Assembly: GCF_000162755.2 (NCBI RefSeq)
Contig: NZ_JH413822.1
Coordinates: 132,433 to 183,816, forward strand
Length of the DNA: 51,384 nucleotides
Direction of reading: 5' to 3'
DNA from: Legionella drancourtii LLAP12
GTDB taxonomy: Bacteria > Pseudomonadota > Gammaproteobacteria > Legionellales > Legionellaceae
Positions 1-51,384 of this stretch are shown piece after piece. Position 1 is the stretch's first letter. Each line of letters opens with the position of its first letter. The notes under the pieces are model-generated. The model was not told the origin of the DNA, ran no database searches, and saw only the letters and a program-made list of their open reading frames with translations. The translations under genes and the position numbers were made by a program.

Positions 1-1
1 T

Positions 2-55
2 GTAGCAAGCCACCGTGTACTCTTGTGGGCGCTTGAGTTGGTATCCCAAGATTAA
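2..55 (+). other. possible 3' end of a truncated upstream ORF
   Basis: One plus-strand frame is open from the window edge to a TAA at 53-55 and would encode about 17 C-terminal residues ending LELVSQD. It is too short to assign to a family and may be chance. The rest of bases 1-88 shows no convincing terminator for the leftward operon that ends at 89. Confidence 0.15.
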
Positions 56-88
56 AATGATCGCATATTAAATTTAAGTGTTGATTAA

Positions 89-502
89 TCACACAAACCA
101 CTCCACATTTTTCCAGTTGCCAAGGTTAGCTTTTTTAGCTGCTATTCTGGCTTCGCTGTTTCCAACATGAATTTCTAATTTGTGCCCATCTGGATCAAGA
201 AAATAGAGAGATTCACCAGGAGATGTGTTCTCTTTAAAAATGTGAGCGCCGGAATTTTGAATTTTATCAGCCATCATTTCAAAATCTTCACTGCTTACAC
301 TAAATGCATAATGGGTATAACAAGACTGAGGTTCTCTTGCTAAATCAACGTTGAGGCAGAACCAAAAGTCTCCTATCAAGAAATATGCTCCTTGATCCCA
401 TTTAACTAATGGTTTAAACCCTAAAACATCTTTGTAAAACGAGAAAGCTCGGTGGATGTTACTAACAGCTAAAGTGATGTGATTGATGTTTGTAATAGTC
501 AT
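89..502 (-). CDS. fosA: FosA-family fosfomycin thiol transferase
   Basis: A 137-residue vicinal-oxygen-chelate (glyoxalase fold) protein. FosA enzymes are cytoplasmic, Mn2+-dependent and add glutathione to fosfomycin. The expected metal ligands are all visible: His8 at the start of the first beta-alpha-beta unit, His64 in THYAF and Glu110 in HKLE. Thr10, Lys90, the Ser94/Ser98 potassium-loop region and Arg119 also align with characterised FosA residues, and WDQGAY is a family landmark. It is the last gene of the eight-gene leftward operon; its ATG overlaps the stop of the upstream acetyltransferase by 4 bp, so translation is probably coupled. Assignment to FosA rather than a generic glyoxalase rests on this full set of residues. 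Activity on fosfomycin is inferred. Confidence 0.85.
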   Translation of the reverse strand: MTITNINHITLAVSNIHRAFSFYKDVLGFKPLVKWDQGAYFLIGDFWFCLNVDLAREPQSCYTHYAFSVSSEDFEMMADKIQNSGAHIFKENTSPGESLYFLDPDGHKLEIHVGNSEARIAAKKANLGNWKNVEWFV

Positions 503-1044
503 AGTTTTTTTACCATTAAATCACTGTTGTGTCCGATGAATGCTCCTTGCGTTGCTTGATATTGCCCAACTTTAGTAAAGCCGGCTTTATTATAAACTCT
601 TATAGCTCTAGGATTGTTTTCGTCCGGATCGATAAAAAATGTGTCGGCTTTCGGATCTATGTCTTTTTTATAAAAAATCATAAATTCCGACAGCGTAGGC
701 GCCGCCAGTCCGCGCCCTAAATATTCTTTATTGGCTATACCAAAATCGAGCGCGATTGTATACCCCGTTTCAGACATGTTTGCAAGGTGCGTATTCGAAA
801 GGTCTTCTTGATCTTTTTTGAGAATATCAGACAGAACAAAAGCGTACGGCTGTTTATCTATAAAACCGATCCAGTACTGAGTTGTTCCTGCAAAATAAGT
901 TTGCGGCTTTCCCTGGATAAAATTAAGAATATCATCTTTATGTTCTTGGCTGTTATCCCAGAACTCCATCATATGAGGCTCGGTAAGCCAACTAAAGATG
1001 GTGTCTATGTATGATGTCGACGCTTTTTGAAACGTAATGTTCAT
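499..1044 (-). CDS. AAC(6')-like GNAT acetyltransferase
   Basis: A 181-residue GNAT of the Acetyltransf_8 / AAC(6') type. Landmarks are the N-terminal WLTEPH...FWD segment, the acetyl-CoA loop in the NKEYLGRGLAAP region and the C-terminal DPDENNPRAIRVYNKAGF motif, which resembles the DPxxxNxRAIxCYEKAGF signature of AAC(6')-Ib relatives. Such enzymes acetylate the 6'-amine of aminoglycosides; some relatives act on siderophore precursors or peptides, so the substrate is unproven. The ATG overlaps the stop of the upstream reductase gene by 4 bp and the stop overlaps fosA, consistent with one polycistronic message. Confidence 0.8.
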   Translation of the reverse strand: MNITFQKASTSYIDTIFSWLTEPHMMEFWDNSQEHKDDILNFIQGKPQTYFAGTTQYWIGFIDKQPYAFVLSDILKKDQEDLSNTHLANMSETGYTIALDFGIANKEYLGRGLAAPTLSEFMIFYKKDIDPKADTFFIDPDENNPRAIRVYNKAGFTKVGQYQATQGAFIGHNSDLMVKKL

Positions 1045-1571
1045 GTGTTTTTCCTTGAATAAATTTTTTGCATCATGCCATCCGTTAAAGCTTTTTCGGC
1101 TGTTAAATCAAACTTTTCAAAAGTTAAGCCAAGCGGTATACCTTCTCCTAAAGTCTGAGGAATAATTGTAAGAATGACTTCATTAAGTAGGCCTTCTTGT
1201 GCAAAGCTTTTAGCAAGCTCTGCACCGCCCAGAAGCCAGATGTCTTTATCTGATGTGCGGTCTTTGAACTTGGCCATAAACTCAAATGGGCTATCGTGCG
1301 TAATGCTGATGTAGGGTTTATCGGGTTCAAGTTTTTTGGAGGTGAAAACATAAGTGTGTTTATCCTGCCAGCCCCAATCACCAAAGCTTAAAATTTGTTT
1401 GTAGCTTCGGCTTCCCATTAGAATTGTATCGATGCGTTCCATTAGGTCTTTGTAGCCAACCGCTTCTAGTTCAGCATCATCTTTTGGATGCGGAAGCCAA
1501 TCAACGCCGCCGTTAATATCTGCGATAAAGCCATCAAGCGCAGTTGCAATATAGAGGATTATTTTATTCAT
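1041..1571 (-). CDS. dihydrofolate reductase / RibD C-terminal-like reductase
   Basis: About 176 residues. The N-terminus IILYIATALDGFIA followed by VDWLP, then MGSRSYKQIL and DIWLLGGAELAKSF, is typical of the DHFR-like RibD_C reductases (YwjB/YyaP type), which bind NADPH. The family is distinct from classical folate-pathway DHFR, and a trimethoprim-insensitive role is only a guess. I place the start at ATG 1571, 4 bp after the methyltransferase stop; an upstream ATG at 1592 would add MPRRCNA and overlap that gene by 17 bp. It sits in the middle of the marR operon, upstream of the AAC-like gene. Confidence 0.75.
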   Translation of the reverse strand: MNKIILYIATALDGFIADINGGVDWLPHPKDDAELEAVGYKDLMERIDTILMGSRSYKQILSFGDWGWQDKHTYVFTSKKLEPDKPYISITHDSPFEFMAKFKDRTSDKDIWLLGGAELAKSFAQEGLLNEVILTIIPQTLGEGIPLGLTFEKFDLTAEKALTDGMMQKIYSRKNT

Positions 1572-1575
1572 AGCA

Positions 1576-2364
1576 TTACACCTTCTTGGCAATCGTTAAT
1601 ATCCGCTCAGAATTTTCTTTCGAAAACGCTTCGCCATTTATGTCGGTTTGAGCTAATACAACAAACCCATTTTCTTTTAAGATTTCTTGTAACTCATCGC
1701 TACCGTAAACTTGAAGCGTGTTTTCATAACCTTTTGATACTTTTGTAGGACTCTCATTTCCATCTTGATAAACATAGGTACTATAGGATGCTAAAATGCT
1801 GTCATCAGAGATGGTGCTAAATTGAATTTCTCTGAATTTCTGACCATCGGTTGCAGCCATCCAATCTCCAGTTAATTTTGTGATGTTATTACCGGCTTTC
1901 AGATAATCTAAATTAAATATGTCGAAAATATACAAACCACCTGCATTTAAGTTACGATTTATATTTTGGATGGTGAGTTTAAAGTCTTCGCGAGTCAAAT
2001 GACCAATTGCATTAAATATGGTAATCGCAGCATCGAACTGGCCTGCATGAACAGTGCGGCAATCTCCTTGTAAGAATTTAATTTTCAACTGCTTAAGTTT
2101 CGCTTTTTGTTTAGCAATGTTGAGCATGCTCCGGCTAATGTCGCTGCCCATAACTTCAAAGCCTGCCTCGATGAGCCAAAAGACTTGAGAACCGGTACCG
2201 CAAGTAAGATCAAGAACGGTAGTAATCTGATGCTCTTTTAATATTTTCTCTAAAAGCGCATTGATGGCCCTCGAATTATTTTCATTAAATTCATCATAGC
2301 ACTCAGCCCTTGTGTTGTAATAAGAGGCTTTTGCTGTTGTATGTTTAAGTGTTTTCATCTTCAC
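1576..2364 (-). CDS. class I SAM-dependent methyltransferase
   Basis: A 262-residue Rossmann-fold methyltransferase. The SAM-binding motif I is VLDLTCGTGSQVFWL (about residue 50), followed by an acidic residue in GSDIS (motif II), QGDC (motif III) and FDAAITIFNAIGHL (motif IV), the pattern of Methyltransf_11/25 small-molecule methyltransferases. The substrate cannot be read from sequence; the context suggests an antibiotic or metabolite rather than rRNA. The start overlaps the stop of the P-loop kinase gene by 4 bp, and the stop lies 4 bp before the reductase start. Confidence 0.8.
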   Translation of the reverse strand: MKMKTLKHTTAKASYYNTRAECYDEFNENNSRAINALLEKILKEHQITTVLDLTCGTGSQVFWLIEAGFEVMGSDISRSMLNIAKQKAKLKQLKIKFLQGDCRTVHAGQFDAAITIFNAIGHLTREDFKLTIQNINRNLNAGGLYIFDIFNLDYLKAGNNITKLTGDWMAATDGQKFREIQFSTISDDSILASYSTYVYQDGNESPTKVSKGYENTLQVYGSDELQEILKENGFVVLAQTDINGEAFSKENSERILTIAKKV

Positions 2365-2921
2365 CCTTGGCTTAGTATTTTTATATGATTCATAATGGCC
2401 TCCGCTGCATCTTCCGGGCTTAAATTGCTAACATTTAGCGAAAATAAATTAGGGTGGGAGATCGAGATAATTGGCCCATTATCTTCAGCATCGTTTGGAT
2501 CAATTGACTTCCACCTTTCTCTTCTTTCTGGTCGTGTCAGGCGCTTTAGATGCTCTTCTTTATTAATTTGAATTTGTACTGGAATAAATAATGACCCTCG
2601 TGTTTCGGCCATTTGTTGCACTTGTCCGTAAAGTTCTCTATCTTCCTGAGTATCTGCCAAACAGTTTGTAAGCACATAACTATTCTTGGTGTGATGGACC
2701 AGGAAATCGAAAAGTTCAGCCCTTATGCGAGCGATAGTATCCCAAGCAAAATCAGGTATCTTGGCATATCCGTCATATTGCAATAGCTCAAAAATAGGAT
2801 TATTGATCAGCTGATTATCGCAAACGATAAAACCATGGTTTGCAGCCAACTCCTTAGCAATGGTGTATTTACCGACCCCAGGCTTGCCTGTTAAATAGAT
2901 GATGGTTGTTGGTTGTGTCAT
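2361..2921 (-). CDS. P-loop kinase-like protein (AAA/shikimate-kinase fold)
   Basis: A 186-residue protein beginning with a hydrophobic strand and Walker A loop TGKPGVGKYT, in which the usual Ser/Thr after the Lys is Tyr; a Thr follows directly. It is followed by alpha/beta segments and a basic LTRPERRERW lid-like stretch, as in small nucleoside or antibiotic kinases. Chloramphenicol- and hygromycin-type phosphotransferases share this fold, but no substrate motif is recognisable. ATG and stop each overlap the neighbouring genes by 4 bp. A phosphotransfer role on a small molecule is inferred from fold and context. Confidence 0.6.
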   Translation of the reverse strand: MTQPTTIIYLTGKPGVGKYTIAKELAANHGFIVCDNQLINNPIFELLQYDGYAKIPDFAWDTIARIRAELFDFLVHHTKNSYVLTNCLADTQEDRELYGQVQQMAETRGSLFIPVQIQINKEEHLKRLTRPERRERWKSIDPNDAEDNGPIISISHPNLFSLNVSNLSPEDAAEAIMNHIKILSQG

Positions 2922-3382
2922 ATCATCACGCTCCTAAATACATCTGAGGCCCGCGTTTTCAGCCACTGAGGCACGAGTTCTCTCAAGGGCTCGGCTCTAA
3001 AATCAATCTCAGATAATTGATGCAAGGGAACCCAGATTAATTCAATATGCTTTTCAAGCTGGGGAATTTTATGATTGCTTTTCAAAGATTCTGATTCAGC
3101 CTCAAAAATAAAATTATATTCATGGTTGTGACAGATACTGCTATGACCAGGTTCGAAGCTGTATTCTATACATCCTAAAAATCTCTTGATTTTGCAATGA
3201 GCTCCAGTTTCTTCTATTAATTCACGAAGGAGCGATGTTTCAACCGATTCACCATGCTCAACATGCCCCCCTGGGAGAAAATAAAAACTGATTGGCAGGT
3301 CAAGTGTTTTGCAAAGCAAAATATGGTCTTGATCTATTATCACGCCTCGACTCAAAACGTGGATATTATTCTTCGTGCTCAT
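2918..3382 (-). CDS. NUDIX hydrolase
   Basis: About 154 residues. A complete NUDIX box is visible (GHVEHGE, seven residues, then RELIEETGA), matching Gx5Ex7REUxEExGU. These Mg2+-dependent enzymes cleave nucleoside diphosphates linked to another moiety. I choose ATG 3382 because a GAGG sits about 6 nt upstream; an ATG at 3394 would add four residues. Either start overlaps the end of the upstream fusion gene, implying coupling. NUDIX genes often sit beside nucleotide-using modification enzymes, so cleaning up NTP derivatives is plausible but unproven. Confidence 0.8.
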   Translation of the reverse strand: MSTKNNIHVLSRGVIIDQDHILLCKTLDLPISFYFLPGGHVEHGESVETSLLRELIEETGAHCKIKRFLGCIEYSFEPGHSSICHNHEYNFIFEAESESLKSNHKIPQLEKHIELIWVPLHQLSEIDFRAEPLRELVPQWLKTRASDVFRSVMI

Positions 3383-4973
3383 CTTCAACCTCACATTTTG
3401 TGCCTTGATGAAATATCATTTTCCACTCATCACCATATCGCTGCCAAATTGAAGATCGCAGCGAAGCAATGCCATCTTCTGTTGTTTTGTATGTTGCTAA
3501 CGTCACGTCCTTGGATAATTCCTTAATCTTGAAGTCGCTGACCACAAATTTTCTTGAGGTTTCATCTGGTTTGATACAATCCTGCTTGTTATAAATCTTA
3601 CCGGAGGTGCCAAACTCAAGAAAATCATCGGCGATTAACTTACTTAATTGCTCGGTGGATTGTCTTACAGAAGAGTCTAAAAGGGATCGCTCCATCGCTT
3701 CAATCGATTTTGACAAAATGCCAGCCTCGGTTATCCTTGATTCTTTTGGGGCATCTGACCTGAATCCATTCCAAAATAATCCACCATAAGATTCTAGAAT
3801 TTTCATTACTAATAATTCTAATGCAGTAGAATGGCCTGTTTGGAAGAGACCTTCAAAAGCTTGCGTGAATTCTAAAGCAAGATCGGGATTATCGCTTTTC
3901 AGATAACGGATAATTGATTTACCGCTGGCGCACCACTTATTTTGGCTTCTAAAATAAAATTGCCCCAGAGCCTCAAGTAACCATGCAGCGGATGCAATCT
4001 GCTCATCGCGCCCGGCTGGACATTTAATATCATCCAGAACATCGGTAATTAAAAATCGTTCTTTGTTGATTTGTTCTTGGTCCCATGTAGCTGGCCCTGC
4101 ATTCAAAACTTCTTGCGCGAGTGTTTTAACATTTTCTGAAAAAGCGCTGGAGTTTGTTACCTCGCGTCCATTCAAAATCATATGGCAGAGGCCAGAGATA
4201 CCATTCCCTGTCCTTGATTCCTCAAAAAAATATCGCAAGGTATTAAAATCGTTAATAAATGCGTCAATAGGCCAACCATTGTAAATAAAGGCTTCTCGAT
4301 AAGCGTGGGCTATTTCTTCAAAAATAATCACAAGATCTAGATCGGATGTATTTGTTCCCTTATTAACTGAAACAGATCCCGCCCAGAATATGGCTTTAGC
4401 ATCAGGATAGCGTTCTTTAATAAGTTTTTGGATGGTTGGCAATGGTTCATTCCTCGAAGATAAATCCTTTAACATCCACACTTCTCCAGTATCTTCCTGT
4501 TCTGATACCTTCTTGAATCCTGCTTTCTCGTAGCATTTAACGGCAGCAACATTATTACTATCTGGATCGGCAAAAATGTGGGAGTACTGATTGCCTTGTA
4601 ATTTAAGGAATTCTAAAATTGCTTTTGAGCCAACACCTTGTTGTAATGCCTCTTCTGCGCCAATAAAAATATCAAATGCACCCAAGTTTTCTGGTAGGCC
4701 TAAGAGTGACTTACTTCTGGGAAAATCGTATGCATTATAAATCTGAATGTAACCAACTGGATTTTGGTTATGCTGAATAATGAAGCTTTTGATGGGTTTC
4801 TCAAGGCCTTCTACAAGCTTATAGCCTTTGACGTATGAGCTATATTTCTCATGAACCAAATCCAGCGTATACGTCACACTCTGATCCCACCATGCTTTAA
4901 CGTGCGGCGCTTCCAGCCACTTCAGTAACAGAGGAAAATGTGACTCAGCTAAGGGAGTGAAAGTGATTTTCAT
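3366..4973 (-). CDS. three-domain fusion: AAC(6')-like GNAT + nucleotidyltransferase + NTF2/DUF4440-like
   Basis: A 535-residue protein. Residues 1-172 form a complete AAC(6')-type GNAT (EAPHVKAWWD near 21-30; FADPDSNNVAAVKCYEKAGF at 134-153, very close to the AAC(6')-Ib signature). Residues 180-420 look like a Pol-beta-type nucleotidyltransferase: GS at 199-200 followed by SDLDL at 210-214, the GSx(8-10)DxD metal site of ANT enzymes, then a helical region. About 425-535 resembles a DUF4440/SnoaL (NTF2-like) domain ending in WQRYGDEWKMIFHQGTK. AAC and ANT domains each inactivate aminoglycosides; this three-part architecture is not one I recognise. First structural gene after marR (4-bp ATGA overlap). 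Substrates are inferred. Confidence 0.75.
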   Translation of the reverse strand: MKITFTPLAESHFPLLLKWLEAPHVKAWWDQSVTYTLDLVHEKYSSYVKGYKLVEGLEKPIKSFIIQHNQNPVGYIQIYNAYDFPRSKSLLGLPENLGAFDIFIGAEEALQQGVGSKAILEFLKLQGNQYSHIFADPDSNNVAAVKCYEKAGFKKVSEQEDTGEVWMLKDLSSRNEPLPTIQKLIKERYPDAKAIFWAGSVSVNKGTNTSDLDLVIIFEEIAHAYREAFIYNGWPIDAFINDFNTLRYFFEESRTGNGISGLCHMILNGREVTNSSAFSENVKTLAQEVLNAGPATWDQEQINKERFLITDVLDDIKCPAGRDEQIASAAWLLEALGQFYFRSQNKWCASGKSIIRYLKSDNPDLALEFTQAFEGLFQTGHSTALELLVMKILESYGGLFWNGFRSDAPKESRITEAGILSKSIEAMERSLLDSSVRQSTEQLSKLIADDFLEFGTSGKIYNKQDCIKPDETSRKFVVSDFKIKELSKDVTLATYKTTEDGIASLRSSIWQRYGDEWKMIFHQGTKCEVEDEHEE

Positions 4974-5440
4974 AGCAGATTAATCTCTTTAACGCGTGTT
5001 AAAACCTTCAGGGAAGTCAAAAATTGTTCCATATCTTGTTCTACGGGAGCAAAATACTCCTTCTCATTTGTTTTCATAATTTCAGCGGCTTTTTTGACGA
5101 GCTTTTTTCCGGCAAGTGATAGGCTAGAGTATTTTGCCCGCTCATCACCTTCTATTTGCGCGCGGCAAACAAGCCCACGTTTTTGTAGAGTACGAAGAAT
5201 TTGGGATGTCATGGTTACATCAGAATTGGTGAGCCTAGCCAGATCATTTTGCGTTGCCTTGTCGTGATGTTTTTCTAGCTCAAACAGTGTCCCCATAAAG
5301 ACATACTGTGTATGCGTTAGGCCAATAGCCTCTAAAGCCCTGTCTGTGATGCGCTTCCACGTAAAATATGCCTGAGCAAAAGTAAAACTTGGGCCCTCTA
5401 ACACTGGGATTTTGTAGTCTTTTGTGGCGTTACCTGACAT
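4970..5440 (-). CDS. MarR-family transcriptional regulator
   Basis: A 156-residue winged-helix protein. The core has helix 2/recognition-helix features (ATQNDLARLTNSDVTMTSQI) followed by LQKRGLVCR and the wing (EGDERAKYSSLSLAGKKLV), the order seen in MarR proteins, flanked by dimerisation helices. MarR proteins are usually dimeric repressors that release DNA on binding phenolic or other toxic ligands. It is the promoter-proximal gene of the leftward operon, divergent from the SDR operon, with about 150 bp between them that contain a candidate palindromic operator. Control of both operons and autoregulation are inferred from this arrangement. Confidence 0.85.
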   Translation of the reverse strand: MSGNATKDYKIPVLEGPSFTFAQAYFTWKRITDRALEAIGLTHTQYVFMGTLFELEKHHDKATQNDLARLTNSDVTMTSQILRTLQKRGLVCRAQIEGDERAKYSSLSLAGKKLVKKAAEIMKTNEKEYFAPVEQDMEQFLTSLKVLTRVKEINLL

Positions 5441-5500
5441 GTATTTTTCTCCATAAAAAGGGGTTGTTTTAGAAAAAAAATAACCATCATAACATGATTA

Positions 5501-5517
5501 TGCATATTATAGATGCA
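5501..5517. promoter_or_regulatory. candidate MarR operator in the divergent promoter region
   Basis: Inverted repeat TGCAT-N7-ATGCA in the AT-rich gap between marR and the SDR gene, similar in size and AT content to known MarR sites. A TATTAT-like hexamer overlaps it on the plus strand. No footprint can be claimed. Confidence 0.4.
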
Positions 5518-5588
5518 CAAAATATAGTTTTATGTCAAGATAAAGCTGTAGGAATCTCATAATTTTGTCATCTGGCGGAAAATTAAAA

Positions 5589-6341
5589 ATGCAACTATTT
5601 GATCTAAATGGTAAAACATCATTAATCACCGGGGCTTCAAGTGGTCTTGGGGAACAATTCGCCCGTTGCCTATCAGGTGCAGGCGCACGTGTGATCTTGG
5701 CCGCTCGCAGGATTGATAAATTGAACGACTTGGCGCTTAAGCTTAATAACGCTAGGGCCATCCAGATGGATGTGTCAGACAAACAATCCGTAAAAAATTG
5801 TTTTTCTGAGTTAGAAAAGAATGGTGAAAAGATCGACATCTGCGTTAATAATGCCGGAATTGCTATTCTTACTCCTATTTTTGAAGAGGATGATAACGAT
5901 AATTTTGAGTCGATCATTCAAACGAATCTGATGGGTGTTTGGTATGTCACAAAATCAGTGGCGAATCATATGAAGAACCATGGTATTCATGGATCGATTA
6001 TTAATATCGGCAGTGTGAATGGGGATGCCATTCCTGCAAAATGCGGTGCTGCCTATAGTGTTAGCAAGGCAGCAGTGATTCATTTAACCAAAACCTTGGT
6101 TGGTGAGTTATCGCCCCATAAAATACGGATCAATTGTATTTCTCCAGGTTGGATTAGAACCCCTATGAATGGACCTGACTTAGAGCAAATAATTCCCTTG
6201 ATTCCTTATGGAGATATTGCTGAACCAACTGACCTTGACGGGCTAGTGTTATACCTTGCATCCAACAACGCCTCAAAATATGTTACAGGCGCATGCCTAA
6301 ATATAGACGGTGGTATGTCTTGGGGAGGAAAGTCATGGTAG
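5589..6341 (+). CDS. SDR-family oxidoreductase
   Basis: A 250-residue classical short-chain dehydrogenase/reductase: cofactor loop TGASSGLGE near the N-terminus, NNAG motif (CVNNAGIAIL), catalytic Ser (NIGSVNGD), YSVSK active site and the C-terminal GxxLNIDGG. An Arg in the AARR segment after the second strand suggests an NADP(H) preference. I choose ATG 5589; an upstream TTG at 5565 would add eight residues. It heads the rightward operon opposite marR. The role may be oxidation or reduction of a xenobiotic, but SDR substrate range prevents a firm call. Confidence 0.85.
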   Translation: MQLFDLNGKTSLITGASSGLGEQFARCLSGAGARVILAARRIDKLNDLALKLNNARAIQMDVSDKQSVKNCFSELEKNGEKIDICVNNAGIAILTPIFEEDDNDNFESIIQTNLMGVWYVTKSVANHMKNHGIHGSIINIGSVNGDAIPAKCGAAYSVSKAAVIHLTKTLVGELSPHKIRINCISPGWIRTPMNGPDLEQIIPLIPYGDIAEPTDLDGLVLYLASNNASKYVTGACLNIDGGMSWGGKSW

Positions 6342-6982
6342 AGAGAAATTATCCAAATCCCAACACTCTTTACCCCATAGAGGGCGTTTCAAGGACAGCA
6401 TACTTAAAAAACATCATCACAAACCCTCAAATTATTGTGGGTGATTATACTTATTATGATGATCCTGAAGACGTGCACAACTTTGAGAAAAATATTCTTT
6501 ATCTCTTTGACTTTATGGGGGACAAGCTCATCATCGGCAAATTCTGCCAAATCGCCACAGGAGTCCGTTTCATCATGAATGGATCAAACCATGCAATGAA
6601 TGGTTTTTCCACCTATCCATTTAAGGTTTTTGGTGGAGAATGGGCAGAAAAAGATCCTATGCAAGTAGTGAGTAAGGGGGACACAGTTGTCGGTAATGAC
6701 GTTTGGATTGGTAATAGCGTAACTATCATGCAAGGTGTAAAAATTGGCGATGGCGCTATTATCGGCACAAACAGCTTAGTGACCAAAGATGTTGAGCCTT
6801 ACACGATTGTTGGCGGAAATCCTGCAAAGGAAATTCGCAAAAGGTTTGATGAAGAAACGATCCAATTGTTGCTTGCTCTAAAATGGTGGGACTGGGACGT
6901 CCAAAAAATCACGGATAATCTTGAGGTTATAACCAATGGCAAGATAGATGAATTGAAACGAATTTATGCGGAAAATAAATGA
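6335..6982 (+). CDS. xenobiotic acetyltransferase of the Vat/CatB (hexapeptide) family
   Basis: A 215-residue left-handed beta-helix acyltransferase. It starts NYPNPNTLYPIEGV and contains the YYDDPEDVHNFEKNILY segment and NHAMNG with the catalytic His, then hexapeptide repeats (VVGNDVWIGNSVTIMQGVKI) and VGGNPAKEIRKRF. These are the landmarks of streptogramin A acetyltransferases (Vat) and type-B chloramphenicol acetyltransferases. Family members act as trimers with acetyl-CoA. The ATG at 6335 overlaps the SDR stop and follows a strong GGAGG; the earlier in-frame ATG at 6293 lies inside the SDR gene. Vat and CatB cannot be separated without alignment. Confidence 0.85.
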   Translation: MVERNYPNPNTLYPIEGVSRTAYLKNIITNPQIIVGDYTYYDDPEDVHNFEKNILYLFDFMGDKLIIGKFCQIATGVRFIMNGSNHAMNGFSTYPFKVFGGEWAEKDPMQVVSKGDTVVGNDVWIGNSVTIMQGVKIGDGAIIGTNSLVTKDVEPYTIVGGNPAKEIRKRFDEETIQLLLALKWWDWDVQKITDNLEVITNGKIDELKRIYAENK

Positions 6983-7266
6983 ATTTAAGTAATAAGCAAC
7001 TCAATACAACAGAGCAAAACCACCTGGGTCATTTTGCATATCTACTAAAAAATCTTGGTTTTGACGTTTATGAAATGAACAGTGTGACCGTCATTAATTG
7101 TGACCTAAAAACAAGTATGTTTAGTATTGTATATGGAGCACCTAAGGACACTACTTCTTTAACTTTGTCAGCTTCAAGTGACTCTGGTTATCATATTTAC
7201 GAACGCCTTGGTTTTTCTAAAGCAGGAAAGTTTGAATGCTTTGAGTATAAAGGAGATCGCCCTTGA
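6979..7266 (+). CDS. short GNAT-like remnant with apparent internal deletion
   Basis: A 95-residue ORF with an N-terminal helix-rich part and a typical GNAT C-terminus (SASSDSGYHIYERLGFSKAG), but no acetyl-CoA pyrophosphate-binding loop (Q/RxxGxG/A) between them. The C-terminal motif matches that of the full-length GNAT at 43641-44411 (ESSDSGLGVYQKLGF). The simplest reading is an in-frame deletion of the catalytic core. The frame is still open and coupled to both neighbours (ATGA start overlap, TTGA into the next gene), so it may still be translated. Confidence 0.5.
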   Translation: MNLSNKQLNTTEQNHLGHFAYLLKNLGFDVYEMNSVTVINCDLKTSMFSIVYGAPKDTTSLTLSASSDSGYHIYERLGFSKAGKFECFEYKGDRP

Positions 7267-7670
7267 CCATAGAGTTTATATCCACGCCCGCAAGTGAAGA
7301 CATAGATTTTCTAACCAATAAAATCAATCAAGAGACACCTAAATTGGGCGAAGCCTATCCTTTTGCATTCTTTATGCGAGATGATAAGAACCAAATTATT
7401 GCAGGCTGCAACGGCAGTGTGATTTTCGGCAGCATTTATACAGATCAATTGTGGGTACATCCCGATCATCGCAATAAAGGTTTAGGATATCAATTGATGG
7501 AAGCTGTGCATGATTATGGCCGTAAGTCAGGATGTTCTATGGCAACGGTTGCGACTATGAGCTTTCAGGGAGCTAAAGCATTCTATGAAAAATTAGGATA
7601 CGTAACTGATTTTGAAAGGCAGGGCTATACGCGCGGTTCTAGCTGTATCTTTTTAAAGCGGAGCTTGTAA
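7263..7670 (+). CDS. GNAT N-acetyltransferase
   Basis: A 135-residue single-domain GNAT. Motif A is evident as LWVHPDHRNKGLGYQLM (pyrophosphate loop RNKGLG), followed by FQGAKAFYEKLGY at the C-terminal acetyl-CoA site. The start is TTG at 7263, preceded by AAGGAG and overlapping the stop of the preceding remnant, so initiation is probably coupled. Its stop overlaps the ATG of the APH fusion. The substrate is unknown; the context suggests an amine-bearing antibiotic. Confidence 0.8.
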   Translation: MTIEFISTPASEDIDFLTNKINQETPKLGEAYPFAFFMRDDKNQIIAGCNGSVIFGSIYTDQLWVHPDHRNKGLGYQLMEAVHDYGRKSGCSMATVATMSFQGAKAFYEKLGYVTDFERQGYTRGSSCIFLKRSL

Positions 7671-9628
7671 TGTTTAAAGTTGATTGGGAGAAAACAAGTC
7701 TCACGTACCAGCTTCCAGAAGGCATGGCAGAAAAAATGGTACGCCTTGCTTATCCTGATAAAAAACTTACCTCCACTGAATTGATTGCTGGCGGATGCGC
7801 TAATCTTAATTACAAAATTCAGTTGGAAAATGAACAAAAGCCACTGATTTTGCGTGTTTATTTGCGCGACAAAGATGCAGCGCACATAGAACAAAAATTA
7901 GCCGCATTAATCAAAGAAACTGTGCCGGCACCACTAACGCATTATATCGGCAAACTTGAAGGGTATCACTTTGCTATTACAGAGTTTATTTCTGGCATTT
8001 CTCTTCGTGATTTTTTGTTAAGCAACGCTTCTGATGCTAACGGTGCACTCATGAGTGAAGTTGGGATGATTCTCTCAAAAATCACAGCATACGAATTTTC
8101 AAAATCTGGCTTCTTGAACAAAGATTTGGAGGTGGTCGAGTGCGAATCCTCTGATGTTATAAAATTTGCACTGGATTGCTTGAATGATAGAACCGTAGTA
8201 TCTGTGCTATCGCCTGAGATGATTGATGAAATCAAAAAAGCTATAAAGCAATATGCATATCTATTTTCCACTGACGATGAAAAGCACCTCGTTCATGGTG
8301 ACTTTGATCCCGCCAATATTTTGGTAGAACAAATTAACGGCTCTTGGGTTGTTACCGGCATTTTGGACTGGGAATTTGCTTTTCCTGGGTCTTATCTTTG
8401 GGACATCGCTAACATGCTCAGATACGCCCATAAAATGCCACCTGAATTCCAGAACTCATTTGTAGATGCCTTACAAAAAAATGGTATTAAATTACCAGCT
8501 CATTGGCCCATTACCATACATTTATTGAATTTATCATCGTTGCTTGACCTTCTTAAGCGATCAGACCCTAAAGACCATCCCCATCGATGCGCTGATATTA
8601 GCGAACTTATAAATCATATTTTGGGAGAATTAAACGAAATGAATGAAAGAAGAAAGGTTCAAGTGCGATGCTATCAAGATGGGGATGCCAAACATATTGC
8701 TAGTATTTTTTACAACACTGTACATACAGTCAATGCCAAGGATTATAGTAAAGAGCAGCTTAATGCATGGACATCATACTATGATAATTATGCTGCTTGG
8801 CAAGAAAAATGTGCAAAACTAAATCCTTTTGTTGCAACAATAGATGGTACGGTAGTTGGCTTTGCAGAATTTGAGCCAAATGGCCATATCGATTGCTTTT
8901 ATGTCCATCATGAATTTCAAGGTTCTGGAGTTGGCACGGCCCTTATGCGTGAAATCGAAATTGAAGCGAGAGAAAAATTATTGCCGCGCATTTATGCAGA
9001 AGTTAGCACTACTGCCAGAGCATTTTTTGCTAGCAAAGGATTTCAAGTGATAAAGCAACAAACGGTGCGAATTCGTGATATAGAACTGACAAATTTCCTT
9101 ATGGAGAAATCCTTTGTAACTTGTGAATTACTATCATCAGATCATATCCCACTTATCTCTGAAGCTTTCAACGCAATCGGCTGGAATAAACCGCCATCGC
9201 TTTTCGAAGAATATTTGAAGGAACAAGACGCCGGAGAGCGACTGGTTTGGGTGGCTCACTTCAATGGCGAATTTGCCGGTTACGTGACCTTAAAATGGTG
9301 CTCACAGTATCAATCTTTTCAAGAGCAAAGCATCCCCGAGATTGTGGATTTAAACGTATTGCCGGCCTATCGAAAAATCGGTGTTGGCTCCTTACTACTT
9401 GATACAGCAGAAAAAGAAGCTGCAACGAACAGCCAAATCATTGGCATCGGCGTTGGCCTGTATGCAGGTGCAGATGGCGGCTATGGAGCAGCTCAAAGAC
9501 TTTACGTAAAACGCGGCTACATCCCTGATGGCAAGGGTATTACTTATAATTATGAACCCACGATTCCAGGTAATCATTATCAGCTTGATGATGATCTGGT
9601 GCTGTGGTTTACGAAGAAATTAGGTTAA
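7670..9628 (+). CDS. three-domain fusion: aminoglycoside/choline kinase-like + two GNAT domains
   Basis: A 652-residue protein. Residues 1-320 are an APH/choline-kinase-type kinase with Brenner motif HGDFDPANIL (209-218) and metal-binding DWEFAFPG (233-240). Residues about 328-480 are a YafP-like GNAT with FQGSGVGTAL (416-425) and the Ala/Phe-rich ARAFFASKGF end. Residues about 482-652 are a second, different GNAT with DLNVLPAYRKIGVGSLLL and a C-terminal ..RLYVKRGY.. segment. One chain could therefore phosphorylate and acetylate, an idea parallel to but different from AAC(6')-APH(2''). It ends the rightward marR-side operon (start overlaps the GNAT stop). Both GNAT loops and the kinase catalytic residues look intact. 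Confidence 0.8.
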   Translation: MFKVDWEKTSLTYQLPEGMAEKMVRLAYPDKKLTSTELIAGGCANLNYKIQLENEQKPLILRVYLRDKDAAHIEQKLAALIKETVPAPLTHYIGKLEGYHFAITEFISGISLRDFLLSNASDANGALMSEVGMILSKITAYEFSKSGFLNKDLEVVECESSDVIKFALDCLNDRTVVSVLSPEMIDEIKKAIKQYAYLFSTDDEKHLVHGDFDPANILVEQINGSWVVTGILDWEFAFPGSYLWDIANMLRYAHKMPPEFQNSFVDALQKNGIKLPAHWPITIHLLNLSSLLDLLKRSDPKDHPHRCADISELINHILGELNEMNERRKVQVRCYQDGDAKHIASIFYNTVHTVNAKDYSKEQLNAWTSYYDNYAAWQEKCAKLNPFVATIDGTVVGFAEFEPNGHIDCFYVHHEFQGSGVGTALMREIEIEAREKLLPRIYAEVSTTARAFFASKGFQVIKQQTVRIRDIELTNFLMEKSFVTCELLSSDHIPLISEAFNAIGWNKPPSLFEEYLKEQDAGERLVWVAHFNGEFAGYVTLKWCSQYQSFQEQSIPEIVDLNVLPAYRKIGVGSLLLDTAEKEAATNSQIIGIGVGLYAGADGGYGAAQRLYVKRGYIPDGKGITYNYEPTIPGNHYQLDDDLVLWFTKKLG

Positions 9629-9660
9629 CAGGATTTATGATAATTACTTTAAATTACCTC

Positions 9661-9691
9661 TTGACCCTCACGTTACGTCATATCTTATCTT
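9661..9691 (+). promoter_or_regulatory. MerR-type promoter/operator upstream of the tipA-like gene
   Basis: TTGACC (-35, 9661-9666) and TATCTT (-10, 9686-9691) are separated by 19 bp, the over-long spacer typical of MerR-activated promoters. The spacer carries ACGTTACGT. The same layout and the same ACGTTACGTCAT core occur upstream of the second tipA-like gene (15611-15641, minus strand). Confidence 0.65.
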
Positions 9692-9718
9692 TGAATTGTA
9701 TTATTTGAGGGCAAGATT

Positions 9719-10480
9719 ATGGCTTATACGGTAAAAGAATTAGCAAAGATATCTGGTGTAAGTGTACGTACCCTGCATTGGTACGATGAAATTGGTTTAC
9801 TTAAACCTTTCTCAAAAGGAGCTAATAATTACCGTTATTATGAAGAGCAGCAACTATTGCGTTTGCAACAAATTCTGTTTTTTAAAGAGCTAGGCTTTGC
9901 CTTAAATGATATCCAAAGGCTTCTTTCGCAAAATGACTTTGACAACATTAGAGCATTAAATGCGCATAGAAAAATTTTGGAAGATGAAATCGTTCGTAAA
10001 AATGATCTGATCACTACGATCGATAAAACAATTCAACATTTAAGAGGAAAAGAGGCTATGACAGACAAAGAATTATATTTTGGTTTTGATAAAAAACTGC
10101 CTAAGAGCAACCAATATACATGTATAGCTCGTGGTACACCAGCAGAAAAAATGTTGGAGCATTTTAAAAAAGATGATGTCATTTGGTCAGAGCAAGAATG
10201 GTCTGATTTTAAAAATGAAGTAGATACGCTGGATAAAGCGATTGCGAAATTAATATCAAAAAATGCTAAACCAGAAAGCGAAGATGTACAAGCGCTGATC
10301 CAGAAACATTACGAACTGCAATCTAATTTTTTTAATTTGACTCATGATGCTTATTTGGCCTTGATTCACATGTATGAAGATGATGACGCCACGATCAAAA
10401 CATTTTTTGAAGCTTATCATCCCAAAATGCAAAAATTTATATGCGAAGCAATGAGGCATTATGCAACTAAAATTTTGTAA
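9719..10480 (+). CDS. MerR-family regulator, TipA type
   Basis: A 253-residue protein. The N-terminal MerR winged helix is plain (YTVKELAKISGVSVRTLHWYDEIGLL, then NNYRYYEEQQLLRLQQI), followed by a coiled-coil dimer helix (about 75-115) and a C-terminal TipAS-like antibiotic-recognition domain (about 125-253). TipA proteins bind thiopeptides and other drugs and activate their own promoter plus resistance genes. A MerR-type promoter with a 19-bp spacer lies 28 bp upstream. It is followed on the same strand by the cyclase/beta-lactamase group, which it probably activates. The ligand is unknown. Confidence 0.85.
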   Translation: MAYTVKELAKISGVSVRTLHWYDEIGLLKPFSKGANNYRYYEEQQLLRLQQILFFKELGFALNDIQRLLSQNDFDNIRALNAHRKILEDEIVRKNDLITTIDKTIQHLRGKEAMTDKELYFGFDKKLPKSNQYTCIARGTPAEKMLEHFKKDDVIWSEQEWSDFKNEVDTLDKAIAKLISKNAKPESEDVQALIQKHYELQSNFFNLTHDAYLALIHMYEDDDATIKTFFEAYHPKMQKFICEAMRHYATKIL

Positions 10481-10563
10481 AACAAATAAATATGGGGCCG
10501 GTTTAACTGGCCTCAAGCGACCTTGGGTTCTTTATGCAAAAAGATACTAAATTGAGAGATATT

Positions 10564-11265
10564 ATGACTTTCCCCTACAAAATCATCGATCTAACCCACG
10601 TACTTGATAGCACAATCCCTACATGGAATGGTGGATGCGGGTTTAATCATGATGTGCATATCGATTATGCTGATTGCCAAGGTGAAGATAAATTTCGCGT
10701 CATGAAAGTGGGAATGCATGCTGGGATTGGCACGCATATGGATGCGCCAAGTCATTGTATTCCTGAGGGGAGATTCATTCATGATTTTGATGTAAATGAT
10801 TTGGTAATGCAGTGCATGGTGATTGATGTATCAGGTAAATGCTTTGAGCGTTATTCCTTGAGCGTGCAAGATGTAGCCGATTTTGAAAGCAAGTATGGGC
10901 TTATTCAAAAAGGCTCATGCGTGATGGTTAAAACCGGTTGGAGCAAATTTTGGCATACACCTTCGAAATATCATAACAACCATGTGTTCCCATCCGTATC
11001 CTCTGAAGCCGCATCACTTTTACTTGAACGAGGCGTGAGCGCCATTGGTATTGATACACTCTCGCCCGATCGCCCAGAAGATGGCTTTAAGGTTCATAAA
11101 CTCTTTTTAGGTGCGGATAAGATCATCATAGAAAATGTAGCAAATCTGGGTATGCTACCGACCGGAAGCTTTGTCATGGTCCTGCCCATCAAAATTAAAG
11201 ATGGTACAGAAGCGCCGGTAAGGATCGTTGGATTGATTGAAAATGACAATGGAGCAAGCAGGTAA
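10564..11265 (+). CDS. cyclase-family (kynurenine formamidase-like) metal hydrolase
   Basis: About 233 residues. The start IIDLTHVLDSTIPTW and the metal motif GIGTHMDAPSH define the cyclase family (HxGTHxDxPxH), with a later SPDRPEDGFKVHKLFL segment, as in KynB-type arylformamidases and isatin hydrolase. I choose ATG 10564 because a GAGAG lies just upstream; ATG 10534 lacks a ribosome site. Family members hydrolyse amide or lactam bonds. Beside a beta-lactamase, detoxification is possible, but tryptophan catabolism relatives are the better characterised ones. No other kyn gene is present. Confidence 0.8.
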   Translation: MTFPYKIIDLTHVLDSTIPTWNGGCGFNHDVHIDYADCQGEDKFRVMKVGMHAGIGTHMDAPSHCIPEGRFIHDFDVNDLVMQCMVIDVSGKCFERYSLSVQDVADFESKYGLIQKGSCVMVKTGWSKFWHTPSKYHNNHVFPSVSSEAASLLLERGVSAIGIDTLSPDRPEDGFKVHKLFLGADKIIIENVANLGMLPTGSFVMVLPIKIKDGTEAPVRIVGLIENDNGASR

Positions 11266-11352
11266 GGATATGGGTGTTAAATATTTTTAAGGACAAGATA
11301 TGGAAGAAGTTAAACAACATACGAGTAATAAATTATAAAAAGGTTAGTTAAA

Positions 11353-12222
11353 ATGAAATATTGGAAAGTATTAAGCTTGGCGTTTTGCACATTTGCTTTT
11401 GCAGTTAATTGCAAAGCACACGCAGGAGTGAAGCAGATTGAGACAAAGTACAATGTTAAAATTGGCGTTTATGCAATTGACACCAATAATGGTAACAGCT
11501 TTTCTTATCGTCAGGATGAGCGCTTCCCATTTCAAAGCACTGTTAAGATGCTAGTAGCAGCTGTTGCTTTAAAAAATATTGAAGCTGATGAGAGAATAAA
11601 AATTTCTTCAGATGATATTGTGTTTTGGAGTCCTATCGTTCGCCTGAATTTAGATAGAGGTTACATGACGATAAAGGAGCTTGCAGAAGCAGCAATGCGT
11701 TATAGTGATAATGCTGCAACTAATATTCTGATTACAAGGCTTGGAGGAACTAAAAGCATTAATGAATTTGCAAAATCAATAGGCGACAGATCATTTAATT
11801 TAGAAAATTTAGAACCTAATTTAAACTCAGATCCAAATAATATTCATGATAGCTCTACTCCCAAAGATATGGCCCAAAGTGTTCAAAAATTATTGATAGA
11901 AAATAATGTGTTAGGTCAAGAAAATCAGAATATATTAAAAACTTGGATGATGAACAATACTACAGGTTACAAAAAAATCAGATATGGATTGCCTCTAGGT
12001 TGGAGCGCGGCAGAAAAAACAGGTGGAGGCTCTGTTATTTCTAATGATATAGGAATTGTATGGTCGCCTGCATGTAAGCCAATAGTACTAGCAATTTATA
12101 CATTTTCAAATAAAAAAGATAATGCGCAGAAGGCTGATAAAGCGATTGCTGAAACGACTAAATTTATTCTTGATGAGTTTTCTAAGAAAAACCTATGTTT
12201 CTCAGCAACGGATTTTAAATAA
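11353..12222 (+). CDS. class A (serine) beta-lactamase, exported
   Basis: A 289-residue protein with a signal peptide (MKYWKVLSLAFCTFAFAVNCKA). All class A motifs are visible: the nucleophile in STVK (Ser62-Lys65, corresponding to Ambler 70-73) after RFPF, SDN at 118-120, Glu154 in EPNLN (the omega-loop Glu166/Asn170 pattern) and AEKTGGGS near 220. It should hydrolyse beta-lactams in the periplasm. About 90 bp separates it from the cyclase gene, containing only a 12-codon ORF. The alpha/beta hydrolase that follows has a similar signal peptide. Spectrum cannot be predicted. Confidence 0.9.
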   Translation: MKYWKVLSLAFCTFAFAVNCKAHAGVKQIETKYNVKIGVYAIDTNNGNSFSYRQDERFPFQSTVKMLVAAVALKNIEADERIKISSDDIVFWSPIVRLNLDRGYMTIKELAEAAMRYSDNAATNILITRLGGTKSINEFAKSIGDRSFNLENLEPNLNSDPNNIHDSSTPKDMAQSVQKLLIENNVLGQENQNILKTWMMNNTTGYKKIRYGLPLGWSAAEKTGGGSVISNDIGIVWSPACKPIVLAIYTFSNKKDNAQKADKAIAETTKFILDEFSKKNLCFSATDFK

Positions 12223-12244
12223 GATTTATATGGCGGTTAATTTA

Positions 12245-12946
12245 ATGAAATATTTTAAAAATCTCTGTCTTATATTATGTGCATTCATCATTGCAAGTAA
12301 TGCTTATGCTCTAGAAAGCAAAACGCTTGATATGTTTGACAAGACCCGAGACAGAAATGTTCCTGTGGTTATTTATCAAGGGGAAACGATAAATAAACCC
12401 GCGGTGATCATCAGCCATGGCTATGGCATCAAAAATACAGAATATTCGTTTATTGCAAATGCTCTTGCAACACGTGGATATTTCGTAGTGACTATACAGC
12501 ATGATTTGGAGACGGATAAACCGCTTTCTACAACAGGAAATCTATTTGAAAGAAGAAACCCCCTTTGGGAACGTGGTGTTCAAAACATTTTGTTTGTGAT
12601 GAATGAACTGCAAAAAATAGAACCACAGTTGAATCTGAACAAAGTGATTTTAATAGGCCATTCTAACGGAGGCGATATGTCTATGTTGATGGCTCAGACT
12701 CATCCCAAAATGGTTTCAAAAGTTATTTCACTTGATAGCAGAAGGTATCCTTTCCCAAGAAATCCGAAATTAGAGATTTTACGTTTTGGAGCAATAGATG
12801 ATGAACCAGATGAAGGGGTCGTACCTGAGTCTGGTGTTCAAGTTATTTATGTGAAAGGTGCTCTGCATATAGATTTGTGTGATCGAGGAAGTCCGGAAAT
12901 TAAGGATGAAATTCAAAAATCTATTATTCAATTTTTAGATAGGTAA
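12245..12946 (+). CDS. exported alpha/beta hydrolase
   Basis: About 233 residues with a Sec signal peptide (MKYFKNLCLILCAFIIASNAYA). The nucleophile elbow is GHSNGG (motif GxSxG), an oxyanion HGYG follows the second strand (VIISHGYG), and a late HIDLCD supplies the likely catalytic His. This is the dienelactone-hydrolase/PAF-AH-like type. I choose ATG 12245 since the signal peptide starts there; ATG 12230 would prepend MAVNL. Its signal peptide resembles that of the beta-lactamase upstream, and the gap is only 22 bp. A periplasmic esterase acting on drugs or lipids is a guess. Confidence 0.75.
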   Translation: MKYFKNLCLILCAFIIASNAYALESKTLDMFDKTRDRNVPVVIYQGETINKPAVIISHGYGIKNTEYSFIANALATRGYFVVTIQHDLETDKPLSTTGNLFERRNPLWERGVQNILFVMNELQKIEPQLNLNKVILIGHSNGGDMSMLMAQTHPKMVSKVISLDSRRYPFPRNPKLEILRFGAIDDEPDEGVVPESGVQVIYVKGALHIDLCDRGSPEIKDEIQKSIIQFLDR

Positions 12947-12949
12947 ATT

Positions 12950-13288
12950 ATGACAACAATAACATACGAAGAGTTTGAGCGAGTGAATTTGCGCTCTGGT
13001 ACGATTGTGAAAGTAGAAGAATTTCCAAGGGCAAAAAAGCCGGCATTCAAAGTGTGGGCAGATTTTGGACCTGAGATTGGCGTATTGCAAACATCAGCTC
13101 AAGTGACTGTGCATTATACGCCCCAGTTTCTTATTGGGCGCCAGATTGTGGGATGCGTTAATTTGGGAGAAAAGAATATAGCGGGCTTTACCTCTCAGTT
13201 TTTGCTTGTGGGATTTGCGGATGAAAGCGGCGCTATATGTTTGATAACAGTTGATCCAAAGGTTCCTAATGGACAAAAAATGCATTGA
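12950..13288 (+). CDS. csaA: CsaA-like tRNA-binding protein
   Basis: A 112-residue OB-fold protein matching CsaA: ITYEEFERVNLRSGTIVKVEEFPRAKKPAFKVWADFG at the N-terminus (shown here in part only as YEEFERVNLRSGTI and PRAKKPAFK), then QVTVHY, GRQIVGCVNL and the conserved end GFADESGAICLI. CsaA binds tRNA arms and has reported chaperone/export-related activity in Bacillus. It starts 3 bp after the exported hydrolase gene; a link to export of the upstream secreted enzymes is tempting but unsupported. Confidence 0.8.
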   Translation: MTTITYEEFERVNLRSGTIVKVEEFPRAKKPAFKVWADFGPEIGVLQTSAQVTVHYTPQFLIGRQIVGCVNLGEKNIAGFTSQFLLVGFADESGAICLITVDPKVPNGQKMH

Positions 13289-13841
13289 CATAAGACGCTT
13301 CATCCTCACTGGTACCCCAGGAAGTGGAAAAACTTCTGTCATCAAAGAGCTAGAAAAATTAGGTCATACTGTTCTTCATGAAGCTGCGACGGATGTCATT
13401 AGCATAGAGCAAGCTAAGGGTATAGAAAGACCATGGGAAGAGCACGGGTTTTTAGATAAAATTGCACACATGCAAAAAGAACGCCAGATGAATTCTACCG
13501 GAAATATGCAGTTTTATGATCGCTCACCTTTTTGTACCTATGCTCTTGGTAAATATTTATCTCATTGGAGCAATGACGATTTTAAGCCTTCTTCCATATT
13601 GCTTGATGAAATTCTTCGTTGCCTAGAGGGTGGAGTCTATCAAAACAAGGTCTTCTTTTTTGAAAATTTGGGCTTTATCGAGCACACTGATGCTAGAAAA
13701 ATTAGCTACGAAGATGCATTGGTTTTTGAACAGATTCATCTAGATGTTTATAAAGAGTTTGGTTTTGATATTATGATGTTATCAAAAGAGCTGACGGTCA
13801 CTTATCGATGTGAATTTATTTTGGAACAAGTCGTATGTTAA
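13269..13841 (+). CDS. AAA/NadR-like P-loop NTPase
   Basis: About 190 residues. The Walker A is TGTPGSGKTS, followed by HEAATDVISIEQAKG and YDRSPFCTYAL (DRS at the second active-site strand), the layout of the AAA_28/Ttd14-NadR-like family. Members bind ATP/GTP and often act as small-molecule kinases. I choose ATG 13269 (AAGG 6 nt upstream), which overlaps csaA by 20 bp; ATG 13251 would add six residues. Substrate unknown; a kinase function in drug modification is inferred from neighbours. Confidence 0.7.
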   Translation: MDKKCIDIRRFILTGTPGSGKTSVIKELEKLGHTVLHEAATDVISIEQAKGIERPWEEHGFLDKIAHMQKERQMNSTGNMQFYDRSPFCTYALGKYLSHWSNDDFKPSSILLDEILRCLEGGVYQNKVFFFENLGFIEHTDARKISYEDALVFEQIHLDVYKEFGFDIMMLSKELTVTYRCEFILEQVVC

Positions 13842-14632
13842 AAATACTTGATAAAATTTTAGATCAATGGATTTTAGAAGAATTCAAAACCTTCCCTAAT
13901 CAAGGGATACTCTGGGAAATTATTGAACATCAAAATACAGGAAAAATATTCGAGCTACCATCTAAGGCAATTTTGATTATGGAGAATTGCCCCGATCCAT
14001 TTTTATTTATTGCAGGTGAGCTGGAAGATGAAGATGTGACGGAGGTCATCTCTCTTGTTGGTGGATTAGAGTTCCCCATGCTGTACTGCCGGGCTAAATA
14101 TCATCATCTGTTTTTAAAACGCGGCTGGAATTTTCATTTGCGTAGTTCTCTATCGCTGCTTAAACTAAAGCAAATTATATCACCCGATCCTACCCTTGAA
14201 ATTAAGCCTATCGAATCAATCGATCTTTTTAAACAATGTACCTGGTATAAAGAGCGATCTGAACTTTATGGGGCAGATGAAAATTTTTTACGCCATGGTA
14301 TCGGCTACGCTTTATGCAAGGGCTCTAGTGTTGTTAGTGAAGCTTATGCAAGTAAGGGCGGTGGATATGCTGAAATAGGCGTTATTACCCATCCTGAGCA
14401 TAAACGCAAAGGGTATGCTACATTAATTGTCGCTCATCTAATTAACGAATGTAAAAAATTGAAAATCATTCCACAGTGGAGTTGTAATATAGATAATCGA
14501 GCCTCTCTTTATACAGGTCTGAATATGGGTTTTGAAATTGATAGCTACTACACGTTACTTGTCCCAGATTGTGGTAATGTTTTATGTCAAAACTTAATAA
14601 ATTGGTTAGAAAATAATAATTATTGTGCTTGA
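13835..14632 (+). CDS. GNAT acetyltransferase (GNAT_acetyltran / ZmaR-like)
   Basis: A 265-residue protein with a diverged N-terminal domain (about 1-120) and a C-terminal GNAT core with VITHPEHKRKGYATLIVAHL and ..CNIDNRASLYTGLNMGF.. This is the architecture of the GNAT_acetyltran family that includes zwittermicin self-resistance protein ZmaR. It overlaps the preceding NTPase gene by 7 bp and is the last gene of the tipA-like rightward group. Its 3' end overlaps, on the opposite strand, a broken hydrolase gene. Confidence 0.75.
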   Translation: MLKILDKILDQWILEEFKTFPNQGILWEIIEHQNTGKIFELPSKAILIMENCPDPFLFIAGELEDEDVTEVISLVGGLEFPMLYCRAKYHHLFLKRGWNFHLRSSLSLLKLKQIISPDPTLEIKPIESIDLFKQCTWYKERSELYGADENFLRHGIGYALCKGSSVVSEAYASKGGGYAEIGVITHPEHKRKGYATLIVAHLINECKKLKIIPQWSCNIDNRASLYTGLNMGFEIDSYYTLLVPDCGNVLCQNLINWLENNNYCA

Positions 14633-14760
14633 TATTGAGTAACAGCTCGGGGAAAATACAAAATAGGCGTTCCATCAGGGGAACCAAACTCTGCAAACCC
14701 AAGTTGTCGACCGTCAGGCAATGTCATGCTTAAGCTATCACTCCTTGTTTTATTGTTCAT
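14620..14760 (-). pseudogene. N-terminal fragment of an alpha/beta hydrolase
   Basis: Reading leftwards from ATG 14760, a 46-codon ORF encodes LPDGRQLGFAEFGSPDG followed by TPILYFP, the usual opening strands of proline-iminopeptidase-like alpha/beta hydrolases. It then switches to unrelated residues and stops inside the 3' end of the convergent GNAT gene. The remaining roughly 250 codons are absent, so this is a truncated gene cut at about 14645, probably when the GNAT cluster was joined. Confidence 0.6.
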
Positions 14761-14822
14761 AATCAAACCTCACATCAATTGCAAATAGTGCCCACCATAA
14801 AACATAATGGCGGACAAAATTT

Positions 14823-15584
14823 TCAAGATAATTTGTTTTCAGCATAAAATCGCATGGCCTCAACTAAATACTCAACCAAGTCAGCATGATAGCTGCTATA
14901 AAAAGAGCGATAGTCCGGATGATCAAGATACATTTGAGCTAGTCCTTTGTATGTTTCCTTAGTGGGTATCCAAAAATTACTTACCCATGTGTAATGTCTT
15001 TGGACTAAGGTTTGTACTTCACTGGAGTTTGGCTTTAAGTGATTATTTACGGCTGCAGCCAAATCTTGATTCAATTGTTCTCCTTCCTCTTTAAATGTCT
15101 CCCAGTTAGGCTTTTTCCAATGTGCTACTTTTTGCCAACTTTCATCAATCTGTTGCTGAGATATAACTCCTGTATCAAGCATATATTGTTCATGCTCTTG
15201 TTGTTTTTTTGGATCAAAGCCGTCATACATTTCCGCATCACGCATGATTAATTTTCCTCTTATATGTGAAATGGTTTTATCAATCGTCTTGATGAGCGTG
15301 TCAGTTCTCGCAAGACTGGATTGAAGTATGGATTTATGAGTATTTAATGCTTCAATTTTATCGAAGTCATTGCTACTGATAATTCCCTTGATGTCATTTA
15401 GAGGAAAACCTAATTCACGGAAAAATAAGATTTGCTGAAGCATCAAAAGTTGTTCTTCGCCATAATAACGATACTGATTATCTCCATAAAAAGCAGGCGT
15501 TAATAAACCAATCTCATCATAAAAGCGAAGGGTTCGAGTACTGACCCCTGAAAGCTTTGCAAGCTTATTTACCGTGTATTGCAT
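14823..15584 (-). CDS. MerR-family regulator, TipA type (second copy)
   Basis: A 253-residue paralogue of the regulator at 9719-10480: MerR helix-turn-helix (YTVNKLAKLSGVSTRTLRFY), NQYRYYGEEQLLMLQQI, a coiled coil, then a TipAS-type domain containing the H-Y-T-W..WIPTKETYKGLAQMY pattern. I choose ATG 15584, which follows GAGGA at the right distance; the longer ORF start at 15641 lies in the promoter. A 19-bp-spacer MerR promoter is at 15611-15641. No other gene follows in the same direction, so it may control itself, the other tipA-like unit, or the MATE gene upstream. Confidence 0.85.
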   Translation of the reverse strand: MQYTVNKLAKLSGVSTRTLRFYDEIGLLTPAFYGDNQYRYYGEEQLLMLQQILFFRELGFPLNDIKGIISSNDFDKIEALNTHKSILQSSLARTDTLIKTIDKTISHIRGKLIMRDAEMYDGFDPKKQQEHEQYMLDTGVISQQQIDESWQKVAHWKKPNWETFKEEGEQLNQDLAAAVNNHLKPNSSEVQTLVQRHYTWVSNFWIPTKETYKGLAQMYLDHPDYRSFYSSYHADLVEYLVEAMRFYAENKLS

Positions 15585-15610
15585 GTTTACTCCTCTGGCT
15601 GACTTTCCAC

Positions 15611-15641
15611 ACGATAAAGGATGACGTAACGTTAAAGTCAA
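15611..15641 (-). promoter_or_regulatory. MerR-type promoter/operator of the second tipA-like gene
   Basis: On the minus strand TTGACT (-35, 15641-15636) and TATCGT (-10, 15616-15611) are 19 bp apart and enclose ACGTTACGTCAT, the same core as at 9670-9681. This strongly suggests that both regulators recognise one shared operator. Confidence 0.65.
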
Positions 15642-15669
15642 TGGTTTTTTATGAGGCTTTTAGATTTAG

Positions 15670-17049
15670 TTAAGTATAATCCTTAATTTTGGATTTAAAG
15701 CGCCAACCTAACAAGATGACGCTTACGCAGGCACCTATAACCATTCCCCACCAAAGCCCGACTCCATTAAGATGGAAGCGAGTGGCAAGTATGTAACCAA
15801 AGGGTAAAGCGATTCCCCAGAAACCAATAATGGATGAGAGCAAAGTAAAATGAGTATCTTTTAGCCCTCGCAAGGAGCCAAAGAGAGAAATTCTCGTAGC
15901 CTCAATGATTTGAAAAATCGCGCTGATTCCCAAAAACTGTGTTGCAAGGTGTACCGTTTCTAAGTTTTCAGGTTTGTAAATATTAAAATCGATGGAGATT
16001 AAGATGCTTGGGAAGGTCCAAAAACAAAGAGCGACAAAAAACATCAAGCTAGCAGACATACAGATTCCAGCATAAGCAGCTTGTTTGGCAGAGGATACCT
16101 CACTTGCACCCAGTAAGTGCCCCATACGTACTGTAATTGCTTGGGCGATACAGAAAACAATAGACATAAGCACGCCTAAATACTGCAAGGCGATTTGATT
16201 TGCTGCTAAAAGCTCATCTCCAAAAGAACCCATCACCAGGGTTAAGGCGAAGAAAAACGCGACCTCAACGCAGTACATCAAGCCCATGGGTGCACCAACT
16301 TTGATTAATTCAAGTAAGTAGGATTTTTTTGTAAGTGTAAATAGATGACTCAGATAGCTTCTGTACTCTTTGTTCATTAAAACATATAGACTTAAGAGGA
16401 TGAATGTAATCCAATTACCAATGGTAATTCCCCAACCTGCACCTGCAACACCTAGTGCCGGCAATCCAAATTTTCCAAAAATTAAGGCGAAACTGAAGAC
16501 AATAGTCATTGACATTGTAAGGATGCTAAATATCAAAATCACACGCGCTCGCCCCAAACCAATTATAAATTCCAGTAAAGCAATGACTAGAAAGTTAGGA
16601 AATAACCCCCAAGTAAGTGCGTGAAGGTATGATTGTGCAAGAAAAACCGTATGAGGACTCTGACCAAAAATCAGAAAAATAGGAGATATGTTCCAAAAAA
16701 AGAATACTGCAGGGATGGATAATAAAATGGCTAACCAAACTCCATCTCTCACCACAAGAGATATACCATGCTTGTCTTTGGCACCGAATTTATGCGCAAC
16801 TAAAATATTAATGGAGCTTAAAGTTCCAAAAAGAATAACTGCAAAGGTACCAGCAAGCCAACTAACTATAGCACCCGCTGCCAATGCTACTGGACCTAAG
16901 TGGGCAAGGAAGATGGTTTCAAAAAAGAAGGTTGCAGACTGAATGAGCCCGGTCATCGCCAGTGGAAGTGCCAAAAGGAGTAAGGGATAAATATTATTTT
17001 TAAATTGTTTCACCAAATACTCCCCAAGAAAAGAATGCGTTTTTCGCAT
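15670..17049 (-). CDS. MATE-family multidrug exporter
   Basis: A 459-residue integral membrane protein with about 12 hydrophobic segments and MATE landmarks: PLAMTGLIQSATFFFETIFLAHLGP in helix 1-2 (key part FFFETIFLAHLGP), GTLSSINILVAHKFGAKD, and the repeat-equivalent AITVRMGHLLGASE. NorM-type proteins export cationic drugs in exchange for Na+ or H+. Length fits the family. It lies upstream of, and in the same direction as, the second tipA-like gene but with an independent promoter between them. Drug efflux suits the surrounding resistance cargo. Confidence 0.85.
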   Translation of the reverse strand: MRKTHSFLGEYLVKQFKNNIYPLLLLALPLAMTGLIQSATFFFETIFLAHLGPVALAAGAIVSWLAGTFAVILFGTLSSINILVAHKFGAKDKHGISLVVRDGVWLAILLSIPAVFFFWNISPIFLIFGQSPHTVFLAQSYLHALTWGLFPNFLVIALLEFIIGLGRARVILIFSILTMSMTIVFSFALIFGKFGLPALGVAGAGWGITIGNWITFILLSLYVLMNKEYRSYLSHLFTLTKKSYLLELIKVGAPMGLMYCVEVAFFFALTLVMGSFGDELLAANQIALQYLGVLMSIVFCIAQAITVRMGHLLGASEVSSAKQAAYAGICMSASLMFFVALCFWTFPSILISIDFNIYKPENLETVHLATQFLGISAIFQIIEATRISLFGSLRGLKDTHFTLLSSIIGFWGIALPFGYILATRFHLNGVGLWWGMVIGACVSVILLGWRFKSKIKDYT

Positions 17050-17159
17050 TAATGTTTAATAAATTCTAGCATCCAATTTTTTTAGATTATCTATAGAGCA
17101 CATGCCGCTTAAGAGGACTGTTTTCACTAAGCTTAGGGTGATAAAAATCATCGCTTGGA

Positions 17160-18161
17160 TTATGTTTCCAGTTGGGAATTAATGTCATTCATGAATTGCA
17201 GCGCAGTTTTTTCAAACTCATTAAAATGATTCTCGAAACCATGATCTGCACCATTAATAGTAACAAACCTAGAATATATGTTTTCTTTTTCCAAGGCTTG
17301 TTTTAAATTCAACTGCTCTTGTAAAGAAACTCTATCATCTGCTGTGCCATAAACGATTAGTACCTTAAGTGTTTTTGGTATATTTGTGAGATTATTGACG
17401 GGATTGCGATTCTTAATCCAATTTTCAAAGGTTGTATGAGCACTGTTTTCGAAAAACTGTTTAAAAAGATATTTCATATCAGGTCGTTGTTGCATCGTTA
17501 CCTGTAGGTCTACGTTACCTGAGACAGAGATGGCTTTATTTACAAGTTGCTGAACGTATTTGCTTTGTTGTAAAGAAAGAAACATTTCCAAAGCACCGCG
17601 ACTTACCCCCATCATTGTATAAGGTGCCTGCAGTTTTACATTCGAAAAATCTTCAAGACGAGGGATAAACTTAAGAAGGTTTTCAACATCATGGACATCT
17701 TCTCCACCAAATTCATCTTTACCTTTATAAATATTTCCGCGATATAAGGTACCTACAACGTTATAGCCCTTAAGAAAAGAGAAACGATTATTGGGTCGCA
17801 TAAGACCAAAAAATTTATTGCCTCCGCGTAGAAATATTAAAGTTGGGCTTTGTTTTTGATTTGTTAAGTAGCTAAAATATCCAGCTACTTCATGTCCATC
17901 ACTAAGATACTTGAAAATCACAATCTTACGATCACCACTGATTAAAGGGGCTTTTAATTCAGCAGGGATACTCTCATCTAAAGACAGTTGCTCTGTAATG
18001 TCTTTAAAGTCAGTGTTTCCTTTTAATCTATATATTTCGGCTCTGCTTTTAGATAATTTTAAGGATTGATAGTCTTTATATGTCCTGATAATAACATTAT
18101 GGTACGTGGCAATTAACACAACAAAAATTAGAATAATTAGCAAACTTATTTTTTTAATCAT
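17160..18161 (-). CDS. membrane-anchored alpha/beta hydrolase (S9-like)
   Basis: A 333-residue protein with an N-terminal membrane anchor (ISLLIILIFVVLIATY) and an alpha/beta hydrolase domain: FLRGG (oxyanion region), nucleophile elbow GVSRGA (GxSxG), VIVYGTADDRV (catalytic Asp strand) and ADHGFE (catalytic His). This resembles prolyl-oligopeptidase-type hydrolases acting in the periplasm. Its start overlaps the DUF1016 gene stop by 4 bp, so the two form an operon. The pairing of a surface hydrolase with a nuclease is unexpected; the substrate is unknown. Confidence 0.7.
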   Translation of the reverse strand: MIKKISLLIILIFVVLIATYHNVIIRTYKDYQSLKLSKSRAEIYRLKGNTDFKDITEQLSLDESIPAELKAPLISGDRKIVIFKYLSDGHEVAGYFSYLTNQKQSPTLIFLRGGNKFFGLMRPNNRFSFLKGYNVVGTLYRGNIYKGKDEFGGEDVHDVENLLKFIPRLEDFSNVKLQAPYTMMGVSRGALEMFLSLQQSKYVQQLVNKAISVSGNVDLQVTMQQRPDMKYLFKQFFENSAHTTFENWIKNRNPVNNLTNIPKTLKVLIVYGTADDRVSLQEQLNLKQALEKENIYSRFVTINGADHGFENHFNEFEKTALQFMNDINSQLET

Positions 18162-19162
18162 GGCTGTTCGTTTTGTAGGAAAAACTCATGTAGTTTTTCT
18201 CGTAATAATTTCTTATCAGGTAGTTGAGTTTTATATTCTGCGATTACTGCTGGTGATAAGGTTCTATTTAGAGCAAATTCAACAACTTCATCATCTTTAT
18301 TTGCACACAGTAATATTCCAATAGCTGGATTTTCATGTTGTTTTTTTACATTTTGATCTAATGCTTCAAGATAAAAAGAAAGCTTGCCTAAATATTCTGG
18401 TTCAAAACGGCCTACTTTTAATTCAAATGCAACCAAACAGTTCAATCCCCGATGAAAAAATAATAAATCTATAGCAAAATCTCGATTACCAACTTGGATA
18501 GGATATTCTGAGCCAACAAAGCAAAAATCTTTTCCTAATTCAATTAAAAAATCTTTTAGTTTATGCAATAACCCTCGTTGTAAATCTATTTCATCATGTC
18601 CATCTGGTAAATCCAAAAACTCTACCATATAGGCATCTTTAAATATGCTAATTGCTTCTGGCCTTAATTCAGTAAGTATCTTAGAGCTTTTTTGAGGGTG
18701 TAATATTGCTCGTTCAAAAAGAGCGGCTTTTAATTGTCGCTCTAGTTCTCGCTTGCTCCACTGTTCGCGAATGGCTTGATTAACATAAAAAAGTCGTTCT
18801 TCTCTACTCTTGCTTTGACTCAATATAATTAAATTATGAGTCCATGGTAATTGTCTCACCAGTGGTGAGATAATTTCATCGTGGCAATATGTTTCATAAA
18901 ACTGACGCATCCTAAATAGATTTACTTTAGTAAAACCCCGCAATCCTGGTAGAGTTTCAGCAATATGGCTAGCCAATTGAGGGATAATTGCATCACCCCA
19001 TTCTGCATTTTTTATTTTCAGGCTAATGTATTGTCCAACTTGCCAATATAAATCAACCAGCAAGGTATTAACTGCTTTATAAGCTTTTTCACGAGCATTA
19101 TGAATTAACCCGATTATTTCAGAGAATTGCACTATCTGATTGTTTGTAATGTTTTTATCCAT
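18158..19162 (-). CDS. DUF1016 (YhcG-type) PDDEXK nuclease
   Basis: A 334-residue protein. The N-terminal half matches the DUF1016 N domain (LYWQVGQYISLKI, GLRGFTKVNLFRMRQFYETY, LPWTHNLIIL) and the C-terminal half the PDDEXK domain (DLPDGHDEIDLQ, RDFAIDLLFFHRGLNCLVAFELK with the D...ExK active-site pattern). Proteins of this type are found near restriction or phage-defence genes and mobile elements. It is separated from prpA by only 33 bp but reads in the same direction with no obvious terminator between. A defence or element-stability role is inferred from the family's company, not shown here. Confidence 0.8.
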   Translation of the reverse strand: MDKNITNNQIVQFSEIIGLIHNAREKAYKAVNTLLVDLYWQVGQYISLKIKNAEWGDAIIPQLASHIAETLPGLRGFTKVNLFRMRQFYETYCHDEIISPLVRQLPWTHNLIILSQSKSREERLFYVNQAIREQWSKRELERQLKAALFERAILHPQKSSKILTELRPEAISIFKDAYMVEFLDLPDGHDEIDLQRGLLHKLKDFLIELGKDFCFVGSEYPIQVGNRDFAIDLLFFHRGLNCLVAFELKVGRFEPEYLGKLSFYLEALDQNVKKQHENPAIGILLCANKDDEVVEFALNRTLSPAVIAEYKTQLPDKKLLREKLHEFFLQNEQP

Positions 19163-19195
19163 ATGAAGGTATTCAAAATAAAATTGTTAATTTTG

Positions 19196-19868
19196 TCAGG
19201 CGACATTCCTAATAAATTGCACCACGACTCCAATGATATCGAGTTTAATATCATCACCTACTTTAATGTTTGGCCAATTATCATTTAACGTTAATAATTC
19301 AAATTCTGGTGAAGTATAAGATAATTTTTTGTACTGGCAAATGATCACTTCAGATTTACCATCCATCCTAACTACTACATAATTTCCCGGTTTTGGCTGC
19401 GCAGAAGAATCGATCACCAGTGTATCATTCAGTCTGAACTCAGGCATCATACTGTCATCAATCATCTTTAAAGCAAAAGCATCTCCTTCTAATGTTGGTA
19501 ATAACGCTGCGCTAACAGAAATTAGTACAGCATTATCTGAACTACCTTGTTCACGTAGTTCATTGAGACAATGTTTGGCATCACATGCCTGATGATGGTT
19601 GAATAAGGGAATCAACCTACTGAGTTTTTTTGTTTGGTTCTCTTGTTTTTCATCCGATAAGCACATTAAAAAAGCCGCGGGTACTTCTAACGCATTAGCC
19701 AACTGTTTAATTTCCTCAGGCCCAGGGGTGCGTAGCCCATTTTCCCAATTATTAATTCTCGATTGCTTGAGATCGGTAGTCAAATTTGCCAACCCTTGTT
19801 GGCTCAATCCCTTTGCTTTACGTGCCTCATAAATTCGTTGGCCAATTTTTTCTTTTAATCGTGGACAC
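19196..19868 (-). CDS. prpA: PrpA-like XRE/S24-type repressor of the element, apparent N-terminal frameshift
   Basis: As annotated by the longest ATG/TTG frame the gene starts at TTG 19807, which cuts the HTH. In the same frame upstream the residues KEKIGQRIYEARKAKGLSQQ continue the HTH perfectly, but a TAG at 19870-19868 blocks the frame and no start codon follows. A GTG at 19868 gives MSTIK and enters the HTH frame only if one A is removed from the four-A run at 19856-19853. So either a 1-bp indel inactivates the gene or the base is a sequencing error. The C-terminus is S24/LexA-like: DDSMMPEF carries the Ser, but the usual Lys position looks like Gln (IICQYKK), so self-cleavage is doubtful. 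It is divergent from lvrA, as in Legionella ICEs, where it is thought to hold transfer genes off. Confidence 0.7.
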
Positions 19869-19871
19869 TAT

Positions 19872-19881
19872 CCCCCCCCCC
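19872..19881. repeat. homopolymeric tract of ten C (G10 on the prpA strand)
   Basis: Ten consecutive C on the plus strand. On the prpA strand this is AGGGGGGGGGG ending 3 nt before the candidate GTG start, exactly where a Shine-Dalgarno sequence would lie. Long G/C tracts are prone to slippage. Length changes here would alter ribosome-site spacing rather than reading frame. Confidence 0.75.
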
Positions 19882-20024
19882 TAAAAAAATTGAAATCACT
19901 CTTGATTAACCACAAATCGTGCTATATCATAAGCATTAATTAGCACATTGAGTGACAATAAATATGTTTATTGAGTTCAATTTATCATAAAAACAATATA
20001 AAAACGAGAAATTTGGATATTTTT

Positions 20025-20918
20025 ATGCATAGTTATTTAAAAATAACTTCACAAGAACTTAGTGCATTAATGGGGTTACCCTATCTTCAGCAGGTTACTT
20101 ACTTGCTAGGCATAAGACCTTATATGGATGCCACTACTTCGCTTGTTGGAATCAAAAGAGGCATTAGTTACCAATCATTGGCGGAAACCTTATACGTTGA
20201 ACCGCATCAAGGGATTCAATCAGGTAGTCCTAGCCGCCAACAATTAAGACGGGTGATCAAAGCCTTAGAACGTGCAGGACTAGTGTATATACAATCCGAT
20301 GATAAACACCTCATTTTAAAATGCTTGTTGGCTAATTCGAATTATTCTGTCCAAAATAAAGCCGACACAAACCCGACACAGCAAGCCGACACAAACCCAG
20401 CACAAAGACGATCAATAAAATCAAGCGTAGTAGAGGTTATCGACACAAATCCAGACATACCTCAACCCCTAAAAGCCGACACACCTCATATAGAAGATAA
20501 TTATTTATATATTTTCTTGCAGCAAATGTTCGAGCAATTTTGGTTGCTTTACCCTGAGAAAAAATCGCGTGAATGTGCGTTTGAAACTTTTAAGAAAATC
20601 AATCCGGATGATCAGCTCCTAAGAACTATGCTGCAAGCGATTGAAGGCCAAATTAAAGCCCGCAGTGCAAAAGAGTCACGCGGTGAGTGGGTGCCAGCTT
20701 GGAAATATCCAGCAAACTGGTTGGCACAAAAATGCTGGGAAGATGAAGTCACAATTGAAGTAACTGAGGAGAAAAGGAATGCAAAGCATCGCCCAAGTAC
20801 TAAAAACACAACCCATGATCCATTCTGGAACTCAGAAACAGAAGACACAGCAAGCGCCAGTGAAGATGAATACAAGCCAAACAACATCATCAACCTGCAA
20901 TGCTACCGACAGCAATAA
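20025..20918 (+). CDS. lvrA: LvrA-like ICE regulatory/replication protein
   Basis: About 297 residues. I choose ATG 20025 rather than TTG 19971. The N-terminal 100 residues form a predicted winged helix (RGISYQSLAETLYVE, SRQQLRRVIKALERAGLVYIQ). A Thr/Asn-rich linker follows with repeated ADTNP units, then a domain FWLLYPEKKSRECAFETFKKI ... WVPAWKYPANWLAQKCWEDE (key parts FWLLYPEKK and PANWLAQKCWEDE), which recalls the C-terminal part of phage replication-initiator (O-like) proteins. Position between prpA and lvrB matches Legionella lvrA. Function in Legionella is poorly defined; a replication-initiation role is inferred. The 3' end overlaps lvrB by 140 bp. Confidence 0.65.
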   Translation: MHSYLKITSQELSALMGLPYLQQVTYLLGIRPYMDATTSLVGIKRGISYQSLAETLYVEPHQGIQSGSPSRQQLRRVIKALERAGLVYIQSDDKHLILKCLLANSNYSVQNKADTNPTQQADTNPAQRRSIKSSVVEVIDTNPDIPQPLKADTPHIEDNYLYIFLQQMFEQFWLLYPEKKSRECAFETFKKINPDDQLLRTMLQAIEGQIKARSAKESRGEWVPAWKYPANWLAQKCWEDEVTIEVTEEKRNAKHRPSTKNTTHDPFWNSETEDTASASEDEYKPNNIINLQCYRQQ

Positions 20919-21243
20919 AAAGTGTATTGAGAATCTGTTTACACGCTTTGCTGTCTTTTATGGGCACCTGTGGCGCAGTCAGTTTAAGAGCGACGGATTT
21001 TTGGAGTTTGCCAAAAATGAATGGCTGGAGGGGTTAAGTCGATTCAGTGATGACACTTTGAATCACGCCATCATTGAATGTCGGGACCATTGTGAAATGC
21101 CACCAAGTTTGCCTCAGTTAATTGGCATTTGTCGTGACATAAAAAAGCGAAATAACGTTTATGTCGCACCCAAAGAATTTGCCCCTGCAAATAAAGAGGT
21201 CGCGTTCGCTGCCATCAAACAGTGCAAAGCATTTTTATTTTAA
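20779..21243 (+). CDS. lvrB: LvrB-like protein (lambda P-like helicase-loader fold?)
   Basis: A 154-residue protein whose ATG at 20779 follows a strong GAGGAGAAAAGG. The first 45 residues, polar and low-complexity, overlap lvrA in another frame; the folded part begins KCIENLFTRFAVFYGHLW and runs to MPPSLPQLIGICRDIKKR. The pattern LF..F......W...F......W..GL..F....L..A...CR......PPSLP resembles phage replication P-type proteins. An alternative start is the ATG at residue 30. Together with LvrA this suggests an O/P-like pair, an inference that needs structure comparison. It lies 19 bp before csrT. Confidence 0.6.
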   Translation: MQSIAQVLKTQPMIHSGTQKQKTQQAPVKMNTSQTTSSTCNATDSNKKCIENLFTRFAVFYGHLWRSQFKSDGFLEFAKNEWLEGLSRFSDDTLNHAIIECRDHCEMPPSLPQLIGICRDIKKRNNVYVAPKEFAPANKEVAFAAIKQCKAFLF

Positions 21244-21262
21244 AAACTACAGGAGAAAACAC

Positions 21263-21535
21263 ATGTTGGTATTAACAAGAAGAGTCGGGGAGTCTGTCGT
21301 TATCCATGATGATGTTTACTGCACGATCGTAGGATATCGGGATGGAGAAGTACGGCTAGCTTTTGACGCACCTAAATCCATTCCCGTCCATCGTGATGAA
21401 ATTCAGCGACGTATCTATCGAGAACGCCAAAAAGATAAATGGTTTCATGACAATGCTCCAAATAAGGAAAGCATTGTTGACCGTTTAATCAGCAAATTCA
21501 AGAGCAGCGTAAAACTTAGTGAATATCATAAATAA
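21263..21535 (+). CDS. csrT: CsrA-like RNA-binding regulator of ICE type (CsrT)
   Basis: A 90-residue protein. The first 60 residues are CsrA: MLVLTRRVGESVVIHDDV, GEVRLAFDAPKSIPVHRDEI, with the RNA-contacting Arg6/Arg7 and Arg44 present. About 30 extra residues follow. CsrA-type proteins bind GGA-containing leaders and repress or stabilise mRNAs. Legionella ICEs carry such paralogues (csrT class) at the head of the transfer genes, exactly as here, upstream of trbB. The ribosome site is AGGAG at 21251. It probably tunes trb expression or host life-cycle genes; direct targets cannot be named. Confidence 0.85.
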   Translation: MLVLTRRVGESVVIHDDVYCTIVGYRDGEVRLAFDAPKSIPVHRDEIQRRIYRERQKDKWFHDNAPNKESIVDRLISKFKSSVKLSEYHK

Positions 21536-21563
21536 CAAAATCATCAATCAGGAATTAACCAAA

Positions 21564-22529
21564 ATGATAGATCAAGAAGAACAAAGTATAACGGTTAAAG
21601 ATAGAGCCTGCGAAAAGCTAAAGCGTGATTTAGGTGGTTTGATTATAGGCGCGCTTAGTGATCCTAAAACGGTAGAAATCATGCTCAATGCAGATGGCAG
21701 ACTTTGGCAAGAGCGCCTGGGTGAAAGGATGCGTTGTATCGGAAGTATCAACGAGGCACGGGCGGAGAGCATTATCAAAACAGTTGCGGGGTTTCATGGT
21801 AAGGAAGTTACCCGCTTTAAGCCCTTGTTGGAAGGTGAACTGCCTCTGGATGGGTCGCGTTTTGCTGGGCAGCTTCCGCCAGTTGTTTCACGACCGACCT
21901 TTGCAATTCGCAAAAAAGCGCTGTCGGTTTTTACCCTCAATCACTATGTAGAGTCGGCGATTATGACCGAAGCGCAGTGTGAGGCCATTGAACAGGCGGT
22001 TGCAGCACATCGCAATATCTTGGTTATTGGTGGCACTGGATCAGGAAAGACCACCTTGGTTAACGCCATCATCAATGAAATGGTGATTCATGCGCCTCAA
22101 GAACGCATTTTTATCATTGAGGATACCGGCGAAATCCAGTGTGCCGCTAAAAACTGTGTCCAATATCACACGACCATTGATGTAAACATGACCCAGCTGT
22201 TGAAAACCACGCTCAGGATGCGCCCCGACAGAATTATTGTTGGCGAAGTTCGTGGTTCTGAGGCTTTGGATTTGCTGGATGCCTGGAATACCGGGCATGA
22301 AGGCGGTACTGCAACTCTCCATGCCAATAACTGTCTGGCCGGTCTTTATCGTTTGAAATCATTGATTACCAGAAACCCTGCAGCACCCGCTGAGATTGAG
22401 CCGCTGATTGGCGAGGCTGTGCATTGTGTTGTGCATATCGCCAGAACACCGCAGGGTCGTAGGGTAGAAGAAATCATCTCGGTTCATGGCTATGAGAATG
22501 GTCATTACAACATTGAAAAACTTGTTTAA
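21564..22529 (+). CDS. trbB: TrbB, VirB11-type secretion ATPase
   Basis: A 321-residue hexameric traffic ATPase at the inner membrane that powers pilus assembly. Visible: Walker A GGTGSGKT (156-163), Asp box [10 protein letters not shown] (183-192), Walker [10 protein letters not shown] (223-231) and His box [13 protein letters not shown] (243-255). The N-terminal domain precedes residue 120. I choose ATG 21564; a start at 21519 would overlap csrT and lacks a ribosome site. It begins the trbB-L run in the same order as plasmid RP4. Confidence 0.92.
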
Positions 22530-22540
22530 GGAGAAAATGA

Positions 22541-22918
22541 ATGCACCAAGTAACCCGATTGAATCAAAAGAACTTTGTCTTGATGGGATTAACGATTTTG
22601 TTTTTGCTGTTAATCACCCATCCAGCCTTAGCAGCAACGGCTGGTGGCGGCCTTCCCTTTGACTCGTGGCTCACCAAAATTCAAAAATCTGTCACAGGAC
22701 CCTTTGCCTTTAGTGCGGCCATTATCGGTCTGGTTGCTGCAGGGGCAACGCTGATTTTTGGTGGTGAGTTAAATGGCTTTATGCGCTCCTTAATCTTTTT
22801 TGTTCTAGTGCTAGCTTTTTTAGTTGCTGCTCAAAATACCATGACGGCTATTACCGGAAAAGGCGCTGAAATTTCCAAGCCCTCTACGATAACAATTGCG
22901 CAGGATATCCAGTCATGA
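22541..22918 (+). CDS. trbC: TrbC, conjugative pilin precursor (VirB2-like)
   Basis: A 125-residue precursor: positively charged start, long signal sequence ([19 protein letters not shown]), then a mature region with two hydrophobic helices ([21 protein letters not shown] and [17 protein letters not shown]; each described in part) and a short polar C-tail. In IncP systems the C-terminus is trimmed and TraF cyclises the pilin; traF is present at 33251. The ATG follows AAGGAG. The 3' end overlaps trbD by 4 bp. Confidence 0.85.
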
Positions 22919-23214
22919 GTTTGCGCACTATCCCAATCCGCCAATGTGGAAACCGCCCGAGTCTTTTCATGGGCGGTGACCGAGAGCTCGTGATGTTTTC
23001 AGGTTTGCTGTCCGCCATTCTGATATTTGCAGCTCAAGACTGGCTAGCGGCCTTTGTTGGGGTATTGATGTGGTTTTCAGCCTTAAAAGGTCTTCGTCTC
23101 ATGGCCAAATCAGATCCATCAATGCGAGCAATTTATCTGAGACAAAGACGCTATCAGGCCTATTATCCAGCGCGCTCAACCCCGTTTAGGACTAATCGAA
23201 GAGGTTATCAATGA
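22915..23214 (+). CDS. trbD: TrbD, VirB3-like inner-membrane T4SS protein
   Basis: A 99-residue protein with [19 protein letters not shown] at the N-terminus, a typical VirB3/TrbD opening, and two adjacent hydrophobic stretches (about 28-60). The C-terminus is basic. VirB3-type proteins join the VirB4/TrbE ATPase at the inner-membrane complex. It overlaps trbC and trbE by 4 bp on each side, implying translational coupling. Confidence 0.85.
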
Positions 23215-25736
23215 TTGAATTAATCAGTTTTTTAATCAGCAGCACAGGGCTTGTTCTTTTAAGCCTGTTGTTCTGGGAAATCCGCTTGAAAACACGTGAA
23301 CGACTTTTAAAAAAACACAGGTCGCACCAAGCTGGTTTGAGCGATTTGCTCAACTATGCTGCCGTGATTGATGATGGGGTGATTGTTGGTAAAAACGGCT
23401 CATTCATGACCGCCTGGCTTTATAGTGGTGAAGACATTGCCAATACCACCGATGAGGCGCGAGAAATGCTTTCATTTCGTATCAATCAGGCCTTATCGGC
23501 CATGGGTAATGGGTGGATGATCCATGTTGATGCGGTGCGACGGGCCGCGCCTGGTTACAGCGATATAAATCATTCGCATTTTCCTGATGCCATTTCTTTA
23601 GCTGTTGATGAGGAAAGACGGGCACTATTTGAACAACTGGGAACCCTTTATGAAGGGTATTTCGTGATTACCTTGACCTGGTTTCCCCCTGTATTGGCGC
23701 AAAAGCGTTTTGTAGAGTTGATGTTTGATGACGATGGCGTTCATTTGAGTGATAAAGCCAAAACCGATCAGTTGATCGAGGAATTTAATCAATCTTGCCG
23801 GAACTTTGAGTCGCGGATGAGTTCTGGGCTTCATCTTGAAAGACTGGTTGCTGAAAAGGAGTCTAATTCGCCTGTCCATGATAATTTCTTAAGACACTTA
23901 CAATTTTGCATCACAGGCCTTAATCATCCGGTTAACCTGCCTAAAAACCCGATTTATCTTGATGCCTTGATTGGCGGCCAGGAGCTGGTCACAGGGATTA
24001 CCCCTAAAATTGGCAGAAAGTTCATTCAATGCGTGGCGATTGAAGGCTTTCCCATGGAGTCTTTTCCCGGGATTTTAACGGCACTGACCCAATTGCCGGT
24101 TGAATACCGTTGGAGTTCTCGCTTTATCTTTATGGATGCGCATGAGGCCGTCGCGCATTTCACTAAGTATCGTAAAAAATGGAAACAAAAAGTGAGAGGC
24201 TTTTTTGATCAGGTTTTTAATACCAACTCTGGGGTAATTGATGAGGATGCACTGGATATGGTCAAAGACGCGCAATCAGCCATTGCAGAAACCAATTCAG
24301 GCATGGTCGGCCAAGGTTATTACACCTCGGTTGTTATATTGATGGATGAAGACAGAGTTTTAGTTGAAAAAGCAGCATTGATGATTGAAAAGAACATCAA
24401 TGCCTTAGGCTTTACCGCAAGAACTGAAACCATTAATACCCTCGATGCCTTCATGGGCAGCTTGCCAGGTCATGGAGTTGAAAATATCAGAAGGCCTTTG
24501 ATTAACACCATGAATCTGGCGGATTTGTTACCGACGTCCAGCATCTGGACAGGTGAGAATAAGGCGCCTTGCCCCTTGTTCCCTGCATTGTCACCGCCCT
24601 TGCTCCATTGTGTCACCAGCGGAAATACACCTTTCAGGCTGAACCTCCATGTTAGGGATTTGGGCCATGGCATCATGTTTGGTCCAACCCGTTCGGGTAA
24701 ATCAACCCATCTCGGGTTAATTGCCTTGTCCTGGCGGCGATATAAAGAGGCGCGTATTTATTCTTTTGATAAAGGCATGTCGATGTACCCCACCTGCAAG
24801 GCAACCGGTGGCGAGCATTACACTATTGCCGATAAAGCATCAACGCTTACCTTCGCACCCCTGCAGTTTTTATCGGCTAAAGCAGACAGGGCATGGGCTA
24901 TGGAATGGATTGATACCATTCTGGCCTTAAATGGCTTAAACACAACGCCTGCCCAGCGTAATGAGATTGGCCATGCCATCATGAGCATGCATCAAAGTGG
25001 CTCTAAAACTTTGTCTGAATTTGTCATGACTATTCAGGACGAACCTATTCGTGAAACCCTAAAACAATACACTATTGATGGTCTGATGGGACATTTATTA
25101 GATGCCGAAAGCGATGGTCTTGGTTTGTCCTCCTTTATGACATTTGAAATTGAGCATCTCATGGGTTTGGGTGAGAAATTCGCCTTACCAGTTTTACTAT
25201 ATTTGTTTAGACGGATTGAAACCTCGTTGGATGGCAGACCAACCCTTATCCTGTTGGATGAGGCCTGGTTGATGCTGGCGCATCCGGTGTTTAAAAATAA
25301 AATTGCCGAGTGGCTTGATTCCATGGCCAAGAAAAACTGTGTGGTCTTTATGGCAACACAGCATTTATCACACGCAGCAGGCTCTGGCATTCTCGACATT
25401 ATCGTTGAATCCACCGCCACAAAAATCTTTTTACCTAATCTTTTTGCTCGTGATCCAGAGACACGGTTGATTTATGAGCGCATGGGCTTAAACCCGCGAC
25501 AAATCGACATCATAGCCACCGCCCAACCCAAACGCGATTACTACTACGTCAGTGAAAAAGGCCAGCGGCTTTATCAGTTGGCATTAGGACCGCGGGCGTT
25601 AGCCTTTGTCGGGTCAACCGATCCTGACTCTATCGCGCGGATGAAACAGCTGGAACAACAATTTGGCGAACAATGGGTGAATTACTGGCTCTTGGAAAAA
25701 GGCCTCACGTTGAACCAATATGGAGAAGCAGCATGA
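23211..25736 (+). CDS. trbE: TrbE, VirB4-type secretion ATPase
   Basis: An 841-residue protein, close to the RP4 TrbE size. An N-terminal hydrophobic segment precedes the CagE/TrbE domain; the C-terminal ATPase has Walker A GPTRSGKST (about residue 490) and Walker B LILLDEAW (about 678), then MATQHLSHA (sensor-like). VirB4 proteins are the conserved energy centre of all type IV secretion systems. No frame disruption is seen. Its stop overlaps the trbF start (ATGA). Confidence 0.93.
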   Translation: MIELISFLISSTGLVLLSLLFWEIRLKTRERLLKKHRSHQAGLSDLLNYAAVIDDGVIVGKNGSFMTAWLYSGEDIANTTDEAREMLSFRINQALSAMGNGWMIHVDAVRRAAPGYSDINHSHFPDAISLAVDEERRALFEQLGTLYEGYFVITLTWFPPVLAQKRFVELMFDDDGVHLSDKAKTDQLIEEFNQSCRNFESRMSSGLHLERLVAEKESNSPVHDNFLRHLQFCITGLNHPVNLPKNPIYLDALIGGQELVTGITPKIGRKFIQCVAIEGFPMESFPGILTALTQLPVEYRWSSRFIFMDAHEAVAHFTKYRKKWKQKVRGFFDQVFNTNSGVIDEDALDMVKDAQSAIAETNSGMVGQGYYTSVVILMDEDRVLVEKAALMIEKNINALGFTARTETINTLDAFMGSLPGHGVENIRRPLINTMNLADLLPTSSIWTGENKAPCPLFPALSPPLLHCVTSGNTPFRLNLHVRDLGHGIMFGPTRSGKSTHLGLIALSWRRYKEARIYSFDKGMSMYPTCKATGGEHYTIADKASTLTFAPLQFLSAKADRAWAMEWIDTILALNGLNTTPAQRNEIGHAIMSMHQSGSKTLSEFVMTIQDEPIRETLKQYTIDGLMGHLLDAESDGLGLSSFMTFEIEHLMGLGEKFALPVLLYLFRRIETSLDGRPTLILLDEAWLMLAHPVFKNKIAEWLDSMAKKNCVVFMATQHLSHAAGSGILDIIVESTATKIFLPNLFARDPETRLIYERMGLNPRQIDIIATAQPKRDYYYVSEKGQRLYQLALGPRALAFVGSTDPDSIARMKQLEQQFGEQWVNYWLLEKGLTLNQYGEAA

Positions 25737-26461
25737 ATAAAATCAGACAATGGCTAACGCCCGCATCCAAAAAACTAAAACTCACGAATAACCCTTATCT
25801 CAATGCCAAAAGAGCCTGGAATACACACACCGCAGGCTTGATGAAATCACTGCAAATCTGGCAGCTGATAGGCTTAAGCAGTTTACTGGTAGCCTTGGCT
25901 GCCGTTGGCGGATTGATTGCGATTGGAAGCCAGTCAAAGTTTGTTCCCCTGGTATTTCAGCAGGATTACAGCGGTAACACCCTTTCAGTGACTCGTGCTG
26001 ACCGAGTTGGACAGGCAAGTATTGATGATTATCGCACCACGGCTGCGCATTTCATTGAGAACCTGCGCATGGTTAGTGCCGATAGCGAGTTGCAGAAAAA
26101 GGCTGTTTTTCAGGTCTATGCCTATTTAAACCAAAACGATGCGGCACTCACCAAGGTTCAGGAATTCTACAGCGACAAGCAACAATCCAATCCCTTTGAA
26201 AGAGCAGCCCATGAGCTGGTCAGTATCGAAATCAGATCTGTTCTGAAAGAGACTGAGGACACCTGGCAGGTTGATTGGATTGAGACGGCTAGAAATCGCG
26301 ATGGAACCATTAAACAAAAGCCTGCCTTGATGAAGGCTATTGTCACCATGTATCAGGAAAGTGAGATCAATGACATTGCCAGTGAGTCCATTTTGAAAAA
26401 CCCGCACCTGATTTATATCCGCGATTTTAACTGGTCTTATGACTTAAAACATGGGGAATAG
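25733..26461 (+). CDS. trbF: TrbF, VirB8-like inner-membrane scaffold
   Basis: A 242-residue bitopic protein: cytoplasmic N-terminus (NPYLNAKRAWN), one membrane helix (LIGLSSLLVALAAVGGLIAI, about 46-65) and a periplasmic NTF2-like domain (RTTAAHFIENLRMVS ... YIRDFNWSYDL). I choose ATG 25733, overlapping the trbE stop; the 25673 ATG lies in trbE. VirB8-like proteins nucleate the secretion channel. Confidence 0.9.
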   Translation: MNKIRQWLTPASKKLKLTNNPYLNAKRAWNTHTAGLMKSLQIWQLIGLSSLLVALAAVGGLIAIGSQSKFVPLVFQQDYSGNTLSVTRADRVGQASIDDYRTTAAHFIENLRMVSADSELQKKAVFQVYAYLNQNDAALTKVQEFYSDKQQSNPFERAAHELVSIEIRSVLKETEDTWQVDWIETARNRDGTIKQKPALMKAIVTMYQESEINDIASESILKNPHLIYIRDFNWSYDLKHGE

Positions 26462-26463
26462 CT

Positions 26464-27339
26464 ATGAAAAAATTAATCCTTTCATTGGGCTTATTGCTGC
26501 CGCTGGCAGGTTTTGCTCAAGACAATAACGAACTCGCCAACCTGTATTTTTCCAAAAATCTGCCTGAATTATCTGCCCATGATAAGTTGGCTTTAAATAT
26601 CGCTGAGCGTTTTCAACAGGGGGACAAGACCAGCAAGCCTTTTCAATCGTCTGATGGCTCAGTCAGTTTTGTTTATGGTTCTGGTCAAATCAGAGTGGTC
26701 TGCGCACCCTTGCAGGTTTGTGATATTGCCTTGCAGCCAGGGGAAGAATTTAACGATATGAATGTGGGCGACCCGCGCTTTATCGTTGAACCCTCGATTA
26801 CTGGCTCAGGCATGGATCAACAAATCCATTTGCTGATTAAACCTAAAGATGCCGGCCTTGATACTTCGCTGGTGGTCACTACCGACAGAAGAACCTACCA
26901 TTTCCGTTTAAAGTCGGATCGCTATGACTTTATGCCTTATGTTTCATTCACCTATCCCGATGAGGCCAAAGCCAAATGGCGGATGCTGAAACGTATGCAG
27001 GCTGTACGGCAAAAAGAAAATACTTTTGCTGAAACCAATGAGTACCTCGGCAATCTGAATTTCAATTACAGGATTGAAGGCAACGCACGATTTAAACCGG
27101 TTCGGGTCTATAACAATGGCGTTAAAACCATTATTGAAATGCCGGCCAATATGTCGCAAAACGAAGCCCCAGCGCTCTTGGTCTTACGAGGCGGCGGGCT
27201 TTTCAAAAAGCCGGAATCAGTGATGGTCAATTATAGACTGCAAGGCTGTCGCTACATTGTAGACAATGTCTTTGACAAGGCAATTCTGGTTATTGGCAGC
27301 GGCTCATCCCAAGAAAAAATTACCATTACGAGGTGTTAG
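26464..27339 (+). CDS. trbG: TrbG, VirB9-like outer-membrane core protein
   Basis: A 291-residue secreted protein with a clear signal peptide (MKKLILSLGLLLPLAGFAQ). It shows the VirB9 pattern: an N-terminal beta domain with GEEFNDMNVGDPRFIVEP, a middle VVTTDRRTYHFRLKS segment and a C-terminal NYRIEGNARFKPVRVYNNG... IEMP domain. VirB9/TrbG with TrbH and TrbI form the core complex. It starts 2 bp after trbF. Confidence 0.9.
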   Translation: MKKLILSLGLLLPLAGFAQDNNELANLYFSKNLPELSAHDKLALNIAERFQQGDKTSKPFQSSDGSVSFVYGSGQIRVVCAPLQVCDIALQPGEEFNDMNVGDPRFIVEPSITGSGMDQQIHLLIKPKDAGLDTSLVVTTDRRTYHFRLKSDRYDFMPYVSFTYPDEAKAKWRMLKRMQAVRQKENTFAETNEYLGNLNFNYRIEGNARFKPVRVYNNGVKTIIEMPANMSQNEAPALLVLRGGGLFKKPESVMVNYRLQGCRYIVDNVFDKAILVIGSGSSQEKITITRC

Positions 27340-27341
27340 AG

Positions 27342-27752
27342 ATGAAAAAATTAAGTCTGATACTACTGATGATTCTGTTATCAAGCTGTACAACCATGCG
27401 TTATGGCAATTTCACTGCTCCAGCGGAAGGCCGTAATGCTTATCTGGCTCAGGATGCCGTGCAGCAATTAATCCGTATTTATCCCCCGGCGCAGAATATC
27501 TTTTGCCTTAATCAAAAAGTAACTGATGATTTTGGGCGAAGTCTCATTCAAGAGATGCGAAAAAAAGGCTATGGCGTGATTGAAAACGTCCAGAAAAAGC
27601 AAAAGGCCAATTTTTTCTATGTGGTCGATGAGATAGATCTGGGGCAATTGTATCGGGTCAGCCTGTATATCAACAGCCAAGCCTTGAGCAGGCTTTACGA
27701 CAGCAACAAGAACCAGCTTGCCCCAGTTAGCGCCTGGTCGCACAAGGAGTAA
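27342..27752 (+). CDS. trbH: TrbH, T4SS lipoprotein (VirB7 position)
   Basis: About 136 residues. A lipoprotein signal with lipobox LLSSC gives an outer-membrane lipid anchor. The rest is a small alpha/beta domain (NIFCLNQKVTDDFGRSLIQE). I choose ATG 27342 over GTG 27333 since the signal starts MKKLSLIL. Its place between trbG and trbI equals RP4 trbH. Similarity to VirB7 is functional position only, because the protein is longer. Confidence 0.8.
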   Translation: MKKLSLILLMILLSSCTTMRYGNFTAPAEGRNAYLAQDAVQQLIRIYPPAQNIFCLNQKVTDDFGRSLIQEMRKKGYGVIENVQKKQKANFFYVVDEIDLGQLYRVSLYINSQALSRLYDSNKNQLAPVSAWSHKE

Positions 27753-27757
27753 TATTG

Positions 27758-28999
27758 ATGAAACCAAATAATGATTTGCTGACACCTGATTCTTCACCCC
27801 AAAAGCTCAACACAGCCGGTGTGAAACGAGTTAATAATCTACCCCTGGTCATTGCTATTAGTGTTCTGACTGTCTTTGTCCTGCTGATTGCCTTGGTGGC
27901 ATATAAGCGCGGTAATGCACAGAATCAGATCGTAGAACCATTAAAAATTGCGAGTGCCAAAAAAAATACCTTAAGCCTTGCCAATGAGATAGTGGGAAAT
28001 CGCAAGGCCGGGGTCTTGCCAGCTTTTGAAGAAATTCAAACCGCTAAGCCATCAATTGACTTACCGGAACCCCTCCCAAAGCCCAAGGATTTGGAAGATC
28101 AAACTGTTTCAGATACCGAAATAGAGCGCATCCGCCAAGAAAAAACGCAGGATTTTGAGGAAGCGGTCAAGGCCAAGACCGCCATCATGGTTGATAACAC
28201 CCGGTTGAACAATAAAGAGCAGCCAAGAGCATTGCCAGCCAACCAGGATGTAACCATGGATATAGACGTAGCCTCTCACTTTAAAGCACAACTGCAAGCC
28301 TTGCAGCAAAAGCAAAATGCAAGACCCGTGGCCTTGAATATTGGTGGAGAGGAAAACGAGATGCGCTGGCATTTAAACTCAAGGCTTGAAAATCCCAATA
28401 GTCGATTTGAGTTGCGGGCAGGCTCTGTTATCCCCGGCGTGATGGTAAGCGGTATTACCTCGGAATTACCGGGGCAAATCATCGGTCAAGTCTCGCAGAA
28501 TGTTTATGACACGCCAACAGGCAAACATCTTTTGATTCCCCAAGGCACAAAACTGATAGGGGTTTATTCCAGCGATGTGAGCTTTGGTCAAAACTCAGTG
28601 CTGGTTGCTTGGCAAAGACTGGTTTTCCCTGATGGTAAAGCACTGGATATCGGCTCTATGCCTGGTTCAGATAGTGCGGGATATGCAGGCTATCGCGATC
28701 AGGTTGATCATCATTATGCAAGAATATATGGCTCTGCACTTTTGATGTCTGGCATTGTCGCTGGCATTACCTACAGTCAAAATATTAATCAACCCAACCA
28801 ATACGGCTTTGCCCAACCAACCGCGGGCAGTGTTTTAAGTCAGGCCTTAGGCCAGCAATTGGGTGAGGTAACCTCGCAGCTGGTGTCCAAGAATTTGAAT
28901 GTCTCTCCGACTATCAATATTCGGCCTGGCTACCGGTTCAATATTATCGTGGTGAAAGACTTAACCTTTAACCGGCCTTATCGCCAATTTGCTTATTAA
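27758..28999 (+). CDS. trbI: TrbI, VirB10-like core protein
   Basis: A 413-residue protein with a short cytoplasmic tail, one membrane helix (LPLVIAISVLTVFVLLIALV), a Pro/Glu-rich periplasmic linker (about 90-160) and a C-terminal VirB10 beta-barrel domain with FELRAGSVIPGVMVSGI, GKHLLIPQGTKLIGVYSS and VSPTINIRPGYRFNIIVVKD (partial). VirB10 spans both membranes and passes energy to the outer pore. ATG 27758 follows AAGGAG; a TTG three bases earlier is ignored. Confidence 0.92.
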   Translation: MKPNNDLLTPDSSPQKLNTAGVKRVNNLPLVIAISVLTVFVLLIALVAYKRGNAQNQIVEPLKIASAKKNTLSLANEIVGNRKAGVLPAFEEIQTAKPSIDLPEPLPKPKDLEDQTVSDTEIERIRQEKTQDFEEAVKAKTAIMVDNTRLNNKEQPRALPANQDVTMDIDVASHFKAQLQALQQKQNARPVALNIGGEENEMRWHLNSRLENPNSRFELRAGSVIPGVMVSGITSELPGQIIGQVSQNVYDTPTGKHLLIPQGTKLIGVYSSDVSFGQNSVLVAWQRLVFPDGKALDIGSMPGSDSAGYAGYRDQVDHHYARIYGSALLMSGIVAGITYSQNINQPNQYGFAQPTAGSVLSQALGQQLGEVTSQLVSKNLNVSPTINIRPGYRFNIIVVKDLTFNRPYRQFAY

Positions 29000-29014
29000 T
29001 ATAGGAGAAATGTT

Positions 29015-29755
29015 ATGAAATTGAGAATCATGCTTGTTTATCTCTGGTCGCTTCATGCTTTTGCAAGTGGTGCACCTGTGTTCGACGTTGCAAACTGGAT
29101 TCAAAATGCGAAAATGATTACAACTCAACTAAGTGAGTATAAGACGCAAGTTGATCAGTACAAAAACCAGGTTAATCAATACCAGAATATGTTGGCAAAT
29201 ACGAAGTCACTGACTTCCTTTGAATGGGATAACGCCAACTCAGTTATTAATAACTTGCTTGAATCAACGGATACCATTGATTATTACAAGCAAGAAGCTG
29301 GCAGTTTGCAAGGCTATCTTGATCGCTTTCAAAGCCAGGAATATTACCAGAAGACCTCCTGTTTTAATGACAGTGGCCAATGTTCAGCTGAAGACTTAAG
29401 AAAAATCAAACAAGCAAGGCTCGCGTCTTCCGTTGCCGAAAAGCGCGCCAATGATGCCATGATCAGAGGCATCGACAAACAACAGCAAAGCTTAAAAACC
29501 GATTCCGCCAAACTCCGTACCCTGCAATCCCAGGCGCAAAGTGCCGAAGGTCAAAAGCAGGCACTTCAAGCTGCTTCACAATTAGCCAGTCAACAAAATC
29601 ACCAACTCATGCAGATCCGGGGTTTATTGATGGCGCAACAAAATGCCCAAGCGGTAAAAGATGCTGTGGCTGCCGACAAGAAAGCCATTCAATCGGCAGG
29701 AGATGAGCGTTTTCGCGCAGGCAGCTACCACAAAAGCTCAGGGAAAAAATGGTAG
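29015..29755 (+). CDS. trbJ: TrbJ, VirB5-like pilus-associated protein
   Basis: A 246-residue exported protein with signal peptide (MKLRIMLVYLWSLHAFASG) and long coiled-coil runs (heptad-like YKTQVDQYKNQVNQYQNML, about 45-65; AQSAEGQKQALQAASQLASQ, near 170-190). VirB5/TrbJ proteins sit at the pilus tip and aid mating contact. Notable: the last residues GSYHKSSGKKW nearly repeat the end of the next gene product (GSYTKSSGKKW). The gene overlaps an in-frame extension of trbK but not its chosen start. Confidence 0.88.
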   Translation: MKLRIMLVYLWSLHAFASGAPVFDVANWIQNAKMITTQLSEYKTQVDQYKNQVNQYQNMLANTKSLTSFEWDNANSVINNLLESTDTIDYYKQEAGSLQGYLDRFQSQEYYQKTSCFNDSGQCSAEDLRKIKQARLASSVAEKRANDAMIRGIDKQQQSLKTDSAKLRTLQSQAQSAEGQKQALQAASQLASQQNHQLMQIRGLLMAQQNAQAVKDAVAADKKAIQSAGDERFRAGSYHKSSGKKW

Positions 29756-29781
29756 TTCAATTCAAACAACAAGGAGAAACA

Positions 29782-29994
29782 ATGAAAAAAATAGGTCTGA
29801 CAATAGCAGCTCTGGCTTGTTTACTGTCCGGTTGTGACAGTGCAGAAACCAAGGCAAGCAAAAAAGCCGCGCATCTGGCCACCCTTACCTGTGAAAGCAG
29901 CAGAGAAGGTCGCACCAGTGAGGAATTGCAAGTTATTGGGGATGCCTGCTTCAAGCGAGGCAGCTATACCAAAAGTTCTGGAAAAAAATGGTGA
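29782..29994 (+). CDS. trbK: TrbK, entry-exclusion-type lipoprotein
   Basis: A 70-residue protein with lipoprotein signal MKKIGLTIAALACLLSGC (lipobox LLSGC) and two further Cys that may form a disulfide. Small lipoproteins here in IncP trb operons (TrbK) stop redundant entry into cells that already carry the element. ATG 29782 follows AAGGAG. The C-terminus GSYTKSSGKKW matches the TrbJ C-terminus at 10 of 11 positions. The rest is not alike, so a shared tail rather than gene duplication is seen. Confidence 0.75.
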   Translation: MKKIGLTIAALACLLSGCDSAETKASKKAAHLATLTCESSREGRTSEELQVIGDACFKRGSYTKSSGKKW

Positions 29995-29997
29995 TCT

Positions 29998-31368
29998 ATG
30001 AAAAAAAATACAATCACCTGTTTAATTGCACTCTTTATACTGGTGTTTTCCATTAACAGTTATGCCCAAGGCGGCGGTATAGACAGCAGGGATTTGCTGG
30101 ATAATATCCTGTATCGGTTTTCCACCACAGCGTCCATGTGGAGCCAAACCTTGCTCGCCTATGCCCGTTACCTTTTTTGGTCTTTGGCCTTAATCAGCAT
30201 GGTCTGGACTTATGGTCTTATGGCTTTGCGTCGGGCAGATATTCAGGAGTTTCTCGCTGAAACGGTGCGATTTTTTGTGGTTGTCGGCTTTTTTTATTGG
30301 CTTCTAGAGAATGGTCCGGCCATTGCAACAGCCATCATGGATTCCATGCGCAAGCTCGCCGCTAATGCTTCGGGGATTGATGCCCATGTATCGCCATCGG
30401 ATATTGTCGATGTGGGTTTTGATATAGTCTCCAAGGCGATTGATAACTCATCCATTTGGTCACCAGCTGCCACCACAGTCGGCTTGATAGTCGCTGGGCT
30501 GATTCTGGTTGTTTTGGCACTGGTCAGTATTAACATGCTGATTGTCCTTATCACCGCCTGGATTTTAACCTATGGCGGCATTATTCTCTTAGGCTTTGGT
30601 GGTGGTCGATGGACACAGGATATTGCCATTCAATACTACAAAACCGTGCTGGGTATCGCCTTGCAGGCCTTCGCCATGATTTTGATTATTGGCATTGGCA
30701 AGTCTTTTGTTGATCAATATTACGCTGCTATGGCAAAGGACATTTTACTGAAAGAAATGTTTATCATGCTGGTCGTTGCCATTCTTTTACTGGTACTCGT
30801 GAATAAAATCCCACCTGTCTTAAGCGGGATTGTCACGGGTGGCTCAGGTGGTGGAGGTGGTCTGGGCTTGGGTGGTGCCTTGGGTGCTGCAGGAATTGCT
30901 GGCGCCGCTCTGGCCAGCGCTGCTGGCACAGCAAGCGCTGAAGGTGCCGGTGGTTTATCAGCATTGAAGGCGGCCTTCAATGCTGCATCGCGCGTCAGCA
31001 CAGGCACTGTTTCAGATGGCGGTTCTAGCCCTAAATCTGGCGGATTAAGTGAGGCCATGGGGCGGGCGACCCAATTTGCCGGTCACCTCGGATCTCATTT
31101 GGCCTCAGGTGCCGCAGAAGTCGCGCGTGAAAAGGCAGCCTCTATCCGAGAGGCCTTCTCGGCGAAAGTTGCAGAAACCACGGGGGGTAAAATCGCCGAC
31201 GCCATTCATCAACGAATGGATGCTAATAATGACTCATCCCCGCCAACGCCGCCAGACCCACCCGCGCCAAACGTCAGATCAATGGGTGCGCCAGAAGGAA
31301 GTTTTAGCTCAGGCACTGATGAAGTCAGTCAGTTTGTTAATCGCAAGGTCGCCGGAGATAATCAATGA
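29998..31368 (+). CDS. trbL: TrbL, VirB6-like polytopic channel protein
   Basis: A 456-residue protein: signal-like start (LIALFILVFSINSYAQ), about six membrane helices between residues 40 and 280, a very Gly/Ala-rich stretch at 280-315 and a hydrophilic, helix-forming C-terminal half ending in a Pro-rich segment (about 405-430). VirB6/TrbL form part of the inner-membrane channel. It starts 3 bp after trbK and overlaps traG by 4 bp, tying Tra2-type genes directly to Tra1-type genes. Confidence 0.88.
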   Translation: MKKNTITCLIALFILVFSINSYAQGGGIDSRDLLDNILYRFSTTASMWSQTLLAYARYLFWSLALISMVWTYGLMALRRADIQEFLAETVRFFVVVGFFYWLLENGPAIATAIMDSMRKLAANASGIDAHVSPSDIVDVGFDIVSKAIDNSSIWSPAATTVGLIVAGLILVVLALVSINMLIVLITAWILTYGGIILLGFGGGRWTQDIAIQYYKTVLGIALQAFAMILIIGIGKSFVDQYYAAMAKDILLKEMFIMLVVAILLLVLVNKIPPVLSGIVTGGSGGGGGLGLGGALGAAGIAGAALASAAGTASAEGAGGLSALKAAFNAASRVSTGTVSDGGSSPKSGGLSEAMGRATQFAGHLGSHLASGAAEVAREKAASIREAFSAKVAETTGGKIADAIHQRMDANNDSSPPTPPDPPAPNVRSMGAPEGSFSSGTDEVSQFVNRKVAGDNQ

Positions 31369-33254
31369 CACTGAACAAACCCAATAAAGCCATTGGCCCT
31401 CAAGTGAGACAAAAGCCTAATCAGCGGTTTAACCTGCCGCTGATTGGCTTGGCCTTGCTGTCTGTGATAGTCAGCCTGCAAATAGGCACCCAATATTTGG
31501 CCTGGAAATTTCATTACCACGTAAATTTAGGCTTTTCGCTTGCCCATGTTTATCTGCCTTGGCAGCTTTTTTTATGGAATTTTAAATATCACCAATACTA
31601 CCCGGATTATTTTAACGCCGCATTTGGCATCGTGGTGATGAGCACAAGCCTTTTTTTGATGATGGTGATTCTTGTCAGTCAACAACTTAAAAAAGGTGAA
31701 ATCAGCGAATACCTGCATGGTTCAGCGAGATGGGCCAATATGGAGGATTTAAAAAATGCCAGCCTTATTGGCCATGACGAAGGGGTCTATGTTGGGGCAT
31801 TTGAAGATGAACAGGGCGAGATTCATTATCTGCGCCACAATGGCCCAGAGCATATCTTAACCTATGCTCCCACCCGCTCTGGCAAAGGGGTGGGGCTTGT
31901 GATTCCCACCCTGTTATCCTGGAAGTATTCCTGTGTTATTACCGACTTAAAGGGCGAGCTGTGGGCAATGACTGCCGGGTGGAGACAACAATATGCCAAC
32001 AACAAAGTCATCCGTTTTGAACCAGCGACATTAAAAGGCTCAGCCCGCTGGAATCCGTTAGATGAAATCCGGGTAGGCACGGAATCAGAGGTGGGTGATG
32101 TGCAAAATCTCGCAACACTGGTAGTTGACCCTGACGGCAAAGGTCTGGAAACCCACTGGCAGAAAACCTCGCAAGCCCTTCTGGTCGGCTTTATTTTACA
32201 TGCGATTTACAAGCTAAAAAATCAGGGAGAGCCCGCCACCTTTCCCAACATCGACCACATGCTGGTTGACCCCAATACCAATATTGCTGATTTACTCATC
32301 GAAATGACGCAATACCCGCATATCGAAGGCAAGACCCATCCGGTTATCTCTGCCTCTGCCCGCGATATGATAGACAGGCCTGAGGAAGAAGCCGGTTCAG
32401 TCTTATCGACTTTGAAATCCTATTTGGCTTTATACCGTGATCCGGTGGTCGCTTTTAATGTCTCTGATTCGGATTTTTGTATCCGCGATTTGATGAACCA
32501 TGAAAGCCCGGTGAGTCTTTATATAGTGACCCAACCCAACGACAAGGCCAGACTACAACCCTTGGTTCGGGTTATGATTAATATGATAGTGCGTCTATTG
32601 GCAGACAGGATGGAGTTTGAGCGTGTGCCTGACGATAAGGGGCTTTCTTATGTGAGGGCGAAACGAACTTATAAACATCGACTGCTCTGCATGATTGATG
32701 AGTTTCCAAGCCTGGGTAAACTCGATATTTTGCAAGAGTCCTTAGCTTTTGTTGCCGGGTACGGCCTTAAATTTTATTTAATCTGTCAGGACATCAATCA
32801 GCTGAAAAGCCGTGAGCGGGGTTATGGCCAGGATGAAACCATTACATCCAATTGCCACATCCAAAATGCCTACCCGCCAAACCGGGTGGAAACTGCCGAG
32901 CATTTATCCAAGCTGACGGGGCAAACCACCATCGTTAAAGAACACATCACTACCAGCGGCAAACGCATTTCAACATTTCTCTCGCAAATATCTAAAACCA
33001 TCCAGGAAGTATCAAGACCATTATTAACAGTCGATGAGTGTTTGCGCATGCCAGGACCAAAAAAGGATGCCAATGGCTTGATCACTGAGGCTGGTGATAT
33101 GGTGGTTTATGCGGCGGGCTTTCCGGCGATTTATGGCAAGCAACCCCTGTATTTTAAAGATCCGGTTTTTATCGCCCGAGCAGCCATTGAAGCCCCGAAA
33201 TTGTCCGATATCTTACGCCTGAGATTAAGCAAGGATGAGGAAATCAGACTATGA
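31365..33254 (+). CDS. traG: TraG, VirD4-type coupling protein
   Basis: A 629-residue ATPase that brings the relaxosome to the channel. Two N-terminal membrane segments (about 22-45 and 85-110) are followed by SEYLHGSARWAN, Walker A PTRSGKGVG (about residue 166) and Walker B LLCMIDEFPSLG (about 438), with CQDINQLKS and NCHIQNAYPPN nearby, all classic for TraG/VirD4. Size is close to RP4 TraG. Overlaps by 4 bp with trbL and traF. Confidence 0.93.
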   Translation: MTLNKPNKAIGPQVRQKPNQRFNLPLIGLALLSVIVSLQIGTQYLAWKFHYHVNLGFSLAHVYLPWQLFLWNFKYHQYYPDYFNAAFGIVVMSTSLFLMMVILVSQQLKKGEISEYLHGSARWANMEDLKNASLIGHDEGVYVGAFEDEQGEIHYLRHNGPEHILTYAPTRSGKGVGLVIPTLLSWKYSCVITDLKGELWAMTAGWRQQYANNKVIRFEPATLKGSARWNPLDEIRVGTESEVGDVQNLATLVVDPDGKGLETHWQKTSQALLVGFILHAIYKLKNQGEPATFPNIDHMLVDPNTNIADLLIEMTQYPHIEGKTHPVISASARDMIDRPEEEAGSVLSTLKSYLALYRDPVVAFNVSDSDFCIRDLMNHESPVSLYIVTQPNDKARLQPLVRVMINMIVRLLADRMEFERVPDDKGLSYVRAKRTYKHRLLCMIDEFPSLGKLDILQESLAFVAGYGLKFYLICQDINQLKSRERGYGQDETITSNCHIQNAYPPNRVETAEHLSKLTGQTTIVKEHITTSGKRISTFLSQISKTIQEVSRPLLTVDECLRMPGPKKDANGLITEAGDMVVYAAGFPAIYGKQPLYFKDPVFIARAAIEAPKLSDILRLRLSKDEEIRL

Positions 33255-33790
33255 AAGCATTATCTGTCTGCCTGATTAGTCTGATTGGCTTGGTCTATCT
33301 CTTAATCGCCATGGGATTTCGTATTAATCTCACCGATTCAATCCCGGTAGGCCTATATCGCATTACCCACGAGGGCGAACTCAAGAATGCCTATGTTATC
33401 TTTTGCCCTGATAACAGGCCAGCTTTCAGGCTTGGCCTTGATAGAAGCTATATAGACCATGGTCTTAACTGCGGAGGTTATGGCTATTTGATGAAAAAGG
33501 TGGTGGCCATCCCTGGTGATACCGTCGCAACAACCAAAGTCGGTGTCTTTGTAAATCAGGAGCGTATTCCTTTCTCGAAGCCGAAGTTAAAAGATGGACT
33601 AAATCGCCTCTTACCCCAATGGCATGCCACAAATTATCAACTCAGCAAAGACGAGCTGATGACCATGACCAGTCAAAGCGAATGGTCTTTTGATGGTCGC
33701 TACTACGGCCTTGTTCATACAGGGCAAATCAAGGGAATGTTAAGGCCCCTATGGGTCATCAATAAACTGGAGAAAAGTCATGATGAATAA
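33251..33790 (+). CDS. traF: TraF, pilin-maturation peptidase (S26 type)
   Basis: A 179-residue signal-peptidase-like protein with an N-terminal anchor (LISLIGLVYLLIAMGF). The catalytic Ser30 sits in TDSIPVGLYRI and the general-base Lys in LMKKVVAIPGD (82 or 83), then a downstream SFDGRYYG motif. In RP4, TraF cuts and circularises the TrbC pilin; the TrbC substrate is encoded at 22541. Placed directly after traG, as in the reverse order of the RP4 relaxase operon. Confidence 0.88.
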   Translation: MKALSVCLISLIGLVYLLIAMGFRINLTDSIPVGLYRITHEGELKNAYVIFCPDNRPAFRLGLDRSYIDHGLNCGGYGYLMKKVVAIPGDTVATTKVGVFVNQERIPFSKPKLKDGLNRLLPQWHATNYQLSKDELMTMTSQSEWSFDGRYYGLVHTGQIKGMLRPLWVINKLEKSHDE

Positions 33791-33944
33791 AAACGAACTA
33801 ATGGATGTAATTTCAGAAAAATTCGAGGATTTGGTCATCCCCGGATTTTTAGTTGAAGTCAGTCCAATTGAGGCGGACATCATGGGCGCATTTGTTGAGG
33901 ATGCACTTAGCGAAGATGAGGCTATGGAGGCAGCTTATGACTAA
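33780..33944 (+). CDS. small acidic protein at the traD/traE position
   Basis: A 54-residue ORF (ATGATG at 33780/33783) overlapping the traF stop by 11 bp and the traC start by 8 bp. The protein is acidic (VSPIEADIMGAFVEDALSED), with one short hydrophobic patch. In RP4, traE and traD lie between traF and traC, so this may be a reduced counterpart; I see no direct sequence match. The tight couplings on both sides support it as a real gene. Confidence 0.6.
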   Translation: MMNKNELMDVISEKFEDLVIPGFLVEVSPIEADIMGAFVEDALSEDEAMEAAYD

Positions 33945-36123
33945 AATACCCTACCACCAAATTGTGGCCAACCAGATTATTGAAAGTCTAAAAGGCGGAA
34001 CGGCACCCTGGCTAAAGCCTTGGGAGCCAGGGATTGGCAATGGTCAGGCTCCCTTTAATCCAGTCACTGGCAAACGGTATCGCGGCATCAATGCTCTGTA
34101 TTTGATGCTCAATCAAAGCGATGACAATCGCTGGCTGACCTACAAACAGGCGCAAAGCATTGATGCGCAGGTGCGAAAAGGTGAGAAAGGCACCAACATT
34201 CAATACTGGAAATTTAACGAGGAACGAGTCAAAGAAGATGAGACTGGACGCCCTGTGCTGGATGAGCAGGGCAATTCAGTCAAAATTCAAGCCAGTCTTG
34301 AAAGACCTCAGGTCTTTTATGCAACGGTTTTCCACGCCTCACAAATTGAGAATATGCCTACCCTTGTAACAAAAGAGCCGGAATGGTCTATGGTGGAAAA
34401 AGCAGAAAAACTATTGCTGCAATCCGGTGCTGCCATTTTTCATTCTGAATCAGACAAAGCCTTTTACATACTTTCGAGCGATAGTATTCACCTGCCGCCC
34501 AAAGAACAATTCAAATCTGCTGCCAATTATTATGCCACAGCACTGCATGAACTTGGTCATTGGAGCGGCCATCCTTCAAGGCTTGACAGGGATCTGGGGC
34601 ATCCCTTTGGCAGTGAGGCCTATGCCAAGGAAGAACTTAGAGCAGAAATTGCCAGCATGTTATTAGGGGCTGAACTCGGCATTGGTCATGACCCATCACA
34701 ACATACTGCCTATATTAAGTCATGGATTCGGGTTTTGGAGGATGATCCCCTCGAAATTTTCAGAGCCTCTGCAGACGCGGAAAAGATTGTCCATCACATC
34801 TGTGCTCTTGATCAAGTTCAGGAAATCCAGCAGGCACAGCCCATAGAAATCAGGGAAGACAGAACTATTGAGGGAAGAGTTATGGAAAATGAACAACTCA
34901 TCACTGAAAAGACTTGGTTAGGAATTCCCTTCAAAGACAAAGAGATAGCCAAAGCCCTGACAGGAAAACTGCCTGATGGCACAGCCGCCATCGCCTGGGA
35001 TATAGCCCAAAAATGCTGGTATGCAAACCCGGGTGTTCCTTTAGATAAAATCAAGCCATGGTTACCCAATCCACAAGCATTGGCCCAAGACAAAGCCATC
35101 TCCCCAGAAGATGAATTCAAAGAGGCACTGAGTAGCATGGGGGCAATTGTCTCAGGCAAACACCCTGTCATGGACAGCAAGCCGCACCGAATCGAAATGG
35201 ATGGGGATAAACAGGGTGAAAAGGCTGGATTCTATGTGGCTCATTTAGACGGTATGCCGGCTGGCTACATCAAAAACAACCGTACCGGGGAAGAGCTGAA
35301 ATGGAAAAGCAAAGGCTATGTTTTGACTGATGAACAAAGGTTGGCGCTCAAGTCTCAAGCCCTACAAAATCAAAGAAATCGCGAGCTTGAGATTGAAGAG
35401 TTGCAAAGAAGTACGTCGATTATGCTCAAGAAAAAACTATCCCTAATGAATGAGATAAACGAACCAACCCCCTATTTGAAAGCAAAAGGAATACAGGTTC
35501 ATTCTGGCGTTTACACTGATGAAACCAACAATTTAACCTGCGTTCCTGCCATCGATACTGAAGGATCCATTTGGACGGTTCAATATATCGCCGATGATGG
35601 CACTAAGCGCTTTGCAAAAAATTCGAGAAAAGAAGGTTGTTTTCATGTCTTGGGCGGGCTGGATAAACTGGCCAATACCCCTGTAATTATCATCGCCGAA
35701 GGCTATGCCACTGCCGCAACAATAAAAGAAGCAACAGCGCTACCAGCCGTTGTTTCAGCCTTTGATTCAGGCAATCTTAAATCAGTCGCCAAATCCTTGC
35801 ATGAAAAATATCCACATATCCCGATAATGATCGCTGCCGATGATGACAAACATCTTGAGCTAAGCAAGGGCATGAATCCGGGCAAGGAAAAGGCCACAGA
35901 AGCCGCCATGGCCGTCAATGGCATGATTATCTTGCCAACTTTTGCACCCAATGAACAGTCTGAAAATCCCAGAAAATTTAGCGATTTTAATGACATGGCC
36001 AAGAATAGTAGCCTGGGCGTGGAGGGCGTTAAGCGACAGTTTAAGTCGAAAATAGAAAAGTTCATAAAAAAGCATAATCAACCACGCTATTCAAAGCAAG
36101 GTAATGTTGTTCACATCGCTTAA
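33937..36123 (+). CDS. traC: TraC-type primase with ArdC N-terminal, DUF5710 and Toprim domains
   Basis: A 728-residue protein. Residues 1-130 are the ArdC ssDNA-binding domain (YHQIVANQIIESLKGGTAPW, FNPVTGKRYRGIN). A zincin-like metallopeptidase follows with HELGH (about 205) and ELRAEIASMLL. Around 325-375 is a DUF5710-like unit (LGIPFKDKEIAKAL ... KCWYANPGVPL). Residues about 490-660 hold a Toprim primase domain: PVIIIAEGYATAAT with the catalytic Glu and IMIAADDD with the metal-binding Asp residues. RP4 TraC primes the incoming strand and is itself sent to the recipient; the ArdC part may protect ssDNA. ATG 33937 follows GGAGG. Confidence 0.88.
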   Translation: MTKIPYHQIVANQIIESLKGGTAPWLKPWEPGIGNGQAPFNPVTGKRYRGINALYLMLNQSDDNRWLTYKQAQSIDAQVRKGEKGTNIQYWKFNEERVKEDETGRPVLDEQGNSVKIQASLERPQVFYATVFHASQIENMPTLVTKEPEWSMVEKAEKLLLQSGAAIFHSESDKAFYILSSDSIHLPPKEQFKSAANYYATALHELGHWSGHPSRLDRDLGHPFGSEAYAKEELRAEIASMLLGAELGIGHDPSQHTAYIKSWIRVLEDDPLEIFRASADAEKIVHHICALDQVQEIQQAQPIEIREDRTIEGRVMENEQLITEKTWLGIPFKDKEIAKALTGKLPDGTAAIAWDIAQKCWYANPGVPLDKIKPWLPNPQALAQDKAISPEDEFKEALSSMGAIVSGKHPVMDSKPHRIEMDGDKQGEKAGFYVAHLDGMPAGYIKNNRTGEELKWKSKGYVLTDEQRLALKSQALQNQRNRELEIEELQRSTSIMLKKKLSLMNEINEPTPYLKAKGIQVHSGVYTDETNNLTCVPAIDTEGSIWTVQYIADDGTKRFAKNSRKEGCFHVLGGLDKLANTPVIIIAEGYATAATIKEATALPAVVSAFDSGNLKSVAKSLHEKYPHIPIMIAADDDKHLELSKGMNPGKEKATEAAMAVNGMIILPTFAPNEQSENPRKFSDFNDMAKNSSLGVEGVKRQFKSKIEKFIKKHNQPRYSKQGNVVHIA

Positions 36124-36164
36124 AACCAATCGGTAATGATATACTAACGGCTTTGATGCTTTTA

Positions 36165-36206
36165 CAATAAGTTGCAACATCTCATTCCGCAATAAGATTT
36201 TGCAAC
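36165..36206. repeat. direct repeat CAATAAG + TTGCAAC in the traC/mazG gap
   Basis: CAATAAG-TTGCAAC at 36165-36178 recurs as CAATAAG-ATT-TTGCAAC at 36190-36206. The gap (36124-36249) otherwise holds no ORF. Paired half-sites at 25-28 bp could bind a regulator of the following gene. Confidence 0.3.
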
Positions 36207-36249
36207 GCTGGATGCATTGGCTGATGTTTTTTTGGAGTATAGCTAATCT

Positions 36250-36846
36250 ATGAAGAAAACCATTTTTGATGATGTTGATAATTTAGAAAAAGAAGCCGTT
36301 CTTTTTGGCCTACAATGGGAAACCAAAGCTCAAATCATGGCGCAAATTCGCAACGAGTGTCTGGAAATTGAAGAACATCTGGAGGCAAAGGACAAAAGAG
36401 ATGCCTTGCAGGATGAAATAGGTGATTTAATGCACGCAGTATTTTCCTTATGCACTTATTGTAACTTTGATACCGAGCTTACCCTGCGAAAAAGCCTGAA
36501 TAAATTTGAATATCGGTTAAATGCCATGAAGGTCATTGCTAAAGAGCAGGGTTTGGATAATTTACAGGGCAAATCATTTGATGAGTTGATGCGCTACTGG
36601 GATTTAGCAAAAAAAAGAACTATGATTCCAGAAAATGCAGGTGTTCATGGGACCAAAAAAGCGCTCCAGTTATGGGAAAAGGTAAAACAGAAAGAGTTGA
36701 TTTTAAATAATGTTTGGTGTGGTCAATGCAGTGGGGTATGCAGAATGATATCCCCTGTGGCCATAGAAAGTGGCAGAACAATTACGCTTGAAGGCGAGTG
36801 TGCAACATGTGGTTCCAAGGTTGCTAGATATCTGGATGAAGCATGA
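36250..36846 (+). CDS. MazG-like pyrophosphohydrolase fold fused to a zinc ribbon
   Basis: A 198-residue protein. Residues about 25-70 carry the MazG metal site ExxE...ExxD: Glu36/Glu39 (NECLEIEE) and Glu56/Asp59 (DEIGDLMHA), in all-alpha context. The C-terminal 45 residues contain CGQC and CATC pairs, a zinc-ribbon arrangement. MazG enzymes hydrolyse NTPs or dNTPs to monophosphates. The gene has its own 126-bp upstream gap and converges with traI/traH. RP4 has no equivalent at this place; the zinc ribbon may add nucleic-acid or protein binding. Role in transfer is unknown. Confidence 0.7.
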   Translation: MKKTIFDDVDNLEKEAVLFGLQWETKAQIMAQIRNECLEIEEHLEAKDKRDALQDEIGDLMHAVFSLCTYCNFDTELTLRKSLNKFEYRLNAMKVIAKEQGLDNLQGKSFDELMRYWDLAKKRTMIPENAGVHGTKKALQLWEKVKQKELILNNVWCGQCSGVCRMISPVAIESGRTITLEGECATCGSKVARYLDEA

Positions 36847-36883
36847 AATATAATGATGCAACTACCCACCTCAGAGGAACTAT

Positions 36884-37180
36884 TTAGCCTAAAAAATTAC
36901 CATCGCACATGGTTATCAGGTTTGACTCTTTTGCGCTCCAGCTTATCAGGTGCATTATCCTGCAATAGCACTTCACCTCTTGCGGTGAGCTGAACCACAT
37001 CGAGTTGGGACAGGTCTCGCAGGCCGTTTTGATTTTCGGCCGGCGTGCCGCAGCAAGTGCGGTAAGGGTTGGGCTTTGTTCTTGTTTTCCCCCACTGTCT
37101 TCGGCCTCCTGTTCTAGCAGCTTCATCGTTTCCAGAAGTTCCTCTTCCATTACCATATCGGTTTCGTCTTGCATGTTCAT
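36884..37180 (-). CDS. traH: TraH-like protein nested in the 3' end of traI
   Basis: A 98-residue ORF in a different frame inside the last 300 bp of traI, ending 13 bp beyond it. It has an acidic N-terminus (MVMEEELLETMKLLEQEAED) and a Cys-rich C-terminal unit (CETCPNSMWF, KCYCRIMHLISW, MCDG). RP4 traH is likewise contained within traI and encodes an acidic relaxosome-stabilising protein. The ordered Cys/Trp pattern looks like a folded protein rather than a shadow, while the traI frame also seems natural here. No strong ribosome site is apparent, so I keep confidence moderate. Confidence 0.5.
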   Translation of the reverse strand: MNMQDETDMVMEEELLETMKLLEQEAEDSGGKQEQSPTLTALAAARRPKIKTACETCPNSMWFSSPQEVKCYCRIMHLISWSAKESNLITMCDGNFLG

Positions 37181-38720
37181 TGTTGGTCTCCTGTTTCAAT
37201 TTGGTTCGTTGGGCTTCAATATCTGGATCAGCGAAGGTGATTGGGATGTTATGTTGAATCACTATTTGCAGGATAATTTTTTTAAATAGCGGCGAGCCAT
37301 TTACCCGAATACAGTTGCCATATTGCCGCTGCGCCATTTCCAAGGCTTTTATTAATGTTTCAATCGAACCGCCTTTAGAAATTTTGACCTCATGGCCATT
37401 ATTTCTGATGACGGCCTTATCAATTTTGTATATCTCTGTGCCTTCTTTGGTGATCGAGTCAAGGATATTGAGATCGGTTGGGGATGTATCTGCTCTGCCC
37501 CCGGACAGAGAGTATTTGCCTTTGTTCTTTCGATTTTGAAAACGCAGTGCGGTTAAAGCATCCAGATCCCCAGTCTCTGCCTTATACCTCAACCAATCAG
37601 CCCAGGTTCGATTCTGATGCCGGTTAATCTGGTTTTGGCGCTGGGTGGAATAGTTGTTGCGAATTCTCTCAATCTCATCCAGGAGGGTCTTGCTGATTTG
37701 CCCATACAGAAGTTTTTTTTGAATGATCGGCATTTTCATCAATTTCAAGGCCTTTCTTTTTAGCCTGGCTCGTTTTTTGGCTTTTTCAATGGAACCAGCC
37801 TTAGTTCTACGTAGTGTTTTGAGCTTGTCTGCAAGGATGATTTTGTTCTTAAGCCTTTCATCACGATAACGGGCATACAGCTCGGAATTGAACATAGTCT
37901 TACTAAGTGGTTCATAGCGATAAGTATTTTTTGAACCGACCTCAATCTGAAATGAGGCAGGTGTAAATTCCCCCAGTTTGGACAGTAGGTTCTTTTTGGA
38001 AAAATTGCGGGAAACGGAACTGGCTTTAACCATTAGCCCCTTCTTGTCACAGAAAACAAATCCATTGGCTCTGAGCTTAATTGCCAACTCATGCGCTGCC
38101 AGTGTTTGGTGAAGCTCATTCCAGCTGCTGGCCGCCTCTAGTTGATCCTTACAATGGCGTTTCATCCAGTTAATCAAGCTTTCAATACCAGAATGCTGCT
38201 CCATATCATCGGCTAAATTTTCAGACCGTCCCTTTCGTGATTGATGATTGGTTATTTCCAGTCCATACTCAATTTCCAATTGGGTTGCCACCTCCGCAAA
38301 AATTTTATAAACCCTGTATGGCTCAATCATGTTGAGGGTTTTGGGGTGGATTTTATTGATGGCGACATGGATATGAAGATTATCCGTATCATGATGGACG
38401 GTGCTGATTCTCTGGTGCTCTTTAAGCCCAATAGAGGAGACAACCCGGTCTTCGATAATGTTCAACAGTTTATCAGACAGGATCTCTCTCGGGGCAAAAG
38501 AGATCAATAAATGATAAGTTTTATCCGCTGTAGCCCGTTGATTTTTGGCTTGAGTTGCTAAGACTTCCTGAACCGCCCAAGTGGGATCGATACTGTTACA
38601 ATTGGATAAGCTAATCTTTCCCACCCGTTCCTGTTTATCCTGGGGATTGGTGATGTATTGGACCAGGCCTGAAAAGCTGCTAAGTCGTGCGGTTTTCATT
38701 GGGATATGGCGAACAATCAT
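36897..38720 (-). CDS. traI: TraI, MOB-P relaxase
   Basis: A 607-residue relaxase that nicks oriT and stays covalently bound to the 5' end. The three RP4 TraI active-site motifs are at the same residue numbers: Tyr22 (SGLVQYITN), Ser74 (LLISFAPRE) and the motif III histidines His116/His118 (HHDTDNLHIH, 109-118). A basic middle region and a helical linker follow; the tail encodes traH in another frame. Shorter than RP4 TraI (about 730). Its start overlaps traJ by 4 bp, and transcription runs away from oriT. Confidence 0.93.
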   Translation of the reverse strand: MIVRHIPMKTARLSSFSGLVQYITNPQDKQERVGKISLSNCNSIDPTWAVQEVLATQAKNQRATADKTYHLLISFAPREILSDKLLNIIEDRVVSSIGLKEHQRISTVHHDTDNLHIHVAINKIHPKTLNMIEPYRVYKIFAEVATQLEIEYGLEITNHQSRKGRSENLADDMEQHSGIESLINWMKRHCKDQLEAASSWNELHQTLAAHELAIKLRANGFVFCDKKGLMVKASSVSRNFSKKNLLSKLGEFTPASFQIEVGSKNTYRYEPLSKTMFNSELYARYRDERLKNKIILADKLKTLRRTKAGSIEKAKKRARLKRKALKLMKMPIIQKKLLYGQISKTLLDEIERIRNNYSTQRQNQINRHQNRTWADWLRYKAETGDLDALTALRFQNRKNKGKYSLSGGRADTSPTDLNILDSITKEGTEIYKIDKAVIRNNGHEVKISKGGSIETLIKALEMAQRQYGNCIRVNGSPLFKKIILQIVIQHNIPITFADPDIEAQRTKLKQETNNEHARRNRYGNGRGTSGNDEAARTGGRRQWGKTRTKPNPYRTCCGTPAENQNGLRDLSQLDVVQLTARGEVLLQDNAPDKLERKRVKPDNHVRW

Positions 38721-39070
38721 AGCTTTTTCACCACCTGCAACATTGTCTCCTGCAAGATCCGAATTTTATTTAACAGGGTCATTATCGTGGCATGGTCAAA
38801 ATGCGCGACGCGCTTATCTTGGGTCAACCAAAGTTTTAACAGTCCACCAAGTCTGCCGACATCTGCATTGATTTTGGCAAGCTGGATTACATGGTCTTTA
38901 TCAATTGCACTTTGCAGCTGGTACCCAAGACTTATACGTCTTAGGTATTCCGCAATAGACAAACCGGCATTAGCCGCATTGGCTTTAATTTGCGATTCTT
39001 CATTGGGAAGAACAGGAACACGAAGGTGACGCCCATTTTTTCTGGTGGGGGATTTAGTTTTATCGTCCAT
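38717..39070 (-). CDS. traJ: TraJ, oriT-binding relaxosome protein
   Basis: A 117-residue small basic protein with a ribbon-helix-helix-like N-terminal half (LRVPVLPNEESQIKANAANA then GLSIAEYLRRISLG) and an MobC-like C-terminal helix pair (INADVGRLGGLLKLWL). TraJ binds the inverted repeat beside nic and recruits TraI. The oriT inverted repeat lies about 110 bp upstream of its start. It is the first gene of the leftward relaxase operon. Confidence 0.88.
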   Translation of the reverse strand: MDDKTKSPTRKNGRHLRVPVLPNEESQIKANAANAGLSIAEYLRRISLGYQLQSAIDKDHVIQLAKINADVGRLGGLLKLWLTQDKRVAHFDHATIMTLLNKIRILQETMLQVVKKL

Positions 39071-39140
39071 AAGGATGCTGACCTCTTAAATAAAGTGGTT
39101 ATGCAATCCTTTGGGTATCTGGTTATGACCTCAAATCACT

Positions 39141-39235
39141 GGATTCCCGTTGAGCACCGAAGGTGCGAATAAGGCTAAGTGAAGTTTGGTAGCCAGCTTG
39201 CTGGTTAGCTAACTTCACCTATCTTGCCCAGTGTT
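39141..39235 (+). other. oriT: oriT with RP4-like nic region
   Basis: Between the divergent traJ and traK genes. GGATTCCCGTTGAGCACCG and AGGTGCGAATAAGG (39141-39174) match the corresponding RP4 oriT stretch as I remember it, including a GCACC/GGTGC stem. A 19-bp imperfect inverted repeat with perfect outer arms GTGAAGTT (39179-39186) and AACTTCAC (39211-39218) precedes the nic core CCTATCTTGCCC; RP4 has CCTATCCTGCCC. By analogy nicking is on the plus strand between G39226 and C39227, so the traK side enters the recipient first. Confidence 0.88.
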
Positions 39236-39266
39236 TTAAGTTCATTTGACTTCATAATATCAGGTA

Positions 39267-39376
39267 ATTTTACGTAATTTCAAGGTTATTTCGTTAAAAC
39301 CCCTATTAATTACGGATTATTACCAATAATTACGTTAAATTACACATTTATCTTATTAAGAAGATATTTAATTACG
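39267..39376 (+). repeat. helically phased TAATTACG repeats in the oriT leading region
   Basis: Exact TAATTACG at 39307, 39327 and 39369; near matches ATTTTACG at 39267, TTATTTCG at 39286 and AAATTACA at 39337. Most spacings are 19-21 bp or a multiple, two helical turns, so the sites lie on one DNA face. In RP4 this side of oriT is an AT-rich, bent region bound by TraK. Together with oriT this accounts for most of the gene-free 39071-39465 stretch; 39377-39465 shows nothing further. Confidence 0.55.
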
Positions 39377-39465
39377 CCAAAAGGAAAGAAACTAACATAG
39401 GCTATTGCAGAGTAGCGCAATATTTCATACCATCAGAGAGAACAATAATAAATTGACGGTATGAC

Positions 39466-39810
39466 ATGGGAAACTCCCTCAGCGAACGAATCGCAGCCAA
39501 GCAGATAAAAAGGAAAGCCTCTGACAAATCTGTAAATAAAGCCGCTTTTCTCGCGCTAAAAAAAGATATAGCTTCAGCGCTAAATGACGGCTGGTCCATA
39601 AAGCTTGTCTGGGAAACCTTAGTTGAGGAAGGCAAAATCTCATTTTCATATAAAACATTTTGTGGCTATGTAGCACGTTTGATTGCTGCAGAAAAAAAGC
39701 CGTCTATGCAGGAAAACACCAAGGAAGATGAACAGGCTAAAAGTAAAGCAAAAAATGAAATTCGCGGCTTTACTTTTAATCCAAAACCCAATTTGGAGGA
39801 ACTCTTGTAA
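39466..39810 (+). CDS. traK: TraK, oriT leading-region DNA-binding protein
   Basis: A 114-residue basic protein. The N-terminus MGNSLSERIAAKQIKRKA and FLALKKDIASALNDGWSIKL followed by ISFSYKTFCGYVARLI resemble TraK; a helix-turn-helix-like centre and a lysine-rich linker are visible. RP4 TraK wraps the leading part of oriT; the phased repeats at 39267-39376 are the likely target. It starts the rightward traK-L-M leader operon; its stop overlaps traL (TAATG). Confidence 0.85.
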   Translation: MGNSLSERIAAKQIKRKASDKSVNKAAFLALKKDIASALNDGWSIKLVWETLVEEGKISFSYKTFCGYVARLIAAEKKPSMQENTKEDEQAKSKAKNEIRGFTFNPKPNLEELL

Positions 39811-40535
39811 TGGCAAAAATTCACATCACACTGCAAGGCAAAGGCGGTGTTGGCAAATCATTTATTTCAGCAACCACAGCCCAATACAAACACTACAAAG
39901 GCCAAGCCCCACTCTGCATTGACACCGACCCCATCAATTCAACCTTTCATGGCTTTAAGGCCCTAAATGTCGATCATATCCAGGTCATGAGCGGTGACGA
40001 AATCAACCCCCGGCTATTCGATAGCCTCATCGAAAAAATTGCCCCAGCAACTAACGATGTAGTCATCGATAATGGCGCCAGTTCCTTTGTACCGCTATCA
40101 CACTACCTCATCAGTAACCAGGTTCCGGCCTTGCTGCAGGAATTAGGTCATGAAATGGTGATCCACACCGTCATCACCGGCGGCCAAGCCATGTTCGACA
40201 CCATTAACGGCTTCGCCCAACTGATCGACCAATTTGAAAACGAAGCCCAGTTTGTCGTCTGGCTCAATCCCTATTGGGGAGCCATAGAGCATGAAGGCAG
40301 AGCATTTGAACAACTGAAAGCCTACCGAGATAACAAAGACAAAATATCAGCCTTAATTCAAATCCCCGATCTGAAAAAGGAAACCTACGGCTGGGATCTT
40401 ACCGAGATGTTGCAACAAAAGCTGACCTTTGATGAAGTCCTGGGTATGCCAGAGAAAAGCATCATGACTCGCCAGCGATTAAAAATTGTTCGTGATCAGC
40501 TGTTTAGTCAATTAGATAATGCCAGGGTGATTTAA
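39810..40535 (+). CDS. traL: TraL, ParA/MinD-like P-loop NTPase
   Basis: A 241-residue protein with a deviant Walker A KGGVGKS (11-17) at the N-terminus, a CIDTDPINSTFHGF switch-like segment and VVIDNGASSFVPLSHYL as the Walker B region. The architecture is MinD/ParA-like and the length equals the IncP TraL size class. Its role in transfer is not well defined, possibly membrane or channel positioning. Overlaps both neighbours by one base (TAATG). Confidence 0.85.
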   Translation: MAKIHITLQGKGGVGKSFISATTAQYKHYKGQAPLCIDTDPINSTFHGFKALNVDHIQVMSGDEINPRLFDSLIEKIAPATNDVVIDNGASSFVPLSHYLISNQVPALLQELGHEMVIHTVITGGQAMFDTINGFAQLIDQFENEAQFVVWLNPYWGAIEHEGRAFEQLKAYRDNKDKISALIQIPDLKKETYGWDLTEMLQQKLTFDEVLGMPEKSIMTRQRLKIVRDQLFSQLDNARVI

Positions 40536-40972
40536 TGTCAGATAAATTTGATGCAGCTATCCAGGAGATCGCCGTCAGACATGGTGTGGTTTTAAACAAG
40601 GATGATCCGATTCTCATACTGCAGACTATGAATGATAGATTGATCGAAGAATCCCGGCAGGCCCAAGCAGCTATGTTGACAGAGTTCAGAGAGGAAATGG
40701 AGAGCATTTCCTCTCAATGGAGAGACGATGCAAAGGAAAAAGCTGAAAAAATTATTAATGCAGCCCTTGCGGGTAGTAAAGAGGCAATGGCCAAATTATT
40801 GCTGGAATCTACTAACGCATCGGTTCAATCTATAGACAGGATGATATCTGTTTCATTGGCAGAGGCACGTGATCTGTCACAACAGACAAAGAAATTTGGT
40901 TGGTTTATGTTGGTTTCATCAGTGGTAATATTAGCGGCATCTTCTTTATTTATGTTATTTTTGCTCGTTTGA
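40535..40972 (+). CDS. traM: TraM, leader-operon membrane protein
   Basis: A 145-residue protein with a helical, charged body and a coiled-coil-like middle (ESRQAQAAMLTEFREEMES), ending in one C-terminal membrane helix (WFMLVSSVVILAASSLFMLF). The place after traL and the tail anchor match IncP TraM. It closes the transfer module; cargo starts 50 bp later. Confidence 0.8.
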   Translation: MSDKFDAAIQEIAVRHGVVLNKDDPILILQTMNDRLIEESRQAQAAMLTEFREEMESISSQWRDDAKEKAEKIINAALAGSKEAMAKLLLESTNASVQSIDRMISVSLAEARDLSQQTKKFGWFMLVSSVVILAASSLFMLFLLV

Positions 40973-41023
40973 TTTAAATTATTGGAAAAAAGTTTATACA
41001 AAAACTAAAAAGAGGTATAAAAA

Positions 41024-41554
41024 ATGACAAAGCGTATCTTCATTGTTGGCCATATGGGGGCAGGCAAGTTTATATTTACAGAAGCATTGGCTAAAAAATT
41101 AGGATGGCAAATAGTCGATGCAAACCCAAGTATTGAACGTTACATTGGCCGGCAGACACGAGATATTCTTGGTGAGCAAGGTGAAGCCGCATTTAATCGC
41201 TGTCAAGCAGACATCATTGCTCATTGTACTGGAAAAGAAAATGTTGTTGTTTTATTGGAAGAGTGTGTTGTATCAAGCGAACAATGTCGGGAATTGTTAT
41301 CCTCTGAATTTGTTGTTTATTTGAAAGTCTCTATTCCAACTCAACTTGGTCGTATGCAAAATGGACGAGTTCCATCACTTCCGGTGGATGATATGAAGAG
41401 TTTCTTGGAAAAACAACATCGCGAACGAGATGCTTTTTATGAAGAAGTTGCAACGACGGTTGTTGAATCTGTTGGTTATTCAGATGATGCTTTGGAAATC
41501 AATAAAATTATTGAGGAAGATGTCAACAAAGTTATGGAAGCCCTTGGGAAGTAA
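41024..41554 (+). CDS. shikimate-kinase-like protein with degenerate active site
   Basis: A 176-residue P-loop fold. The opening VGHMGAGKFIFTEALAKKLG copies the shikimate-kinase GxMGAGKSTxG loop but with Phe in place of the Mg2+-binding Ser/Thr. VDAN replaces the usual VDTD, and the substrate-binding FRxxE becomes FNRCQ; the GGG motif is absent. It is therefore unlikely to be a working shikimate kinase. It may be a diverged antibiotic kinase or a non-catalytic relative. It has a ribosome site GAGG 8 nt upstream and follows traM. Confidence 0.6.
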   Translation: MTKRIFIVGHMGAGKFIFTEALAKKLGWQIVDANPSIERYIGRQTRDILGEQGEAAFNRCQADIIAHCTGKENVVVLLEECVVSSEQCRELLSSEFVVYLKVSIPTQLGRMQNGRVPSLPVDDMKSFLEKQHRERDAFYEEVATTVVESVGYSDDALEINKIIEEDVNKVMEALGK

Positions 41555-41570
41555 GCCATTAGGTTAACGA

Positions 41571-41707
41571 AGATGACTTGATAGATTTTGATTTTTTGAT
41601 GGTATAATCATGACCTTGTTTAAGTTCCAAAAAATAGAATAAAAATAAGACATTTTAATTGTCGCTACACATATAACTCTGACCGTCATTTTTCTATCAA
41701 GTCATCT
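41571..41707. repeat. 15-bp perfect inverted repeat bounding a 137-bp segment
   Basis: AGATGACTTGATAGA at 41571-41585 is repeated inverted at 41693-41707, with 107 bp between. A TATAAT box at 41603-41608 has TTGATA 19 bp upstream inside the left arm, a possible rightward promoter. The segment has no ORF. It may be a MITE-like insertion; a clear target duplication is not visible (CGA flanks are offset by one base). Confidence 0.45.
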
Positions 41708-41724
41708 GCGAAGATATATAAATA

Positions 41725-41745
41725 TAAACTGGGTGAACCAGTTTA
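41725..41745. promoter_or_regulatory. palindrome upstream of the ABC exporter gene
   Basis: TAAACTGG-GTGAA-CCAGTTTA: 8-bp perfect arms with a 5-bp centre, about 70 bp before the ABC gene. Size fits a dimeric repressor operator; the cognate regulator is not identified. Confidence 0.35.
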
Positions 41746-41816
41746 AGATTGTAGTTCAATTTCAGGGAACAAGACCAAATGGGATGATAAAAATCCAACA
41801 TTAGAAGGCCCACTAT

Positions 41817-43619
41817 ATGAATTATAACCCAGAGATCCCATCGACATTACGCCATTTTATAAGTCGTTATCTAAAGATAAAAAAGAATAAGCGTCTTATG
41901 ATTGGCATACTTGCAATGTTTACAATTTATGCATTAGAAGGTTCGATCTCTCCCTATTTATTAGGAAAAATGGTTTCTATTGTAAGTAATTATAATTCAA
42001 GCCAACAGTTTTTATCCCTTATCCTCTGGCCTGCCATATTTTACGCAATGATGCCCATGGTAACTAACATTGCTGTTAGATCAAAAGAGTATTTTGAGGC
42101 CTGTTTATACCCCTCAATGAAATCGGACATTAAAAAAGATATGTTTGAGTACTTATTAGGTCATTCCTATGAATTTTTTGAAAGTAATTTCTCGGGTACA
42201 TTAACCAAAAAAATAATAGATATTTCTGAAAATATTGAGGAATTACTTAAAATCGCTTCAGGTTGGATCTATAACTCTATTTTGGGAATTTTAATTGCTG
42301 TGCTCACTCTGTATCTATTTGTAGGTGGTATTTATGCATTGATTCTCTTTATTTGGGCAATTCTATTTGTAGGTATCTCATTTATTACTGCAGATACAAC
42401 ACAAACCTCCTCAGCAGAACTAGCGAATGCCAAAACAAAATTAAGCGGATACCTTTCTGACTCTATTAGCAATATTTCTAGCACCATATTATTTTCAGGT
42501 AGTACTAAAGAGTCTAAAACGATTCAAAAATCAGTCACTGAAGTAGCAAAATCCGAGAAAAAAATACAATGCCAAATGATTAAAGTATTCTTTTATCAGG
42601 GGTGTTTAGTCACTGCATTAATATCAGCATTTGTGGGTGCGCTAATATATGGAGCTCAAAAACATTCTATTCATGCAGGTGATTTTGCTTTAGTACTTAG
42701 TATTGCGCTCTCATGTTTGATGATGATATTTGGATTAGGACAGCAAATTTTGAAAGTACACCAACTTATTGGCGCATGTAATGATGCATTAAGCTTCATT
42801 AAAATTCCTCATGCCATTATTGATAAACCTAACGTCCCTCCATTACAGGTTTCAAAAGGTGAAATTATTTTTGACAACATAAACTTCTCATATCCTAATT
42901 CGGCATTCCTTTTTAATCAACTTAATTTATCTATTGCTGCAGGAGAAAAAATTGGGCTTGTAGGTAAGTCAGGCAGTGGTAAATCAACACTTTTGAAATT
43001 ATTACTGCGTCTTGTAGAACCATCTTCAGGAAATATCGTTATTGATAAACAAAGGATAAGCGAAGTGCAGTTCAAATCTCTTCGTTCACAAATAACAATT
43101 ATTCCTCAGGAAACGCAATTATTTCATCGAAGTATTTTTGATAATATACACTTTGCTAACGATACTGCAACCAAAGATGAAGTGATTAGTGCAGCAAAAA
43201 AAGCCAATTGTCATGACTTTATTATGAACTTGCCGGAACAATATAACACACTTGTTGGTGAGCGTGGTTTAAAACTCTCAGGTGGACAAAAACAACGCAT
43301 TTCTATTGCTAGGGCATTCCTTAGAAATACGAAAATTCTAATTCTTGATGAGGCAACCTCTTCATTAGACACTGAAACGGAACAAGCCATCCAAAAAGCA
43401 TTGCATGAAGTAATGAAAGATAAAACAACATTGATTATTTCACATCGACTTTCAACATTGCAGGAAGTGGATACCATTGTGGTTATTGATAATGGGGAGA
43501 TAGTTGAACAAGGCAGGCTTGAGCTTTTAACAAAAAAACAGGGTGGTGTATTTGCAGCTCTTTGGAAAACACAAGTGGGAGGGTTTTTATTTGCTGAAAC
43601 TTCAACAACACGCATTTGA
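41817..43619 (+). CDS. ABC exporter (fused membrane and ATPase domains)
   Basis: A 600-residue half-transporter. Residues about 20-320 hold six membrane helices (ABC_membrane type); the C-terminal ATPase has Walker A GKSGSGKST (about 383), Q-loop IIPQETQLF, signature LSGGQKQRISIARA (about 485), Walker B LILLDEA-like ILILDEATSSLD and the switch His in IISHRLST. This is the MsbA/multidrug exporter class and would act as a dimer. A palindrome lies upstream. No TolC or adaptor gene is nearby. Drug efflux is inferred from cargo context; lipid or peptide export is possible. Confidence 0.85.
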   Translation: MNYNPEIPSTLRHFISRYLKIKKNKRLMIGILAMFTIYALEGSISPYLLGKMVSIVSNYNSSQQFLSLILWPAIFYAMMPMVTNIAVRSKEYFEACLYPSMKSDIKKDMFEYLLGHSYEFFESNFSGTLTKKIIDISENIEELLKIASGWIYNSILGILIAVLTLYLFVGGIYALILFIWAILFVGISFITADTTQTSSAELANAKTKLSGYLSDSISNISSTILFSGSTKESKTIQKSVTEVAKSEKKIQCQMIKVFFYQGCLVTALISAFVGALIYGAQKHSIHAGDFALVLSIALSCLMMIFGLGQQILKVHQLIGACNDALSFIKIPHAIIDKPNVPPLQVSKGEIIFDNINFSYPNSAFLFNQLNLSIAAGEKIGLVGKSGSGKSTLLKLLLRLVEPSSGNIVIDKQRISEVQFKSLRSQITIIPQETQLFHRSIFDNIHFANDTATKDEVISAAKKANCHDFIMNLPEQYNTLVGERGLKLSGGQKQRISIARAFLRNTKILILDEATSSLDTETEQAIQKALHEVMKDKTTLIISHRLSTLQEVDTIVVIDNGEIVEQGRLELLTKKQGGVFAALWKTQVGGFLFAETSTTRI

Positions 43620-43640
43620 ATCAAGAGATGGGAGTGGCAT

Positions 43641-44411
43641 ATGAACGCTCCGTTAATAGATTTATACCGCCAAGCTGAGGATTATTTTTTCAGAGGTATT
43701 TCCTCAAAATGCATGGATCTAGAAACCAGCGCTCATGCTTATATGACCGGCGGTGCTGAACTCAATTTTATCTACATTACAAGAAACACAAATGCCCTGG
43801 ATAAAATTTTAATCCAAGGAAAGCAGTTTTTCGACCAAGATAACCTTTCTTTTGATGTGATCATTCCACAAGAATTGTGCACGCCTCAAATAATAGATAT
43901 TTTAAATACCATAGGTTATTCCCAGAAAAGCAAATCGGTTTCAATGCTTGTGGACCTAGATAAATTTTCATTTGATCAAACTGCCAATCTTACCGATGAA
44001 ACAGTGATTAAATCGAATGATGATCAATTAAATGACTGGATGATCCCATTGATAGGCGCATTCGAATCTACATTTGAAATTTGTTCGATCTATGCAATCA
44101 CCCATGAAACTGCCATAAAAAAGAATATTAATCTTCGCCATTTCAGCTTATACAAACAGGAAAAACCCATCGCGTCGATTACCTTATCAATGTGCGACAA
44201 CAGCATTGCAAGAATAGATGATGTGGGAACCCAGCCTAAATTTCAAGGCAAAGGATATGCTAGCGCGCTCATGCGTTATGTACTATCCGAAGCAAAAAGA
44301 TTAGGTGCTCAATATTGCTTTTTAGAGTCCTCTGATTCAGGGCTTGGAGTCTATCAAAAACTGGGGTTTGAGCCTCTTTTTAAAAACAATATTTATTCGA
44401 GGAAACCATGA
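43641..44411 (+). CDS. GNAT acetyltransferase with extra N-terminal domain
   Basis: A 256-residue protein. The first about 125 residues form a diverged domain; the C-terminal half is a complete GNAT with IARIDDVGTQPKFQGKGYASAL (loop QGKGYA) and ESSDSGLGVYQKLGF. This C-terminus is the closest match to the deleted GNAT remnant at 6979-7266. It begins 21 bp after the ABC gene and precedes the APH gene in the same direction. Substrate unknown. Confidence 0.75.
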   Translation: MNAPLIDLYRQAEDYFFRGISSKCMDLETSAHAYMTGGAELNFIYITRNTNALDKILIQGKQFFDQDNLSFDVIIPQELCTPQIIDILNTIGYSQKSKSVSMLVDLDKFSFDQTANLTDETVIKSNDDQLNDWMIPLIGAFESTFEICSIYAITHETAIKKNINLRHFSLYKQEKPIASITLSMCDNSIARIDDVGTQPKFQGKGYASALMRYVLSEAKRLGAQYCFLESSDSGLGVYQKLGFEPLFKNNIYSRKP

Positions 44412-44436
44412 GTGCTGATTTTGGGGTACAAAGACT

Positions 44437-45456
44437 ATGCTAATAAAACCTGATCTTAACGATGAAGCAATCATTACATGTTTACAGGATGCCTATGGGC
44501 TAGAGGTAGCAACCATTTTATTTCTACCTATTGGAGCTGACTTTAATACGGCTGTTTATCGCATTACAACAAGCAACCAAACGGATTATTTTCTTAAATT
44601 AAGAAGTGGTGAATTTTTAGAGGCTTCGGTATTAGTTCCGAAATACTTGGCGGATCTAGGTGTCAAACAAGTGATTCCTCCGCTTCCAACCAAGACAAGG
44701 CAACTTTGGGCGAGCTTGGGATCCTTCAAGGCGATTCTCTACCCCTATGTTGAAGGGCGTAATGGTGTCGAAGCCAAACTATCGGAAGATCAATGGGCCC
44801 AATTTGGGGTGGCAATTAAAAGGCTGCATACCACCGATACTCCTTCATCAATAACAAAAGATATACCGCGGGAAGCGTTCTCTTCCAAATGGAGAGAAAC
44901 CGTCAAAGCATTTTTGATGCGTATTGAAAATGAAATTTTTGAAGAGCCTGTCGCTGTACAAATGGCCATGTTCCTGAAATCCAAAAGGAACGAAATACTC
45001 AAACTGCTTGAGCACGCTGCAAAGCTTGCGATCACGATCCAAAAACAACCCCTCAACTATGTTTTATGCCATGCAGATATGCATGGCTGGAACCTGATTG
45101 TTGATAAAGAAGCAGTTTTTTATATTGTTGATTGGGATACCCTTATCTTTGCTCCTAAAGAACGTGATTTAATGTTTATCGGAGCCGGTATTTGGGGCAG
45201 CGGTCGCACAGTTTTTGCCGAGGAGTCATTATTTTATCAGGGCTATGGCCAAACAAAGATAGATTGGGATGTAATCGCTTATTACCGCTTCGAGCGTATC
45301 ATCCAAGATATCGGCGATTATTGTGAATACATTTTTCTGTCTGATGAAGGTGGTGACGATCGAATGCAATGCTTTGAACACTTACAGCCAGTTTTTCTGC
45401 CGAATGGTGCCATAGAGAGAGCATATGACTCTTATAATACGAGGAAAATTTTATGA
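44437..45456 (+). CDS. APH(9)-like spectinomycin phosphotransferase
   Basis: A 339-residue APH-fold kinase. It resembles Legionella APH(9)-Ia along its length as I recall that sequence: GADFNTAVYRITTS, YFLKLRSG (ATP-lysine), YVLCHADMHGWNLIV (catalytic Asp in HADxHxxN), YIVDWDTLIFAPKERDLMFIG (metal Asp in DWD; shown in part as VDWDT and APKERDLMFIG). APH(9) phosphorylates the 9-OH of spectinomycin. The catalytic residues are intact. The stop overlaps the kinase-GNAT fusion start by 4 bp. Spectinomycin specificity is probable but untested. Confidence 0.82.
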   Translation: MLIKPDLNDEAIITCLQDAYGLEVATILFLPIGADFNTAVYRITTSNQTDYFLKLRSGEFLEASVLVPKYLADLGVKQVIPPLPTKTRQLWASLGSFKAILYPYVEGRNGVEAKLSEDQWAQFGVAIKRLHTTDTPSSITKDIPREAFSSKWRETVKAFLMRIENEIFEEPVAVQMAMFLKSKRNEILKLLEHAAKLAITIQKQPLNYVLCHADMHGWNLIVDKEAVFYIVDWDTLIFAPKERDLMFIGAGIWGSGRTVFAEESLFYQGYGQTKIDWDVIAYYRFERIIQDIGDYCEYIFLSDEGGDDRMQCFEHLQPVFLPNGAIERAYDSYNTRKIL

Positions 45457-46880
45457 GATTATATTTTATAGGCGGCGCCAGTGGCAGCGGAAAAACAGCA
45501 GTAATATCACATTTGAAAGAACTTTTGGGAGGTGATATCGCTGTTTATGATTTTGATGATATAGGTGTACCCGAAGGTGCTGATAAAAAATGGCGTCAAG
45601 AATCCACAGAGAAGTGGTTGCAAAAATTATTGAGTGATGGAAAAGACGCTTGTTTGCTTGGTCAAATTGTTTTGGGCGAAATACTGAGCTGTCCTTCAGC
45701 CAAGCAAATAGATAAAATCAACTTCTGTCTCTTAGACGTCAGCGATTTTCAAAGAATTCAACGACTCAAAAAGCGTAGTACCTACGGTGTTGATCAAAAC
45801 ATGCTGAATTGGTCATCTTGGCTGCGTATGCATCATCAAGATCCGCAATGGATGCAACATGTTATCCAAGAAGATACTGCAAGTATCATGGATTTTAGCC
45901 GATTATCTGCTCTTAAAAGTTATGAAGAAGTTGCGAATGTACAAATCCTCGATACAACCGATCTTGCTTTGCATGAGGTTGCTCAAGAATTGGCAGATTG
46001 GGTTTTATCATTTGATATCGAACCATTTCATATTGTTAAAGTCCAGCCAAATGAAATAGATGTTATAGGAAGTAAAATAACATCATACAATAACAGCCAA
46101 GTACCATTTATCCAGGAACAACCTTTTATAAATTTAAATTTTTCTATAAAAGATGATAGTGGGGTAATTATCGCGGGTATTACATCTCTGATGTATTGTT
46201 GGGGTATCCTGTTTGTAGATATTTTAGCAGTAGACGAAAAATATTATAAAACCGGTCTGGGTAGTAAACTGCTCAGCCATGCAGAAAACGAGGCTAAGAA
46301 ACTTGGGGCAACCCTAGCTCATCTAGATACATTTGATTTTCAGGCTAAAGACTTTTACCTCAAACAGGGTTATGAAGTATTTGGCGTTTTAGACGACTGC
46401 CCCAAAGGCCATAAGAGATTCTTTATGAAGAAGGTGTTGAATCATAAATATGATCAATCTGACCAATTGGAAATTGTTATCGATCATAGTCCCAGTCAAT
46501 TTGATAATGATACTGTAATGGAAGGATTAATTTCCTCCAATGAACGTATCATGGGAGAGCCTAGGGATAAAGAATTTTCAGTATTTTTAAAAAATGATTC
46601 AGGGAATGTTTTGGGTGGAATACAAGCACATTTTGATAAAGAATCAGTTTATATAGAAGCATTGTGGGTCGATGAAAAACTCAGAAAACAAGGATATGGC
46701 TCAAAATTAATGAATGCTGCGGAGCAAGAAGCCATCAAACAAGGTTGCATTTTCTCAATAACAGATACTTTGGATTTTCAAGCAGAAGATTTTTATTTAA
46801 AAAATGGATATCAACGCATAGGAGAAATAAAAAAATATTGGTATGAACATTCACGATTTTTTCTCAAGAAGGTATTGTAA
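45453..46880 (+). CDS. fusion: P-loop kinase-like domain + two tandem GNAT domains
   Basis: A 475-residue protein. Residues 1-185 are a P-loop domain with Walker A GGASGSGKTA (7-16) and YDFDDIG. Residues about 200-328 are a GNAT with DEKYYKTGLGSKLL and FDFQAKDFYLKQGYEVFG. Residues about 335-475 are a second GNAT with DEKLRKQGYGSKLM and LDFQAEDFYLKNGYQ. The two GNATs resemble each other and the separate GNAT at 47024, pointing to tandem duplication. The kinase-plus-acetyltransferase logic repeats that of the APH-GNAT-GNAT fusion at 7670, from different parts. Overlaps the APH gene by 4 bp. Confidence 0.75.
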   Translation: MRLYFIGGASGSGKTAVISHLKELLGGDIAVYDFDDIGVPEGADKKWRQESTEKWLQKLLSDGKDACLLGQIVLGEILSCPSAKQIDKINFCLLDVSDFQRIQRLKKRSTYGVDQNMLNWSSWLRMHHQDPQWMQHVIQEDTASIMDFSRLSALKSYEEVANVQILDTTDLALHEVAQELADWVLSFDIEPFHIVKVQPNEIDVIGSKITSYNNSQVPFIQEQPFINLNFSIKDDSGVIIAGITSLMYCWGILFVDILAVDEKYYKTGLGSKLLSHAENEAKKLGATLAHLDTFDFQAKDFYLKQGYEVFGVLDDCPKGHKRFFMKKVLNHKYDQSDQLEIVIDHSPSQFDNDTVMEGLISSNERIMGEPRDKEFSVFLKNDSGNVLGGIQAHFDKESVYIEALWVDEKLRKQGYGSKLMNAAEQEAIKQGCIFSITDTLDFQAEDFYLKNGYQRIGEIKKYWYEHSRFFLKKVL

Positions 46881-47027
46881 ATGAATTTGGATGTTGTATT
46901 CAGAACTATTTACTGTCATGCACGTGATTCAGCAGTGAATTTTTATCTGAAAAATGGATATATGGCAGAGGGTAATTATTTCGATGAAGATAATATCCCT
47001 TATTTAAAGATGAGAAAGAAGTTATGA
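46881..47027 (+). pseudogene. C-terminal GNAT fragment
   Basis: A 48-codon ORF encoding CHARDSAVNFYLKNGYMAEG and a usual GNAT end (NIPYLKMRKKL), without the acetyl-CoA loop. It begins directly after the fusion gene stop and overlaps the next GNAT start (ATGA). Probably the leftover of a third GNAT lost by deletion; it may still be translated. Confidence 0.55.
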
Positions 47028-47455
47028 ACACAATTAAATCTGCTTACGAATTATCTCCTGCTACAAACGGTGAAGCAGAAGCACTCAATGATAAAATTAA
47101 TGCTTTTGTTGCCCAGCAATTTTCATTTCATGGCGATACTGAAGTTTTGAAAGATTATGTTATCAAAGAAAATAGCTTGATTATTGCTGGCGTTAGAAGC
47201 TGTTTTTATCTAGGAGAATGCTTGGCTATTAATGTGCTTTTTGTGGAAGAAAATCATAGGCTCAAAGGATTAGGCGCTTTATTACTTAATCAAGTTGAAG
47301 CTGATGCTAGAGCTATGGGCGCCAAATTGATCCATTTAGATACATTTAACCTCCAGGCAAAAGATTTCTATTTAAAGCATGGCTATAAGATATTCGGTAT
47401 TCTTGAGGATTGCCCCACTGGACATAAACGGTATTACATGAAAAAAATTTTATGA
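47024..47455 (+). CDS. GNAT acetyltransferase
   Basis: A 143-residue single-domain GNAT with VLFVEENHRLKGLGALLLNQ (loop RLKGLG) and HLDTFNLQAKDFYLKHGYKI. It matches the first GNAT domain of the 45453 fusion closely, including the C-terminal DCPTGHKRYYMKKIL against DCPKGHKRFFMKKVL, so the two are recent paralogues. It is the last intact gene of this cargo operon. Confidence 0.75.
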   Translation: MNTIKSAYELSPATNGEAEALNDKINAFVAQQFSFHGDTEVLKDYVIKENSLIIAGVRSCFYLGECLAINVLFVEENHRLKGLGALLLNQVEADARAMGAKLIHLDTFNLQAKDFYLKHGYKIFGILEDCPTGHKRYYMKKIL

Positions 47456-47478
47456 AATTTTAGGAGCCCAAACAATGA

Positions 47479-47643
47479 ACAAAATATGGACTTGAAATCC
47501 TTTTAAAGGAAAGCGCTCAAGATCAACATCTTGTTTGGATAGCAAAAAAATGGCTATCGATATAAATTTTACATTCTTAGGCCATTAAAAAACGTGGTGG
47601 ATCGATTAAATATCATTATCGCGGTATAGAGGATCACAAGTGA
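47479..47643 (+). pseudogene. decayed ORF with two in-frame stops
   Basis: One frame reads YGLEILLKESAQDQHLVWIA, then KKWLSI, stop, a short piece, stop, then AIKKRGGSIKYHYRGIEDHK to the stop at 47641-47643. The pieces look protein-like but I cannot name the family. It fills the gap between the last GNAT and the exported deaminase, whose GTG start overlaps its end. Confidence 0.3.
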
Positions 47644-48167
47644 ACAAACTTACTATTTCAACGATTATCTTTTTTACAATAAATGGCCTGCAATGCTTCG
47701 CAGTTGATACCAAGCAGCTCCAGGCTAAAAAATCTGATGAATATTATATGCAGATAGCCATTGATCTCGCAAAAAGCAATCCAAAGGCTCCATTTGCTGC
47801 CCTCATCGTTGACAATAAAACAGGTGAAATTTTGTCAAAAGGAATCAATGCAAGCAAAGTTAATCCAACTTTTCATGGGGAGATGGTGGCGATCAACAAT
47901 TGTGTTAAAGAACATCCCAAGGTGGATTGGTCACAAGTGACTTTATACACCACCGCTGAGCCTTGTTCGATGTGCCAAAGTGCTGTTGTTTGGACAAAAA
48001 TATCAAGGGTTGTATTTGCCACTTCTTTTGAATATTTGATAAACCATGGTTGGAATCAAATTAATATTCGTGCGGCAGAAATTAATAAAAGGTCATCCTT
48101 CTATAAAGGAACAATTACTGGCGGAACTCTTGCCAGTCAATCAAACGTCCTATTTGACAGATTGTAG
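47640..48167 (+). CDS. exported nucleoside/nucleobase deaminase (CDA fold)
   Basis: A 175-residue zinc deaminase with an N-terminal signal peptide (LTISTIIFFTINGLQCFA). The zinc site is complete: HGE (79-81; proton-shuttling Glu81) and PCSMC (108-112). The family usually has HAE; here Ala is Gly. GTG 47640 start follows AGGAT. Relatives deaminate guanine, adenosine in tRNA or cytosine and are cytoplasmic, so export is unusual. Its 3' end overlaps by 18 bp, tail to tail, a homologous deaminase gene on the other strand. Substrate not predictable. Confidence 0.78.
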   Translation: MNKLTISTIIFFTINGLQCFAVDTKQLQAKKSDEYYMQIAIDLAKSNPKAPFAALIVDNKTGEILSKGINASKVNPTFHGEMVAINNCVKEHPKVDWSQVTLYTTAEPCSMCQSAVVWTKISRVVFATSFEYLINHGWNQINIRAAEINKRSSFYKGTITGGTLASQSNVLFDRL

Positions 48168-48626
48168 GTCTCTTAATTCTTTTGCTTTAATAAATAATTG
48201 ATTGCACTCTGCTTCTTTGACACCACCAACAAGCTCACAAGTATAAAAATTCGGTGTCTTTGAAAAAATTTCTGTGGCTCTAACCTCAATTTGTCGACCA
48301 AATAAATCATGGAGAAAAGGGATAGATGTGCCATACACTACTTTTGGAATCATTGCCCAGTAAATCGCAGCCGCACACATAGGACAAGGTTCTGCTGTAG
48401 TATAGAGGCTTAGCTTGCTAACATCACCATTGAAGCCCTTATTAAACAAGGTATGGATAACAGATAATTCACCATGCATTAATGGATGATGATGGGCGCT
48501 ATTAACAGATTTCAGTAAAATTTCTTTATCGTCATAAACAATGATTGCGCCATAAGGAGCTATGGGATTTGATGCAGCTATCTCTATTGTTGCCGTCATA
48601 AAATCATGTAGGCATTTATCCATCAT
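48150..48626 (-). CDS. cytoplasmic nucleoside/nucleobase deaminase
   Basis: A 158-residue homologue of the exported deaminase but without signal peptide: zinc site HGE (51-53) and PCPMC (80-84), N-terminal ASNPIAPYGAIIV matching SNPKAPFAALIV. I choose ATG 48626 (or 48623), which follows AGAGAGG and overlaps the transporter stop by 11 bp; the longer ORF from 48671 has no ribosome site. Last gene of the four-gene leftward operon, so it probably acts on what the transporter imports. Confidence 0.78.
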   Translation of the reverse strand: MMDKCLHDFMTATIEIAASNPIAPYGAIIVYDDKEILLKSVNSAHHHPLMHGELSVIHTLFNKGFNGDVSKLSLYTTAEPCPMCAAAIYWAMIPKVVYGTSIPFLHDLFGRQIEVRATEIFSKTPNFYTCELVGGVKEAECNQLFIKAKELRDLQSVK

Positions 48627-50049
48627 TTTTCCTCTCTGGTGGAATATAATTTTCTGCAAATTTGTTTGCACTCAGTTTGTAATTAGTGTCAATCCTGAAG
48701 GGATTTAAATTCGATAGTTCATCATAAATATCGACTTTTTCTTTTACCTTGAGAAAATAAATCAGCAGGATTGAAACTGGTGCCAGCAAAACTTCATACG
48801 ATATTTTGTAAGCGTCTTCAAAGACAATGACACTGCCTAGCTTTTCGGTTGGTACTATGCCATAAAAAGCTACCAATGAAAAAAGACTTACATCAATAAT
48901 GATTCCAAAGGCAGAGGACGTAGCAATTCTCGTCCATACAGTAGTAATGAACTCTTTCTTTAGCGAAATACCTCGCTTTCGTTGTCTCGATTTAATAATG
49001 GAGATTACCGTTGAATTAATAGTCATGCCAAGAAAAAAAGCTGTAGCTGAGGCAATAAACATGCGCGCCTGATTATGTAAAATCGATCTAAAAGGATCAC
49101 TTTCATGAATAGCAAGCAAATTTGTTATCCAAACATCAAAAACAAACAGTAGGTTGCAAAAAATAACGAATAAGATCATCTGCTTCGTACGTTCAATGCC
49201 ATACACATCGGTCATCATATCTGCAGCTAAGTAAGCTAGTGAAAAAACAATGCCACCAACATTAATGGTTAGAAATCCTATCGAGATGAATTTAGCCGCC
49301 ATAGTTTTTGATGCAATAAAAAAAACGATACTTGAGCAAAAAAGAATATGATGATATTTAAATTTATTCCCATATTCAGGTGATCGTTGGGGTGGTCCAA
49401 ATTGGAACAGTCTCTGATCAGCTTCATGCAGAGCGTTTATTTGCTCGATCTTGGAAATAAGATTGCATAGTATTTGACAGAAAATATTCAAAAAACCGAG
49501 AATCATCAATCCAATGATTAGCTGTAATTTGCTGGTTTCATCATGAGGATTAAGCCAAACCATATTCAGCACAAAAAAGACAAACAACGAAGTTAGAAAT
49601 ACATATTGGCTTTGTTTTGTATCAATGCGCGTTATAAATTGAATGGGTAACAACGCACAACCCCACAAAAATAGTGAGCTCCTTACCACATAAAAGAAAT
49701 CTCTGCCAAGGACTTGTGTATAGATCTCTTGCATCTTCCAGAACGACGATGCAGGTAACCAAATAGCAAACTTTAAGAACAAAATATAGATCGCGTGGAA
49801 CACGATTACTAAATAAACAGTATGCCGCAAGTATGCTAATCCATAGACTCTATAGATCAATTGAAATACAAAAAAAACAACAGGCCACCACAAAAATTCT
49901 GATGCCATTCGTATGCTAAAAATATCGATTACCTGAGCTTCAGCAGGGATAGTTATTAAGGAAAAGAAAACTGCAAAACCAAGCAAGGTATGAAATACTT
50001 TAAATTGAAGGGGGGTTTTTGATTTACCCGATATTAAATTAGTCATCAA
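48616..50049 (-). CDS. VUT/YhhQ-like transporter with long N-terminal membrane region
   Basis: A 477-residue polytopic protein. The C-terminal half (about 250-477) matches the VUT/YhhQ (queuosine precursor transporter) family: YLAADMMTDVYGIERTKQ, ATAFFLGMTINSTV, WTRIATSSAFGIIIDVSLFS (part), VAFYG. YhhQ alone is about 220 residues; here about 200-240 extra N-terminal residues add several membrane helices and a cytoplasmic loop (about 205-235). Known relatives import deazaguanine precursors (preQ0/preQ1). Import of a purine-like compound fits the neighbouring deaminase. The start overlaps the 119-residue gene by 11 bp. Confidence 0.72.
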   Translation of the reverse strand: MMTNLISGKSKTPLQFKVFHTLLGFAVFFSLITIPAEAQVIDIFSIRMASEFLWWPVVFFVFQLIYRVYGLAYLRHTVYLVIVFHAIYILFLKFAIWLPASSFWKMQEIYTQVLGRDFFYVVRSSLFLWGCALLPIQFITRIDTKQSQYVFLTSLFVFFVLNMVWLNPHDETSKLQLIIGLMILGFLNIFCQILCNLISKIEQINALHEADQRLFQFGPPQRSPEYGNKFKYHHILFCSSIVFFIASKTMAAKFISIGFLTINVGGIVFSLAYLAADMMTDVYGIERTKQMILFVIFCNLLFVFDVWITNLLAIHESDPFRSILHNQARMFIASATAFFLGMTINSTVISIIKSRQRKRGISLKKEFITTVWTRIATSSAFGIIIDVSLFSLVAFYGIVPTEKLGSVIVFEDAYKISYEVLLAPVSILLIYFLKVKEKVDIYDELSNLNPFRIDTNYKLSANKFAENYIPPERKNDG

Positions 50050-50398
50050 TAAATACCCGTTTTAAGCCAGTAACGCATTTTGCTTTTAAACTGGGATTTT
50101 TCTTTTTTGTAACAAGAAGTTTCTCCATATGAGAACCAAATTGTTGTCCCATATCAAAAACAATACGCGGATCAACAAGATAAATCATATCGGATTTCAC
50201 AAAATCAGCGACGGTCCTTTCTTCATTAACACGTTTATTGGCAACATGAAACGCAACCGATAGTTCATTGCTATTGGGATCAGTAAAAATATTATCAATA
50301 CGTATCAAGTAAGGCTCTCTGACTTGGCCAACAAATCTGACAACAACATGCTGATATATAAAGCGTAAAAATTTGTTTCCTTTACTCCACTTTTCCAT
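50039..50398 (-). CDS. conserved-looking protein of unknown function
   Basis: A 119-residue protein, basic at both ends, no signal peptide or membrane helix. The middle VREPYLIRIDNIFTDPNSNE and VAFHVANKRVNEERTVADFV read as beta strands, then DMIYLVDPRIVFDMGQQFG. I do not recognise a family. It lies 16 bp after the repressor gene and its end overlaps the transporter start by 11 bp, so it is part of the same operon. Confidence 0.65.
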   Translation of the reverse strand: MEKWSKGNKFLRFIYQHVVVRFVGQVREPYLIRIDNIFTDPNSNELSVAFHVANKRVNEERTVADFVKSDMIYLVDPRIVFDMGQQFGSHMEKLLVTKKKNPSLKAKCVTGLKRVFIDD

Positions 50399-50414
50399 CT
50401 TTACATCCTGAAAC

Positions 50415-51062
50415 TTATTTTTTAGTGCGTAATTTTTGATGCACTTCTAATATTACCCCAATAACAGTGTATAAGTTTTCATCAAAAATTTCTATCGGCA
50501 ACTTAGGATTAATTGGATACAAATAGATTTGATCGCCTTCCTGAACATATTTTTTTATCAAATAGTGATGGGGGTTATCGTTCTTTTTAATCAAAATATA
50601 GGAACGATCGTCAGGAGCTATATCTCGGTTTATAATCAGTAGCGAATTTTTCTGGAAAGTAGGTTCATACAAGTCCGTATTAAGCGCAAGAGTGAAATAA
50701 TCCCCGGCAATATCATTTGGAATCCAACGATACCATTCCTTTGTCATTTGTTCAGGATGACTCAATTCAAAAATTGGCAATGCCTGAGTTGTTGTCAATC
50801 GTTGAGAGATGCCTTCACGCACCATAGGTTCCACACCAAGCAATTGTTCAATAGTGATGCCAAAGTAATTTGCGATTTGCAATAAAGTACTTGCTTTAGG
50901 ATCGGTAACATCTCCATTTAGGATGCGGGTAATTTTATTGGTCGGAATTCCTAGTTTTCGTGCAAGGGCAGCCGGCGTGAGTTTATTTTCACGTTCAATT
51001 AAATCTGTCAGCGTTTGCGCCAATGAGAGTTGATTAATATCGTTTAAAAGAATTGTCGACAT
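50415..51062 (-). CDS. XRE/S24-like repressor heading the deaminase operon
   Basis: A 215-residue protein: XRE helix-turn-helix (LTPAALARKLGIPTNKITRI, DPKASTLLQIANYFGITIEQ) and a C-terminal S24-like domain. In the S24 part LNTDLYEPTF stands where GDSMEPTF is expected, so the catalytic Ser is missing; the Lys region (YLIKKYV) remains. It should bind DNA without LexA-type self-cleavage; another signal must relieve it. The ATG at 51062 follows AAGG and lies 12 bp from the first of three palindromes, a strong sign of autoregulation. Confidence 0.8.
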   Translation of the reverse strand: MSTILLNDINQLSLAQTLTDLIERENKLTPAALARKLGIPTNKITRILNGDVTDPKASTLLQIANYFGITIEQLLGVEPMVREGISQRLTTTQALPIFELSHPEQMTKEWYRWIPNDIAGDYFTLALNTDLYEPTFQKNSLLIINRDIAPDDRSYILIKKNDNPHHYLIKKYVQEGDQIYLYPINPKLPIEIFDENLYTVIGVILEVHQKLRTKK

Positions 51063-51074
51063 ACCTTGACTTAG

Positions 51075-51124
51075 TTACATTAATGTAATAGTTTACATCG
51101 ATGTAACTAATTACACTGATGTAA
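51075..51124. promoter_or_regulatory. three phased 14-bp operators
   Basis: TTACATTAATGTAA (51075-51088), TTACATCGATGTAA (51093-51106) and TTACACTGATGTAA (51111-51124). The first two are perfect palindromes; the third has one mismatched pair. Start-to-start spacing is exactly 18 bp. This resembles lambda-type tripartite operators and lies between the XRE repressor and a divergent gene. Confidence 0.8.
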
Positions 51125-51159
51125 AAGTAGATATTAACACATCTGACGAAAATATCACG

Positions 51160-51211
51160 TAGTAAGAACTTACTAAACAATTTTTAAATTCATAACACAA
51201 TAATAATTGTG
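51160..51211. promoter_or_regulatory. two more inverted repeats in the divergent promoter region
   Basis: TAGTAAG-AA-CTTACTA (51160-51175) and CACAAT-AATA-ATTGTG (51196-51211), each with perfect arms, lie between the three operators and the next gene. They differ in sequence from the TTACAT operators, so a second regulator may act here. Confidence 0.4.
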
Positions 51212-51234
51212 CGTTATTACAGGAGTGCCATCTT

Positions 51235-51384
51235 ATGAAGTGCCAGTGCAAATTCAAGGTCACTATTTATAAAGGAATAATTGACTATTTATTGTCATCG
51301 ACACACTTTACCTTAAAGGATATTGCTAATCATACAGGGGCACCGATCAGCAGCATACGTTCAATTTATCATGATCAAACGATA
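51235..51384 (+). CDS. small putative HTH protein, cut by the window edge
   Basis: The first 50 codons of a gene starting at ATG 51235, with AGGAG at 51221-51225. The product begins MKCQCKFKVTIYKGIIDYLL and continues with FTLKDIANHTGAPISSIRSI, a good helix-turn-helix pattern. It is divergent from the XRE repressor across a region with five inverted repeats. Probably a second regulator; the rest is outside the window. Confidence 0.6.
   Translation, partial: MKCQCKFKVTIYKGIIDYLLSSTHFTLKDIANHTGAPISSIRSIYHDQTI

What the first reader, a model, noticed from the sequence alone, without database searches (positions are those of the whole stretch)
89..9628. Divergent MarR-centred operons packed with different drug-modifying enzymes
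Thirteen genes around one marR, almost all with 4-bp or one-base overlaps. They cover thiol transfer (FosA), N-acetylation (several GNATs, AAC types), O-acetylation (Vat/CatB), nucleotidylation, phosphorylation, methylation, reduction and NUDIX cleavage. Such dense coupling of many unrelated chemistries under one sensor is unlike usual integron or transposon resistance arrays and suggests co-selected chromosomal-style operons for broad chemical defence.
Basis: partly seen in the sequence, partly recalled or inferred. Interest (0 to 1): 0.8.

Follow-up and report, generated by a model that had tools for sequence, protein, structure and literature searches.

The report
Travelling multi-enzyme drug-inactivation gene array
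A long, tightly packed row of genes resembling antibiotic-inactivating enzymes, probably run by one switch, sits on a transferable DNA element of a Legionella-like bacterium and recurs in nearly the same order in unrelated bacteria, several from lineages that live inside other cells; what it acts on is not yet known.

Summary
The 13 genes are real and tightly packed: 9 of 11 same-strand junctions overlap. In the nearest genome (identical over window 1-15000) the marR arm continues past the window start through two APH-like kinases, two GNATs, a chloramphenicol-phosphotransferase-like protein, a methyltransferase and TspO, then an AraC/GyrI regulator. Conjugation genes lie beside it, so it is mobile cargo.

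Related arrays occur in Legionella sp. km772, another Legionellaceae genus, a gammaproteobacterial MAG and Rickettsiales-order genomes. Among six compared, all shared families keep one order except one family in the window, yet neighbouring genes differ in divergence and two gene trees conflict: gene-by-gene mosaicism. The marR/SDR gap holds an 18-base element. Exact copies (18-mer in one order, 15-base core in the other) occur in 10 of 371 genomes, 9 at array loci, two of them found by the element alone.

Most likely: a MarR-switched, mobile multi-enzyme inactivation array exchanged among protist-associated bacteria. Substrates, induction and co-transcription are untested.

The parts
89..502 (-). 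FosA-like thiol transferase (VOC fold)
   Evidence: Fos_GSH 157 bits, cut-off 180; PDB 1npb E 1e-37; absent from the five other full arrays compared
499..1044 (-). GNAT acetyltransferase (GNAT1; relatives are longer fusions)
   Evidence: Acetyltransf_8 E 2e-13
1041..1571 (-). RibD_C/DHFR-like reductase
   Evidence: RibD_C E 3e-14
1576..2364 (-). SAM methyltransferase (ATG at 2358 or GTG at 2364)
   Evidence: Methyltransf_25 E 6e-19; 91-94% identical in L009, L039, L041
2361..2921 (-). AAA_18 P-loop kinase-like protein (AAAkin)
   Evidence: AAA_18 29.6 bits, cut-off 29.4; 91% identical in Anadelfobacter, 73% in km772
2918..3382 (-). NUDIX hydrolase
   Evidence: NUDIX E 1e-17
3366..4973 (-). GNAT + nucleotidyltransferase-like + DUF4440 fusion
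   Evidence: Acetyltransf_8 E 4e-16, DUF4440 E 6e-13; GNAT part nearest to bifunctional AAC/APH, PDB 4qc6 E 1e-13
4970..5440 (-). MarR-family regulator, first gene of the minus arm
   Evidence: MarR_2 E 1e-7; no NCBIfam regulator model above cut-off
5531..5548 (+). 18-base conserved element in the divergent gap, candidate operator/promoter element
   Evidence: 15-base core exact in six of six arrays aligned; genome searches
5589..6341 (+). SDR oxidoreductase, first gene of the plus arm
   Evidence: adh_short_C2 E 7e-52
6335..6982 (+). Vat-like O-acetyltransferase
   Evidence: Vat_ABCDEFH 291.5 bits, cut-off 300; PDB 4hur E 2e-64; 90% identical in L039
6979..7266 (+). 95-aa remnant of a GNAT that is intact in relatives
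7263..7670 (+). GNAT acetyltransferase (GNAT2, TTG start)
   Evidence: Acetyltransf_1 E 1e-14; 78-85% identical in L009, L035, L039
7670..9628 (+). APH-GNAT-GNAT fusion
   Evidence: APH E 4e-21 and two GNAT stretches
9719..10480 (+). MerR/TipAS drug-sensing regulator (present in km772, not labelled in the other arrays compared)
   Evidence: MerR_1 E 6e-18, TipAS E 4e-17
10564..11265 (+). Cyclase/formamidase-like hydrolase
   Evidence: Cyclase E 4e-35
11353..12222 (+). Class A beta-lactamase
   Evidence: bla_class_A 267 bits, above cut-off 200
12230..12946 (+). alpha/beta hydrolase
   Evidence: scanned as 12122-12946: PAF-AH_p_II E 4e-8, Abhydrolase_1 E 7e-8
13272..13841 (+). k13, P-loop-like protein at the far end of several arrays (P-loop recalled; not scanned)
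   Evidence: 74-100% identical in L009, L036, L040 and fragments in L042, 76% in L063
23211..25736 (+). VirB4-type ATPase of the conjugation system
   Evidence: CagE_TrbE_VirB E 2e-27
31365..33254 (+). VirD4-type coupling protein
   Evidence: T4SS-DNA_transf E 2e-130
36897..38720 (-). MobA/VirD2-like relaxase
   Evidence: Relaxase E 1e-32

Best explanation
A mobile, MarR-switched array of enzymes that chemically inactivate small toxic molecules, most likely natural antibiotics. Inferred working: a phenolic or drug-like ligand releases MarR from the marR/SDR gap, where the conserved 18-base element lies; both divergent arms are then transcribed as long messages, and overlapping stop/start junctions couple translation. 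The cell makes acetyl-, phospho-, nucleotidyl-, methyl- and thiol-transferases, reductases and a NUDIX hydrolase together (beta-lactamases and, in several relatives, an ABC exporter lie in the same plus-strand row), so mixed threats are met at once. The array travels as cargo of conjugative elements; single genes are swapped, fused or lost while the order stays. Shown by sequence: gene content, junctions, order in other genomes, mosaicism, the conserved element, neighbouring conjugation genes. Inferred: ligand, repression, co-transcription, substrates.
For: Packing: 9 of 11 junctions overlap, against 87 of 310 control pairs; 4-bp overlaps 23 of 40 in three other arrays against 37 of 310. Order: 15 array pairs, every shared family in the same order apart from CPT in the three pairs of the window with L039, L041 and L063; 0 of 200000 random orders as good in each of four cases tried. 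Element: 15-base core exact in six of six arrays whose MarR groups are 35-37% identical; 10 exact genomes of 371, 9 at array loci, two of them (G026, G358) found by the element alone. Function: class A beta-lactamase above its cut-off, class D above cut-off in the MAG G145 (L010 302.5, cut-off 280), CPT-like nearest to chloramphenicol phosphotransferase 1grq, Vat-like and Fos-like near their cut-offs, TipAS, GyrI and Cass2 drug-binding folds, ABC exporter in L009, L035, L039 and others. Selection: finite non-zero pairwise dN/dS 0.05-0.36. Carrier: VirB4, VirD4, relaxase.
Against: No transcript, binding or enzyme data. Most proteins are below curated resistance cut-offs, so substrates are unknown; GNAT, APH, NUDIX and methyltransferase folds have many other roles. 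Promoter-like sites are no more frequent than in shuffles. Element exceptions: absent from L018; one exact hit without array genes recognised (G274) and one 1-mismatch hit likewise (G137). The AAAkin protein test is borderline (p-AU 0.0499) and the MTase test not significant (0.181). Broken genes in L041, L063 and L136 suggest decay in some Rickettsiales.
Confidence: 0.66

Rival explanations
1. Loose accretion: a cargo hot spot collects resistance-like genes one by one, without shared control; the packing only reflects gene-dense mobile DNA.
For: Genes come and go: Fos only in the window, DHFR, NUDIX, Vat and ABC present or absent by array; a MerR-MATE block is inserted in the window relative to km772; MerR and AraC regulators lie within or next to the array.
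Against: Order is kept across six arrays; the divergent gap keeps its element although the two MarR groups have diverged strongly.
Confidence: 0.2
2. A tailoring or biosynthetic cluster that decorates a secreted small molecule rather than inactivating foreign ones.
For: Many transferases, an SDR and an exporter in several arrays; the methyltransferase's best NCBIfam match is a daptide-pathway methyltransferase, far below cut-off (70.6 of 175).
Against: No scaffold-building enzyme (NRPS, PKS, RiPP precursor) was matched in the array proteins scanned; beta-lactamases, CPT-like, Vat-like and Fos-like enzymes and drug-binding regulators are present.
Confidence: 0.08
3. An anti-phage or other nucleotide-based defence operon.
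For: PADLOC gives matches for 2 of 10 proteins scanned: the methyltransferase (mad2, E 5e-19) and the NUDIX protein (PDC-S07, E 1e-12).
Against: 8 of 10 have no match, and the two matches are to widespread folds.
Confidence: 0.03
4. The cross-class sharing is an artefact of contaminated or misbinned assemblies.
For: Several records are MAGs or fragmented drafts, and the Anadelfobacter array lies on a 27-kb contig.
Against: In the Anadelfobacter order the G349 array lies on a 1.47-Mb contig and the G375 array on a 1.68-Mb contig; these arrays are diverged from the window's and partly broken, not copies of it.
Confidence: 0.05

Closest known systems
Legionella genomic-island ICEs (LGI-T4SS) with resistance cargo (PMC3864950; passages seen)
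   Same: Conjugative islands of Legionella whose cargo includes beta-lactamase and aminoglycoside-resistance genes
   Different: The passages describe scattered cargo genes, not an ordered MarR-headed array shared with Rickettsiales. Whether the window's T4SS is of the LGI lineage was not tested.
Genes exchanged among intra-amoebal bacteria (PMC3220658; passages seen)
   Same: Reports gene exchange between Legionellales, Chlamydiales and Rickettsiales, including an acetyltransferase and an aminoglycoside-phosphotransferase-family gene
   Different: Single genes and a four-gene ABC operon in the passages seen; no ordered resistance-like array. Whether those two genes match GNAT2 and APH here was not tested.
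MarR-type autoregulated divergent operons (MarR, OhrR, HpaR; recalled)
   Same: MarR-family gene next to a divergent gap with a conserved element
   Different: Known ones, as recalled, control one or a few genes; here one arm has some 15. The MarR matches SlyA, OhrR and HpaR models only below cut-off.
Multidrug-resistance integrons and transposon islands (recalled)
   Same: Many resistance-like genes in a row on mobile DNA
   Different: Here genes overlap, share one order across classes and have a regulator at the centre; no integrase-type domain among the 13 proteins; attC not sought

Membership tests
MarR-controlled divergent operon | MarR-family gene at the start of one arm, with a divergent partner | tested here: met
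   window 4970-5440 and 5589-6341
MarR-controlled divergent operon | Conserved sequence in the shared gap | tested here: met
   15-base core exact beside 8 of 10 MarR genes heading array genes; one of the other two (L107) starts too close to a contig end to judge, one (L018) lacks it
MarR-controlled divergent operon | MarR binds the gap and represses both arms | not testable with these tools
   needs binding and expression data
Multidrug-resistance gene array | Several members above curated resistance cut-offs | tested here: inconclusive
   Class A beta-lactamase above cut-off; Vat-like 291.5 of 300 and Fos-like 157 of 180 below; the other array proteins scanned are further below
Multidrug-resistance gene array | Confers drug resistance | not testable with these tools
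   no phenotype data
Cargo of a conjugative element | Relaxase, coupling protein and T4SS ATPase nearby | tested here: met
   relaxase 36897-38720, VirD4-type 31365-33254, VirB4-type 23211-25736
Cargo of a conjugative element | Integrase and att ends | not tested
   element ends were not sought; no tRNA gene in the window
Integron cassette array | Integron integrase and attC sites | not tested
   attC not searched; the 13 proteins show no integrase domain in Pfam at E <= 0.001

The most novel reading that the evidence does not exclude
One inherited chemical-defence super-array of some 25-30 gene families, with its own regulator and a shared control sequence, circulates among bacteria that live inside protists, across the alpha/gammaproteobacterial divide. 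Its order is preserved because it works as one induced programme against mixtures of natural antibiotics met inside host cells, which would make the inside of protists an arena of antibiotic warfare.
Probability: 0.35. Interest if true: 0.85.

Novelty: new variant of a known kind. Interest (0 to 1): 0.72.

Why it matters
If right, resistance-like enzymes in endosymbionts and Legionella relatives are not stray genes but parts of one co-regulated module that travels between bacterial classes. That makes testable whether bacteria inside protists face antibiotics, points to modifying enzymes with unknown substrates, and gives a short sequence element that finds further arrays.

Tried and rejected
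A sigma-70 and terminator scan gave no more sites than shuffles (37 found, mean 43.1; 12 found, mean 11.1), so it was not used. Repeats in window 1-20000 showed mainly the likeness of the two MerR genes. No direct repeat of 8 bases or more was found between the 100-base stretches at the two ends of the MerR-MATE insertion. Plasmids: DNA of window 1-20000 matched 1 record over 3%; the GNAT-nucleotidyltransferase fusion 15 records and the APH-GNAT-GNAT fusion 12 records, none over 80% of the query; AAAkin 38 records, all Rhizobium or Ensifer and under 60% identity. MTase as a marker found 11 of 262 genomes of the Anadelfobacter order; besides G151 and G349, the other nine are 42-57% identical, and the stretches fetched around all nine (some short) show no MarR-headed array, though G192 (L061), G168 (L056) and G299 (L059) hold a few scattered relatives. 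The AlphaFold model (14 sequences, pLDDT 76, pTM 0.38) was weakest in the nucleotidyltransferase part and named nothing. A solved-structure search for the beta-lactamase gave nothing because the threshold was set too strictly. Literature searches did not show this array in their listings; of papers I read passages of two, and in a third four search terms did not occur.

Choices that shape the counts: the family lists for the order test were made by hand. Left out were MerR, VOC, DUF6880, MATE, the second GNAT155 and unlabelled ORFs; GNAT, cupin and nucleotidyltransferase forms were merged under one label, broken genes counted as present, and the G145 genes at the other end of its contig (L040, 14-20 kb) left out. 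The dN/dS and tree sets hold only full-length frames of the arrays named there. The AAAkin protein tree holds 10 of 14 rows intended, four not having been extracted by the script. The overlap control uses mechanically called ORFs of at least 70 aa from several genomes. Names given from recall without a family scan: k13, MATE, DUF1016, the CsrA-like gene and the window's own ABC gene.
Full report
WHAT WAS CLAIMED AND WHAT IS THERE. All 13 ORFs exist. Minus strand: marR, a GNAT-nucleotidyltransferase-like-DUF4440 fusion, NUDIX, an AAA_18 kinase-like protein (AAAkin), a methyltransferase, a RibD_C reductase, a GNAT and a FosA-like protein. Plus strand: an SDR, a Vat-like acetyltransferase, a 95-aa remnant, a GNAT and an APH-GNAT-GNAT fusion. 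Of 11 same-strand junctions, 6 are 4-bp overlaps, 1 a 1-bp overlap, 2 other overlaps and 2 gaps of 2 and 4 bp; outside arrays 37 of 310 mechanically called neighbour pairs are 4-bp overlaps (Fisher p = 0.001). Three other arrays show the same excess, 23 of 40.

THE ARRAY IS LARGER AND MOBILE. The nearest genome held, G001, is identical to the window over 1-15000 and shares a genus group with G077, whose contig has the same length as the Legionella sp. km772 contig (91104 bases), so I take G077 to be km772. In G001 the minus arm continues past the FosA-like gene: APH-like (335 aa), GNAT, GNAT, APH-like (300 aa), chloramphenicol-phosphotransferase-like (201 aa), methyltransferase and TspO, each ORF as called overlapping the next; after a 90-base gap follows an AraC/GyrI regulator. 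In the window the plus side goes on with MerR/TipAS, a cyclase, a class A beta-lactamase above its curated cut-off and a hydrolase. VirB4-type, VirD4-type and relaxase genes lie at 23-39 kb, and a second bank of cargo at 41-48 kb. So this is cargo beside a conjugation system; the element's ends were not sought.

THE SAME ORDER ELSEWHERE. A scan of genome contigs with the APH-GNAT-GNAT protein returned 11 loci, titled Legionella sp. km772, a Legionellales MAG, a gammaproteobacterial MAG, Jidaibacter, Anadelfobacter, Finniella, a Holosporales MAG, two Alphaproteobacteria, one MAG titled Rickettsia typhi and one unnamed bacterium. Such a scan with one protein finds close relatives only. Anadelfobacter belongs to the Rickettsiales and Finniella to the Holosporales. 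MarR at E <= 1e-20 occurs in 3 of 143 genomes of the window's order. Gene maps show a common order in six arrays: the window with its G001 extension (L064), km772 (L009), G037 (L035/36), the MAG G145 (L039/40), Anadelfobacter (L041/42) and G349 of the Anadelfobacter order (L063). The marR arm reads MarR, (CPT), GNAT/nucleotidyltransferase, NUDIX, AAAkin, MTase, DHFR, GNAT153, GNAT524 or GNAT1, (Fos), APH335, GNAT155, APH300, MT255, TspO, AraC/GyrI; the other arm SDR, ABC exporter, Vat, GNAT256, (Cass2), GNAT2, APH-GrpB-GNAT, GNATs, cyclase, class A beta-lactamase, hydrolase, class D beta-lactamase, k13. No array has every gene. In 15 pairwise comparisons every shared family keeps the same order, apart from CPT in the three pairs of the window with L039, L041 and L063. 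In four cases tried, 0 of 200000 random orders did as well. Shorter or partial arrays: L137 (G286), L136 (G375), L107 (G199), L103 (G026), L114 (G010), L105 (G042), L018 and L014.

MOSAIC, NOT BLOCK INHERITANCE. Between the window and km772, dS over five successive marR-arm genes is 0.34, 0.50, 0.09, 0.88 and 0.22. Nucleotide identity rises from about 0.85 to 0.96-1.00 near window 9600, at about the end of the APH fusion, and stays at 0.94-1.00 to about 20 kb outside a MerR-MATE block absent in km772. The window's AAAkin is 91% identical to the Anadelfobacter copy and 73% to the km772 copy. The MarR DNA tree groups the three Legionellaceae with full support; the AAAkin DNA tree rejects that group (p-AU 0.0137). 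Against this, the AAAkin protein test is borderline (0.0499) and the MTase test not significant (0.181). Pairwise dN/dS, where finite and not zero, is 0.05-0.36, consistent with purifying selection on the intact enzymes. Broken genes occur in L041, L063 and L136.

A SHARED CONTROL ELEMENT. The gap between marR and its divergent neighbour holds a 15-base core exact in six of six arrays; the window's 18-mer is exact in five of six, although the two MarR groups are only 35-37% identical. The 18-mer pattern without mismatch occurs in 4 of 143 genomes of the window's order: the three known arrays, and G026, where ABC exporter, GNAT2 and APH-GrpB-GNAT follow. A fifth genome (G137) matched with one mismatch, without array genes recognised beside it; the reversed control matched once. 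In the Anadelfobacter order the 15-mer occurs in 6 of 228 genomes, reversed control 0: G151, G349, G286 and G375, all array loci; G358, where an ABC exporter of the array type and a GNAT2 remnant follow; and G274, where no array gene was recognised beside it. G286 and G375 had been fetched through GNAT2, not the element. Among ten loci with a MarR gene heading array genes, eight have the exact core; L018 (MarR 33% identical) lacks it, and in L107 the contig begins 15 bases before the MarR ORF.

LINEAGE LIMITS. The GNAT-nucleotidyltransferase protein matches 32 of 143 genomes of the order at E <= 1e-30 but 1 of 398 genomes drawn from the phylum, that one being G001; only 4 of the 32 match over nearly the whole length. 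GNAT2 matches 21 of 143 and 17 of 228, AAAkin 37 of 262, often outside arrays. The link to life inside protists rests on recalled biology of the named lineages, not on a test here.

HOW IT MOST LIKELY WORKS. See Best explanation. Shown: content, packing, order, mosaicism, element, conjugation genes nearby. Inferred: MarR repression and release, one message per arm, substrates. Several starts carry a GGAG-like sequence inside the upstream gene (reading it as a ribosome-binding site is recalled knowledge).

NOVELTY. Resistance-like cargo on Legionella conjugative islands is known (PMC3864950, passages), and gene exchange among intra-amoebal bacteria, including an acetyltransferase and an aminoglycoside-phosphotransferase-family gene, has been reported (PMC3220658, passages). 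I did not see this ordered, MarR-headed array in the listings of searches, which cover open-licence papers only. I rate it a new variant of a known kind.

Noticed in passing
window 41024-48626: A second bank of cargo beyond the conjugation genes: a kinase-like ORF, an ABC gene, GNATs, an APH(9)-Ia-like kinase (259.5 bits, cut-off 680), a GNAT-rich fusion and deaminase-like ORFs.
   Followed up: partly
window 14646-17076: A MerR plus MATE-like efflux block present in the window and absent at the same site in km772, with no direct repeat of 8 bases or more at its ends; a relative of the pair (72% and 66%) lies elsewhere in G001 (L071).
   Followed up: partly
L065 9287-17565 and L066 13874-18722 (G001): Two further clusters in the nearest genome with paired ABC genes, GNATs and relatives of the array's fusions.
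   Followed up: no
L105 985-4619 (G042): In another Legionellaceae genus a gene 99% identical to the window's ORF at 18158-19162 stands directly beside array-type genes (nucleotidyltransferase-like fusion, DHFR fragment), hinting at the same element border.
   Followed up: no
window 2361-2921: AAAkin relatives occur in 37 of 262 genomes of the Anadelfobacter order and, at under 60% identity, on 38 Rhizobium/Ensifer plasmids, some annotated chloramphenicol phosphotransferase.
   Followed up: no
L107 16-1980 (G199): A third MarR type (58% identical) heads a short array of GNAT, DUF4440 remnant and AAAkin at a contig end.
   Followed up: no
L035 14032-14316 (G037): The gap region keeps the start of an SDR-like sequence in front of the ABC gene, as if the SDR had been deleted in place.
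   Followed up: no
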